Assembly: GCA_034401795.1 (NCBI GenBank)
Contig: CM067373.1
Span: 86,028,021-86,092,020, forward strand
Direction of reading: 5' to 3'
Length of the DNA: 64,000 nucleotides
Source: Chaetoderma sp. LZ-2023a
Lineage: Eukaryota; Mollusca; Caudofoveata; Chaetodermatida; Chaetodermatidae
Position numbers and translations under genes: made by a program
The notes under the pieces: model-generated
Databases searched by the model: none
What the model was told of the DNA's origin: nothing
Seen by the model: only the letters and a program-made list of their open reading frames with translations
Shown here: positions 1-64,000 of the stretch, in pieces
Layout of the letters: each line of letters starts with the position of its first letter
Position numbering within the stretch: the stretch's first letter is position 1

Positions 1-1488
1 AACATACATTGTGTAGACGAACAGAAGGAAGATGTCTGTTTGGGTTGGATAATTAAGGGATTAATTTCTCGCTGTGCCCCGCCCATTTCTAGCTAAGGCA
101 AAGGCACTTTTTATGCACATTGGAATCGATTTGAAACTTTGAAAACTGAATTCCCAGAATCTAAATTTCATGGTAGCTATGCAGGTAAGCTATTATATAT
201 TTTGAGACTAATTTGACTGGTGGCTGTTTCTGCCTATGACAGTAACAGCTCTCAGTCAAAGTAGTTTCAAAACATTCATCAGAATATTTATTAAATTGCA
301 AATTCATCAATGCCAATTCTTACACTGGTCATGCTTAGGTGACAGACAGTTGATTATGACATCAGATACTTGAGTGACAGATTGGATCCATCCATTTTAT
401 TACTGACTGATGTTGCTTTTGTCTTAGTTACAAACTCATGGAGCAATTGTGTTTTTGTTGAGCCATGTGCAAGTGTTATATGGAAAAAAACCAAATGGAC
501 ACAACATGCAGGCTCCAGCCTTTCTAGTTAACCCTTTAGTGGACAAGATTGTGATGAACCTAAGGTGGTAGGTAGGCTTCACAAATTCTATTCAGAATTT
601 TGATTGGTCGATTTTTTTTTTAGCTGCTTGACAGATTTCCACCAAATTTGGCTAGACCAACCCTAATGTGGTAGGTGCCAAAATTTCTATTAAGAATTTT
701 GCTTGGTCAACTTTTTGTGTGACAATCCTAGATTTTATGACAAATTTACCGGAAATTGTCAAAATGCATCTCCTACTTAACCAAATTTGGCTGGAAGGAT
801 CCTACTGTGGTTGGCTCTCGAACTCTCTTCAAAATTTTGATTGGGGTGATTTTTTTTTAGGGACCATCTTGGATTTTCCGGAACAATTTAAAACACTACT
901 TCTTAACCTGATTTTAGCCTGATTTCAACAAATGATTGTTCAGATTTCCGGTGGTCATCTTGAATTTTCAGAAAAATTATTAAAAGATTCTTTTAACGTA
1001 TCTCCTGTTAAACCGCTTGGGAGATTTTAACCAAATGTGTCTGGAAGTATCCTATTGTGGTAGCCTGATCTAGAACTTCTATTCAGAATTTTGATTGGTC
1101 AATTTTTTGGGTGCACATCTTGGATTTTCATAAAATTTTCTGAAACCATTTAAAGTCCTTAATCAATGGCCCGAATTTATCAAAACTTGGGTGTAACGAT
1201 CCTATCGTGGTAGGTTTCCAACATCTCAAACGAGATTTCTGATTGTTAAATTTTTTTTTGGTGGTCATCTTGGATTTTCTGCAAAGTATCCATCATGTCT
1301 ATTTAAATGCAAATGGTTCAAATGCTAATGGTCCAGGTGAGTATCATAGGCCTTTGATCCTCTTGCTTGAAAATAATTTTACGGGAAGCTGTTGCTGCCA
1401 TAAACAGTACCAGCTGCCAGTCAACTTAGTTTCAAAATATGCAATGGTTTACCTCTATAGCTACATTGAATTTTAGATTCACGGAAAT
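1..1488. repeat. TDP1 intron: old MITE-like copy and diverged tandem units
   Basis: No coding exon was recognised. Bases 30-400 match the MITE-like family also seen at 35586-35920 and 38700-39125: a CCCGCCCATTTCTAGCTAA start, a central hairpin with ACTAATTTGACTGG near 205-275, and a TTGATTATGACATCA..GGATCCATCCATT end. Bases 540-1290 hold about five diverged units of roughly 160 bp, each with 'ccaaatttggctggaagg', 'tgtggtaggct' and 'gattggtcaattttt', the same units as at 5200-6480 and, inverted, at 62850-63860. Confidence 0.6.
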
Positions 1489-1823
1489 GTGCAGACCCTA
1501 GCTAGAAATGTGCAGACCATAGCTAGAAATGTGCAAACTATAGCTAGAAATGTGCAGACCATAGCTAGAAATGTGCAAACCATAGCTAGAAATGTGCAAA
1601 CCATAGCTAGAAATGTGCAAACCATAGCTAGAAATGTGCAAACCATAGCTAGAAATGTGCAAACCATAGCTAGAAATGTGCAGACCATAGCTAGAAATGT
1701 GAACCATAGCTAGAAATGTGCTAACCATAGCTAGAAATGTGCAAACCATATCTAGAAATGTGCAAACCATAGCTAGCAATGTGCAGACCATAGCTAGAAA
1801 TGTGCAGACCATAGCTAGAAATG
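1489..1823. repeat. 21-bp minisatellite, about 16 copies
   Basis: The unit is GCTAGAAATGTGCARACCATA with few mismatches. Because 21 is divisible by 3, long reading frames exist on both strands (for example QTIARNV repeats), but these are by-products. It lies in a TDP1 intron just upstream of the exon at 1898. Confidence 0.95.
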
Positions 1824-1897
1824 GATACCTTTATCATGTTCTCTAGTAATTCATCAATGTCTGCCATGATATGATGTTCTAATATCTTGTGTTTCAG

Positions 1898-1990
1898 GAA
1901 GATGATGATTTTACTGTACGATACTGGGCTACGAGTGGTCATCCATACAGCGAACCTTGTTCCAAGTGACTGGCATCAGAAATCACAAGG
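1898..1990 (+). CDS. TDP1: TDP1 exon with KMM..HTANL (first HKN motif, K and N)
   Basis: The acceptor is tgtttcag before 1898 and the donor is GTATTG at 1991. The reading frame gives [14 protein letters not shown] then [15 protein letters not shown]. The first base completes a codon from an upstream exon not in the window, and two bases (GG) are left for the next exon. Confidence 0.9.
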
Positions 1991-4900
1991 GTATTGTCGA
2001 GATAACTAGTTAGCTAACCGCAATCATTATGACGTAAACTTGTCCCGAAAGTTGAACAGTCCGTCACGACGTGTACGAATTGATGAATTTACAATTTAAT
2101 ATATTATGAAACTAATTTCACTGGAACGTGTAGCTGCTATAGGCAACAACAGCCCCCACCCCACCACCAGTAAAATTTGTTCCAAAATATTCAATTACCT
2201 ACCAGTATAGATACCTTGATATGTAGATTCTCGGAATTGAGTTTTTGAAATTTTCAAATTGATTCCAAATATAAAAAGTGGGCAGAGGTTATCTTGAAAT
2301 GTGCCGGGCATAGCTAGAAATGTGCCGGGCATAGCTAGAAATGTGCCGGGCATAGCTAGAAATGTGCCGGGCATAGCTGGAAATGTGCCGGGCATAGCTA
2401 GAAATGTGCCGGGCATAGCTCGAAATGTGCCGGGCATAGCTAGAAATGTGCCGGGTATAGCTAGAAATGTGCCGGGCATAGCTAGAAATGTGCCGGGCAT
2501 AGCTAGAAATGTGCCGGGCATAGCTAGAAATGAATAGCTAAAAGAAAGTTCTGAGTTTATTCAATGACTTCTATGATTTAATTGAAATAATTTTGATCGA
2601 TAATACATGTAACTCTAGACCGGCTGCATATTTTGAAAACAATTTGGCTGAAAGTTGTCCACCAACAGCTTTTAGTCTAGAGTTAAACCCCATGGAAAAT
2701 CTAGTCTGCAAAAAATTCAGCAGCCAGACAGTTAAATACTCATGAGTGAAAACTGAATACCGTAGTAATGCTAGCCTAAGTTCTATGTTTGATGTTGAAC
2801 GCTTTTTCTTTATTTCAAGCATATTCACTGTTTCAACTGTTCTTTTATTTTTATATTCCTTCAGAATATGGATCAGTCGTCTGTTCTCAAAATTATCAGT
2901 GTCCTTTTCCGGAGCAAGCAATTCAGTTGTTGGCGATTCACCGACAAACTTCAAATGTGATTTGTTAGAATACTTAAGCGCCTACAGACATTTTCCAGCA
3001 GAATGGATAAAGCATATACAGGACCATGATATGTCCAAGGCAAGGTATTAAAGACATAGTATTCTGCCTAAGGCAGCAATGGCTTCCAGTTAAATTAATT
3101 TTAAAATATTCAAAAGAATATATTTTATATCGTAAAGAATTTACTTTTTCAGGGATTTATCGGTGAAAGGGTTCAGAAAAGATTTGTTGAGCCCTAGATG
3201 TGAATTGGAGGATAGCACGACGTATACTACAGCTCATAAATATGTTAATGTCTCCAAAACAAAACAGAAACATGTTAGTTAGTACAATTTTGAACACGAT
3301 GTACACTAGACACTGTCAATTAAAATTTGCTGCATGAATTAACATGTGAGAACACCTCAGTCGTGATAATTTTTAGTGAGATCTGCCTTTATTTCCTAGA
3401 GTTATTACACCTACAAAACATCAAATGCACAAAGACTAATTATTACCCCCCACACATTTTGAAGAAAATTCCAATTGCCCCCGTCCGCCCATCCATCCAT
3501 CCATCTATTTGACCATCCAGCTATCGCCTCAGAAACCATTTGTTGGTATTCAAGCAAATTTATTTGTTAGTTACCCATATGATTGCTGACTGCAAGACGA
3601 CATTTACATTAGGCTCTGCCCCCAGGGTTGGTGTGGGGCATGGTGGAGATGGGAGGCTGGAGGCAGAAAGTCAAAGTTGGCGGAATTCTGCAATATTAGG
3701 TATGATAGTTACACATATGATTGCGGATTGTGAGACAATGTTTACCTTAGGCTCCACCCCTAAGGGGGTTGGAGGTGGGATGGCAGAACGTCAAAGTTGG
3801 CGAAAGCGTGTGGATTTGCGATTGCGTGCCATCGACTGCGCATTCTAATTCACACTAACAGTCATCGTGCACGCGCCTATGTGTTTGTATGTAGCTGTAT
3901 CTAAACTATTGGTCAGATTTTGCCCAAATTTTAATGCAACAGGATCTTACCGTCAAAGAGGATTTCCAGCCTTTGTCCATGGTCTGGATAAAAAACCTTT
4001 CCCCAAATGAGACAAAATTCGGGACCTGTGGAGATTTCGGAAAATACTGGTCCAATTCTGTTCAAATTGTAACACAGAAATGTGTGTGCTTCCAGGATTC
4101 CACAACTTTGTGAATGATCTGACAAAATTTCCAATGTGACAAATCAGGATGGTGATGGTCTGCAATCTCTGCTTGTTTTAGGTATCCAATAAAATGCAAG
4201 TTTCAATTTCAAAACACCTGTGATGATACATTTAAGCCGAGAATATTTCAAAACTAATCCGAATGGAAACTGTTACAGTTTTAGGCAAAATTTAGAAACT
4301 TACTACCCTGTATGTTACTTTATCTAGAAAATATGAAAATTCATATTCTTATTGAAATCTAGTTATCTAGATAATATTATTGCAAAAGAAAGAGTAGAGT
4401 TTAGCTAGTGTACTATTTCTATTATCTTTCACAGGGTGTTTCTTATTGGTTCTGTACCGGGTCGACACACAGGAGAGAAAAAGTCTTCATGGGGTCATTT
4501 AAAACTGAGAAAGGTAATGTACCGGTACTCTGGAATATATACTATATACTGATTCAATGCCTGTGTTTCATGGCTTCTAAAAGTGAGTATCTTTTTGATG
4601 GTCAAGGTCTGTTAAGAACATATAAATTCTGCTTATTGAATGTCCATTTGTAGATCAAGAGATAATTTTTGAGAATTTACCAGTGGAATGACTGACTGTT
4701 ATCAACATTTATTGGTAGAATTTACATGCATGTTTAGTAAATGTCCATTTACAGGCCAAGAGAAGACTATTTTTGAAAATTTGCCACTGGAATGACTGTC
4801 TCGGTTATTGAGCCAGTCATTCCATTGTTAACTCTTAGAAAATAATCTTGATCTATAAATGGACATTGCTCCAGGCCACCATAGAGGCCCGTTTTCGTCG

Positions 4901-7900
4901 GATTGACCATTAAAGAGTTGATCATATCAACATGTCAGAAATAGGCTATTGCAAATGTTGAAAATAAATTGACTGGAGTCTTTTGCAATCAACTCCAGGT
5001 TAAACTAGTTTCAAAATATGTAACTGTTGTCCTGTTAAATTGAGATACTTGGCTGCCACTCAAGTATTTGGCTTCATAATCAAATACATCACATGTTACA
5101 TAAAGCTGATGTCACAATGAAAATGGTGTAGGGACTTACTATCTCCATCACAAAATTAGAAAAGTCTCACGAAAGTGTACATGTACGAATATGCAATTTA
5201 ACGTATCTTCTTCAAAAGTGACAAATTGTTGTCAAACCTGGCTGGAAGCACCAGAAAGTCATAGACTTCTGGAGTTAACAGAAATTTGATTTGTCAATTT
5301 TGTTGTCGGCCATCTGGGATTTCTGCTAATGTTGAAGAAATTGGGTAAAAGACTACTATTTAACTGTTGCACGGATTTAAATCAAACCTGTTTGGAAGAA
5401 TGAAGGAAATCAGGTAAAAGACTGTCACTCATTAACGGTTTGGTCGATTTTAATCATACTTGGCTGGAAGGAACTTATGGTGGTAGGTTTATTATATCCA
5501 AAATTGGGTTGGTCAATTTATCTGGTGGCCAGCTTTGATTTCTGAAATTGTTCAGGATATTGTTAAACCCATTAACCCTTGAATTTGTTCAAGATAATTT
5601 CAATTCTGTCATAGAAAATATCCATTTGCAGACCAAGAGAAGACTATTTTTGAAAATTTATCACTGGAATGACTGGCTCTGTTATCGAGCCAGTCATTCT
5701 AGTGGTAAAATTTCAAAAACAGGCTTCTCTTGTTCTGCAAATGGTCATTTCTCAAGACCACTGCAAAAGTCGGTTTTGGCTGTTATGAGTGTTAAAAGGT
5801 TAAAAGAGTACATGCACCCCTCATTAATCATAAAGCCGATCTCCACTAAACTTTACTGGATGGTCGCTACTGTGGTAGGCTTAAGAAAACTTAGGCAGAA
5901 ATTTGAGTAGGCAATTTTTCTGGTGGCCATCCTAGATTTCCAAAAATGTCCAGGAAATCGGCTAAAAAGCTACTCAATAACTGTTGAGCCGATTACAACG
6001 AAACTTGGCTGGAAGAACCCTAGCATGATATGCTTCAGAAAACCTGTAAGATATTGGTCAGATTTTCTGTCAGCCATCTTAGATGTTCGAAAATTGGTTA
6101 CATCTGCTCCTCATTAAACGCTCGGCTGATCTCAGCCAAACATGGCTGGAAGGACCCCGAACCCCCCCCCCCCCCCCCCCATGGTGGTAGGCTTCAGAAA
6201 ACTGGATTTTTTATTGAAAGTTTTATAATCCCCATCTTGTTGTTCCAGATATATGCAAGAAATTGCTTCAAAAACAGGTCCTTATTAGCCATCAGGCTGA
6301 TTTTAAACAAACATGACTATCCAGAAGGACCAAGTGAAAAACATTATTCAGAAATTTAGTTTGAAACATTTTGGATGGTCATTTTGAATTCTGAAAAGGT
6401 TCAAGAAATCTTAAAATATTACTTCTAAACAACTGGCCACAATTTGTGCATCTAAAAAATTTACATCTGTCTTTCTGACTGGAATTGTTGTAGTATTTCC
6501 AGCATGCATTGGGCTCTACATCATACATGTAGAACATGTCCTTTCTATTTGAAAGGCCAGTGTTTCAGGTGACCTATACAAGGCCCTATGGGTCTCTTGT
6601 TTTGAAAACAATTTGACTGAAACTTGTTGCTGTCTGGCAGCAGCAATTCTGTCTGTGGCAGCAACAATTTTCAGTTAATTTGGCTTTCAAAATAAACAGC
6701 AAGAATTTAACTACAACAATTAGTAGCTACCATCCATGACTTACATGATGAATGGGGTTAGTAAATATTCATCTTTACTCAGGTTTTACAGTCACATGGC
6801 CCTGAGACTCTGCCAGGTAAAGAGCTCTTTCCAAACGTCGTCGGTCAGTTCTCCAGCATCGGCTCACTCGGTCCTAATAAGGAAAGCTGGGTATTCGGAG
6901 AATGGCTCTGTAGCTTGGCTGCTACCAAAGGAAAGACCAGTATGTTGTCGTCATTACCACGGATACGATTCGTAAGCTTTGTCTTATTTAGAAAATTGTA
7001 GTGAACTTCATTTTAATTGAAAGTTAATTGTGGCATATATTCAGAATATTTAGTAAATTGACACAATTACACACTGTGGTTTGAAACATTCATTGATAAA
7101 TGGTAGCCCTTCCAGAGCATAAGCTTGACCCTATAACAAAAGGTTTGCATGCTTTTAGTTTGAGCGCTCAAATAAAGAAGAACTAGAATGCACAGTCGAC
7201 GGCATCCGAAAAGGGGAGTGGGGGCAGATTCTAATGAAAAGATCATCTCACTATCTGCAATCATATGGCTATCTCACATAAACAATTTGGTTGAATTCTG
7301 GCATATTTGACGGGCCACCCTGGGGTCGAAGTCTAATGTAAACATTACCCCCACTATCCGCAGTTATGAGTAACTCACATACCAAATTTGGTTGCATTCT
7401 GCATCCACCCCTCCCTACCCTGGGGGCAGAGCTTAATGTAGGCAATCTCTCACAATGGGAAATCATGGGTAACTAATAAGGCAGGGGGGGGGGTGGCGCA
7501 AAAGAGTCTGCAATAATATGGGTGACAAATTTCATTGAATTCCACAATATGATTTCAGAGGAGGTAGATGGACAGATGGATCTAGGTGATTGCAATATTC
7601 CCTCACATTATAAGGTCTAATTGGGAGTATTAATTCATCCTGTCCGCCACAGTGTAACCAATAGAGGAATCCAATTTATCAATCAATCATATGATGTCAT
7701 AATCAACAACGTCACATATAGGCTGACATTATAATCAGTTACGTCATGAATGACGTAATTAAGCCCGTCACAAACACAATTTAGTCTGTCGAGTTGTATG
7801 AAATGTATGTCTGAATACTTTAGAACTAATTTGACTAGGCACTGTTGCCATAATTTCAAAATATTCAACAGCTTACCTATATAGTTTTCAGGAGATTGAG

Positions 7901-10900
7901 GTTCAGGGATGGGATCGATCGATCCCAACACAGGCAAAGTGTGGATGGGGCTTAGCTAGAGATGGGAGGGGCATAGCTAAAAGTAGACTCATCATTGAGT
8001 ATAGCCTAACTATCATTTTATCATGTGTTTAACCATTTAATAACCAAATTTGGTCAAGAAAATCAAAATATGTGCTTATTGAATATCCATTCACAGGGCA
8101 TTGGAAGACTATTTTTGAAAATTTACCACTGGAATGACTGGCTCAAGCTAGTCTTGGTTCAAGCCAGTCATTCAAGTGGTAAATTTTCGAAAATAGTCTT
8201 CTCTTGGTATGCAAATGGGCATTTCTAGACCATTGCAGAAGTCGTCTTTGGTCAACTTGAGTGTTAAATGATTACGTGAGTACCAGTATTATTATTGGTC
8301 ATTGGTCAAAATTGGCCAAAAGAAATCCTGCAAATGACCATTCCTCAAGACCACTGCAGAGATCATTTTTGGCAGTCTTGACCATTAAAGGGGTAAAACA
8401 TGTCGGGTTAAATATCTACTTTTTGAATCAGAGACATTTCTGGGTAGAAAATTTCTTGTGGGTGGGAGACGTGAGATGGGGGGGGGGGGGGGGTGAGCAG
8501 GGAGACACCACCTATGGCAAAATTGCAGTGGAGGAGCACTCCCTCAATATATTTCTCACCCGCAATTTGACACCCTAAACAAGGCCTAGGTCATATATGC
8601 TTTAATAAAGACCAAAAAAAGTTGGGAGACTTTTTTGTATGGCATTTTCACACCGCTTGATTTATGCCAAAGGGTGCCATTCTACTTCAACTAAAACTGT
8701 GTCCAGGAATCACCATAGCCGCAGGTACAGAGTCAATTCCCAATCACAGTCAGATTCGCTTATTTTGCTGACTTGGAAAGTCGCATGTGTTTTCTAGTTT
8801 AAAATTTGCTCAAATTTTCGGATTTACGCGTGTTCCCGCTAATTCGTTGCCGGCATCATGGAAGGAAAGGGAAAGTCATCACAGGGGCAGGTTGTATCAA
8901 TCTAGAATTTATACATTCGTGCCGTAATGACTGATTGAAAATCTCTTAAATTGGCACATTATTCTAAAATGGTAGCCATTGTTGGAGTCGCTCCAGTACT
9001 AGTTAACTGTTTAATCTTATCCGGGTACTCGGTTAATTTCTCTTGTGACTCAGTTCCTTCCAAGATGGATGGGCCCATAGCCAAGATGGCAGCGCCCTTG
9101 ATTATTGTTATCTTATGGCTTGGCGTGTCTATGCACTCGTTTTGATGCCAGGTTTTTTAGCTCTCGCTGGATTGTCGAGGGTGTTTGTAGCGATTGGCAT
9201 TTATTTCTTGGCTTTATTAATGTTAGTTAATTACCAAGTTGTGTTTATAAAATTTCACTCTAAAAAATTTCAAATATTTCCTGCCTAAAGGCTTGATTAT
9301 CATTAATTTAAGAGAAATGTAATTCTATTCTTACAATCAAGTCAATTGTGCATATTGCTCGTCATCGTATGTCGTGTGCAGCGTTTTAATTCTTACTGTG
9401 TGTTCGCAGAAGAGAAAGAACCAGGACACTCTGTGTCAAAAGTGTAACAGGTTCATGAAGCGCAAGTTCAGTGGTCATCACTGTGTGGCTTGTGCGAAGT
9501 GCAAAGTTGGAAGTCCTTGTGACGTGTGCGCGAAGTGGTCGTCGGAGTTGGTGGCAGAATTCGATCATGATCGACGTGCGCGTTTGGAGAGAATCGCGAG
9601 GGACAAGGCGGCCAAGCTGGATCAGGCATCAGTAAACGGTCTTGAAGAGCGTCTGAACGAGCGGATGGACTCAGCATTGGGCATATGGGCGGCCCAGTTT
9701 AAGGCAATGTTTGAGTCCATGCAGTCCACGATCCCGATGATGCAGGCTGGTGCAGGGCAACCTTTCGGTGGTCCGGCTAGTTCTGCGGAGGGACGAGCAC
9801 CTGTCCCTTCTCCAACCTTGGCTCAAGCGCCGACGGCGGAGGAGGAAGATCTGCTTATGGAAGATTCCGGCATGCCGGATATTTTGTTAACGGCACAACC
9901 AGGTACATCCTAGGGATCTCCCTCGGGTTTTGTAGGGGTCTGCCAGGCGGGTGGTGATGTCGACGTTCCGTCGGGCATTTTTCATCCGGATTTCGCTCAA
10001 CCCGCATTGTCGTTGGAGCCGTGTTTTGCGGTTCCTAATGGCATCCCGGCAGCGTTAGGTGCGGCTCCTCTCGGAGTTCCATCATCTACCGTAGTGAAAG
10101 CGGCTGTAGTCTCGGCTCCCGTGTTGGAGCCGATGGACTGCGGTGAATCCGTGTCCGGCGATTCGCTGGACACTGGTGCCGCTAGTAATCTGGCTATGGA
10201 TGCTCTTCATGTTGGAAGAAGTGCGGCCCATAGTTCTCAGCATGGGTCGTCGGTGTCCTACTCATCCAAGGGTGAGAAGGAAGATGAGTTCTACTTCGAA
10301 TAATACTTACCAGATGTACTATTATGATAATGTCTATTATCTAGTCTAGCTCAAAATAAACAATTAAAAACTCCGCACTCTCCTGGTCCTGCCCATACTG
10401 TGTCCAGGAACTACCATAGCCGCAGGTACCGAGTCAATTCCCAATCACAGTCAGATTCGTCTATTTGTGCTTTTACAAGTCGCAGAGACACCATGCGCTT
10501 GTCCCAGGATTGCCTGGCCAGGGTGATCACCAGTTCTACTTCGAATAATACCTACCAGATGTACTATTATGATAATGTCTATTATCTAGTCTAGCTCAAA
10601 ATAAACAATTAAAAACTCTGCACTCCTGGTCCTGCCCATACTGTGTCCGGGAATTACCATAGCCGCAGGTACCGACTCAATTCCCAATCACAGTCAGATT
10701 CGTCTATTTTGCGCTTTTGTCAAGTCGCAATTTGTAGTGTGCTCAAATTTGTTAAATTTAAGAGGTTATCGGTTGTGAAAAGGATTTATATCGGTGGCTT
10801 CATGGAGGAACTGGGAAAATCATCACAGGGGCAGGTTGTATCAATCTAGAATTTATACATTCGTGCCATAATGACTGTTTGAAATTTCCTTAAATTGGCA

Positions 10901-13900
10901 CATTGTTTTAAAATGATAGCCATTGTTGGAGTCGCTTCTGTACCCGTTAACTTTTAGTTTTAATTCGGGTACTCGGTTAATTTCTCTTGCGACTCGGTTC
11001 CTCTAAAGATGGATGCGTCCTTAGCCAAGATGGCGGCGCCCATGAATTATGTCTTGCTTGGCTTGGCGTGTCTAGGCACTCTGTTTGCGCCAATTTTTAG
11101 CTCTCGCTTCATTGTCGAGGGTGTTTGTAGCGATCGGCGTTGTATTCTTGGTTGTTTAACGTTGGTTAACTGCTAAGTTGTGTGTTTTTTAATTTTCACT
11201 CAAAAAAAGTTTCAAATATTTCCTGCCTGAAGGCTTGATTATCATTAATTTAAGAGAAAGTTAATGTGTTTCTAAGAAAATCTTTTAACAATCAAGTCGA
11301 TTGTGCGTATTGCCCGTCATCGTTTGTCATGTGCAGTGTTTTAATTCTTCTCTGTATTCGCAGAAACCAAAGAACCTGGATACTCTCTGCCAGAAATGCA
11401 ACAGGTTCATGAAGCGCAAGTACTCAGGACATCACTGTGTAGAGTGCGCAAAGTGTAAGGTTGGAAGCCCGTGTGATGTGTGCGCCAAGTGGTCGTCGGC
11501 AATGGTGGCAGAGTTTGATAGGGATCGACATGCGCGTCTGGAGAGGATCGCGAGGGACAAGGCGGCGAAGCTGGACCAGGCGTCTCTGAAGGGACTGGAA
11601 GGTCGTCTGAATGACCGCATGGATTCAGCTCTGGGTGTATGGGCGGCCCAGTTCAAGGCAATGTTCGATTCATTGCAGTACACGGTCCCGTCGATGCAAG
11701 CTAGTGCAGGACAACCCTTAGGTGGTCCGGCTAGTTCTGCGGAGGGTCAAGCACCTGCCCCTTCTCTGTCCGTGGCTCAAGAGCCTACGATAGAGGAGGA
11801 AGATCTTCTTATGGAGGATTCCGGCATGCCGGATATTTCGAAAAGGGCAATGCCTAGTACCTCCCAGGGGTCTCCCTCGGGATTTGTATGGGTTTGCCAG
11901 GCGGATGGAGATCTCGACGTTCCGTCAGGTATTTTCCATCCGCTGTTTGTGCAACCAGGGGTGTCGGCGGAGCCGTGTTTTGCGGCTCCTGCCGGTATCC
12001 CGGCGGCTTTGGGTGCGGCTCCTATCGGAGTGCCGTCACCTGCCGTGAGTAAAGCGGTCGTGGTCCCGTCTCCCGTGCTGGAGCCGATGGACTGCGGAGA
12101 ATCCGGGTCCGGCGATTCGTTGGAGACCGGTGCCGCTGGTAGTCGAGCTATGGATGCGATCTGTCTTGGCAGAGAGGTGTCTCGTAGCTCTCAGCATTGA
12201 TCGTCGGTGGCCCTCTCATCTAAGGGAGAGAGGGAGGATGAAAACGGGAGTTCTTTAATGGACGAGTCCGTTTTCTGCACCGAGGCTGAATGGGTGCAGG
12301 TCCTTGGATGGATGTCCGATCGTCTCGGGTTGTCATCTGTTCTGGGATCTCAGCGCGATCCGGCGATGGAGCGGATGTCAGAGCGAGCGGCTAGCGCTCT
12401 GTCAAGTGGCTCTTCTGCCATGCCAACACTCCCTTTGGACACGCAGACTTCCGACATGCTGGAAGTTGCGGCATACCGTCTGATGCAGCCGGAGTATGCA
12501 TTTCCCAAGGCCACGAAGGGGATAAGGAGTAGGGTCCGTTTTCCGGAGCTGGCCTATCATCAGTATGCCCAGGTCCCACGGCTTTCCGTCGGGGAACGAG
12601 AGGCGCTAAATAGCCCATTGGCTGGGAAGGCTAAGGGGCGGTCTCGTCCTTTGGTTTCACAGACCAATAAAGACCCGTTCAATGAGCTCACGCTCATTGA
12701 AGATGCGGCGAGGGCAGCCATGGCTGCGCTCTTGCACGGGTGTACTGTCCTGCAGGGTATGCTGGCCTGCACGGCGGAAGGTGGACAGGTGCCAGAGGCT
12801 GCTCCCGGAGTTATTTGGGACACCATGCGCCTGTCTCAAGATTGCCTGGCCAGGGTGATCACAAGGACATTGGCAGAGCGACGGAGAATGGTTCTCGATT
12901 GTGTAGAACCAGGACCGGAGATGAGGGCTGCATTATCTTCTGCGCCTTTCATCGGTCCAGGCTTGTTCGGCGGCTCGGCATGGCAAGCTCTCTCCAAGGT
13001 TGCGTCAATGGTTGCGGAGCAAGAAGTGGTCGGCAAGTCGTGGAAGTCGACTAAAAGGACACAGCCGCAGCAGTCCTACCGCCAACAGACAGGAGCAGCA
13101 GAGGCAGCGTCCAAGATCGCCCTTCCGTCCTTCTGGCCGTGATGCCCATAGGCCATCCGGATCACAAGGACCTGGCCATTCGTCCTCATACAAGTCCTCT
13201 AATAAGAGGCCGTATGAGGATGATAAGAAGGGTGGCGGTTCGGGCCGCAGCGGCTACCATAAGGATAGCCGTGGCGGCTGTTCCGGACCGTCGCATTACA
13301 AGAAGCCGCGGGGTGGCTGTGGAGGTCGTTCCTGACGGGTTTCCGGCGGAACCAGATCCGGTAACATTAGGAGCGAATGGAGTCGAGAATCTTCACCCAA
13401 GCGATTTAGCGTCTTCTTGTGCAATCTTGACCGACAGCTGTGTGCAGATTCCTTCCGTCGGAGGCAGACTTCAACTGTTCCTAAACCAATGGGAACAGGT
13501 CGTGCACGATTGTTTAGTCTGTCAGTGGATAAGAAACGGCTACGATCCGGACTGGCTCATCCATTAATCGTTAGTTCCGTTAACATCGACTCCAATATGG
13601 ACTCCTGTTCCAAGGGAATCAGATCGTCTGGACACCATTTGCTCAGAAATAGAATCGCTTCGTCAGAAGAATGTGATTCATCTAGTCCGCAATCAGTCTT
13701 CTCTGGGCTTTTATTCGATCATGTTCCTCATTCCGAAGAGTACCGGAGGATGGAGACCAATTCTCAATCTCAAACCGTTGAACAAATTTATTCTTTCTCC
13801 CAAATTTCAGATGGAGACTAGCAGCGGTAATGACAGGACTGAGGAAAGGCATGTGGGCAGTGTCGATAGATCTGAAGGATGCATATTTTCATATTCCAAT

Positions 13901-16900
13901 GTCAATTCCTTTTCAGAAATACCTTCGCTTTGCATTCCAAGACAATGTTTGGGAATTCAATGCGCTTCCATTCGGCCTGACCACAGCTCCGAGGGTCTTC
14001 ACCAAGGTGGTTCTCACAATGACTTCTTTACTTCGCAGGAGAAACATAGCTGTTCACACTTACATAGACGACTGGCTGCTAAAGGTGGGGAATCCAGTGC
14101 AATCTTCAGGTAGTCCTAGCCTTATTAATGGATCTAGGATGGATTGTGAATCTAGAGAAATCAGAACTGACTCCATCCCAGGAGTTTGTTTATCTGGGAA
14201 TATTTTTCAATCTCGGGGACGGCGTAGCTTTTCCGGCGGAAAGCAGAGTCAAAAGCCTGATTGCAGTTTTGGAGTCGGTTTCTCTAGGAGCCTATCTGAC
14301 GGCGCGCCAATTTCTCAGGATACTGGGTTTTCTAGTATCGCTGGAGAAGGTGGTTCCATATGCGGCACTCAGGCGCAGGCCAATTCAGATGTACCTAATG
14401 TCATTCTGGTCTCAGAGAACAGATCCGTTATCTCTGAGGATACCAGTAAAAGAACCATTGATATTCCACCTTCAGTGGTGGTTATCAGAACAGAATCTCC
14501 TGCGAGGTGTTCCTCTACAACCTCCTCAACCTCAGATGTCCATCTTCACGGATGCATCATTGACGGGTTGGGGAGCGATATTGGATGATCAGTCAGTGTC
14601 AGGGGAATGGGATCGGACCAATGCGCAGAAACATATCAATGTGCTCGAACTATTAGCTGTGGTATTTGCACTTCGAAAGTTTGAGAGTCTAATTCAAGAC
14701 AAAACAGTGGTGTCTTATTTGAACCGCCAGGGCGGGACGAGATCACCAGAGTTGTGTATGATGGTTTGGAACCTTCTGCTGTGGTGCCAAGAGAGGAATA
14801 TTATTCTTCGGGCAGCACACATTCCAGGAAGATTGAACATCCTAGCGGATGCTCTCAGTCGAAGGACGATTTGTCGTCCGACAGAATGGCAGCTCAACCA
14901 ATCGGTAGCGGAGGTTCTATTCAAACAATGGGGCAAGCCAAATTTCGACCTGTTTGCGATGAATCAGAACGCAAAGATGGTCACTTACGTGTCACCGATC
15001 CTGGACCCGCTAGCGCTAGCGGTAGACGCACTGGCGATAAGTTGGAAAGGAATGTACGCGTATGCGTATCCTCCAACAATTCTCATCCCGAAAGTTCTGG
15101 CAAAGATAAGAGAGGGGATGTGCCAAGTACTGCTGATCGCCCTTTATTGGTCAGGCCGATCATGGTTTACGGATCTGCTGGACCATCTGGTCTGCAATCC
15201 AATCCCTCTTCCAGACAGAAGAGATCTAATCTCTCAGAACAGGGGTCTGTACCTTCACGACAGACCGGAAATGTTCAAATTGACTGCATGGATGTTATCA
15301 GCGTGCAATTGAGGGTGGCTTTTCTGAGCAAGCAGCGAAGTTTGTTGCTTCGGCCAGAAGAGTTTCAACCACAAAGACATATAATTATAGAATCAACAAA
15401 TTTGCACAGTGGTGTGAGAGAAGAGATATTAATCCCTTTTCTGCATCTGTTCAACACGTAGCAGATTTTATCTGTCATTTATACGAAGTTGACAAACTTG
15501 TACCTTCTACCCTAGCAGCATATAAGTCTGCATTAGCTTCAGTCACTCCCAGTCTGGCCATTGAAAGAGTGGAGAATGACACCTTGCATGAAGTTATTAA
15601 AGGAATGAGCAATCTGCGACCTAGACAGCCAATTCCTATCCCAGCATAGAATCTATCTCTTGTTCTACAGGTTTTAGGGCATGCTCCCTTTGAACCAATT
15701 AGATCTATAGACATTAAACTGTTAACTATTAAATCAGTTTTCTTAGCTGCAGCAGCGGCGGCGAGAAGGAGAAGCGAAATACATGCGCTTTCTGCCGAAC
15801 AAGACCGTTTTGTCGTCACGGGTGAAGGTTTAAGACTACTTCCACATCTTTGTTTCCTGGCAAAGAATCAGTCACTTAAATATCCAGGACAGCCGATCAA
15901 TTTGCCAGGTTTAACTAGACATGACCCAAACTCTTCTGCTTGGTGTCCTGTCAGATGTCTGAAAATGTATAAGAAACGTACTGATGAGTGGAGAGATGAC
16001 CCGAAATGTCTGTGGTTATGTCTCAAAGCTCCTCATTTACGAGCGTCGAAAGATACTATTTCTCGTTGGATAGTTGACGCTATTCAGATGTCGCACAAAA
16101 TCGCTACAGGAAAGCAGATTGATCGTGCGAATGCCCATCAGGTCCGAGCACTAGCAGCAGCATCGGCCCTTTATACGGGTGTCTCATTAGAGGAGGTGAT
16201 GTCTGTAGCACAATGGCTTGCCGAGTCGTCATTCACTGATTTCTACCTTCGCGACATCGCCAGCGCACTTAATCCAGTAGCCCTCACCAATTTGTCGAAT
16301 CTAACCTAAGCCACTTCCGACCACTACTTCGCACACATCACAAAGTCTTCCACCTACACTGAACAATTGCTATGCACATGACTGAGTACAACCGTGGATT
16401 GGGCCGAGCTCCTGTGATGATCAAGAAAAGATCAAGCACTCAAAATGGTGAGTGTTTACATTAATTAAGTGACTATAAATATGTTTACTTACAGTCGAAA
16501 TACCAGACTGCTTAGGTAAATAGTCTGGTACAAGAGTATTCTTATCCTCTCAAACAGACATTAGACTCATTCCAATTTGAAAATCTAATCGATATAGATG
16601 TTTTTTCAAAATTAGAAGTTGTAGTAGCTTCTTTGCACTCTACTGGACGGCCCTAGCTGAGACTTGGGGCTGACACGAGTCTGGTGGGTGTTGCATCCCC
16701 ATTGACAGCCCTCTGAATTTTGTGCGGACAAAAGAGGGGGGGGAGCGCGGTCTAGACGATGGAAGTTTAGCACTCTATGAGTCAGATGGCAGAACCCAAG
16801 CGTATGCCAGGGTTCTAGTCTCTTCACAACCTTCTCTGTTGGATGGTAGATGAGTGCTGGTTCGAGCCTCATAATAGTACATCTGGTAAGTATTAGTCGA

Positions 16901-19900
16901 AGTAGAATAAAAAAAGCATCCGCTTTTGTTTCTACGAGAATTCTTAATACTTACCAGATGTACTATGGCCCTCCCTCAGCCGCCCCGCTGAGGTGAGGCT
17001 GAGCTGCTTTCGCTGTTTGCCGAGGCAAATATAGGACGAATCTGACTGTGATTGGGAATTGACTCGGTACCTGCGGCTATGGTAATTCCCGGACACAGTA
17101 TGGGCAGGACCAGGAGAGTGCGGAGTTTTTAATTGTTTATTTTGAGCTAGACTAGATAATAGACATTATCATAATAGTACATCTGGTAAGTATTAAGAAT
17201 TCTCGTAGAAACAAAAGCGGATGCTTTTTTGAGTCTGTAGCACAATGGCATGCCGAGTCGTCATTTACTGATTTCTACCTTCGCGACATCTCCAGCGCAC
17301 TTAATCCGGTAGCCGTCGCCAATTTATCGAATCTGAACTAAAGCCACATCCGACCACTATTTCGCACACATCACAAGTTTCTTCCACTTACACTGAACAA
17401 TGGCCATGCACATGACCCGAGAACGACCGTGGATTGGGCCGAGCTCCTGTGATGAACAAGAAAGACCAAGCACTCAAAAATGGTGAGTGTTTGTCTTAAT
17501 TAAGAGACTAATTTTAAGTTTACTTATAGTCGAAATACCAGACTATCTAAGTAAATTGTCTGGATAAGAACATCTTATTCTTTTGCAGACATTAGACTCA
17601 TTCCAATTTGAAAATCTAATCGATATACTGATATTTTTTTTTTAATTTAGAAGTTGTAGTAGCTTCTTTGCACTCTACTGGACTGCCCTAGCTGAGACTT
17701 GGGGCTGACACAGGTCTGGTGGGTGTTGCTCCCCATTTTGACAGCCCTCTGGAATTTGTGCGGATAAATGAGGGGGTGGGGTAGGGGGTCTCTTCACAAC
17801 CTTCTCTGTCGGATGGTAGATGAGTGCTGGTTCGAGCCTCACCTCCTCCCACCGGTATTTCTTGGCTGTTGAAATCCGGAGTTTATCGTAATAGTGCATC
17901 TGGTAAGTATTATTCGAAGTAGAATAAAAAAAGCATCCGCTTTTGTTTCTGCGAGAATTCTTAATACTTACCAGATGTACTATGGCCCTGCCTCAGCCGC
18001 CCTGCTGAGGTGAGGCTGAGCTGCTTTCGCTGTTTGTCAAGACAAATATAAGACGAATCTGACTGTGATTGGGAATTGACTCGGTACCTGCGACTATGGT
18101 GATTCCCGGACACAGTATGGGCAGGACCAGGAGAGTGCGGAGTTGTTAATTGTTTATTTTGAGCTAGACTAGATAATAGGCATTATCATAATAGTACATC
18201 TGGTAAGTATTAAGAATTCTCGTAGAAACAAAAGCGGATGCTTTTTTGATGCAGTGGAGTTGGTGTATCCAATGGCTTTCTTTCGTGTGTCTCCAGGATG
18301 TGGAGAACTCGTCATCCGGATCTGATGACAGGACTTGGATGATTCGGAATTGGACATCACTTTTTGTGTGATTGTCAGATGTGAAATGTTTTGATACAGG
18401 TGTGTCATATCTATAGTATATGTTGGTGGAAATTTGTGATTGAGCATAAGTGCTCCTGGATTCTGATTTTGAACACTCTTTTGGTCTCTCCCACATATTG
18501 TTTTTCGCAGCATCCGCATGTTATCATGTAAATCACGTTTCTTGTTTGACAGTTTCCAACTATTTTCGCCCTGTATGTGAGTTTTGTATGGTGGCTCCGA
18601 AACCATCTACTTTGGTCCATTACTTTGCAGAAGTCGCATTTGCCTTTTGGGCAGGGTTTGAGGATGTTCATATGGGTAGGTTTGACAGCGTCGCGTCTGG
18701 ATTGTTCAGACGCACTCTGATTATGTTGTCTTTGATTGTTTTGTTTCTTCTAAAGCCGAACATAGGTTTTTCTGGGATGGCTAGTCGACATCTTTGGCTG
18801 CAATCTAGGATATGCCAATTATTAAGAATTAGTTTTTGTACAAATTCACTGCTTTTATTGAATTCCGAGATAAAGATAGGTGTAGTGATTTTCTTGTTCC
18901 AGTTTGATTGTATTACTGCATCTGGTGCCAGTGTTGGATGAATGAGGGATGCTCTGTTGTGTGAGAACGCCTTTTCTTGAGCTAATTTTAAGTGTTTTAG
19001 GGTATCCCCTGGATTCATAGTGGCTTATGAGATTGGTGGTGTGTTTGAGATAATCCATATCTCTTGTGCATATCCTACGTAAATGGAGCCATTGTCCGTA
19101 TGGGCCTGAGTTTTTGCAGGAAATCGGATGTGCTGAAGAGTAGTGGAAATATCCATGTTTGTCTGTTGGTTTTGGGTATAAAGAAAAGCATATTTTCCTG
19201 TTTGCACCTATTGTTACAGTAGTGTCCAAAAAAGGGCACACTAGTACGGGAAAATTCATATGGGTGTTAAATTTCATTCGGTGCTTGTTCTCCTTGGTCC
19301 CAGATCATGAATGTGTCGTCTATATATCGTAAGAAGAAAGCCGGTTGGTTGGGAGCCTGTTCGAGTAGTTTTGTTTCTAACTCGCTCATGAAAATGCGTG
19401 CATAGGTGCATGCTGCTTTGCTTCCTATTTATAAATAATGTTTTCCAGAGAATTCAAAATTGTTAAGTTCTAGGACCAAGTTAAGGAGGTTAAGTAATCC
19501 TCTAATAGACAACGGTCCTGGGATGCCATGGCGGCGTAGGAATCGGCTTACAGCCCGTAAACCTTTCTGGTTAGGTATATTAGTGTAGAGCGATGTGACG
19601 TCCATTGTGACTAGTAATATGTCGTTATTTGTTATGTCAAAATTTCTACTAATTTTATGAAATCAGTGGTGTCTTTCACGTAAGACTTTATTTCTTTAAC
19701 ATGGATTTTGAGATGCTCAACAACATAGTTATTGATTAGTTCTGTTGGGCATCCATTGCCGCTTATCGTTCTCCCTGGTACTAGATTGCCTGTCTTGGCT
19801 TTGTGTATTTTTTGGCAGTAAATAAAAGTGTGCTGTTTTTGGTTGTTTTGGTACCAAATTGGATGCGAATTGTTCAGTGATCTCACCATCTCTTAGTAGT

Positions 19901-22900
19901 TGGTCTAACCGTTTTTGGATGAGGTAAGTGTGGATGGTGGTTCTGTCCTCTGATAGTTCCAGATAGAAATTTGTGTCAGAAAGCTGTCTATTGGCTTCGT
20001 TGATGTAGTCAATTGTATTTTGGATTACAGTAGCTTGGCCCTTGTCCGCCTTTCACAATAATGTCATCCTGTTTCATAAGTTGTTCTATGGCTGTCCTTT
20101 CTGTTTTTTAGCTCACCTGGCCTGAAAGGCCAAGTGAGCTTATGCCATGGCATCCGTCAGTCCATCGTTCGTCTGTCAATTTCTTCTTTAAACAACTTCT
20201 CAACACCCACTAGGCCAATTTCAATTATATTTGGCAGGAAGCATAGTGAGGACATATGGATCCAAGTTTGTTCAAAGGAAGCCGATCGGCCAATTTGGCT
20301 GGTGGTCATCTTGGATTTTGGTCGATTTTAGGAAACGTCTTTATAAATCTTGTCCGAAACCATTTGTGGGATTGATGCAAACCTCATGAAATATGATCTA
20401 AGGCAAGAGCTGATCCAAATTTGTTCAAGGGAACTTGATTGGTCAAATGGTTTGACGGCAATCTTGGTTGACCTAGTTTTAGCGAAAACAACTTCTCCAG
20501 AACCGCTGAATGGATCGGGTCGAAATTTGGGAGATATGATTAGGGACTAAGGGCCATCAAAGTTTGTTTACGGGAAGTTGAAATGTCAAAAAACATGGCC
20601 GCTGTGGGCCAATTAAAATAGCTGTTTGGCAGCCATATTGGATTTTTTTATGTGATGGATTTTGAGGCCGAAATTGGTTTTATATGTTTTGGGGTATTCT
20701 GATCTCAAATTTGCAATTTTCGAAACAGTCGGATAAGCGGTTTGGCGTCCATCTTGGATCATTTTCCCGCCAAAAGCTCCCATACTAAAGCAATGGGAAA
20801 TTTTAAATGTCTTCTCAAGAACTGCTGGGCCAATTTCAATTATATTTGGCAGGAATCCTTAGGGCATAGGGATTCAAGTTTGTTCAAAGGAAGTCGATCG
20901 GCCAATTGGGACGGTGGCCATCTTGGATTTCGGCCGATTTTTAGAAACGTCTTTAAAAATCTTCTCCAAAACCGCTTGGGGGATTAATGCAAGCCTCATG
21001 AAATATGATCTATGGCAAGAGTTGAACAAGTTTGCTCAAGAGAAGTTGATTGTTCAAATGGGTCGGTGGCCATCTTGGTTAACCTAGTTTTAGCGTAAAC
21101 GACTTCTCTAGAACCGCTGAAGGGATTGGGTCGTAATTTGCTAGATATGATTAGGGACGACGGGCCATTAAAGTTTGTTTACGGTCAGTTGATCCATCAA
21201 AAAACATGGCCGCCATGGGCCAATCAAAATATAGTGTGTTTGGCGGCCATATTGGATTTTTTGGGGGATTGGATGTCAACCCGCAATCCTTGATGACTTA
21301 CATGTAGTTTCCCAGCAAAGTTGGTACTTACGGAGGTGTCATCTTTCTCCTCCAAAAAGGATTGCAGGCTGATATCCGCATACAGAGGCAACTCTGACTA
21401 TGTCTAACAAGAAACTGTGCTCGACATCCTCGGACAACGCAGTCTTCCCAGGAGCTTACCATAACTATGCAACATCAAAGAGGCAAACTTTAGGTGCAGA
21501 CTGTGAACACTATAAAATTAATGTCATATGCATTCAAGAGACTAAAATAGCTAAACACTCAGAGCAGCAACTTCAGACAGGCCATAAGCTAGTACTCATG
21601 GAGCAAAAACAGGCCACTTACCGTGGATTAGGCTTCGTAATCGGACCAAGTGTATTGGACGATGTCATTAGTTTTGGATATGTAAGTGATCGCGTTGCAT
21701 TTATCGACCTGGCTATACCAACACGAAAGCACACCACCACTAAGTGTCGCATAGTCAATGCATATGGGCCAACTACCGAAAGGGCCAAAGAGAATCCAGC
21801 TATATTGGCTGGCGGCCATCTCAGATTTGGCCAATTTTTAGAAATGTCTTTAAAAATCTTCTCCGAAACAGCTTGGGGGATCAATTCAAAGCGCATATAA
21901 TAGCATTTAGGGCAAGAACTGCACCAAGTTTGTTCAAGGGAACTTGATTGGCCAAATGGTTTGACGGCCATCTTGGATAACCTATTTTTTGCCAAAACAA
22001 CTCCAGAACCACTGAATGGATTGGGCCGAAATCTGGGAGATATTATTAGGCTCTGAGTGCCATTAAAGTTTGTTCACGGGAAGGAGCTATGTCAGAAACA
22101 TGGCCATAGTGAACCAATAAAAATGTAGCGTGTTTGGCGCAGGGTTGTTTGATTTAAATCAAATGATTAAAATCAGTGATTTAAATCATGATTAAAATCA
22201 GTCCAAAAAAATCAAAAAAATCATGATGCGATTTTTTTAAAAGTCAGTGTTTTTTTAATAAAATCATCATATTGTATTACTTGCTTTATTTCATCTGTAT
22301 ACACCCAATAACCTTTAAAAACTGTTGTTTTGACCTTGCCTCACAGTTGTTTTATAGGTGTTGCTTCTGTCCCTGATACTATAACCCCATTATCCCCATT
22401 TACTGCCCAGACTTTGCTAGATTATCAAAACATTCAGGCTAACTCCTTTCTCTGACTTTGATAAACAATGTATGTAAACTGATGGACATTGATGGATAAA
22501 AAAACATAGACAGCACTCGTGTAAGAGAGATCTGGTTTACATGCAGCCAGGTTAAGAAAACACATTGAATCCCACAGTACATATAAGCAAATAGAATGTT
22601 TCTTAACTCATCATTTGTTCAAAATAAGTTAAGATGCCTGGAAGAAAGCAAGATCACATTTGGATGTACTTTGATAAGGATGTTGAGATTGGTAAATCTG
22701 GTTGTAAGGCTAAGTGTAAAGAATGTGGCAAATCTATGCAAGGCATAGTAGCACGTATGAAGCAGCATCATAGTGAATGTAAGACTGATACACAAGATAC
22801 ACCAGCAATAACAGTCTCTACGCCTAGGAAGCGCCCTGCCCCAGAGGCAGGGGAGTCATCACCGTTGTGTACGCCTACCAAGAGAACCAAAATCAGTGCA

Positions 22901-25900
22901 GGTAAGAGAATATAATATTTTGTGAATAAAAATTTAACTGACAAACAGACTGATAATCTGACCGACAGACCACACACTAACTCAGCCTAACTCTTGACCA
23001 AGTAATTAAAACTGATTAATAGCTAATCCTTCAGTTACAGTCTATATGTTTTCTACAGTTAAATAATTTTGCAAACAAATACACTGCCTTATTTAAAAAT
23101 AAATTAAATAAACAAGGCAATCAAAGGGTTACCACCTTAGTTAGTCTATTACTGTGAGATCTTTATAGGACAGCAGTGTTGTTCAAGAGCAGACCCCTTT
23201 ATTGATTGTGTGAGGTGATAACACCTGTGGTGTTACATAACAGTTAAGCAGTCAGGTAGTTAATTGGCTTAATTTGGACACATTAACCTTATCACTGCAT
23301 AGTACTGTAATTTTAATCCCAAATTCCTAAAAAGATTTATGTCAGAAAACTATAGTGAGACTCATCTAAAAACTACTAAATATTTTGAAAACAATTTGAC
23401 TGAAACTTCTTGGTGAGTAAATCACCAACAACTTTCAGTCAAATTGTTTTCACACTATTTAGCAGGTTTTGAGTAATGCAGCTTGAAACTATTCTCAAGT
23501 AGCTCAGAGCAGTCAGCCAGTTAACCCTTAGCACACTAATGTCAACATTATCCCACATGTGTCTACCTTTCCTGGCTGAAACAGTAATATTGCTAAATTA
23601 ATAACTAAAAAAATTTACTTGAATATTTTGAAAACAATTTGACTGAAACTTCTTGGTGAATAAATCACCAACAACTTTGAGTTATATTGTTTTCACACTA
23701 TTTAGCAGGTTTTGAGTAATGCAGCTTGAAACTATTCTCAAGTAGCTCAGAGCAGTCAGCCAGTTAACCCTTAGCACACTAATGTCAACATTATCCCACA
23801 TGTGTCTACCTTTCCTGGCTGATACAGTAATATTTTATTTTGCAGGTCTAGACCACTATGTTTTGAGAACATCCCAAATTGAGAAAGACGCCATCGATGA
23901 GCAAGTCGGTCGCTACGTGTACGCTACTAACACACCATTCTCTGCAGTCACACATCCAGAGTTCATTAAACTAGTCCAGATGCTGAGACCAGGCTACTGT
24001 CCACCAAGTCTGTATGAAGTAGCCAGTAGTTTACTGGACAAGGTTCAGCAGTCACTGCAGGATGAGTGTAAAGAAAGGCTTGAAGGCAAGACTGTCTCCA
24101 TGTGTTTAGATGGTTGGAGTAATATACATAATGAACCTGTAGTTTGTGTCTCTGTAACCACTTCGGATGGTGATTCCTATCTTACTGAGACTGTGGATAC
24201 GTCAGGCCACAGTCACACTGCTGAGTACATGAAACAGGTTGCTAGTAGTGCTATTAAACATTGCGAAGAACAGTTTAAATGTAACATAGGTAGCATTGTA
24301 ACTGACAATGCGGCTAACATGCGTAAGATGCGTGAAGAACTGAAGAAAGACCACAAAGACATTATTGCCCATGGATGTTCAGCCCACCTCATGAACCTAC
24401 TTGCTCATGACATAGAGATCAAGGGTGTTAAGGAACACGTCACACAGATTGTGAAGTACTTTCGCAATACACATTTACCAGCAGCATGGTACAAGGCAGA
24501 GGGAGGCAAGCGACTCGTCCTACCACAAGATGTCCGCTGGAATACGCTAGCTGACTGCCTTCAGTGCTACCTGGATAACTGGTCCATCATTTTGAAAGTG
24601 TGTGAGGAAAATAGGGATAGTATAGACACAAATGTGGCTAGTAAAGTGCAAAATATTGGGATAAAGAGACAAGCAGAGGACTATTTGAGGCTCCTTAAGC
24701 CAATCTCCATTGCCCTGGATATAGTACAGAGTGATAGCTGTTTTCTCAGTGATGCAGTTAGTGTATGGAAGAAGTTGGAAAAAGACTTTGAAGAAGGTGG
24801 GGTATCATTAAGCATTATGAAGAAGTTCCACGAACGATGTAAGCAGGCACTCACTCCTGCCCACTATCTCGCCTATATTTTGGATCCGCGTACTGCTGGT
24901 AAAGGATTGTCTACCAAGGAAACTGACAGTGTGATGGAGTATGTGTCTGTGTCATCCCCAGACATGATACCTATAATCATGAACTACCGGGCCAGAGCAG
25001 ATCCATTTAAGGATTACTTGTTTAGTTCATCTGTTCTGGAATCTGTGTCTCCCTTTGCCTGGTGGAAATCTCTATCAGACAGAGTCAGTGACCATGTGCT
25101 AAACATGATATATGCAATACTTGGTGCTACTGCCTCTAGTGCAGGTGTTGAGAGAATATTCTCAACTTTTGGTTTTGTGCATTCAAAAGTGAGAAACCGT
25201 CTTGGTACTGAGAAAGCTGGCAAGCTTGTTTTTGTTTACAAGTTACTTAACAAATGAATCATCATATACATGTATAACTATATTGATCTGATTTGAAATA
25301 AATTAATTAAATTGACTTAAAATTGCATATCTTATCATTAATTAGTAATATAAAAAACATGGTTATAAAAATCTGATTTAAATCAAAAAAATCGATTAAA
25401 ATCAAAAAAATCCGATTTTTTTGATTTTTATAAAAAAAATCATGATTTTTATCAACCCTGGTTTGGCGGCCATATTGGACTTGCAAAAATGTCCACATAC
25501 TCATTTAAAAGACTACTCTTAAATAACCCACCAACAATTTTAACAAAAAATTAGAGTGCTCCAGGAGTCTAGGTGAGCGACACAGGCCCCTTGGGCCTCT
25601 TCTTTAAATTACCTGTTAAATTCCTGTGGCGGATATGTTTGGCGAACTGATATTTGATTGCTTTAATAAAGCAGTCTAATTGTGTATTCGCTCCCAGTGC
25701 GGGTGTGGAGTTTGATTTTGGCATAAACTTTCTTGAGCAAGTTTTCCAGTTGGGTGGCTTGCGTGTCACGGGAGGAGGTGCGGAAGTAGGTAGGGGTGGG
25801 TTGCTCTGGGTGGTGCTCATGTCTTGGGTGGCACATCTTTTGAGAACCAATCACTGCCTACATATTTATTTAAGTCTAGGTCATATATGCCTTCATCTGG

Positions 25901-28900
25901 CCCTAGATCATGAGAGCCCCATAAATGGGTGGAAATTTAATAATTCATTTGTCTAAATGGTAATATAGATTGTGTAATATGTACTCATTGTACACGTTTC
26001 AAGACATAGTGAGGTTGTATTATCACATCACATTGTGGATGTATATGTTTTTGTATGAAGAGGGGTGTGTGGGGGTGTTGGTGTTGTTAGAAATTTATGG
26101 ACTCCAGGCACGTTTCTATTTTATACTCATTTCTGTTTCAGATTTATCCATCTAAGGACAATGTACGTTTGTCTTTAGAGGGCTTTATGGCGGGAGGATC
26201 CTTGCCATACAGTATCAAGGTTGCCAAGAAACAGGAATACATTCATAGTTACTTCCAGTAGGTGTGGTTACCTGTATACTGATTAGTTGAGGAATAGAAA
26301 GATTGTGAACAATATATTGAAATTACTTTACCAGGAAGCTGTTGCTGCTTAAGCCAATAACAGCTTCTCGACAAAGTAATTTCAAAATAGTCAATAGTTT
26401 AATGTTGTATTTCATTGTCACATTGTGTACGCGCAATACCCACAACCCAGCCCACTTAGCAACCAAGATTTCTTCTATCATTGCGCAATGCCCACCCCGC
26501 CCCACTTATCAAGATCTCTCATCATTACACAATGCCAACCCCACTTCACTTACAAACATTTCTTCTGACACTACTGTGACAATATGGTGACATATCTATC
26601 TCATGGTTTTTGTCACACCCTACATGAAGTGGTTTCAATGGGCGTTTACTTCACCCAGGCATTATCCGATTTCAATAAGACATTAGTTTTAATCTTTGCC
26701 ATGATTGAATCCATTCTGCAGTACGAATTTACCTACATGATATGGCATTTAGTTCAACTTTTGTTCTATATAGGGATCACAAACAGAGGCATCTAAATGT
26801 ATACAGATAAATTGTGCACCATCTGCATATCATTAAGACTTGCTTGGGCCAATATTGCTTGCCCTGCAAGTATGGTAGGAAGTTAGGGCTTATGGTTCAG
26901 TCTATAGACTATATGCTTATGGCTTCCTCATCGAACCATACCCTTTCAAGATCAAACTATCCAGGGGTCGATCATTTTCAATGTTATCCTCCATAATACT
27001 CAGCTTCCATAGCACTGAGGCATCAGATATTCTCCCTGGCATACCATGACCAGCCATATACGATACCATGACCTACATGTATGTAATACCATACCGGAAA
27101 ATATCAAAACCAATGGAGGAATCCAGTTTTTGCTATGCCCCACCAACCTTTAGCTAAGCTCCACCCACACTTCACCGTGTTGCGATCTATCGATCTCCGA
27201 ATGCCCTGACTATCAGTTTCCAGAAAACTATACAGGTAAGCTGTTGAATATTTTGAAACTAATTTGACTATGGCAGCAACAGCTCCCAATCAAATTAGTT
27301 TCAAAATATTCAACAGCATGTTTATTAAATAGTAAAGACATGCAATATGTACAGCAACTATTAGCCTGTCATCAATTATGCGTTTGTAACGAGCTTATCT
27401 ACGTCATTCATGCTGTAATTGATTATGACATCATCCTACACATCATGTGGTTGATTATGATGTCATATGATGGGCAGATAAACTGGAAAGGCCCATTGTG
27501 TGACACTGTCACATATGATGTGTGATGTGGAAAAATAAAAAGTGGCAGATTTAGACACACGGGATGCAGTCTTTCTAGTGATGCACTATATATCATGATA
27601 TTGTCTGTGGCAAAATTGTGCACACAGCCTAAAGGTTTCACGTCAGAGTGCCTGTAAGCTAGGCCTGTAACAATGCGCATCATGTATTGCAATATTAGCC
27701 ATGGCAATACACATAATATTGTGAAGCGTGCATCTTGATATAATAACGGTACACCATGATTAGCAACATATTTTTCAAAATTAAGTATACTATAATCTAC
27801 ATTGTCATTGGCTAAAATTAGAATTTTTGCCAATATATCAATGGGTTCCGTTACGCCGTCTGTCTGTCCGAGTCATCAGCGTTACACTGATGTGATATGG
27901 GCGACATTATTTATTTCCAAATACAAATCTAGTTTTGTATCAAGATTACAAAGAAGAAGTCTGAATGTCTTTGTGCTGCTCCGACTGGTTGAGGTATAGA
28001 CTAGTAGAATAAGCCCATTTTTTGGGCGACCTGGGAAAAAATTTCCATTGTTATCAATTCCTGCTCATTTTTTATCTTCACTATCTCTAGTATCCCAGAA
28101 AAAAAGTCCTGACCAATATGTCTTGGGCGGAATTTTTTACACCACTTTGAAATCTTCCTACTTTCAAATTTCTTGCAGTGCCTTATTATAGGGTGCACGG
28201 GGGCAAATTCAAATTTCTGACGTTTCCGTACGATTAGCGTGCTGAAAATTGGCATACATTTCGAAGATCCAATAATAAGAAAGTTAGCGAATAAATTTGT
28301 TCAGGACAATACATCGTTTACAAATATAGCCAAGTTAGCGCGGCCTGTGGTCAAATTATGAGTAGAATTAATCATTTGTAATAATAATACATGGTCCAGG
28401 ATAATTTTAGAAACTGGCAATTAATGTAAATCAAAAGACAATTATGACTTTTGCGTGTAACAGGTTGAAATAAAGTTACCAAATATGCTTATTCACTATC
28501 ATATCGTGGTTGTGAACACGTGCTATGCTTGAATTCCTTATGGATTTTTAATACATTCAACAATGAGTTATCAATTAGATGAAAATTGCATTCCCATGCC
28601 GGGTATCTTATCTGAGGGGAATTGTGTTGTTTGTCGGGAGGTTATGGGAGATGATAAACAAAAGGTTTATAAAAAAAGGTCTTGAAACACTTATTCGTAT
28701 AAGTGGTGTTCGGGGGGATAGAGAACTGAATGAATATTTATTAGAAAGATCGGTAACGCTGCCCATTGGTAACGTGTATGTACACAAGAGATCCCGGACT
28801 GATTATACTAGGGATCCAGAAGCTGACCTGAGAAGGAGTAGAACAGATAATAACAGTGGTGTAACAACATCAAAAAGATTAAGATCAAGTACGGAGCCTT

Positions 28901-31900
28901 TTGACTGGACGGGTGGTTGCTCTTTGTGTGGGAAAACAGCAGTCTTTCAAAGACTCGGTGTCAAAGGTTACCTTGCTTGCATTCAGACACTTTGTCTTGA
29001 ATCAGTGCATGAAACGAAATGACACCTGGGCTCATCAAATTATGTTAAGAGTAGATGACTGCATGGATTTAGTTGCATCATCAGCCCAATGTCATTGCAA
29101 ATGTTATACAGATTTCTTCTGTTCTGCAAATACTACTAATGTACCAGTCGGTCGGCCAACCGATTCAAAGACGCAAAGCTGGTTTGAGGCACTTTGCCAT
29201 TGGCTGGATGATGAGGGGGTCTCAGAATAAATGGCTATCATGGAAATATGCGAGAAGATGATAGAGATATCCAGTGGTGAAGAAGTTTATGGCATTAAGA
29301 GCCTGAGAGAGAAACTGCACGACCATTACGGCAACCACATATTCTGGTCGCGAATGAAAGGGGGTCGTGAAGATGTATTATGTTTCCATGATATGGCTAG
29401 TTACATAGTACATGAGAAATGGCAATCCGAAAAGAGAGAAAATGTCAAACTAGAAACTGAAAGAATAGTTGCTACGTGTGCTAAACTACTGAAAGACGAG
29501 ATACGTCAGCGAGAGTACTCAAAAGAGTGTTATCCGAGTAGCAATGATATTAGTGATATCGGTAAAGGAAGGGAGTTTCTCACCCCACTAACTCGTATAT
29601 TTATTGAGACAATGATAGAAAATGATGTAAAAAGAAATAGCATTGGTCAAGCTCTCACTCAAGCTGCAAATGATGAGAGATCTCCTGACCAAACACCCAT
29701 GGTTGTGCAATAAATTCTCTACAGGTCACCATGCAGCTCATAGGAGTGATAAGCACTGGGCTGGATTATGGACTGATCTATGCATAGAGCGGATTCTTAT
29801 GCTATCAATGAAAGCTCGAGGAGGTCTGACACATGGTCGTGGCATATCTGAAAGCGTTAGGCATCACTGGATCTATAGCATGCATCACTGTGCAGCTGTT
29901 CATGAGGCATTGACCAGCTTAACAAATCATCAAAATGCAACAAGTGAACAACATGCGGAACTCGGTAAATCTAGGTGCAAGCGAGATTTTGTAGACATGG
30001 AGAAGATCCTAGATTGGTTTGAACAGCACAACCCATTTGATGACGAGGTGTCCACGCTAAGGTCGTTGGCAACTGGGCTAATGGCATCTGCCGATGATGG
30101 AATTAATTGTGACGTGGCTGAACAAGTGGGTTTGCAGATCCAGCAACCACTTGATGACGTGGCCTTTAGTAATGCTCACATTAAACGATCTCAACAAGTT
30201 CGTACATTGAATGACCTCCAGCCCGGTATCAAGCTCGGGAAAAAACCTATCCAGATTGAGCCGAGTGTTTTATTCTTGCGATGTACGGCACTGGCAAAAC
30301 GAGAATCCGAAGATGTCACACCTTATTTTAAGTATGAACGTTCTTCCATACCTACATCGCTGTTCAAAGACTATTTCATGCAAAAATCAGATAAATCAGA
30401 ATTAGCGAGGGATATCAAGAAAGAGCTCCACAATGTCAGCCATGAACTGACTAATGTTACAAAAGATACCATGCCAGTAATAGATGGTGGTTGGCAGCTC
30501 CATCATATTAGATGGAAAAACAATGTCACGTATCAAGAAATTGTCGAACGATATGAAACCTTTCTCAGCAATAAATATGGAAAGTGCTGTGTTGTATTCG
30601 ATGGATACGAAGGACCATCCACAAAAGACCACGAACATCTGAGGCGCTCTGGAACAACGTCCGCGGATATCACTGTCACAGATATATCAAAGTGTCACAA
30701 AAATCAAGAGGCATTTTTCTCCATCATGAGGAATATGACAGTTCATACAGCTTCTTGTTAGATTCTTACAATCTAAGGATTATATCGTTAAGTGTAGTGA
30801 TGGCGATGCAGACACCTCGATTGTATCAACTGCTCTGGACTTTTCGAAAAGCGGCCAATCAGTAATGGTTGTAGCGGAAAACACGGACATTTTTATTATG
30901 CTAATTCACCGCTGGAAAACATACATGGCTGATATATTTCTACTAAACGAGAAAAAAACAAATGGACCGAATAAAACTGTGCAGATGTACGGCCTTCGCG
31001 AAGCACATGAAGTGATGAATCCAGTATTGCACGACAACATACTGTTCATCCATGCATGGGGTGGTTGAGATACAACTTCATCTACCTTTGGACAAGGAAA
31101 AACTCATGTAATGAAAGTCTTGCCTCAACAGAGCAAACTAGTTACTAGCTCATGAAATGGCTGATACTGAGACGACACTCCAAGACGTCATTAATGTCGG
31201 TATATCTGTTTTCTGTATCCTTTATGGAGGGAAAGATTTTGAATCACTGACATCCTTGAGACATGCGTTATCAAGCAATGATTGCACGGTGTAAAAAAAT
31301 TACCTCATTACCACAGTCTGCATGTCCATCTGCAAATTGTCCAATGGGCTGAACTCGATAACAAGTTCCTTAATCCGTATGAATGGGGCTGGAAGTTGGA
31401 AAACAAGGTTATGCGCCCAGTCATGACAGATATCGATGCTGCACCTGCAAATGTTCTGAAATTTATTCGTTGTAATTGTAAAATTACTAATAAAACCAAA
31501 TGTGTAACAAGGCAATGTTCATGCTACAAATCAGGATTACACTGTGGCGGTTGCCATGGTGAAACATGTAGGAACAAGGTTGTTCCTTCCGGATGCAAAG
31601 ACTTTGGCGATGATGATGAACAAGATTTCGATTAGTGTACGGGCAAAGATAGCAGACAAGATGTGCTTCTTGGATAATCCTTTGTCAATGATTTTTACAT
31701 CTGTCAGAATCCTCAGTTCTTGTTGTTTAAAATATACCGCATTCACCTAAAGAAATATATGTCTTTAAAATTCTTGATAGAAATTATTTATTCGGTATTT
31801 TTGTATCCATTTCATTCATTTTAGTAGGGTTTATGATCGCAAGTATGCGACAAATGAATGGCTGCTGACAAAAGTAATATTTATCCATAATCCGCGCAGC

Positions 31901-34900
31901 CGTCTTGGTTTTTTCTCACGTTACCATGACTACAACTAAAGGAATCATTGACAGACTCAGAGAATATGGTATACCCGATAAATATACAGTTTCAGTGCTG
32001 TACTCCTAGACACACTGTCAGAAAAAAGGACTTTCTGTGATAATATGACCATAGGGGAGCAAGAAAACGTTGATTTCGATAACATTGCAATTTTTTTCCC
32101 AGCTTCTCCAAAATCCACTAGCCTATAACCTAATGACCATGCTTAGGTCCAATAATTTGGGCAATTCTGAAATAAAGGCAAAATAAGCTAAGCAGAAGAA
32201 TCTACTGGTAACTTAGTCTGTATTTTATACAAGTCAAATGGTACCTTGACCGTTGACCTCAATATCATTGTGCTTCATCCCCTTGAGATAAGGAAACAGG
32301 TGTCCAAGTTTAGTCCCAATAGGCTAAACCAATCCTGAGATATAAGGCAATATGTTGAGCTAAACCAAAAACTTAACCATAAAAAATTAAATTTTATACC
32401 AAGGTCAGTGACCTTGAATTTTGACCACGGTACCATTGAGGTAAGATGTAGATTTTTTTACCGAGATCACAGTGTTCTTGAACTAACTTCATGACCGAAT
32501 ACCATTGTGCTTCATCCACTGGATATAAGGAAGCATGTGTCCACGTTTAGTCCCATTCGGGTGAACCAATCCTGAGATATAAACTTAACCGAGATTGGAC
32601 ACCGACAAATAGACATACATACATACATACATACAGACAGACAGACAGAGTAATGGAACCATCAATATATTGGCAAAAATTTTAATTTCAATAACAAGCT
32701 ATTGCGCTACCATGCACATCGGTACAAACTGGGGGGGGGTTTCAACCGTAACATTTTCTGTTTATCTCAACTTAACAGTTAGATTACTCCTTAGGTATGA
32801 CTTTACAAGCCATGCCCAAATGAAATCCACCCATATTAGTGAACCCAAATCAAAATCCTACTGGCTGCCTATAAACACTAATTAACTGATTTACAGTCAA
32901 ATATATACTCAGAGATGGATGCTGTAGCATTTTATGGTCATTCAGAGGTCTTATAGTGTCATTAAAACTAAAATGGCTCAAAATTAATCCCAGATTTCAA
33001 AATTCTCTAGTTTTGTGGAGCATTGACAGATCCCGGACCTGATAGGTGGTGTGCCCAAATGAGGTAAATCTAAAGCCCTGAGAGGGTATGACACGGTTAT
33101 TTTGGAGTCAAAAGGTCAATGGTCATGGTCACTGATAAGTGTATCGATAAGCCTTCTACGTGTATTTTATAATAGAAGACAAGCTTCATAATGAAGTTCA
33201 TTGCAAAGTGGTAACGTCGAGCATCTTGGTGAAGACAGAAAATATACAAAATATAGCTTTAACAAGAAATTCAAAAAAATGCTTCACTGATGTGATTGGA
33301 TCTTTAACCCTTTACTTGTCAATCTGGCCAAATGACCTCTGCATTGGTCTTGGGAATATTGAATTGCAGGCCAAGAGAATATTTTTGACAATTTATGACT
33401 TGAATGACTGGCTCTATAACAGCATTCCTGGTGACAATAAGCAGTTAGCAGTACTACTAACATCAGTGTACAATTGAAAGGAGTTCCATCAACATGAATG
33501 TACCTGATAGAGTAAACGCCTTATTTAATTTTTTCCCATTTACCAGAAAATTGACTTTAAAGACCAAGAGAATGATATTTCTGACAATTTACCACTGGAA
33601 TTACTGGCTCGATAACCGAGCCAGTCATTCCAGTTGTAAATTTTCAAAAAAGCTTTCTCTTGGTCTACAAATGGACATTTTTTCATTAAAATAAAACATT
33701 TTTGAGCAGATTCGACCATGTATATTTCACTTTGGCAGTCAGTGGAAATCAAGTGGCCGTGGTCGAAGTCGCGCTTCCCCTCACATCAAAACGTATCTCA
33801 GGGCTTCAGATGATTGGCAGAAATTAGCCTGGTTCCTGGTCACCAGGTAAGTAAGGCCAACCAATTATACAGACATGGTTTGTAGACAGATGTGATTGAT
33901 ATTATACAAATTATGCATGAATCAAGAAAAAAATCTCAACTTTCAAAGCTTACACACACACACCTAAAATACAGAAGCAAAGTAAAAACCTACCGCACCA
34001 CTCGCAACGTAGTTTACCTACTCACATGTTCGCAATGCAAATTTCAAATCAGGATTAAAGAGCACTACAGAGATGTCAACAATCACAGGGACACCCCTGT
34101 AGCGAACCACTTTAACCAAGTGGGACACGATGCCACCTGCATCAGATACAGAACCATCGAAGTATTTTGTCACGACCCCGACAGCCATGAAGCAACTGCC
34201 TCACGCAAGGAGCATGAATCTTACTGGATCCACCAACTCCACACAATGGATCCCATTGGCATCAATCACGCAGATTGGTAACCCCCACAAACCATTCTTG
34301 TGGTCCAGAATTATACAAATAAGCACACATCATATTGTACTTTTTCCCTAAACCTTCCGAGGTATCATATCAAGGCTATCTAATGTATTCCAGGTAAGCT
34401 ATTGTTTCTGTGTCGGTTACCTATGAGAGAAATACTGACATATGATTTTGTAGCTTGGTTTGTTTCATTGCTTAAGGCTATCATAGTGCATTTTAACCAG
34501 TGCTACAATATACTCTAAAGATGTGATCATGAAAAAGTCACTATGTAACCCTTTAATCATTATGACAGTCAAAGCTTCTGCAGTGGTCTTGAAAAATGAA
34601 ATGTCCATTTGTAGAGAGCATCAAAAACCTACTTTTGAAAATTTACCCCTGGATTGACTGCCTCAATAAGCAAGCCAGTCATTCCAGTGGTATATTTGTA
34701 CTAAATAATCTTCTTGTTCTGCAAATATACATTTTGTATGAGAAAATTGAAATTTGTGATCCAATTAATGACATCAGATTGCGTTTCCTGATGATAACTC
34801 GAGTTCTATTGAAGAAATCTTTACCAATCTTGTGTTGGAGCTTGTCCATGATGGTCCGAGGAACTCTATTGATTTTGGGGTCAAACTGCCAAAGGTCAAG

Positions 34901-37900
34901 GTCACAGTTACCCAATTAATGACACCAGATAGCGTTTCCAGATGATAACACAAGTTCTATTGAAGGAATCTACCAATCTTTGGTAGGAACTTGTCCTTGG
35001 TGTTCAGAAGAAGCCTATCGATATTTAGAATCAAATTTCAAGGTGATCCACTTAATGACATTACATTACGTTTCCAGATGATAACTCAAATCTTAATGAA
35101 TGGATCTTACCAATTTTAGGCAGGACGTTGTGCTTGCCGAAATTGGCGGCATACTTTATCAATCTCTGATTCTCGTTCTTGTTCCAGGGATAAATTTTCA
35201 AAAAAATTTCTTGAGCAAATTTGAGGATTCAAGAGTTAAAATGGATTTTTTTTCATTTTGTATCACAAAATGTTAGCATATTATTTAAAGTAATTTATTT
35301 ATCATAAATAAACATGCATCAATACTGAGATGGCTGTGTGTTTATATTCAGCGCTAACTTGTCTAAGGCTGCATGGGGGGTACTGGAGAAGACGGGCAGT
35401 CAGTTGATGATACGCTCGTATGAAATCGGTGTGCTGTTCCTACCACAGCATTTTGTAAGTATCCTATGTACATAGAGAATAGCAAATAAGTTGCCATTCT
35501 CTATCACCTTTGTCACACAAGCTCCTTAGTAAGAGTCTCGGGGGGGGGGGGGGGGTTAGTTAATGATTGTGATAAATTTTATATGAAATGGAGGAATACA
35601 GTTTTAGCTACGCCCCGCCCATCTCTAGCTAACCTGCACCCACGCTTTGCCCGTGTTGGGATCGATTGATCCCTGCACTTTCTGAATCTCAATTAGCTGT
35701 TGAACATTTTGAAACTAATTTGACTGGGTATTGTTGCTGCCTATGGAAAAATAGTTTATTCAAAAGAATGTTTATTAAATAGTAAAGATGGACTACTAAG
35801 AGTTTAAGACAGACTAAATCGAGTCATTCATGACGTAATTAAGCTATAAAGTCAGACTACACGTCACATAGTTGATTATGACATCATAGGAGTGACTGAG
35901 AAACTGGATTCCTCCATTGCAATGAGTTTACCATTTTAATGGTCAAGATCATAGTACAAACATTAAAACTTCAGCTAGTTATAAAGCCAGTCATTTCAGT
36001 GGTAAATTTTCAAAGGTGGCCGGCTTGACTATTAAAGAGTTAAGATACTATTTATCACAAAGGGTCGTGTTCTCATCTTGATTTTGGTAATTTTCTTACC
36101 CTCTTTGTTATCCCCCTCTTTTGCGACAAGCAGGTGATAACCAAGAGGGTAAGAAAATTACCAAAATCAAGCATCTGTCCATCGCACACGTTTTAATTCG
36201 ATAACTACTATAAATATCATGATGAAACTTCATGGGAAGGTTGCTTGTGGTAGTAGGGAAATGCACATTATTTTGTGGGTCAGTCAGTCCATCCATCTGT
36301 CCACCCATGTCTTTCTGACTGTGTCCGCCTATGCAAATTTTAGGTTTTCGGTCAATAACTTTACTTTTACTTGGAGTACATGTATGGTGATGAAACTTCA
36401 TGGGAAGGTTGGCTGTGCTAGTAGGGAAATTCAGGTTATTTTGTGCGTAAATCAGTCCATCTTTCTGACCGTATGTCCGTCTGTCTGTGCAAATTTTAGA
36501 CTACTTTTGCTTGGAGTTTCGTGATGCAACTTCATGAGGAAGGTTGGCTATGCTAGTAGGGAAAAGCAGGTTAATACAGGCCGCTCAAGAACTTACTAGC
36601 GTGCATGGGTTTATTTCAAATTTGGAATGTCAACTTATGACAAGACCTCAGTGGGGATTACATGCAAAATGCGTCTCGATCTATAAGAATTATCCCCCTT
36701 GATTTCTTGAAAAATCGTAAAATATTTGGTTTTCATTCAATAACTTCAGTTAGCCTGCTTGAATTCATCTCAAATTTGTTAACTCCTTATGACAAAACCA
36801 CGCTTGCATATTGGTGAAATGTGTCCAGATCCCTCAAGAGTTATCCCCTGGATTTCTTCAAAAATTGTTAAATATTTGGTTTCCGTTCGATAACTTCCGT
36901 TAGCCTGCATGGAGTTGGTTAAAATTTCGGAACTACATCTCCCCGCATGAGAGCTTGACAAGGATTGCATTTGGCCAAAATGTGTCTGTAATCACCAGCG
37001 TAATCCCCCGAGATTTCTTGAAAAATCGTACAATATTTGGATTTTAAAAATTGGGTTTGTAAAACGCCCAGGTATGGGGGACATGTGAACTGGTCTTTTA
37101 TTACTTTTATTTGTTGTTCAATTTTATTTTTTCTTAATCGATCCTTTAGTTGAGTATTCATTAGTTTTCATCATATATTTGCTATCTCATGGTTATAATC
37201 ATCTTGCTTTGTTTTGTGGTGTTTCCGAAGTAGGGAGATGAGAAAACGAACCCTGTCAAAAATGACCACTTTATGTGTGCCAGTATGAGTGGCTTCACAT
37301 AAACATCCCGAAGTGACATTCTAGCACCATCTGTCTTGACCATGTGTCGACTCCTAAAAGTCAGTGGTCATTTACTCAAGTTGCATTCTGATTTTGTCTG
37401 CAAGGATAGTTCTGCATATGACAATCTTTGCATATAACCTCTTTCATGGCTGATAAGTACTTGGCATAGAAATCCTAGTTCTACAAGACTCCAGTTTTAG
37501 TATGACAACAACATTTGATAAATATGTGTAGCTGTTCTCTCTTCTTCAGACAAGCGAGGGTATATTTGAGGCATCAAGTACAGCAAGCATGGGTCAATGT
37601 GAAAAGCAAGGCACAGTATTTTCTCTGCCATATGATCTGCCTCCTACACCGTACAGCGCAACAGGTAGGCAAATAATCTCTCTTAACATTTTAGCTGTCA
37701 AATTTATTCCAGGAAATCCAAATTTTCTCCTCGAACACATCCATTTGCAGGCCAAGAGATGATTATTTTTGAAAATTTATCGCTGTAATGACTGGCTCGG
37801 TTATCGAGTCAGTCATTCCGGTGTGAAATTACTTCTTTCATATTGCTGTCTAATTATAAAGCATGAGTTATCTCCCTTGGCAGTCAACTATTCCTATCAT

Positions 37901-40647
37901 GCATGTCCTGTCAGAATTATTTGAGTCTTGTACATGTACCACATTGGAAAATTCAGTGAATGTTTTATGAACATAATTACAGTACCACTCATAAATAAGT
38001 TAACATGGTTCAAAAAACAAAAACAGAAACATGTTAGTTAGTAGAATTTTGAACACGCTGTAAGAAATGTTCTGTTGAATATTTTGAACATAATTGGCTT
38101 GGAATGCATTGCTGCCTTCTTCCAATGAATCCAATATAAATGTTTAAAATATTCAATAGTATGTGTTTGTTTGTTTTGGAAATATGTTGGTGTTCATACG
38201 TTTTCTCTCAACCATTCACTGCCAATAAAAATCTCGGTTTGGAACCCAAAAGATCAAATATGAAGAATCAATTGGAATTTAACCCTTTAACTTTCAAATT
38301 TGCTCAAGAAATTTTCAATTTCCTCATAGAAAATGTCCATTTGTAGACCAAGAGAAGCCTACTTTTGAAATTTTACCACTGGAATATAACTGAGCCAGTC
38401 ATTCCAGTAATAAATTTTCAAAAATAGTCTTCTTGGTCTGCAAATGGACATTTCTCAAGGCTACTGCAGAAGCCATTTTTGCTGATATGAGTGTTAAAGG
38501 GTTAATAAGTATTCTTTCAAGTATTTTGAAACTAATTTTACTGGAAGTGCTTCCAGTTTCAAACTATTCACCAGCTTACCTGTATGATAGCTTGAAAGAG
38601 AATTCCTAGAACTTGATGTTTCAAAGGGTTATAATTCCATGGTTTATGAGTAACCATGCTTATTTTAAGGATTTTCAGGCCTTGGATCAAAATTCTTAGA
38701 TTCCATATAACTTTCCAGAATTTTAATTGCAATGAATGAATACGCTCTTAGCCATGTCCCACCAACCTAAGCTCTGTCCATGCGTTAAGCGTGATGGGTT
38801 CAATTTATATACCTTGGACCCTGACATCCCATAATCCAAATTTCAAGGTGAGCTGTTGGAATATTTTGAAACCAATTTGACTGGGTGCTGTTCCTGCCTA
38901 TGGCTGCTCGCAACAGCGCTCGGTTAAATTAATGTCAAAATTTTCAACAGAATGTTTATTAAATAGTAGATATACAAATCCTACAACTAAATGGAGTATT
39001 CAATGTTCCTGATGGACTCAGATACGTCATTTATTACATATTTGGATTATGACATTAGTCTACATGTGACGTAATTGACTATGACATCATATACTTGACT
39101 GGCAGATTGGATTCATCCATTGGGTGTCATTTCTATTCATTATAATATATCTGGCAGCAACCAATGAACTAACGTTGTTAACATGTTAAGGTCATACCAA
39201 TGGGTTTTTTACAAACTCTCCTAACTTAATTTGTCCATATCTAGAAATAGTAATGCTGCAATTTTAAGGGATTATTATCAATATTATTTCATCTAGCAAT
39301 TTCTCGTAACCAAGTCCTTATCAGTCGCAATTCCTCAGAATTTTCTGTAACTCTTTGTTCTCAGAGTGTAGCTTTGTTAACCCTTAATAGTCAAGCAGCT
39401 CAAATTGAATTTGCAATGGTCATGAGAAAAGTCCATTTGCTGGCCAAGAGAAGACTATTGGAATGGCTGAAGAGAAGACTAAACGAGCCAGCCATTCGTG
39501 GTAAATTTTCAAAAATAGTCTTCACTTGGCCTGCAAATGGACACTCACTGAGAAACTTTGTGGATTTTCTTGATCAATCTTGACAATTAACCTGATGAAA
39601 GGATTAATACTGTAATAGCGTTAAACAGAGCTTGAAGTTGTGCATTATTTTTATTTCTGTATAGAATGTTTTTGACATGTACTTTGTAGGCTTGAACTAT
39701 TATGCAATTTTTATAATAACAATTATTTTAGATAAATAATAGCGATTATTCAATTAATCGTAGCTGCACTGGAAATTGAAAAACATTTAAGTCTTTGCAT
39801 TAAAAAAGCCAAACTCACCCAAGATTTTGGTCCTATAAAGGTGAATTCTTCAAAAGGAACATCTACCCATCATAAAGAAGACACCTGCCAAGTTTCATTA
39901 TACTATTTTAAGCAATTTTGTATGTTATACTGTTTAAGAGAACATTGACAAAAGTCGTGAGTTTTAGCATGAAAAATCCCATTTTCACCCAAAATATTGG
40001 ACCTATAAATGTGAATTCTTCAAAAGGCACATCTGCGTATCATAACTGAGGCATACACCAAGTTTCATTAAAATATCTGAAGCGGTTCTGTATGATATGC
40101 TGTTCATGCGATATTGTGGACAGACAGACCAATGGCCAGGGCTTGCATACCGTCTGGTGTGGGGATGCGGGGCCCTCATTAATCTAATAATTGTGCAAGC
40201 CTAGTACTTGATTAAAGTCAGTTAAGTGGGTCATGAGTCGTTTTAACCTTTTAATGGCCAAGCGGCCAAATCTGGCCTTTGCAGTGGTCCTGAGGAATGC
40301 CCATTTGCAGGCCAAGAGAAGACTATTTTTGAAAAATTTACCACTGGAATGCCTGGCTCGATAACCGAGCCAGTCATTCAAGTGGTTAATTTTCAAAAAT
40401 AGTCTTCTGTTGCCCTGCAAATGGACATTCATTAAGTAATATTCTCATTTTCTTGACCAAAATGGACCATTAAAGAGTTAAAGAAAAGGTTGCCAGAGAG
40501 ACAGATGAAGGATGATCCTTTGGTACAGCTGAACTAATAATGGTGTTTTATTTATTTTATTTTTTTTTGATAGATCGGCCATGGATTTGGGACATTCAGT
40601 ACAAAGATCTACCAGACTCACATGGAACCATGTGGTGCCCGTCATAG
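1898..40647 (+). CDS. TDP1: TDP1, tyrosyl-DNA phosphodiesterase 1 (3' nine exons, spliced)
   Basis: Nine exons (1898-1990, 2865-3044, 4435-4513, 6783-6971, 26142-26257, 33739-33846, 35352-35454, 37550-37664, 40574-40647) join in phase across eight introns that all start GT and end AG, giving about 351 residues without a stop until TAG at 40645. TDP1 is a nuclear phospholipase D superfamily enzyme that removes topoisomerase I peptides from DNA 3' ends. The catalytic Lys of the first HKN motif is in KMMILLY and its Asn in HTANL; the second motif is in PHIKTYLR, with its Asn in SANLSKAAW. The last exon carries DRPWIWD and HGTMW just before the stop, as in vertebrate TDP1. The length from the first catalytic Lys matches the human protein (about 344 residues from Lys265). 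The exon with the first catalytic His lies outside the window. No frameshift or stop is seen, so the gene looks functional despite very large transposon-filled introns. Orthology is from remembered sequence and not from a search. Confidence 0.93.
2298..2532. repeat. 21-bp minisatellite, about 11 copies, sister of the one at 1489
   Basis: The unit is AAATGTGCCGGGCATAGCTAG. It shares ATAGCTAGAAATGTGC with the upstream minisatellite but has GCCGGGC where the other has GCARACC. It lies in the intron between the first two exons in the window. Repetitive frames (PGIARNV) are not genes. Confidence 0.95.
2865..3044 (+). CDS. TDP1: TDP1 exon with GIWISRLF and GDSPTNFK
   Basis: The acceptor is ttccttcag before 2865 and the donor is GTATTA at 3045. 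The leading A completes a Gly codon, giving [12 protein letters not shown], and later [15 protein letters not shown] and [15 protein letters not shown]. These correspond to the human GIWLSPLYP and GESPTHFKADLI stretches. Confidence 0.9.
3045..4434. repeat. TDP1 intron with hairpin remnant and 150-bp repeat units
   Basis: Bases 3060-3130 are one arm of a 'gcctaaggcagcaatggc' hairpin repeat. Bases 3540-3850 hold two units around 'aggctctgcccccagggttgg' and 'attgctgactgcaagacga', whose inverted counterparts are at 7250-7470. The frames through them are repeat-derived. Nothing else was recognised. Confidence 0.5.
4435..4513 (+). CDS. TDP1: TDP1 exon with [11 protein letters not shown]
   Basis: The acceptor is ctttcacag before 4435 and the donor is GTAATG at 4514. 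The first base completes Arg (AG|G), then [16 protein letters not shown] and [10 protein letters not shown], matching VYLIGSTPGRF and WGHFRLRK of TDP1. It ends in phase 0. Confidence 0.9.
4740..4866. repeat. Foldback hairpin repeat, family 1
   Basis: The arms 'atgtccatttacaggccaag' and 'atctataaatggacatt' surround 'ggaatgactgtctcggttat' and 'gagccagtcattcc'. This is one of at least nine copies of a roughly 130-bp palindromic repeat in the window. Confidence 0.8.
5200..6602 (+). repeat. Array of diverged ~160-bp units ending in the GGTGA..GGGCCT tail
   Basis: About seven units each carry 'aaacttggctggaag', 'tggtaggctt', 'gttggtcaattt' and 'ggccatcttagat', interrupted by a foldback hairpin at 5617-5750. 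A poly-C tract lies near 6162-6180. The array ends at 6566-6600 with 'caggtgacctatacaaggcc', a diverged form of the tail at 25572-25601. It looks like an old copy of the AGCTCACC repeat without a visible head. Confidence 0.6.
5617..5750. repeat. Foldback hairpin repeat, family 1 (well preserved)
   Basis: The left arm 'tttgcagaccaagagaagac' continues through 'atttatcactggaatgactg' to the centre 'gttatcgagc'; the right arm mirrors it through 'cagtcattctagtggtaaaa' and 'ggcttctcttgttctgcaaa'. The transcript would fold into a long stem. No transposase is associated. Confidence 0.85.
6783..6971 (+). CDS. TDP1: TDP1 exon with [13 protein letters not shown]
   Basis: The acceptor is tttactcag before 6783 and the donor is GTAAGC at 6972. 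It encodes 63 codons in phase 0 including [24 protein letters not shown] and [12 protein letters not shown] downstream AG at 6790-6791 could also serve, but the upstream one preserves the alignment with human LRKLLKDHASS. Confidence 0.88.
7067..7480 (-). repeat. Inverted copy of the 'aggctctgcccccagg' repeat
   Basis: The minus strand carries two or three units with 'tgaaagaccgcccta'-type spacing around 'gctctgcccccagggtaggg' and 'attgcagatagtgagatgat', matching 3560-3800 in opposite orientation. Short frames here are repeat by-products. Confidence 0.55.
7655..8000 (-). repeat. MITE-like element copy (AATGGAGGAATCCAGTTT family), minus
   Basis: It starts with 'caatagaggaatccaattta', has 'gatgtcataatcaacaacgt' and 'aactaatttgactaggcact', and ends in 'ggcatagctaaaa'. 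It is the reverse orientation of 35586-35920. Its 'gggcttagctagagatggga' segment resembles the 21-bp minisatellite units at 1489 and 2298. Confidence 0.65.
8082..8225. repeat. Foldback hairpin repeat, family 1
   Basis: The arms 'tccattcacagggcattgga' and 'cttggtatgcaaatgggcat' enclose 'tgactggctcaagc' and 'cttggttcaagccagtca'. The flanks carry the shared 'ctagaccattgcagaag' tail. Confidence 0.8.
8858..10303 (+). pseudogene. DIRS-like gag ORF, truncated copy A (two exons)
   Basis: Exon 1 is probably 8858-8890 ([11 protein letters not shown]), with a GT donor at 8891 inside 'ggggcaggttgta'. Exon 2 begins at 9410 after 'tgtgtgttcgcag'. They join in phase to reach [14 protein letters not shown] and the cluster [20 protein letters not shown], a putative zinc-binding stretch. 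A TAG at 9911-9913 replaces a Gln codon of copy B. The frame then continues to 10284, where it jumps into a terminal inverted repeat, so the C-terminal half is lost. The protein probably packages element RNA, by analogy with gag. Confidence 0.75.
10285..10528 (+). repeat. Deleted DIRS derivative: terminal repeat plus a 50-bp gag scrap
   Basis: 'ttctacttcgaataatactt' starts a full left terminal repeat that runs to 'cagattcgtct' near 10460. It is followed by 'acaccatgcgcttgtcccag' to 'gccagggtgatcac', which is bases about 12820-12862 of copy B. The next terminal repeat starts right after it. Confidence 0.8.
10530..10720 (+). repeat. Left inverted terminal repeat of DIRS copy B
   Basis: It begins 'ttctacttcgaataatacct' and contains 'tctattatctagtctagctc' and 'aattcccaatcacagtcaga'. 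The reverse complement occurs at 17040-17200 and 18050-18220. It probably carries the promoter and the replication sequences of the element. Confidence 0.8.
10802..13335 (+). pseudogene. DIRS-like gag ORF, copy B (intron, one stop, one frameshift)
   Basis: Exon 1 is 10802-10834 ([11 protein letters not shown]) and exon 2 starts at 11364 after 'ttctctgtattcgcag'; the 529-bp intron is phase 0 and its splice sites are conserved in copy A. The N-terminus has [11 protein letters not shown] and [17 protein letters not shown], a probable zinc-binding region, followed by a long acidic Pro/Ala-rich stretch. TGA at 12198-12200 interrupts the frame where copy A has Gly; the frame resumes at 12207. Near 13090 the frame shifts to one that ends at 13335 with a Gly/Arg/Lys-rich tail ([20 protein letters not shown]), typical of nucleic-acid binding. 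About 600 residues originally. Confidence 0.75.
13336..15312 (+). pseudogene. DIRS-like reverse transcriptase, RNase H and Dam-like domain, copy B
   Basis: The frame changes at least three times. A leader near 13450-13567 reads [22 protein letters not shown] motifs follow: [20 protein letters not shown] (13735-13795), [11 protein letters not shown] (about 13870), [12 protein letters not shown] (about 13965) and the catalytic YIDD (about 14065). RNase H follows with [26 protein letters not shown] and NILADALSR (14535-14860). After it, [24 protein letters not shown] and SWFTDLL resemble the Dam-type methyltransferase segment of DIRS elements, with YPP at the usual (D/N)PPY site. The ORF stops at 15312, overlapping the recombinase ORF by two bases. 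Confidence 0.85.
15311..16309 (+). pseudogene. DIRS-like tyrosine recombinase, copy B (one internal stop)
   Basis: The enzyme would integrate the circular DNA intermediate of the retrotransposon. One frame of 333 codons runs to the TAA at the end, broken only by TAG at 15647-15649. The N-terminal core-binding part has [19 protein letters not shown] and [12 protein letters not shown]. The catalytic part has the first Arg in RRRSEIHAL, then [12 protein letters not shown] (His-x-x-Arg) and, before the end, [17 protein letters not shown], where the Tyr is the likely nucleophile. Catalytic residues are preserved, so decay is recent or slight. Overlap with the RT/RNase H ORF is typical of the group. 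Confidence 0.85.
16909..17231. repeat. Palindrome-ended 323-bp unit in the DIRS 3' end (first copy)
   Basis: The ends are about 57-bp near-perfect inverted repeats: 'aaaaaagcatccgcttttgt', then 'ttctacgagaattc' and 'ttaccagatgtactat', mirrored at 17174-17231. The interior contains the reverse-complemented terminal repeat. It could be the DIRS right end or a secondary insertion. Confidence 0.8.
17927..18248. repeat. Palindrome-ended unit in the DIRS 3' end (second copy)
   Basis: Same organisation as 16909-17231, with 'gtttctgcgagaattc' in the left arm and 'tctcgtagaaacaaaagcgg' in the right arm. It ends exactly where Penelope-like sequence begins. Confidence 0.8.
18249..20107 (-). pseudogene. 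Penelope-like retroelement, RT and GIY-YIG endonuclease (main part)
   Basis: Reading leftward, KQDDIIVK and a frameshifted ADKG-like motif near 20060 are followed by [19 protein letters not shown] and ISGNGCPTE (19900-19740). The RT catalytic YIDD is at 19315-19326, with FFLR before it and TFMIW after it. [13 protein letters not shown] (about 19230) and [13 protein letters not shown] (about 19150) are typical Penelope RT tail motifs. The C-terminal endonuclease has [20 protein letters not shown] and FKIRIQEHL (18411-18590), the GIY-YIG signature, and ends near WIHQLHC at the DIRS boundary, so the last residues are missing. Several frameshifts make it a dead copy. The N-terminal part lies at 25602-25880. 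Confidence 0.88.
21293..21795 (+). pseudogene. Non-LTR retrotransposon endonuclease fragment
   Basis: The frame from about 21400 reads [42 protein letters not shown] and [20 protein letters not shown], the N-terminal APE-type (exonuclease-endonuclease-phosphatase) fold of a LINE ORF2, with the metal-binding Glu in QETK. It stops abruptly at repeat sequence ('ttggctggcggccatctc') near 21795, so RT and the 3' end are missing. Retaining the 5' rather than the 3' part is unusual for a LINE insertion. Confidence 0.75.
22634..25257 (+). CDS. hAT transposase, BED finger plus catalytic domain (two exons)
   Basis: Exon 1 (22634-22901) starts [15 protein letters not shown] and has a BED-type finger, [10 protein letters not shown]...MKQHHSEC. 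The donor is GTAAGA at 22902 and the acceptor 'tattttgcag' ends at 23845; exon 2 is 23846-25257. The split Gly codon (G|GT) joins the exons in frame, for 559 residues, a normal hAT length. Motifs are CLDGWSN (first catalytic Asp), IVTDNAANM (second Asp), [23 protein letters not shown], and the C-terminal dimerisation region [13 protein letters not shown] and KVRNRLG. It would cut and join the element ends in the nucleus. No stop or frameshift was seen, so activity is possible. Its start is chosen as the first Met before the finger. Confidence 0.9.
23381..23835. repeat. Tandem duplication (243-bp period) inside the hAT intron
   Basis: Bases 23381-23591 and 23624-23835 are nearly identical. Each starts with the hairpin 'tattttgaaaacaatttgac' and runs through 'gctcagagcagtcagccagt' to 'ctgatacagtaatatt'. 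The second copy runs into the splice acceptor. Confidence 0.9.
25602..25880 (-). pseudogene. Penelope-like element, N-terminal fragment split off
   Basis: On the minus strand the frame ends [17 protein letters not shown] at 25602. Joining it to the first Penelope base at about 20107 restores a K-T-E-R continuation in the same frame, as expected before the RT ADKG motif. The upstream part ([29 protein letters not shown]) is low-complexity N-terminal sequence. Confidence 0.75.
26142..26257 (+). CDS. TDP1: TDP1 exon with IYPSKDNVR and GGSLPYS
   Basis: The acceptor is ttctgtttcag before 26142 and the donor is GTAGGT at 26258. It encodes [19 protein letters not shown], then [19 protein letters not shown], matching IYPSVENVRTSLEGY and AGGSLPYSI of TDP1. 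Two bases (CA) remain for a His codon completed in the next exon. A 19.2-kb intron precedes it. Confidence 0.93.
26258..27794. repeat. TDP1 intron: short tandem repeats and one MITE-like copy
   Basis: Bases 26310-26395 form a hairpin ('gaaattactttaccaggaag' and its mirror). Bases 26435-26575 hold three diverged ~60-bp units around 'gcgcaatgcccaccccgccc'. Bases 27110-27500 are a copy of the AATGGAGGAATCCAGTTT element with a central hairpin at 27240-27317. Bases 26580-27100 show nothing recognisable. Confidence 0.5.
27997..32125 (+). mobile_element. TIR element with TA duplication carrying an XPG/PIN-like nuclease gene
   Basis: The left end reads TAGACTAGTAGA and the right end, reverse complemented, TAGGCTAGTGGA. 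After a small gap a further ~36 bp match (CTGGGAAAAAAT..., TGTTATC), 29 of 36 identical by eye. The element is flanked by TA (27995-27996 and 32126-32127). The paralogous uninterrupted repeat at 58032 has a single TA at the same spot. The only gene seen is the nuclease-family pseudogene at 28579-31635. No DDE transposase was recognised. A relationship to Academ-type transposons is possible but unverified. Confidence 0.75.
28579..31635 (+). pseudogene. XPG/FEN/PIN-like nuclease family protein with CXC-type tail, copy 1
   Basis: The order follows a large uncharacterised invertebrate family. An N-terminal segment has [32 protein letters not shown] and CSLCGK, then a shifted frame with [25 protein letters not shown] middle region has [38 protein letters not shown]. 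The nuclease part has VIDGGWQLH (Asp at 30483), VVFDGYEG (30600), GDADTSIV (30802-30825), [10 protein letters not shown], and FIHAWGG-stop-DT, where TGA at 31066-31068 replaces the usual Cys of GCDT. The C-terminus has [17 protein letters not shown] and a Cys-rich block CNCK...[18 protein letters not shown], ending in an acidic [10 protein letters not shown]. These Asp/Glu positions fit the metal-binding set of XPG/FEN nucleases. At least four frameshifts or stops make it non-functional as read. Confidence 0.8.
32126..33738. repeat. TDP1 intron: repeat units, microsatellite, no gene seen
   Basis: Bases 32126-32690 hold about two ~200-bp units with 'accttgaccgttgacctcaa' and 'aagtttagtcccaatagg'. 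A CATA/CAGA microsatellite is at 32612-32650. Bases 33557-33678 are a family-1 foldback hairpin and 33355-33420 half of another. Confidence 0.55.
33739..33846 (+). CDS. TDP1: TDP1 exon with second HKN motif (PHIKTY)
   Basis: The acceptor is ctttggcag before 33739 and the donor is GTAAGT at 33847. The first T completes His, giving HQWKSSGRG and then [19 protein letters not shown] and FLVT. The His and Lys of PHIKTY are the second catalytic pair; this His corresponds to human H493, the residue mutated in SCAN1. Confidence 0.92.
33892..34281 (+). pseudogene. Penelope-like GIY-YIG endonuclease fragment
   Basis: The frame reads [20 protein letters not shown] then directly [30 protein letters not shown] and [18 protein letters not shown]. 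The catalytic YLLTC start and the Arg of RIKEH are present, but the segment that should carry the second motif (Y-V-G, as in the copy at 18600) is deleted. It is a 3' fragment, as expected for a truncated insertion, and is the opposite orientation to the larger Penelope copy. Confidence 0.8.
34600..34735. repeat. Foldback hairpin repeat, family 1 (diverged)
   Basis: 'tgtccatttgtagagagcat' and 'gattgactgcctcaataagc' pair with 'aagccagtcattccagtggt' and 'cttgttctgcaaatatacat'. The intron around it (33847-35351) otherwise holds diverged ~130-bp units with 'agataacacaagttctattg'-like text at 34790-35130. Confidence 0.65.
35352..35454 (+). CDS. TDP1: TDP1 exon with [10 protein letters not shown]
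   Basis: The acceptor is atattcag before 35352 and the donor is GTAAGT at 35455. It encodes [20 protein letters not shown], then [15 protein letters not shown], nearly identical to human [18 protein letters not shown] and SYELGVLFLP. The Asn of SANL is the catalytic Asn of the second motif. Confidence 0.94.
35586..35920 (+). repeat. MITE-like element with 18-bp inverted ends
   Basis: It starts AATGGAGGAATACAGTTT and ends AAACTGGATTCCTCCATT. Inside are 'ccccgcccatctctagctaa', a 'gggatcgattgatccc' palindrome, a hairpin arm 'gaaactaatttgactggg', and 'ttgattatgacatcat'. No clear target duplication. Other copies are at 30-400, 7655-8000, 27110-27500 and 38700-39125. Confidence 0.8.
36077..36171. 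repeat. Near-perfect 36-bp inverted repeat with 23-nt loop
   Basis: The left arm 36077-36112 (CTTGATTTTGGTAATTTTCT...) and right arm 36136-36171 pair at 35 of 36 positions. It lies in a TDP1 intron and is unrelated to the hairpin families elsewhere in the window. Confidence 0.9.
36180..37060. repeat. TDP1 intron: tandem diverged repeat units
   Basis: Three units carry 'gatgaaacttcatgggaagg' and 'tagtagggaaa' (36215-36575), and three more carry 'aaatcgtaaaatatttggtt' and 'gttagcctgc' (36700-37050). Nothing coding was seen. Confidence 0.6.
37550..37664 (+). CDS. TDP1: TDP1 exon with [12 protein letters not shown]
   Basis: The acceptor is cttcttcag before 37550 and the donor is GTAGGC at 37665. 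The poorly conserved loop [13 protein letters not shown] is followed by [15 protein letters not shown], matching FPVPYDLPPELY in TDP1. It ends in phase 1. Confidence 0.9.
37665..40573. repeat. Last TDP1 intron: hairpins and one MITE-like copy
   Basis: Family-1 foldbacks lie at 37737-37835 (partial), 38328-38452, 39428-39545 and 40298-40433; the last two are well preserved. Bases 38700-39125 are a copy of the AATGGAGGAATCCAGTTT element. Bases 39830-40120 hold two units of 'tgaattcttcaaaaggaaca' type. No gene was seen. Confidence 0.65.
40574..40647 (+). CDS. TDP1: TDP1 terminal exon with DRPWIWD..MWCPS stop
   Basis: The acceptor is tttttttgatag before 40574. The G left by the previous exon plus AT makes Asp, then [20 protein letters not shown] and CPS followed by TAG at 40645-40647. 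Human TDP1 ends DRPWIWNIPYVKAPDTHGN and MWVPS. Confidence 0.95.
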
Positions 40648-43600
40648 CAGAACTGATGATGAATTCTTTATTTGTCCAGCTAGCAGTGAAACTGACCGCA
40701 GTCAGCAAAGAATTTAGCTTTAATTTGTCAATTACCTAAATACAGTACAGCTCAGAAATAACATATTTCCAAAACAAACGTATGAATATTCTGTACTTAA
40801 AGGTGCGTATTCACAGAATTCCTCAAAATTAAATTGTTCGAATTGTATACTTGTAGAGGCTTAAACTGTGTGCCTAGATGCAATGAAACTAAATAATTCA
40901 TAGCATGTGATTTCATTCTGAAAAAATTAATAACATCCTTTAGTTGTGAATTTGAATTATGGACTCGTGTCTCTAATTCGATTTCACAACTTAAAAAAAA
41001 TTACATGAATGTATGTCTAATGAAATCATCATATTTTAAGATTTATTTAGTGTCATTCCATCTAGGCACGTAATTTAAGAATCTAAAAGTATACAATTTG
41101 AACAATTTTATTTTCTTGCATTCTCTTGTGAATATGCACCTTGAATTTGATTGGAAGCCATTATTGGCTAAGGCAGCAATGGCGTAGAATCAAATTAAGT
41201 CAGAAATAGTCAACAGAACATTTCATACATCGTGTTCAAACTTGTACTGTACATGATATCCTGATAACCCAGCAGAGATTTTCTCACGGTCATGTTCACT
41301 TATATAGAAATATGGTTATTTCAATTATAGCATACTCTGCATCCTCAGTTCACTTATGCTCATTTGTTTTCAAGAACGCGAGTCAGGAACCCTCTAATTT
41401 ACTTTGAGAATAATTTTACTGCTAATTGTTGCTGACATATGCGGCAACAACTTTCAGTGAAATTGTTCTCAAAATATTCAGCAAGAGGTTGGCTATCAGA
41501 TGCAGTAAATACTATCTAAATGTATATGTATACAGAAGGCAATTGGTCAGTTTCTTGTATTTATGTGGATAAAGTGAAATAGTTTTGTGGAAAGGAAATT
41601 AATTGTGTATATATATGTCACACAGGCTTGCAATAAAGAATTCATTTGTCACCTTATTTTCTTGCTATAATTGCTTTGCATACAATTTAGAAATTAGAAA
41701 ATGGTTATCACAAAGCGTTGACACTAATAAAAGCGCAGTTAATTTGGTCACGAAAATCAAAATATTTTCTTATTGAATGTCCATCTTAACGAGCCAGCCA
41801 TTCCAGTGATAAATTTCCAAAAATACTCTTCTCTTTATCTGCAGAAGGACATTCCTCAAGACTACTACTACAGAGGCTGGTTTTGGCCGGCTTGACCATT
41901 AACACCCCCCCCCCCCCCCCCCGCCATGTAAGGTGTTCCCATAAACTATATATAGGTTGATATCAGGATTAAACAAGTATGCGTACACAGTAGTAGTGAA
42001 ATAGGCAATATCAGGGACAGATCTGGCTTTTGCAATGTTCTGGCCAATAGATTAGCCAAATACCATTTTTGTTAGCCAAATAGTAAATATTTTAGCCACA
42101 TCTTTACTTCAATGTCACTTATAAACATGTTTGCAGTCAGTAATAATCAGTTAATGCTATCAATTTTACACTCCTGATACAATAGGGTCTTATTATTAGC
42201 TCACCTGGCCTGAAAGGCCAAGTGAGCTTATGTCGTGGCGACCGTCCGTCATCCATCCGTCCGTCAACTTTTCCTTTAAAACGACTTCTCAAGAACCGCT
42301 AGGATGATTTCAATTATATTTGGCAGGAAGCATCCTTAGGGCATAGGGATCCAAGTTTGTTCAAACGAAGCCGATCGGCCAATTTGGCCAGTGGCCATCT
42401 TGGATTTTGGCTGATTTTTAGAAATGTTTTTAAAAATCTTGTCCGAAACCGCTTGAGGGATTGAAGGAAACCTCATGAAATATGATCCACGGCAATAGCT
42501 CAGCCAACTTTGTTCAAGGGAACTTAATTTGTCAAATGGTTCGGCGGCCATCTTAGCAAAAATAACTTCTCCAGAACCGCTAAAGGGATCAGGCTAAAAT
42601 TTGGCAGATATAGTTAGGGACTAAGGGCCAGTAAAGTTGGTTCAAGAGAAGTTGATCCGTCAAAAAACATGGCCGCCGTTGGCCAATCAAAATATAGCAT
42701 GTTTGGCGGGTATATTGGATCTTTTTCTTTGATGGATTTTGAGGCCGAAATTGGTTTTGTATAGGTTTTTGGGTATTCTGATCTCAAATTTGCAGTTTTC
42801 GAAACTGTCAGATAAATGGTTTGGCGGCCATCTTGGATCATTTTCCCAGCAATGGGAAATTTAAAATATCTTCTCGAGAACTGCTGGGCCGATTTCAATT
42901 ATATTTGGCATGAAGCATCCTTAAGCCATATAGATTCAAGTTTGTTCAAACGAAGCCGATCGGCCAATTTAGCCGGTGACCATCTTGGCTATTGGTCGAT
43001 TTTTAGAAATGCCTAAAAATCTTCTCTCCAAAACCGTTTGAGGGATCGATTCAGAACTCACGAAATATCATTTAGGGCAAGAGCTGAACAAGTTTGTTCA
43101 AGGGAACTTGATTGACCAAATGGTTCAGGGGCCATCTTGGATGATAGACATCTGAAAAGGGCAGCTTTAATGAGAACGGTACGCTACATTGGAGGCATCC
43201 CACTATAAGTGTGTGTTAGTGCATTTTTACAAAAATTTGTGAAACCTAAAATAATGACTCCAGCTTATTATAATTTTTCACAGGCTTGCATATGGATATT
43301 TCACATCTACCATGGCAAAGAAAACCACATAATTGTACTCTCTTCCAAAATATTAAATTTCAATTTAAATGATTTTGTGAAATCTTGGTATTTTTAAAGA
43401 AATATAAAATACATTTATTTTGTCACTCTTAGTGTGTTCTTAATGTCTTTCCCTTTGACAATACCTTATTTCGCATTATTCCGCAACCCCGTAAATTAAG
43501 TTTTATACAGCTATCTCAAAATCTGTTTAATCTATAGATATTTTAGTAACCACACCCACATTCTAGGAATGCATGGATATTTAACCTGTGAAGCTTTGTT

Positions 43601-43805
43601 CTACATCAAGCACTTATGTTTCAAGATAATTAACTGTCTAACATGTAATTTGAGCTAGTGAATAATGTATGTTGTTAGAAGATACAATTTGCTAGGCAGT
43701 ATTACAGTAGTTTCCTGTTATATAACGATGGCGATGGTGCAATATCAATACAAAGTTTCTGCGAATTTATGTGCATTCCACTAAGGTAAATACAGGTCTA
43801 TTCTA
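40648..43805. repeat. Downstream of TDP1: 3' UTR candidate, hairpins, AGCTCACC repeat
   Basis: Bases 40648 to about 41650 may be TDP1 3' UTR and include a family-2 hairpin at 41398-41480. A poly-C tract is at 41907-41922. A copy of the AGCTCACC repeat starts at 42197 and runs to about 43150 without a visible tail. Bases 43150-43800 show nothing recognisable and may be 3' flank of the nuclease-family gene. Confidence 0.5.
41632..41637 (+). promoter_or_regulatory. Candidate polyadenylation signal AATAAA for TDP1
   Basis: A canonical AATAAA lies about 1 kb after the TDP1 stop codon in AT-rich sequence. It is one plausible 3' end; the hexamer is common, so this is weak without transcript data. 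Confidence 0.3.
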
Positions 43806-43878
43806 TTAATCATTGTAATTGTCGTCATCCTCCTCATCATTATCACTGTTATTTTCAATATTCGCCACAAGTGTGCCG

Positions 43879-44162
43879 AGTGGTAGTGTCGGGATTAAAA
43901 TGATATCACCTCCCTCAACTGGCCGCCGTTCGGCAATCCGTGGCCCCTACCGCCCTCTCAATCCCTAGGGCATAGGGTTGTTGAGACATGTGGTTGATGT
44001 ATGCCTCTAGATGGAGGCCCCCCAGGGTTGTTGAGACATGTGGTTGGTGTATGCCTCTTAGATGGAGGCCCCCAGGGATTGAGAGGGTGGTGGGGGCCAC
44101 CACGGATCGCCGAACAGCTGCCAGTTGAGGGAGGTAGTATCATTCCGACACTACTACTACCA
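43879..44162 (+). repeat. Left Polinton end, itself a long imperfect palindrome
   Basis: The arm 'cacctccctcaactggccgc' (43907 on) is mirrored by 'tgccagttgagggaggtagt' near 44130, and the outer 'agtggtagtgtcggga' by 'ccgacactactact'. In the middle, two ~52-bp direct repeats carry 'gggttgttgagacatgtggt' (43975 and 44033). Confidence 0.85.
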
Positions 44163-45000
44163 GGGTCTGAATGCCCATTTAGAGACAAGCATCCACAGTG
44201 ATATACACCACTGATCGCCTTGTGATCAACCACACATAATAGGGTCTGAACGCCCATTTAGAGACAAGCATCCACAGTGATATACACCACTGATCGCCTT
44301 GTGATCAACCACACATAATAGGGTCTGAACGCCCATTTAGAGACAAGCATCCACAATGATATACACCACTGATCGCCTTGTGATCAACCACACATAATAG
44401 GGTCTGAACGTCCATTTAGAGACAAGCATCCACAGTGATATACACCACTGATCGCCTTGTGATCAACCACACATAATAGGGTCTGAACGCCCATTTAGAC
44501 ACAAGCATCCGCAGTGATATACACCACTGATCGCCTTGTGATCAACCACACATAATAGGGTCTGAACGCCCATTTAGAGACAAGCATCCACAGTGATATA
44601 CACCACTGATCGCCTTGTGATCAACCACACATAATAGGGTCTGAACGCACATTTAGAGACAAGCATCCACAGTGATATACACCACTGATCGCCTTGTGAT
44701 CAACCACACATAATAGGGTCTGAACGCCCATTTAGAGACAAGCATCCACAATGATATACACCACTGATCGCCTTGTGATCAACCACACATAATAGGGTCT
44801 GAACGCGCATGTAGAGACGAGCATCCACAGTGATATATACCACTGATCGCCTTGTGATCAACCACACATAATGTGGTCTGAACGCCCAATTAGAGACACG
44901 CATCCACAGTGATATACACCACTGATTGCCTTGTGATCAATCACACATAATAGGGTCTGAACACCCATTTAGAGACAGGCATCCACAGTGATATACACCA
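44163..45000. repeat. 79-bp subterminal tandem repeat, about 10.6 copies
   Basis: Units start every 79 bp from 44163 to 44953 with GGGTCTGAACGCCCATTTAG and include 'tgatcgccttgtgatca', a near-palindrome. The right end of the Polinton carries a single inverted copy (52288-52362). Frames through the array are not genes. Confidence 0.97.
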
Positions 45001-45002
45001 TG

Positions 45003-45350
45003 GTTACTGTTGCAAGCTTCGCGCTATTGCAAAGCAATTCGGCCTTAGCGGCTACTCTAAGGTCAAGAAAGCCGACCTGCTCCAGATGATCGGACAGGCC
45101 CGTGCTGAGGAGTTGCAGAAGTGACTCCCGAGCAATGAAGATGGGAAGGTTTCCAGCGCTTACCAAAGATGATCCTTGGAATCCCCACAAGAAAGCGCAG
45201 CCGATACGTGAGCTTCGCCAGTTGGACGAGGAGGTGACTGCTAGCTTGCGAGCCAAGACTGTAGCGAGGCGGATGGCGGACCATCCACTGGAGCGCATAC
45301 CTCCCCTACGCACGATCGCTAAGCGAGTGATGAGGGGGGCCAAGGTCTGA
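45003..45350 (+). pseudogene. Polinton ORF remnant with SAP-like motif
   Basis: The frame at 45003-45123 reads LRAIAKQFGLSGYSKVKKAD, then LLQMIGQARAEELQK and a stop, resembling a SAP DNA-binding helix pair as found ahead of Polinton polymerase genes. The next frame (45102-45350) reads GRFPALTKDDPWNPHKKAQP and IRELRQLDEEVTASLR. Both look like the broken N-terminal region of the polymerase gene. Confidence 0.5.
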
Positions 45351-45366
45351 ACCCTTAGCCCGGGGC

Positions 45367-48300
45367 ATGAGGCGAGAAGGCGAACACATTCTCGACCAGC
45401 ATCTCAGCGAAAGGGAGACAGAGGATAGAGGACGCCGGTCAGTACACTGGACATTCTTCAGAGGTCTAGAAGGAGACGTCACAGGCCAGATCATGCAAAA
45501 GATCCAGCAGACTGTCCAGAATGCCTACCTCCGCTACGCCCATACCTATCGCATCCGTCACATCGAAGACGGTAGGGTGATGCTCTTCCACAAGAATGCT
45601 CCAGGGAGCCCGTGGCTGAACACGATAAGAGTAGCTCAGGACTGGGTGGCAGCAAGAGAGCAAGCCCGCCTCGACACAGACAATATCAATCGACCCAACA
45701 CCAAGTGGGCTTTTGTTCGATCAATCAAAGTTGAGGTCAGGGCTGTCATCGACCGCCAACCTCTGCCTGGGACAGGCCCCCTCCAAGACTGGATACGACA
45801 GAAGAAGCGTATGACTGCCTTCGACAACTACACGGACACCATGTGTCTCTGGAGATGTCTAGCAGTCCACCGAGGAGCGAGAGCTGATAGAAGTACAGCT
45901 CCTGCACGAGAGCTTGCCACATAGTTCTACGGCAAGACAGTGACAGTACCTGATGTCCGCAAGACCTCGCTGGATCAGCTGGACAAGGTAGAGTTCTTCG
46001 CCAAGATCGGGATTCATGTGTATGAACCAACCGAAGAGGGCACCTGGTACTTGATCAAGCAACGACTAACTACCGTGACACCATGACCATCGGAGTGTGG
46101 TACCACCATGCCTTCTACATCAAGAACATCTCCAAGCTGGCACATACACTAGTCTGCAGTCACTGTCAGCAGAGGTTTACACAGGCATGCCATCTTCAAC
46201 ACCACACTGATCACTGTACAGGCAGCAAAACAATAATCGTGTGTCCTGGCAAGAAGGTTGAGCGCCACAGTCTGCATATGAAAAAGCCTCAGTTCAGCGG
46301 CTACTCGGATCGAATATGAGTCGAGAAACAGAGGCGTACACATACACCATGTAGAGTGTGGGCACGGTGGCGAGCGTTGGATCGAGAGTGCTCCCGTAGA
46401 TGGTTATGATCCGACCACCAACACTGTTTACCAGTTCCATGGCTGTCACTGGCACGGGTGTCCACAACACCAGCGAGGTGAGGATGCCGAACAAAGATAC
46501 CGCAAGACAGTCCTGAGCGGAGAAGCTGAGAGCATCTGGATGCACGCTTGTGGTACAGTGGGAGTGCTGTATAAAATGCTGTCCAAGTGTCTCTAAATGA
46601 GTTCGGACTGTCCCATACCCACACTTCATAGTTTACGACTTCGGAGCACTCCTAGATGGTATCAAGACTCACGATCGAGAGTACTCATACCTATCTTTGT
46701 GTCAGTTGGCTGCTCCTTAGATGGCGCCACGAGTGAGCCCACTCACCTCTGCAATCCTGGCCCCAAAGAACTGATCAGACAGTTCATGCTGGTGATCCAA
46801 CGGCGAGCATATCTAATCCGGACAAGGGTTAGGGTGCAGTACATACTGACAGACCTGGACAAGCTCCCAAACCAACAGCAACGACTGATCAACGAGTGGT
46901 GTGACCAAGTGCCTGTACTGGGGTTCAACTCTGAGCTGACTGACAGTACAGGTACAGTGAGTCGCCAAGCAGGCTAGTCAAACATGTTCCTCATAACACC
47001 TGAGCTACGGTTTCTCGATGTGCTGAACTACCTCAGCCCAGAAGTCTCGGGCAAGGTATGGATCAAAGCTTACGGGTGTACACAGCAGAAGAGCTGGTTC
47101 CTGTATGAATGGTTTGACACACATGAGAAACTAAACTATCCAGGGCTTCCTGACTACTCAGCATGGACATCTACGCTCAAGGGTGGCCACCGCTTGACGC
47201 GATCAGAGTGGGAACAGTGTAACCAGACATTCAGTGGGCATGGAATGCGGCCATTCGCTGACTGGCTGCGATACTACAACAACTTGGACATCAGTCCATT
47301 CATCGAAGCCCTAGAGCGGATGTGGGAGTTCTACACAGAATGAGAAATAGAAATCCTCAAAGACGCAGTGTCTGCCAGGTGTGTCATTGCAGTGCCTCCT
47401 ATGTGGAACCGCTCAGCACATGCCGGATGTAAGCCTCTATTCACCGGGCAAGGAAGCCTATGAGATGCTGAAGGGTGCTGTTGTTGGAGGTCCCAGAATC
47501 GTGTTCACCAGATACCATGAGGCCAGTGTGACTCGAATTCGCCAGAGTGAGCATGTCTGCCAACGTCTACTCGGCTACGACGCAAATGCGCTGTACCTGT
47601 CAACGATGGCCAAAGAGATGCCATGTGGTAAGGAGACAGTGCGCCATTGGTCCGGTGTTAGTGGGGTAGCTAGCTTTAAGGAGGCTCTCCTAGCAGACAG
47701 CTGGTTTGGGTTTGCTGAGGTGGATATAGAGGTCACCAAGGCTCTGTGGGCAAAGTTCGAGGAAATGCCTCCTCTCTTCTATAACTGCGAGATCCCGGTA
47801 GAGGCAATCTCTTAGATGCTGGCATATCTAGGGCGAACAGGGATGAAGCGGCCCAGAAGCTGGTCGGTGCCCTCTGGCAAGAAGCGACTTCTGTACGCCC
47901 CGACACTCAAGTGGTATATAACCCATGGCCTGGAGATCATTGCTGTATACCGCACCATAGACTATGAGGCCAAGCGCCCATTCGAGTGGTTCGTGGAGAA
48001 TGTTACGGAGGCCTGCCGCTCGGGAGATGCAAAGCGCTCTTGGCAGATATCTTCAAACTCCTCAGCAACAGTGCCTACGGGAAGCTCATCGAGGCCCTAG
48101 AACGGCATAGCAACACCAGCTTCACGAAGGATGTATGCGTGCTAGACAAGGCTCTGCGTAGTGCATGATTCGAAGATCTTGAGGAGATCGGTGAGTCATA
48201 CGAGCTCCAGAGTTGCAAGCGGAGAATCACTATTCGAAGGCCCTTCCAGGTGGGGATAGCCGTTTATGAGCTCACGAAGCTGCGAATGCTGGAGTTCTAC

Positions 48301-48537
48301 TACGACTTCCTCGATCGCTACGTAGCTCGTGACAGCTTTGAGTACCTGCAGATGGACACTGACTCCGCGTATATCGCTATAGCAGGCTCCAACCTCGACG
48401 ACGTCATTCGCCCTGAGATGCGAGCAGAGTACCAGGCTCATAAGCGGGACTGGCTAGCTTGGGACAAATGGTCTGGACCTGCCGGTGCGAGGCCTGAGCT
48501 GGTGTGTGGGACAAAGTACTTCCACACATCTGGATAG
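45367..48537 (+). pseudogene. Polinton DNA polymerase B, broken into fragments
   Basis: Fragments in order: an N-terminal part with DNYTDTMCLWRCLAVHRGA (about 45820) and a C-x2-C..H finger-like stretch VCSHCQQRFTQACHLQHH (46150); an exonuclease-region remnant YDFGALLDGIKTHDREYS (46630); VPVLGFNSEL (46910); then a long fragment with LRFLDVLNYLSPEVSGKVW and DWLRYYNNLDISPF (46984-47343). The polymerase part has YDANALYLSTMAKEMPCG (motif A region, 47575), LLSNSAYGKL (motif B, 48057) and LQMDTDSAYIA (motif C, 48350). These are protein-primed family B polymerases that replicate the element. At least seven stops or shifts break the gene, and the C-terminus after 48537 is missing. Codon use is GC-richer than the surroundings. 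Confidence 0.85.
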
Positions 48538-48585
48538 TCCTGCCGCAAGCCAGTGATGTGCATATTTTGCACCAGTGCTCCAAAG

Positions 48586-49020
48586 TCAGTCTGGATCGAA
48601 CGAGAATGTCGCTGTCTTCCGACGGCCTGCTCGTCGGGGTGTTCGATAGGGGAATCTTGAGTAGTCACGTCTTGGGTCACCGTATATAACCCCTCGACCA
48701 CTGTTGTCACCACCATGCCACTGATAGTCTGGGTGAGCGCTGAACTCTCTCTCTCTCTGTAGTCTGCTGGCCACTGAGACGCTATGACTGTTGAGCTGTG
48801 GGTCGAAGGCGTTTGTATCAGGGAGGCTTGCAACCAGCTCATGGAGGATTCGTCGCACCATGAAGTACACGTGGAATCTGAGACAGCTGATGATGAGCAC
48901 ATCTTCAGGAGTACCAGAATAGGAGTGAAGCAGGGTGGAACTTACTCCACATCCTGCCGTGGCACTCCACACGGCAAAGTTCAGCTGCTGATTCCAGTAT
49001 GAGAGGCTTGGAGCAGCCAT
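48586..49020 (-). pseudogene. Polinton-type conserved ORF, N-terminal remnant
   Basis: The minus frame reads LSYWNQQLNFAVWSATAGCG, then CLRFHVYFMVRRILHELV and NAFDPQLNSHSVSVASRLQ. I recall this opening (LNxAVWxATxGCG, then RFHVYFxxRRIL) from a conserved long Polinton ORF, possibly structural, but cannot name it safely. It runs into polymerase sequence of opposite strand, so the C-terminal part is missing. Confidence 0.5.
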
Positions 49021-49045
49021 CTAAGTATGAGCTTGCTTCGCATCC

Positions 49046-49288
49046 TTGATGGTGATGGGGCGGTTGGTCGGCGGTCGTGGGTTGACAGAGAAGCTGGTTC
49101 GGGACCGCCCATCCACTGTGATGGAGAACGGTGTTAGCCCTGGTGTATCATCCAGTAGACCTCTCAGGCCAGTCAAGGGTGTACCCAGGAGGGGCGGTTG
49201 GCTCCGGATGACTGTCGTGAGCTTCAGTGGGAAGGCCGTCTATACTGGTGCTCTTAAAGCTACCGTACAGGCAGCACACTATTTGTAG
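49046..49288 (+). CDS. Small Polinton ORF, unknown
   Basis: An 80-codon frame ending GKAVYTGALKATVQAAHYL. It lies between two minus-strand ORFs and overlaps the next by ten bases. I do not recognise it; it may be a chance frame. Confidence 0.25.
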   Translation: MMVMGRLVGGRGLTEKLVRDRPSTVMENGVSPGVSSSRPLRPVKGVPRRGGWLRMTVVSFSGKAVYTGALKATVQAAHYL

Positions 49289-49776
49289 TCGTCTCGACTC
49301 CAGAGACCAGCAAGGCGACCTCGCCGTAACATCTCGTTTTTTAACTCCTCCATATCAACCTGCCCGCTGGAGCCTTTGAGGCATTGCTGTCGCACTTTAG
49401 GTTTCTCCGTGCAGTACAGGGCTTGGACCTTCAATATATGGTGGTACTCTTCATCGGTGACCTGGCCATCCTCGAGAGCTTTGCTGACAGACTCGTCGAT
49501 AGTCCGTAGCATACTCTGTGCCAGTGTCACATATTTAGCATGCCTCTCCAGCCTCCTTGTGATCTGCCCCACCCCCAAGCCCGTGGCCAAGACAGTGGCG
49601 GCTAGTGTCACGCCACCCAGCAGGATGGCGACGATGGCACCGACCCCTGTAGCGAGAGTGGCCACAGCTGCCACCCCAGCACTGGCTCCAATGACACCCA
49701 CAGCAGTGGTTGTGCGCGAGGATGTTGTAGGCTGTCTTATATCGCCTGCACGTTCTGCTGTACATTTCTGCCTCAT
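49279..49776 (-). CDS. Polinton small hydrophobic-helix protein (165 aa)
   Basis: The N-terminal third is polar, then residues about 25-70 are a long hydrophobic stretch rich in Ala, Gly and Val (VGVIGASAGVAAVATLATGV, then ILLGGVTLAATVLATGLGVG), which predicts membrane segments. The C-terminal half has RLERHAKYVTLAQSMLRTID, KALEDGQVTDEEYHHIL, a helical region. Similar small proteins with 'AxxKxxxISxxISKALxDxxISDEEF' occur in Polintons, as I recall. The frame is intact. Role unknown; a virion membrane or entry-associated role would be speculation. Confidence 0.6.
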   Translation of the reverse strand: MRQKCTAERAGDIRQPTTSSRTTTAVGVIGASAGVAAVATLATGVGAIVAILLGGVTLAATVLATGLGVGQITRRLERHAKYVTLAQSMLRTIDESVSKALEDGQVTDEEYHHILKVQALYCTEKPKVRQQCLKGSSGQVDMEELKNEMLRRGRLAGLWSRDDYK

Positions 49777-49897
49777 GGACGCGATTCTGCCTGATGGTAT
49801 CGCCAGCCATGGATTGTACTGCCCTCGTCAGCCATCAGGGAGGGGTATAATTCTGGTTGCTTCTGCCACTCTGATTTTGCCATAGTATACCTGGAGA

Positions 49898-50467
49898 TTA
49901 AACCTGCATCATCTGCAGAATCTGCTCATGAGTCATAGAAGGGTTCATTTTGGAGAGCCTGGCGAACCGTGCCAGCTTGCTGGTGTTGAGACAGACATCT
50001 CTTAGACAGGGATCATCCAGCACTAAGTCGGGTGCCAGTAGCTTTCTGAGACGTGACATCTGAAACTTCACCTTATGACCAAGATAGTAGGTCAGCCGCT
50101 GGATGGTTTTCTTGGTCTTACACTTCTGTGCCATCTCCTCTTCCAACTGTATGACATGTGGCTCATCCTCGTCTGTGACATCATCATAGACATCTGGCTC
50201 ATCGGCGTCTGTCAAGACTCCTGCGTCCCGCCTACCCTCCTCCAGGAGGGCCTGCCAGTATCGGGAACCGTCACTGTTCCTTCACCTCCTTGCAATGCTC
50301 GCGTTCTGTTGATACCAGCTCTCCCGCTGTAGTCGCTCTCCTTCTTGTTGCAGTGCGAGCATCTGTTCGTTTAAGGTCTTTATCTGTGCAGGGGTCATGA
50401 AGGGGCAACCCTGTAGCCGGCTCTTCATCATCTCGGCAAAGGTCAGATATTCCTGGTGTGATATCAT
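49898..50467 (-). CDS. Polinton small ORFs, acidic and helical, unknown
   Basis: Two neighbouring minus frames: 50282-50467 (61 codons, AEMMKSRLQGCPFMTPAQIK, a predicted coiled or helical stretch) and 49898-50215 (105 codons, acidic start MTDADEPDVYDDVTDEDEPH, then KFQMSRLRKLLAPDL). They may be one gene split by a frameshift between 50215 and 50282. No function recognised. Confidence 0.4.
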
Positions 50468-50841
50468 GTCAGGTCAATGAGTAATAAGAGTGTAAACTCC
50501 AAATGGGCGTCCGATATCCCATCCGTGCTGGCATATATGTTAATTGAGGGGATGTCAAACAGGTGATTTACAGGTGTGAACAGGCTAGGACTGATAGCTT
50601 TCCATAGGTTGCTGTTGGCACTTGGGAGATACTCTATCACGTCCCGGCCAACTTCTACCAGTGAGCTGCTGTGTGCACTGCACGGAGGTTGATGTAGCAC
50701 ATCAGCATGTATGTATGTTGTGCTCCGCTGGGACACCCCGAAGAGGACCCATTCTACATGGTACTGTACCACCCATCTCCCCTCTAGAGAGGGTGAGATT
50801 ACGTTCTCACCACCGGAGAGCAGCAGTCGGACAATCGGCAT
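50464..50841 (-). CDS. Polinton conserved small ORF (125 aa)
   Basis: An intact frame with VVQYHVEWVLFGVSQRSTTY, SLVEVGRDVIEYLPSANSNL and DAHLEFTLLLLIDL, a beta-strand-rich pattern. It is divergent from the 384-codon ORF with only 38 bp between the starts (50842-50879), so both probably share a promoter region. Probably a structural or accessory Polinton protein; not identified further. Confidence 0.55.
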   Translation of the reverse strand: MPIVRLLLSGGENVISPSLEGRWVVQYHVEWVLFGVSQRSTTYIHADVLHQPPCSAHSSSLVEVGRDVIEYLPSANSNLWKAISPSLFTPVNHLFDIPSINIYASTDGISDAHLEFTLLLLIDLT

Positions 50842-50879
50842 GGTTATATCTCCTGTTTAAACCCCTCCTATAGAGTGCT

Positions 50880-52034
50880 ATGGAACCCATATTTGCTCAC
50901 TCGACTGGTCTTGCTGACCTGGCAGATGTGTACGCCAAGGTAGAAGAGAGCGATGGCAAGTCATTCACCCTACAGTATGAAGCAAACTCAAAGGCATTCT
51001 CCCTCCACCCCATTGGTGGTGATGGGCTGGAGCTGCTCACAGACCTCAAGGATGTCTCGAAGGAGCGCCTGTGTCGCAACATAGATGGCCACAAGATCGT
51101 GTTTCGGTATGATTTCCCGAAGAGGAAGTACATCCTCGAGCCGTTGATTGAGCTCTCGGATACAGCAGTGGCAGACATCAACACCCTAAATAACGACCTC
51201 AGCTTTCATCTGGTCAAACCCTATTCGAGCGGTGCCCCACCGATGACCCATGATGGTCTGCTATTGACCATGGCAAAAAACCTGCAGTTCATATTTGAGA
51301 AGAATGAAGTGTGGTACCGCGCTGGACCTGGGGGTGACTGGCAAACATGGTTGCCCCTATATAGGCCTCCCGCAGTCATTGACATAGAGGTTACTCCCCT
51401 GTCCACTGTTGTGAAAAAGGATGAGAAAGTTCGAAAGCTCTACAATCGGGGATCATCCTTCCTCATCTACATAGGTGAAGGTGTCTCCCTGACGAGGGTG
51501 GGTCACCGGATCGGGGTTACAGGTGGAAAGCTGCGTCGTCCATTCGATGGACCAGAAGAAGCTGTTAACCTCCAGGAGGGCAGCCTATGGGTAGATGGTG
51601 TGTCACATGTCTCCAAAGCCAAGGGTGCTGTTAAACTGCTTCTGCGAGTCAGCCTCACTAGCCCGCAAATGACTCATATAGTCCTAGAGCTATGCTTCTT
51701 AGCCGCCGGCAGAGTGAAGCAGCTAGCCCCTGCCCCTGAGGGGATGAAGATCACTATCGATCCGGATGGAACAGGGCTCGATCTGGCACAGATATTTCTC
51801 GAGGGGTTCACTCTGTTCAGTTTAACTTCATATATAGCCATGATTCTCATCATACTGCTCGTGCTGGCGTCTACAGCAGTGGCACAGGGCGCTGAGACTG
51901 CCATGATATTGGATGCCAAGTGGGCCCACTTCTGGGATGACCCCCAGTACAATCCTTGGGTCGACCCTTTGCGGAGAAACATTTACGACCGCTTTCACCC
52001 ACGTGAAGAGATCAAGTCTGTCTGCCACTTCTAA
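50880..52034 (+). CDS. Intact 384-aa Polinton ORF with C-terminal membrane segment
   Basis: The longest undamaged frame of the element. Residues 1-290 are soluble and strand-rich (SKAFSLHPIGGDGLEL, VWYRAGPGGDWQTWLP, IYIGEGVSLTRVGHRIGV). Residues about 313-335 (LTSYIAMILIILLVLASTAV) form one strong transmembrane helix, followed by WAHFWDDPQYNPWVDPLRR. It is the last gene before the right end. I do not recognise the family; a membrane-anchored structural protein is a guess. Confidence 0.6.
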   Translation: MEPIFAHSTGLADLADVYAKVEESDGKSFTLQYEANSKAFSLHPIGGDGLELLTDLKDVSKERLCRNIDGHKIVFRYDFPKRKYILEPLIELSDTAVADINTLNNDLSFHLVKPYSSGAPPMTHDGLLLTMAKNLQFIFEKNEVWYRAGPGGDWQTWLPLYRPPAVIDIEVTPLSTVVKKDEKVRKLYNRGSSFLIYIGEGVSLTRVGHRIGVTGGKLRRPFDGPEEAVNLQEGSLWVDGVSHVSKAKGAVKLLLRVSLTSPQMTHIVLELCFLAAGRVKQLAPAPEGMKITIDPDGTGLDLAQIFLEGFTLFSLTSYIAMILIILLVLASTAVAQGAETAMILDAKWAHFWDDPQYNPWVDPLRRNIYDRFHPREEIKSVCHF

Positions 52035-52287
52035 GGGGGAAAGAGGGTAGGCCGTGGTTTTCTGCTGGAGACCCCTGCTCAGCACCAGATTCTCTGCATA
52101 ACATGTGACCATGCCAGAGTCTGCCATGGTTCAAATGCTAATCACTTTAGCATCCTCCCAGGTGAGTGTTGTCAAGGTAGATGGAAGCCACTATGGGTGG
52201 TCCCATCATGCCGATGCAACTCTGGCAGAGACTACGTGTTTGTCCGAGCCTACACAGAATAGAGGGAGAGGCCAGCCCTTCTGGTGT
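52035..52287. other. Short non-coding stretch before the right Polinton end
   Basis: No convincing gene. A 123-codon plus-strand frame (52181-52552) runs into the inverted terminal repeat and is a by-product. Confidence 0.4.
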
Positions 52288-52515
52288 GGTTGATCACAAG
52301 GCGATCAGTGGTGTATATCACTATGGAGGCTTGTCTCTAAATGGGCGTTCAGACCCTGGTAGTAGGAGTGTCGGAATGATACTACCTCCCTCAACTGGCA
52401 GCCGTTCGGCGATCCGTGTCCCCCACTGCGGATTGAGAGGGCGGTGTGGGCCACGGATCGCAGAACGGTGGCCAGTTGAGGGAGGTGGTATTATTTTAAT
52501 CCTGACACTACTACT
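52288..52515 (-). repeat. Right Polinton end: one inverted 79-bp unit plus palindrome
   Basis: Bases 52288-52362 are the reverse complement of one 79-bp unit. Bases 52363-52515 fold on themselves: 'ctacctccctcaactggcag' pairs with 'ggccagttgagggaggtggt' and 'gttcggcgatccgtg' with 'cacggatcgcagaac'. The end mirrors 43879-44162 but lacks its internal direct repeats. Confidence 0.85.
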
Positions 52516-54902
52516 TGCCGTCATCTTGCTCAACGGATCGGTTTACACATAAGCGAAGGGAGCACATGTCAGTACATTTTAGGCTATTTACCATGCAGAA
52601 ACATTTCACGGGCAAACAAGCGCGTGTATATCTGCAGGCCAGGAGCTCAATTACCATGTCAGGGGCTGGGAGTCCACTCAACCAATCAACTGTTAGTCCA
52701 CTTCCATCACTGTATAAATTCCAACCAAAATCCTGAGGATTGGTTGTATCTTGGTATTGAACCAAACATTGTCGCCAAATACGCGCTTGATAGTTTGCTC
52801 TAAGCATGTGCTTTCTGAGAGTATCTTGGCAAGGTGGTAATTGTTCCGAGTCTACATTTCCTTTTCTTGCACAGAAGATGATGTATCGCAGCTCATTCAC
52901 CTTTGTTACTTTCTTGGACCCATACAAAGCACAGGTAAATGCCTCGAGGTCGTCGTTAAGCTCTGGAGAGACTTGGCAGTGGGTACCTAACATGTTGAAT
53001 GTTTGCTGATGACATGGGTGCGACCGTACCAGTTTTAATGCATTCAGCTTTCCACGACCAGCCATTGCTTCAACAGTGTCGCATCCTGTGAATGAATGCA
53101 ATCCAGGGAGTGCCGTACATACTTCACTACCATGGGCAGAGGCAAGGTTGCTGACATCAACATGTCTAGCCCGGTTCTCTGTCCCACGCTTAATGTATAC
53201 TGGAGCTGCTATTCTGTTTGAGTTTGCCAAGAACAATATCAGAACATCTGTATCCAAACAGCTTATGACAATTGATTTGATGCAATCAGTTACTGCATGA
53301 TCGGCATGCAAAACAACACGTGTATCTGCTTCTTCTTGATTTGTTTTCAAAGAACTTCTACACACTCATCTTCTGACAATTTGTAGCATTGACTTTCATA
53401 CGCAATGTACATTGTTTTGCCTTTAAGTCTATTTCTGAATTTCTCACTTTTCCATTCACCACAAAGAAACTGTTTAAGGCTTGTCTTATTGTTTTGGCCA
53501 CATAAAAACTTTCTCCACTGTTGGACTTTTTGACCTTCGGAAATGTTCTTTAGATGGATGGCCCCACATGCGCCTCTGTTCTCACTCCTCTCAATGTTTT
53601 TGATGAACAAGTCACGATAAACATCGAAGACAATGTCAATTCCCTTGCTATGGAAACCTTCAGCCATTACCATTGTGAATATTGTTTCAGCTAAATCGGA
53701 AAATGTTTTCTGAATGCCCTTGACCTTTTGTACTAGGTTCATGCCATCAATTATGAATGCGGATGTCTCAGGAATTATTTCTGCAAATGCAGTACCCTTC
53801 TCTAATTCCTTCCCTAAAGCTGCTTTGTTTGTTTTGCGCATTGCCCCAGCAGGCGTTACCAGGAACCATGGAATGGGTCCTAGAGGATGTTGTAAAACAC
53901 CCTTCATATCTAGCTTGCGGCTTTGTGCTATCACTGCCATGTGACCAAATAAGTTTCTGTTAGCTTTAATTATCACTTCCTTTCCTTTTGTCTTGATAGC
54001 CTTGGTTTTATTCAGACTAGATAATGTTTTAAATTGTAGCCTAGGTAGTGGATTATTAAACTTCTTGATCGGCGTAGCACTTAGGCTTTGTTCACAGAAT
54101 GCATTGTATGCATCCTCACCTTTTGATTGTGCTTCAACCAAATCTGGAATTGTATCTATTGGGACATTTCACGGCCGTTGAAAGGTTGACAAGATCTGCC
54201 ATTGTCACTAAACAGATTTATCCAGTTATTTTCAAGCATATCTAATACAGACGATACATCCGACTCGTCCCTACATATCCGTGTGGGTGTCATGTTTGGG
54301 TGACTGAAGGAATCTTTTGAAACAGAAACCATTTCCCTAAGTTGCCTGATGCATGCACTTCTATAGTCTGCATTAAGGTAATACTTCTGTGTAGCTTATT
54401 TGTTGGTGCTGAAGCCTTTTGTCCCACCGGGTTTCTGAGTATCTTTATTAACAGTTTCCTCAATTGTCTGATCCATGGGGAGTCGGGCAAATGTATTTTG
54501 AGGTCCTAGCTGGACAGAAAAATCACCAGCACAGAGTTGTTTATATATGTCCGGGTGACTGTTTGGCAAACTCACCATATTATCTAAGTACCTGGGAAGG
54601 TACCGTGCATAATTAGTTCTATCATATGTAAAGCACCAAGAGATGATTTCTCAAATTGCTGCAAGGTGTAATGACCAGTTACCTTCTCGCGATGCCCGCA
54701 GCAGGTTCAATAGAATTTGAACAAGATCAATGTATGACGACCAGAATGCTGACATGCTTCCATTGTCACTACATAGATGATTGCGGTACCTGTCAAAATC
54801 AACAGCAACCTTCACAACAGCATCACTGACAACAATAGTACTGAATGTTTCCTGAGATGTGTCATCTTTTAAAGCTGCAATTGTCGACGATACGTCGTCT
54901 AA

Positions 54903-55278
54903 AGGCTGGATTCCATAAGCGCGGAAACGGAGACGGAAACGGAAGCGGCAAAATCGATTCTATTGATTTTAATGTGTGATTCCTTAAGCACGGAACGGCA
55001 CATGAAACGGCACACAAACGGGAACGATATTTCGAGCGCTCCATGTAGCGATTCAGAAGTTGTCGGCGCGTCAACCGCGAAGGGAATTCCAAGAAATGAC
55101 GCTATATCAGGGGTATTCCTGCACGATTTTCGACTGCATAGGCACATGGTAATTGAATTTACAGACGTAGCGAATGCCGCCTCCTTTTATATGGAATCAC
55201 ACCTCGCGGCAAGCCGCACACGGTAACGCTTCCGCCTACCCCTTCCGTCTCCGTTTCCGCGCTTATGGAATCCAACCT
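54903..55278. mobile_element. 376-bp MITE with 36-bp inverted ends and TAA duplication
   Basis: The left end is AGGCTGGATTCCATAAGCGC and the right, reverse complemented, AGGTTGGATTCCATAAGCGC; the match runs 36 bp (through GGAAACGGAGACGGAA) with one mismatch. TAA flanks both sides (54900-54902, 55279-55281), as in PIF/Harbinger-type elements. It sits inside the nuclease-family pseudogene, and removing it with one TAA rejoins the frame (SNP-L-DDVSST). It carries no transposase. Confidence 0.9.
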
Positions 55279-56039
55279 TAATGGGTTGCTCGAATCTTGA
55301 TCGGGGCAGTTTGATTGGACCCATTGAGCAAATCCCTTTATAATAAATTGCATGAATGCTTCATACACTAGCTTATGAACTCGAACAGCCCGGTTGTAAT
55401 GACGCCCCTCAGTGACTGCAGAAACAGATCCTTCTGCAATGATTCCGGTTTCAATACACGAATCCCGGAATCCAGCATCTGCAAATCGCTTGACGATAAT
55501 GGCAAGTAGCATACAGGCTGTGTGGAAGCTTCCTAGTCATTCCACTATCGGTTTGAACTTCGTATTCTCTTTCCAGATAACTTCAACGACCTTTGCATAC
55601 ATAGCCTGGTAAAATAGACACACACACAATCTCGTCTAGCCGCAAAGTATCCTTAATTTTCATCGCTTGACACAAAACTTCATACACTTTATCATTAATT
55701 TTGGATGCGTAAAATTGTACTAACAAGCTACGTGTTAGTGCTTTAATAAACAAAGATTTTAAAATCTTGATGCGTATTGCTTGAATGACAGATATTGTTT
55801 TGAGCAGTTATTTGCTTTCCAATCTACTTGATGATTTAGAAAAGAAGGATGGGTTAGACAAACTGCAATATCTTTGTGGGAAATCAACCGAGCGTCATCC
55901 CATATGTCTCAAAATGTGGCCAAGATATCGGGCGATGAGGCTATTGCAATTTAATCAATCGGAATTCATGGAAAGTAATTATTTAACAAACTGATCTGAA
56001 GTTTTTGAAGAAAAAACACGAAAAAAACTTGTAACTTTA

Positions 56040-57879
56040 TACCCCGCCAAAAAATTTGGCATGGTATTATGTAATGCCGCTGTCCGTCCATCCGTCCGGG
56101 CGGGCGTGCGGGCAGCTGAGTGGTTTCCGGATGATAACTCTGTTACCGTTTGTCAGATCGTATTGAAACTTCATAGGGTGGTTTGTTCTTGGTCTTGGGA
56201 AGAAACCTATCGAAATCGACGATGATCCGAAATCCAAGATGGCTGCCAGCCACTGGTGGCCATCTTGAAAATTGGATTCCGAATGATAACTCCGTTACCG
56301 TTTGTCGGATCGTATTGAAACTTCATAGGGTGGTTGGACTTGGTCGTGGAAAGAACCTTATCGAAATCGACGATGATCCGAAATCCAAGATGGCCGCCAA
56401 ACACCGGCGGCCATCTTGAAAATTGGTTTCCGGATGATAACTCCATTACCGTTTGTCAGATCGCATTGAAACTTCATAGGGTGGTTGGACTAGGTCTTGC
56501 GAAGAAACCTATCGAAATCGACGATGATCCGAAATCCAAGATGGCCTCCAGCCACTGGTGGCCATCTTGAAAATTGGTTTCCGAATGATAACTCTGTTAC
56601 CGTTTGTCGGATCGTATTGAAACTTCACAGGGTGGTTGGACTTGGGTCTTGGAAAGAAACCTATCGAAATCGACGATGATCCGAAATCCAAGATGGTCGC
56701 CGTGGACCAATCAAATTCTAGCATGTTTGGCTGCCATATTCAATTTTTTTATTTGATGAATTTTGAAGCCGAAATTTATTTTCTTAACCAGCTTACTTGT
56801 CAGTCAGCTGTCGTATAGCGATGACCTCGTCCATCTTCTGTATGTCCGTCCATCCATCTGTCTGTCTGTCACCAACAATGGTGGCTCATTTTGTTATTTC
56901 TTGACGGATTGACACCAAACTTGGTCACGATGTTAATGTCGGCATCTAATATCTGTGTTGTAAAAATGAAACTGATTGGGCGTCAAATGCCAGAGTTATC
57001 ACTCCTTAAATATTTGCAGTCTCACTTTCATAGGGGAAATATAGGTTTGTTCCCACTGTCTACTGATTTATCACCATGTCAAATTTTATTGCCAAAGTAG
57101 ATTTAACTCCAATTAACAGATTAACCTTTCCATCACTGGCCAAATATTTAAGATATGTATTGTGCTCTGACATCTATGGTCTTAAAAATATTTTGAAATG
57201 TTTTTGATTGAAAGTTGTTGCTGCCTTAGGCAGCAATGAAAGTTGTTGCTGCCTAAGGCAGCGATGACTTTCAGTCAAATTATTTTCTAAATCAACTCCA
57301 GCTCACCCTACCCCTCCTGCTAACTTGGTGATTCAGCCAGATGTGCATGTGTTAAATGGATTGTGTGGTGGTGGGGAATAACCTGCTATAAAGATCACCT
57401 ACCTGCCTTTGGAGACCATTTTCTTCAATTGTATTTAAACCTCTAGTAACCGTCTGACTGCCGAGTTTTTGAAGATGACATATTCCAAAGGTTATATCTC
57501 TGAACCTGATAAATATTTTGAAAACAATTGGACTGAAAGTTGTTGGTGGCTAAGCCACCAACAACTTTCAGTCGAATTGTTTTCAAAATATTCAACAAGT
57601 CAAGTTTTTGAAAATTGAAATTATTGGCTGCCTTGGCTTGCAGCAGTGAGACAGTTAAGAAACCAGCTGTTGTTAGCACTGATATCATCCATTTTTGCTT
57701 AAACATTGTTCAAAATCACTAATGCAAAAAAACAGTCCAGAGATTGTTGTCAATATCTTGAAAACTAAACCATTTGACTGAAAGTCATTGGAAGTGGCAC
57801 CGATGGATGTAAAACTTAAATAAGATTAGTTGAAATGCCAATGTTCCAGGTGAGCGATACAGGCCCATTGGGCCTCTTG
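56040..57879 (+). repeat. Repeat block: four 152-bp tandem units, hairpins, GGTGAGC tail
   Basis: The block starts 'accccgccaaaaaatttggc', a head seen in other animal repeats. Bases 56120-56700 hold four ~152-bp units with 'gataactctgttaccgtttg', 'tgaaacttcatagggtggtt' and 'gaaatccaagatgg' (starts 56132, 56285, 56436, 56587). Two family-2 hairpins lie at 57190-57290 and 57507-57600. The tail at 57847-57879 ('caggtgagcgatacaggccc') is the AGCTCACC-repeat tail. Frames through the units are by-products. Confidence 0.75.
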
Positions 57880-57884
57880 TTGTT

Positions 57885-58830
57885 GATATGTGAATAAGAC
57901 ATCAGTGTTACACAAATTTGCCGAAAATCTTGGCATTTTGCATTTCCAAATGCAAATCTAGCTTTGTATCAAGATCACAATGACTGTGACCTCAAGAGTC
58001 TGAATGTCTGTGCTGCTGCTCCTGTTTGAGGTAATTATATGACGATGCTTAGTTCCAATAATTTGGCAAATTCTGAAATAAAGGCCAAACAAGCTAAGCA
58101 GAACCAAACTGGGAAAGTTTGCATTTTATACAAATGTTACGATGACCTTGACCTCAATATTATTGTACTTCTTATAGGTAAACATGTGAACAAGTTAAAT
58201 TCAAGTAGGGTGAACGAATCCTGAGACATAAGACAATATGTTTAGCTAAAATTTAAATGAAAAGAAGTTTTATTAGGTCGCACTCAAAAACTGAACTGTT
58301 AATAATAGAGTATTATACCAATGTTACAGCGGCCTTAATCTTTGATCTCCATATCACTGTGTTCCATCCGGTAGATATATGTAATCGTGTCTAAGTTTAG
58401 TCCGAATAAGGTAAAGGCATGGCTCCATCCCTGTGCTATAAGGAAGCATGTGTTCAAATATAGTCCCAACATGCCCAATATGGTGAAGCCATACTGAGAT
58501 ATAAGATGTTATGTTGAGCTAAACGCAAAACTTAACCATAAAAGGTAGTTTGATACCAAGGTCATAGTGACCTTGAACTTTGACTTCAATACCATTGTGC
58601 TCCATTCCCTTGTTATAAGGAAGCATGTGTCCAAGTGTAGTCCCAATAATGCCGAGATAGATGGTATGTTGAGCTAAACGCAAAAAAGTAGTTTTATACC
58701 AAGGTCACCGTGACATTGAACTTTCAGCTCATGACCTCAATATCATTGTGCTCCATCCTCTTCCTATAACTAATAAGGCACTATCGCTTATAAGACAGTA
58801 AAACCTAGCGGTTTTGCGTAGAATTGTAAC
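57885..58830. repeat. Uninterrupted copy of the repeat that hosts the 4.1-kb element
   Basis: Bases 57885-58033 match 27885-27996 and bases 58034-58260 match 32128-32360. The junction 'gaggtaattatatgac' contains one TA (58032-58033), the inferred empty insertion site. Downstream are about three ~190-bp units with 'gaccttgaactttgacttca' and 'aagcatgtgtccaagtgtag'. Bases 58830-59507 show nothing recognisable. Confidence 0.75.
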
Positions 58831-59507
58831 ATGGCATTGCAAGTAATACAAATCCCCTCGATTCCTGCTTTTGTTGAAATGACATGCGAGGAATCTGACT
58901 GCTCCTTATAACTGGTATATGTGCTTACATTATAGTGTTTGTTGTAAGGAGATAACGCCAAATTAATGAAGTATGTATTTTTCAAGGGTGATTGCTCTGG
59001 CAATTACTGATGGTAACTAACAAAACAGGAACTTGAACTCGGTCTTAACATTATTAATTTAAATTATTAATTTGGTTCAAATCCACTTACGGTAGTCTAG
59101 TCCGAGTTATTGCTTGGAAAGGTGATAATATATTAGATATTGACTAAAGGTAATGGGACATGAACTTGGCATCCGCCTCTGTAGCATTATGGTATATTCT
59201 GAATTCGATTCGAATAGTTTTTGTGTAGCCTGATAGTTAGATAGATATGTGCACGAATACACTAAAATTGTGCCCTTTCTGATAAAGCATGAAAGTTGTA
59301 TTTGAAGTTGGGGTTAATTTTCAGATATGGATACATTTCAGATTTGTTTTTGGCATTACCATGGCAACCGTTTTTGAAATTATCAAATATGAGAAAATGA
59401 CGGAAACACTGATATTTCCATAACTGTAATTGATAGGAAAGTACTTTGAGCATGGTTTCATATGATTTATAGTCCTGGTTACATAGTTACATCATGTCCT
59501 TTTCATT

Positions 59508-61660
59508 TTGAGGCCAATGTCATTTAAAACAATACAGTCAAATGCCACTGCAATGTTACCCTTATTCCCCGATGACTCTAACTCTGTTGCAATGATCCGA
59601 CACTCAATTGATGTGATCAAACTGGCCACTGAGCATGTAAATCCGGGACAGACGCCGGTCATTACTCTAGACCACTCACTCTATGCGATTGCTAAGAAAA
59701 TTTATTGGAATTGTTCAGAATTGTATGAAGAAAAATGTGTTATTATACTTTGAGTTCTTCATACGGAAAGGACTGAGCATGCTTGGCGAGTGGCTCAAGG
59801 GTAACGGATGTGTAGAAGCTTTATTGCAGACTGAGGTAGCGTAGGCAGGCACTGCAGATTCCTATCTAAAGGCATCCCATGTCGCTCAAACTAGGCTGCA
59901 CACCAAGTGACGGCATGTTGTTTGTATACACGGCTAAGGAAGGCATACACAATATACAGCAAGAAACTAGAAGGCAATGGAGATACGCCGAAGAGCTTTG
60001 AAACATGGAGTAAGTGCAGGTGTTCAGAGCCTACAGTTTCTGTACTGGCATACATCTTTGCACTTGGAGCTTCTTTGCACTTGGAGCTTCTTATCCTTGT
60101 ATTTGTGCGAGAAGCAAACTTTCCTCTTTATGTAGACTGTCTAACTAAACTTGTAGCCAGGTATTTCAGCATGGATCTCTTCAATTATGTAAGATGGGCA
60201 TCAGTCCACATCCGTGACATGATCAATCTTAAGACAACTAACCCTGCCATAGATACAGAATTCTGTAAGGGGAATTTATTTGTAGTGCAGAAAACACAGC
60301 AAGTATTCTCCTCCATGGCTATTAACCCGGCACATGAACAGAAGTGAAGGATGACGGAGGAGTTATTGATCTCACGCTGGATGACTGCAGGGCCAGAAAT
60401 TGCTTGTGTTATCATTGAAACTGAGGAGTCCATGAATAGAGGTGCACACAATGAAGGACTACCAAAAACAGCTCATCATGACCAACAGGAGAGTATCCAA
60501 CAGATATTTGCCAAACATGTCACATCATTAACAAAGGTTGGAGAAGAAATGGGTAATCCATTTCTTGAAGAAAGCAATGACTTGCTGAGGTTTGATACAC
60601 ATATCATAGGCAAGGAGGCGCTTTCATATACCCAACTCGCTGAAAAATGAGGAGAACCGTATCAGCTCTTTGTCAGAGAGACAAGTGAAACAATCAAAAA
60701 GTCTGTCTGAGCCTATCAAGAAAAACAAACTGACCGTGTTTCTTCTTCCAACTAATCAAAACATGTCAAACCACCAGCTGCAAGTGGCCTCACTGAAGTG
60801 ACTGCTCTTTGTTTTCATGTTTGTACATTGCCTGTCAGACATGTGGAAGTAGCCCGGATGAGTTCTGTAAACATAACAACCAGGCATGTCCACCCACCTT
60901 GTCTGACAATGGAAAATCACGCCTTGGGAAGAAGGCAGACTTACTTGAGTGTCTTGAGGGCACCAGAGATTCTCGAAATGACGCTCCTATCATTGATCTC
61001 ATCATTTTAGATGGGCCAGCACTAGTGAATATGTTATAACGAGGAGGTGCCAGACTATGCAACCCGTGTTTTTCTGCTTTACATAGCCAAACAGCTACAT
61101 GCAGTGTCATTCGTGGAGACATTGTATAGGATGTCCACTGGGAACAAAGCCTTAAATCTCAAACGAGAAGCAAGTGGGTTAAGGTCATAAGAAGGCGGGT
61201 GGAATCGACCACAAACTTCCTGGCAACTGCCAACAGTTCTTATGGATTGATGACAAGACTGGGCTTTTCGCCTTTGTCAAATTATGCCATGACGACTGAA
61301 ACTGACAAGCTGGTAGTTGCAACAAAGGGCCAAATGTGGTTTCTAACCATCAAAGAAATAATTCAGGTCTAGCTCCATGCACTCAAGAGGCAGACATTCG
61401 GATGTTGTTACACAGTGCTGATGCAGCAACTAAAAAATGTGAGGTTTATGCTTCGTACAGTCGACGCTGACGTAGTAGTTTTTGCTGTATCTGTTGTATC
61501 TACTCTAAAGCTGAAGGAATTGTGTGTAGCTTTTGGTGTTGGCAAAAACTTTCGATATATTGTTCATGAGATGCTTACTTGGACCAGAAAAAGCCTGTGC
61601 ACTTCCTATGTTTCGTGCCTTTACAGGATGTGAGTGTCAGCATTTGGCAAGGTTGGCTAA
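59508..61660 (+). pseudogene. XPG/FEN/PIN-like nuclease family protein, copy 3 (badly decayed)
   Basis: Fragments in changing frames follow the family order. TPVITLDHSLYAIAKKIYW (59655-59715) is followed by a GEWLKGNGCVEALLQ piece (59785), REANFPLYVDCLTKLVARYF and RWASVHIRDMINL (60110-60230), LFVVQKTQQVFSSMAINPAH with HEQ (60280-60345), ISRWMTAGPEIACVI (60370), MGNPFLEESNDLL (60550). The nuclease part has CGSSPDEFCKHNNQACPPTL, IDLIILDGPALVNML (61000), RTVDADVVVFAVSVV (61455, the DxD region) and FRAFTGCEC-like text near 61615, where GCDT has become GCEC. The N-terminal part and Cys-rich C-terminus are not visible. It resembles copy 2 more than copy 1. Confidence 0.72.
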
Positions 61661-61779
61661 AAACCTGTAATAAAGCAATCTACCAATTCTCAGTTGAATA
61701 GCTTGAAAGAAAGGTGGACACTGCTGGTGCCAAACCCTGATTCATGATCCAGAATTGTCATCACCAAATGACTGGGGCT

Positions 61780-62340
61780 GGACTTTCAAGGCCAAATAAC
61801 TCTGGGTAAATTTGACACAAATTGAAGGAATTTGATGTTGGCCTCACTATTTGTTTTACTAAGCGGTATGCCAAAACTGGTTCAAACTGTTGCAGAAAAA
61901 CACACGTTATTGTTTGGAAACAGACTTCTTGATTCTCATACTTTCAAGGGCAAATAACTCCAGGTAAATTTGACATAAATTGATGGAATTTGAACTTGGC
62001 CTCCGTATTCACATCACCAAGCGGTATGCAGTGGTTCAAATCGATGCAGGCAAACAAGTTGTCCAGAAACGGATAATTTTTTGAATTTCATACTTTCAAG
62101 GGCAAATAACTCCATGGACAGAATTCGAACTTGGCCTTCGTATTCCCATCACTAAGCGGTATGCCAAATACAAGTTATTGTCCGGAAACGAATAATTTTT
62201 GGAATTGCATACATTTCAAGGGCAAATACTGCCAGGTAAATTTGACGTAAATTGAAGGAATTCTAGCTTGGCCTTTGTATTCGCATTACTAAGCGGTATG
62301 CCGAAGCTGGTTCAAATAGCACAGGCAAACCAGTTATTGT
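61780..62340. repeat. Four diverged tandem units of 120-160 bp
   Basis: Each unit has 'tttcaagggcaaataactcc', 'aatttgacataaattga' and 'ctaagcggtatgcc'; unit starts are near 61785, 61943, 62093 and 62213. No gene. Confidence 0.8.
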
Positions 62341-62829
62341 CAGGATACCAATCAATTTGAATGTCTGTAGGAGTGGGCGCATTCCTATATCCCGTCGAAC
62401 TTTGTTTTCCACATTTGTTAGTGGTTCTCGAGATACTCCCGTTGCTTTACTTTGGGATATTTTGGAACAAATCCAAGATGACCGTTAACTCGAAAGTTTT
62501 GGAGATTTTGACGTTTCTAAAAATTTGCTGAAATCCAAGACATGCAAAATGGCCACCATCCAAATTTGCCAATCATCTTTATTTGAACAAACTTGGATTC
62601 CTATGCCCACAGGATATTGCCGCCCTAAAGGTTAAAATCAGTCCACTCGGTCTAGAGAAAATTTCCAATTGCTTTAGTATGGTAGTTTTTGACAGGAAAA
62701 AATTCAAAGATAGCTGCCACACCATTTATCAGACACTTTCGAAAGTGGGAAACATGAAATCAGCATATCCAAAAACCAATTTCGGCTTCAAAATCCATCA
62801 CATAAAAAATCCAATATGGCCGCCATAAG

Positions 62830-63960
62830 ATAATTACCCTCATGTTTTGTTGAAATCGGGGAATGAGTTGAATAGCATTTTAAATGGTTCGGGGAAAATT
62901 TTCAAAAATCCAAGATGGCCACCAAAAAATCAACCAACCAAAATTCTGAATAGACGTGCTAGAGCCTACCACTATAGTATCCATCCAGGAAAACTTTGTT
63001 AAAATCTGTCAAGAAACTAAAGAGTGGGATTTTTTACAATTTCCGGTCAATTTCTCAAAAGATTTTCACCCAAAAAATTGATCAATCAAAAATTATGAAT
63101 AGAAGTTTTAGAGCCTACCACCATAGCACTCATCTAGTCAAATTTGGTTGAAATATGTCAAGCAGCCGAGTAGTAGCATCTTGACCATTTCTGGTAATTT
63201 TTCATAAAATCTGAGATTTTCACCGAAAGAATTGATCAATCAAAATTGTGAAAAAATGCTCTAGAGCCTACCACCATAGAATCCATCTAGCCAAATTTGG
63301 TTGAAATATGTCAAGCAGCCATGGAAGAGTAGCAGTTTTACCATTTCTGGTAGATTTTCACCCAAAAAATTGATCAATCAAAGTTCTGAACACGTACTAG
63401 AGCCTACCACCATAGTGCATCTAGCCAAATTTGTTTGAAAAATGTCAAGGCATCTATGGAGTAGCATTTTGACCATTTCCGGTAAATTTTTCACAAAATC
63501 TAAGATTTTCACCCAAAAAATGTATTAATCAAAATTCTGAAGAAGTTCTAGAACCTACCACCATAGAATCAGTCTAGTCAAATTTGGTTTAACCCTATAA
63601 CACTCATATCAGCCAAAAACGGCTTCGGCAGTGTTCTTGGGAAATGTCCATTTGCAGACCAAGACTATTTTTGAAAATTTACCACTAGAACAACTGGCTC
63701 GATAACTCATTCTAGTGGTAAATTTTCAAAAATAGTCTTGAACAAATTCGAGGGTTAGAGCCAAATATGTCAAGTACCTAAGGAGTAGCGTTTTGACAAT
63801 TTAAGTTTTCACCCCAAAGAATTTACCAACCAAGGTTCTGAAAAAAGTCTGGAGGGTACCAGCATAGGATCCTGGTTGGCATCGGTCAAAGCGTTATTTG
63901 ACGGACAACAGACGGATGGACGGCTGCCATGGTATAAGCTTTCAGGCCAGGTGAGCTAAA
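62830..63960 (-). repeat. AGCTCACC repeat, minus orientation, with ~150-bp units
   Basis: The head is at 63940-63957 on the minus strand (ttcaggccaggtgagct). About seven units carry 'agcctaccaccatagaatcc', 'tagccaaatttggttgaaat' and 'ttgatcaatcaaaattctga'. A family-1 foldback hairpin sits at 63642-63740. No gene. Confidence 0.7.
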
Positions 63961-64000
63961 CTGTTAAAGAGAAGCGATTTAATGGACAACAGGCGGATAG

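Follow-up and report, generated by a model that had tools for sequence, protein, structure and literature searches.

An internally deleted Academ-type DNA transposon copy, very probably of the AcademX branch, in the genome of a caudofoveate mollusc

The nuclease of AcademX transposons is of the XPG type. AcademX is reportedly a branch of the Academ superfamily, as treated by Kapitonov and Jurka in 2010 and by Kojima in 2020. In one published account, a passage describes AcademX elements as nuclease-bearing with 3 or 4 bp target duplications, and AcademH elements as helicase-encoding with duplications of 9 or 10 bp (PMC10045372). Short passages in two other sources put Academ duplications at 3 bp (PMC5199201) and the mean length of bivalve Academ elements at 5565 bp (PMC10294476). 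Here we compare with these descriptions a locus in a 64,000-nucleotide stretch of the Chaetoderma sp. LZ-2023a genome (contig CM067373.1; hereafter the window), for which the original prediction was a mobile element bounded by inverted ends, with an XPG-like nuclease as its only gene and a link to Academ.

The locus at 27997-32125 is a real mobile element, as both its inverted ends and its paralogous empty site held up. Taken as 250 bases each and aligned locally, the two inverted ends scored 43, compared with a maximum of 29 among 300 letter shuffles, and the ends of a longer copy in the same genome (L026) scored 93; inverted terminal repeats, a feature of AcademX, are present in both copies. 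Inner inverted arms lie at 28020-28055 and 32078-32113. The terminal sequences were found again at other copies in the genome, and this recurrence, together with the end alignment, bears out the predicted boundaries. The element and its insertion site comprise the following features.

27997..32125, plus strand: the element, an internally deleted Academ-type DNA transposon copy of 4129 bp (ends, empty site, genomic copies)
27997..28110, plus strand: left inverted end, TAGACTAGTAGA..., imperfect (local alignment of both ends)
32027..32125, minus strand: right inverted end, ...CTAGCCTA, 106-108 bp shorter after 32031 than in the four longest copies
27995..27996, unstranded: left target duplication, a TA left over from a likely TAA (flanks and empty site; presumed loss of one base)
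32126..32128, unstranded: right target duplication, TAA (flanks and empty site)
57934..58250, plus strand: paralogous host repeat without the insertion, with TAA at 58032-58034 (alignment to the joined flanks)

When joined with one TA, the flanks aligned to 57934-58250 over 339 columns (75.5%, E = 5e-64), ungapped at the junction itself, recovering the empty site predicted within the host repeat at 57885-58260. The flanks read GAGGTA on the left and TAACC on the right, and the empty site reads GAGGTAATTATATG; the best reading is that the duplication of this copy was TAA, with one base probably lost on the left. The proposed TA duplication did not survive comparison across the family. Among 26 copies with both ends, exact 3-bp duplications were present at 14 (0.96 expected), exact 2-bp duplications at two (2.40 expected from mismatched pairs) and 4-bp duplications at none; an exact 3-bp duplication was absent from 12 of the 26, and from the window copy itself. 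Read by eye, 3-bp duplications also flank five of six copies of a related family (represented by L082, below). TA-type, mariner-like insertion was ruled out by the duplication test on the 26 copies, and membership of the Tc1/mariner group (IS630-Tc1-mariner) failed on the same 2-bp count: TA stands on both sides of this one copy, whereas the family duplicates 3 bp instead of TA.

Protein remnants within the element were delimited by their reading frames and by comparison with longer copies.

28579..29019, plus strand: N-terminal protein remnant (frame; match to the N-terminal frame of L026)
29231..29710, plus strand: remnant of the part preceding the deleted region (frame; comparison with L026)
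29631..30758, plus strand: end of the transposase part and first half of the nuclease, with IDGG and VFDGYEG (frame; comparison with L026)
About 29787-29789, plus strand: putative third acid, the E of WTDLCIER (within the frame 29631..30758)
30739..31065, plus strand: second-half nuclease remnant (frame; comparison with other copies)
31282..31632, plus strand: C-terminal remnant with the CXC tail (Pfam TCR, below cut-off)
29663..29666, unstranded: junction of an internal deletion of 1331-1377 bp, with CTG microhomology (the deleted stretch encodes DDE-like motifs)

At the EDTD of the copies examined, the nuclease remnant has ENTD, and the Cys of GCDT is replaced by a stop codon (31066-31068). 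No frame of the window spans more than half of the nuclease. Both the XPG-like nuclease motifs and the CXC tail of the original prediction were confirmed, the latter by a match to Pfam TCR (E = 4.1e-4) that at 21 bits lies under the 23.5-bit cut-off. By its sequence, the nuclease part is XPG/FEN-like. Compared with the PDB, a trimmed nuclease profile (A3) returned Exonuclease 1 as all five of its best matches (E = 3.6e-4 to 0.0096), followed by annexins, and a single Exonuclease 1 stretch gave E = 0.0039. Profile comparison with FEN1, in which the yardstick was the FEN1 of this genome plus one archaeal FEN, was weak (probability 5.6, E = 0.0068; two unrelated pairings each gave a probability of 0.2), and this similarity is suggestive only. 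In the PDB, a profile in which all domains were mixed (A1) matched annexins and one further protein; searched there singly, the L082 protein yielded one chance match and the 376-aa frame of the window four. No XPG_I match in this genome fell at any listed element place. Two further Pfam candidates, Tox-MPTase2 and Enterotoxin_HS1, were under their curated cut-offs and were regarded as chance. Weak matches to Nipped-B_C, NYN_YacP, CHCH and similar models were excluded from the evidence.

Four longer copies from this genome (L023, L026, L027 and L028) measure 5757-5864 bp. Each carries, after the position corresponding to 29663, the 1331-1377 bp that the window copy lacks; further losses from the window element, relative to these copies, amount to 144-145 bp following 28271 and 106-108 bp following 32031, together with smaller segments. 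The missing stretch encodes conserved N.D and FDQP motifs that resemble, in sequence, the first and second acids of a DDE core. The N.D, DQ and FH columns are conserved among six aligned sequences, and an E is conserved between the proteins of L059 and L082; L026 has NN.D, most other copies DN.D. The putative catalytic acids are D in N.D, D in DQ and E in D.(C/A)(I/V)E, in what would be a DDE fold. A profile of this region had no meaningful match in the PDB (four reductase chains, E = 1.2), and the Pfam scan gave no DDE and no XPG match in any frame scanned.

The description of the nuclease as the only gene, with no DDE enzyme, therefore stands for the window copy and fails for the family, whose longer copies carry the additional stretch. 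It had also been proposed that the nuclease, or another part of the protein, replaces the missing DDE enzyme, which would make the element one of a class that duplicates TA, lacks a DDE enzyme and is moved by its XPG/FEN-like nuclease. The window copy alone could be read in this way, having no central region, TA at both sides and its nuclease remnants kept. The 3-bp duplications of the family, the presence of the missing region in longer copies and the single occurrence of the exact deletion junction in the genome all speak against such a type, which we regard as very improbable; the nuclease as sole mobilising enzyme was ruled out by the DDE-like region of the longer copies.

The exact junction has one match in the 2.44 Gb genome, the window copy, so the element has not multiplied in this deleted state. 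When up to two mismatches were allowed, the sole further match (with two mismatches) resembled undeleted sequence. Among the loci compared, only L001 and L029 have the junction, and each is the window copy. These results bear on a further alternative, a non-autonomous, nuclease-only subfamily whose deleted form was multiplied by the enzymes of full-length relatives. Such movement is conceivable in that the ends are kept, and large internal deletions of other kinds occur in other copies; with a junction confined to the window copy, however, we consider this subfamily extremely improbable, and the genome-wide junction search gave the deleted form no support as a spreading one. The window element is best regarded as one damaged copy of a family with a DDE-like region.

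The L082 family includes near-identical copies, at least one with an intact frame of 1554 aa, and from these sequences it may have been recently active. The L059 protein aligned collinearly with this intact protein over 743 aa (E = 2e-30). Three protein queries of the genome returned 6565, 9385 and 12971 candidates at a first look, and scoring covered 99, 100 and 137 of these; the sets overlap, and the candidates beyond those scored are provisional. The counts suggest that transposons of the same plan are abundant in this genome. The 376-aa frame of the window had no match in phages or viral contigs, and the L082 protein had none in viral contigs or genome contigs (collections of viruses and prokaryotes).

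These comparisons suggest a cut-and-paste mechanism and a history. The longer relatives encode one large protein, in which an N-terminal part is followed by a putatively catalytic DDE-like region, an XPG/FEN-like nuclease and, last, a CXC tail. The N-terminal part may bind the element ends; the DDE region would cut at the TAG...CTA ends and join them to staggered target DNA, and gap filling would produce the 3-bp duplications. The nuclease would probably act on the other strand or on a flap, a role that is a guess. The window copy presumably inserted into the host repeat first, after which a deletion of 1.3-1.4 kb removed the first two putative catalytic acids, and frameshifts and stops were gained; because of these losses it is predicted to be unable to move itself. 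We tentatively raise the doubtful possibility that the AcademX nuclease is a second catalytic centre and not cargo, cutting the strand left by the DDE enzyme or trimming a flap and helping to fix the 3-bp duplication length. If the nuclease does take part in transposition, a family of the L082 type, with its intact protein, would be a natural test system.

Among known nucleases, Exonuclease 1 and FEN1 have the same order of acidic motifs in the profile alignment (VFDG, (E)AD, ED.D, GCD); they differ in that the similarity is weak, no Pfam XPG match was obtained, and the nuclease is fused here to a DDE-like region. Pfam includes models for KDZ (Kyakuja-Dileera-Zisupton) transposases, and no KDZ model was among the Pfam matches of the scanned frames; a CXC tail by itself is insufficient to define KDZ. 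AcademH has the superfamily name in common, but its duplications are 9 or 10 bp and those here 3 bp; no Pfam helicase model matched among the frames scanned, and membership failed on these two points.

The features of Academ were compared by description, from passages of PMC10045372, PMC5199201 and PMC10294476, which leaves room for a separate superfamily of the same plan with no descent relation to Repbase Academ. We consider this improbable, since a nuclease with 3-4 bp duplications matches the AcademX passage (PMC10045372) and the length of the longer copies is close to the bivalve Academ mean (PMC10294476). The element is an ordinary find of a known type, Academ, and an apparent transposon class without a DDE enzyme, a false lead, is reduced to a deletion in one copy. 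From the published descriptions of AcademX, the window element is very probably a dead member of that branch whose interior is partly deleted: the family is nuclease-bearing, with 3-bp duplications, inverted ends and a comparable length. The window copy, through its private deletion, is without the transposase core; the longer copies show no difference of kind from AcademX.

Analysis of the element at 27997 to 32125 was extended to the 2.44-Gb genome, in which the window occupies G000:C15:86028021-86092020. Local alignment of its inverted 250-base ends scored 43; across 300 letter shuffles the scores averaged 18.5 and never exceeded 29. The element's flanks, joined by a single TA, matched 57934-58250 over 339 columns (75.5%, E = 5e-64), with gaps at other positions and none at the junction. 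Therefore, both the ends and the empty site of the original prediction are borne out. The element, its host repeat and other features of the window are as follows.

27997 to 32125: window element; the left end begins TAGACTAG and the right end closes with CTAGCCTA
32261-32345 and 32498-32582: internal repeat, 85 bp, 87% identity, within the host repeat that received the insertion
58333-58770: more matching pieces
23746-25254, plus strand: frame resembling a hAT transposase, with above-cut-off Pfam matches to DUF659 (E = 9.2e-16) and to Dimer_Tnp_hAT (E = 2.7e-6)
14083-15309, plus strand: retroelement-like frames inside open frames 9323-16309; RT_RNaseH (E = 2.8e-5), slightly under cut-off; the frames at 9323 and 11289 are alike by eye and seem to repeat a single part

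The TA on each side had been taken as the target duplication; comparison of copies shows that the family's duplication is instead 3 bp. Flanks were compared in 26 copies with both ends, comprising 14 of 21 loci (L001, the window copy, and L009-L028) and 12 hand-assembled pairs; the other seven loci (L010, L011, L017, L018, L020, L021 and L025) lack one end. Exact 3-bp matches occurred in 14 of the 26 copies, against 0.96 expected from mismatched pairs; the observed and expected counts for the other lengths were 2 versus 2.40 (2 bp), 6 versus 6.16 (1 bp) and 0 versus 0.12 (4 bp). Twelve copies, including the window copy, had no exact 3-bp flank match; the left end was unaligned at the first letter in L023 and at the first four letters in L027. 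The window copy is flanked by GAGGTA on the left and TAACC on the right, and the empty site reads GAGGTAATTATATG, which fits a TAA target whose left duplicate has presumably lost one base.

The longest copies compared, L026, L023, L027 and L028, measure 5864, 5793, 5781 and 5757 bp, respectively. Relative to these, the window copy is without 1331-1377 bp after 29663; 144-145 bp are also gone after 28271 and 106-108 bp after 32031, along with some smaller pieces. L009 retains just 776 bp of the stretch missing after 29663 and 79 bp of that after 32031. Identity of the window copy to these five is 93.9-95.5% over aligned letters. In the two copies read, L026 and L028, CTG flanks the large gap on both sides, and it is also present at the window junction, the arrangement that a microhomology deletion would leave.

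Among the motifs encoded by the missing DNA are QWASDNADHDVRTLDGGNQFHGMG and ITFDQPLWQKA, which resemble the first two acids of a DDE core; the region is called DDE-like here, its fold being putative. FDQP is conserved in all nine aligned sequences (nine places, with identity to L026 down to 50%), and DN.D in eight of them, L026 having NNAD. Six sequences, drawn from this set and from relatives and including L082, a copy from a related family, share an invariant N and D in N.D, D and Q in FDQP/MDQA, and F and H in FH. Of the putative acids, the window copy retains the third alone, E in WTDLCIER. An accident confined to this copy is therefore the best explanation of why no DDE transposase was seen in the original prediction: longer copies encode the DDE-like motifs in the 1331-1377 bp deleted here, and the deletion-junction pattern matched exactly once in the genome, in the window. 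The search reached two mismatches, so that a junction with three or more changed letters would escape it; it returned one other match, CTTTAGCTGCAAATG, at two mismatches, which looks like undeleted sequence because other copies carry CTTTACCTGCAAATG at the same spot.

A search with 52511-53362 of the second relative (137 scored of 12971 first-look candidates) gave places whose open frames are as long as 1632 aa; one of these places, L082, was taken further.

G000:C17:17394600-17401900: L082, single intact frame of 1554 aa
52511 to ~55536, minus strand: second relative, a broken element of another lineage with the same plan as the window element; two frames 44% and 47% identical to the L082 protein, and an FH-bearing piece at 55159-55536
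50874-52031, plus strand: 386-aa open frame adjoining the second relative; no Pfam match at E = 0.01

L059 represents a family that is sister to that of the window element and is 68% identical to L026 over the DDE-like part. Its 870-aa frame is collinear with the L082 protein over 743 aa (23% identity, E = 2e-30), and the alignment superposes the positions of N.D, DQ, FH and E. L079, another relative, has a nuclease part that also aligns to the L082 protein (E = 2e-21). A single protein thus contains the DDE-like part followed by the nuclease part.

The nuclease part is likely XPG/FEN-like, although not proven. A profile was built from two window pieces of the second relative together with seven sequences from elsewhere in the genome. 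With E = 10 as the limit, it hit 11 sequences in the PDB; the top five were Exonuclease 1 (E = 3.6e-4 to 0.0096), followed by annexins from 0.045. The aligned stretch (independent E-value 0.0039) pairs VFDGY/VFDGC, DAD/EAD, EDTD/EDSD and GCDT/GCDY, and in Exonuclease 1 these acids belong to the active site. A two-sequence FEN profile gave a probability of 5.6 (E = 0.0068) against the nuclease, compared with 0.2 for two control pairings. Against the XPG/FEN reading, Pfam XPG models had no match in the element frames scanned, and the 10 places in the genome matching XPG_I included none of the element places listed in the genome searches. In the window copy, ENTD replaces EDTD, and a stop stands where L028 carries the Cys of GCDT.

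Eighteen L082-family copies, including L082, match over 1096 or more of the 1201 bases used as query, each at 100% identity after rounding, and one further copy matches in two pieces (99 and 100%); these counts cover the 40 places that were scored out of 142 first-look candidates. Several places listed in the 52511-53362 search have 1554-aa frames, the frame having been read in part of the family's copies. The inverted repeat of L082 is ~650 bp (86%, opposite end against first), and the family's ends are TAGTCGGTGAGCC and GGCTCACGGACTA. By eye, 3-bp flanks match in five of six copies (TGA, CAG, CTC, TAT and TTG), the sole miss being L091/L092 (CCC versus TCT). Since its copies are near-identical, this family may have been recently active.

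The analysis demonstrates the element's ends and empty site, the duplications of the family, the order of the domains and the loss of the central part. For the mechanism, we propose that the N-terminus would bind the element ends, the DDE-like region would cut and join, the nuclease would add a supporting cut, and gap filling would yield the 3-bp duplication. Frameshifts, stops and the missing core prevent the window copy from making this enzyme.

The AcademX nuclease is presumably of XPG type. Published AcademX duplications are 3 or 4 bp and those of AcademH 9 or 10 bp, a difference tied to nuclease and helicase (PMC10045372); Academ duplications are given as 3 bp (PMC5199201), and 100 curated Academ sequences in a bivalve study average 5565 bp (PMC10294476). 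Placed by published feature descriptions rather than by protein comparison with Repbase, and with its DDE fold putative, the window element's family is filed as AcademX on its duplication length, nuclease and size.
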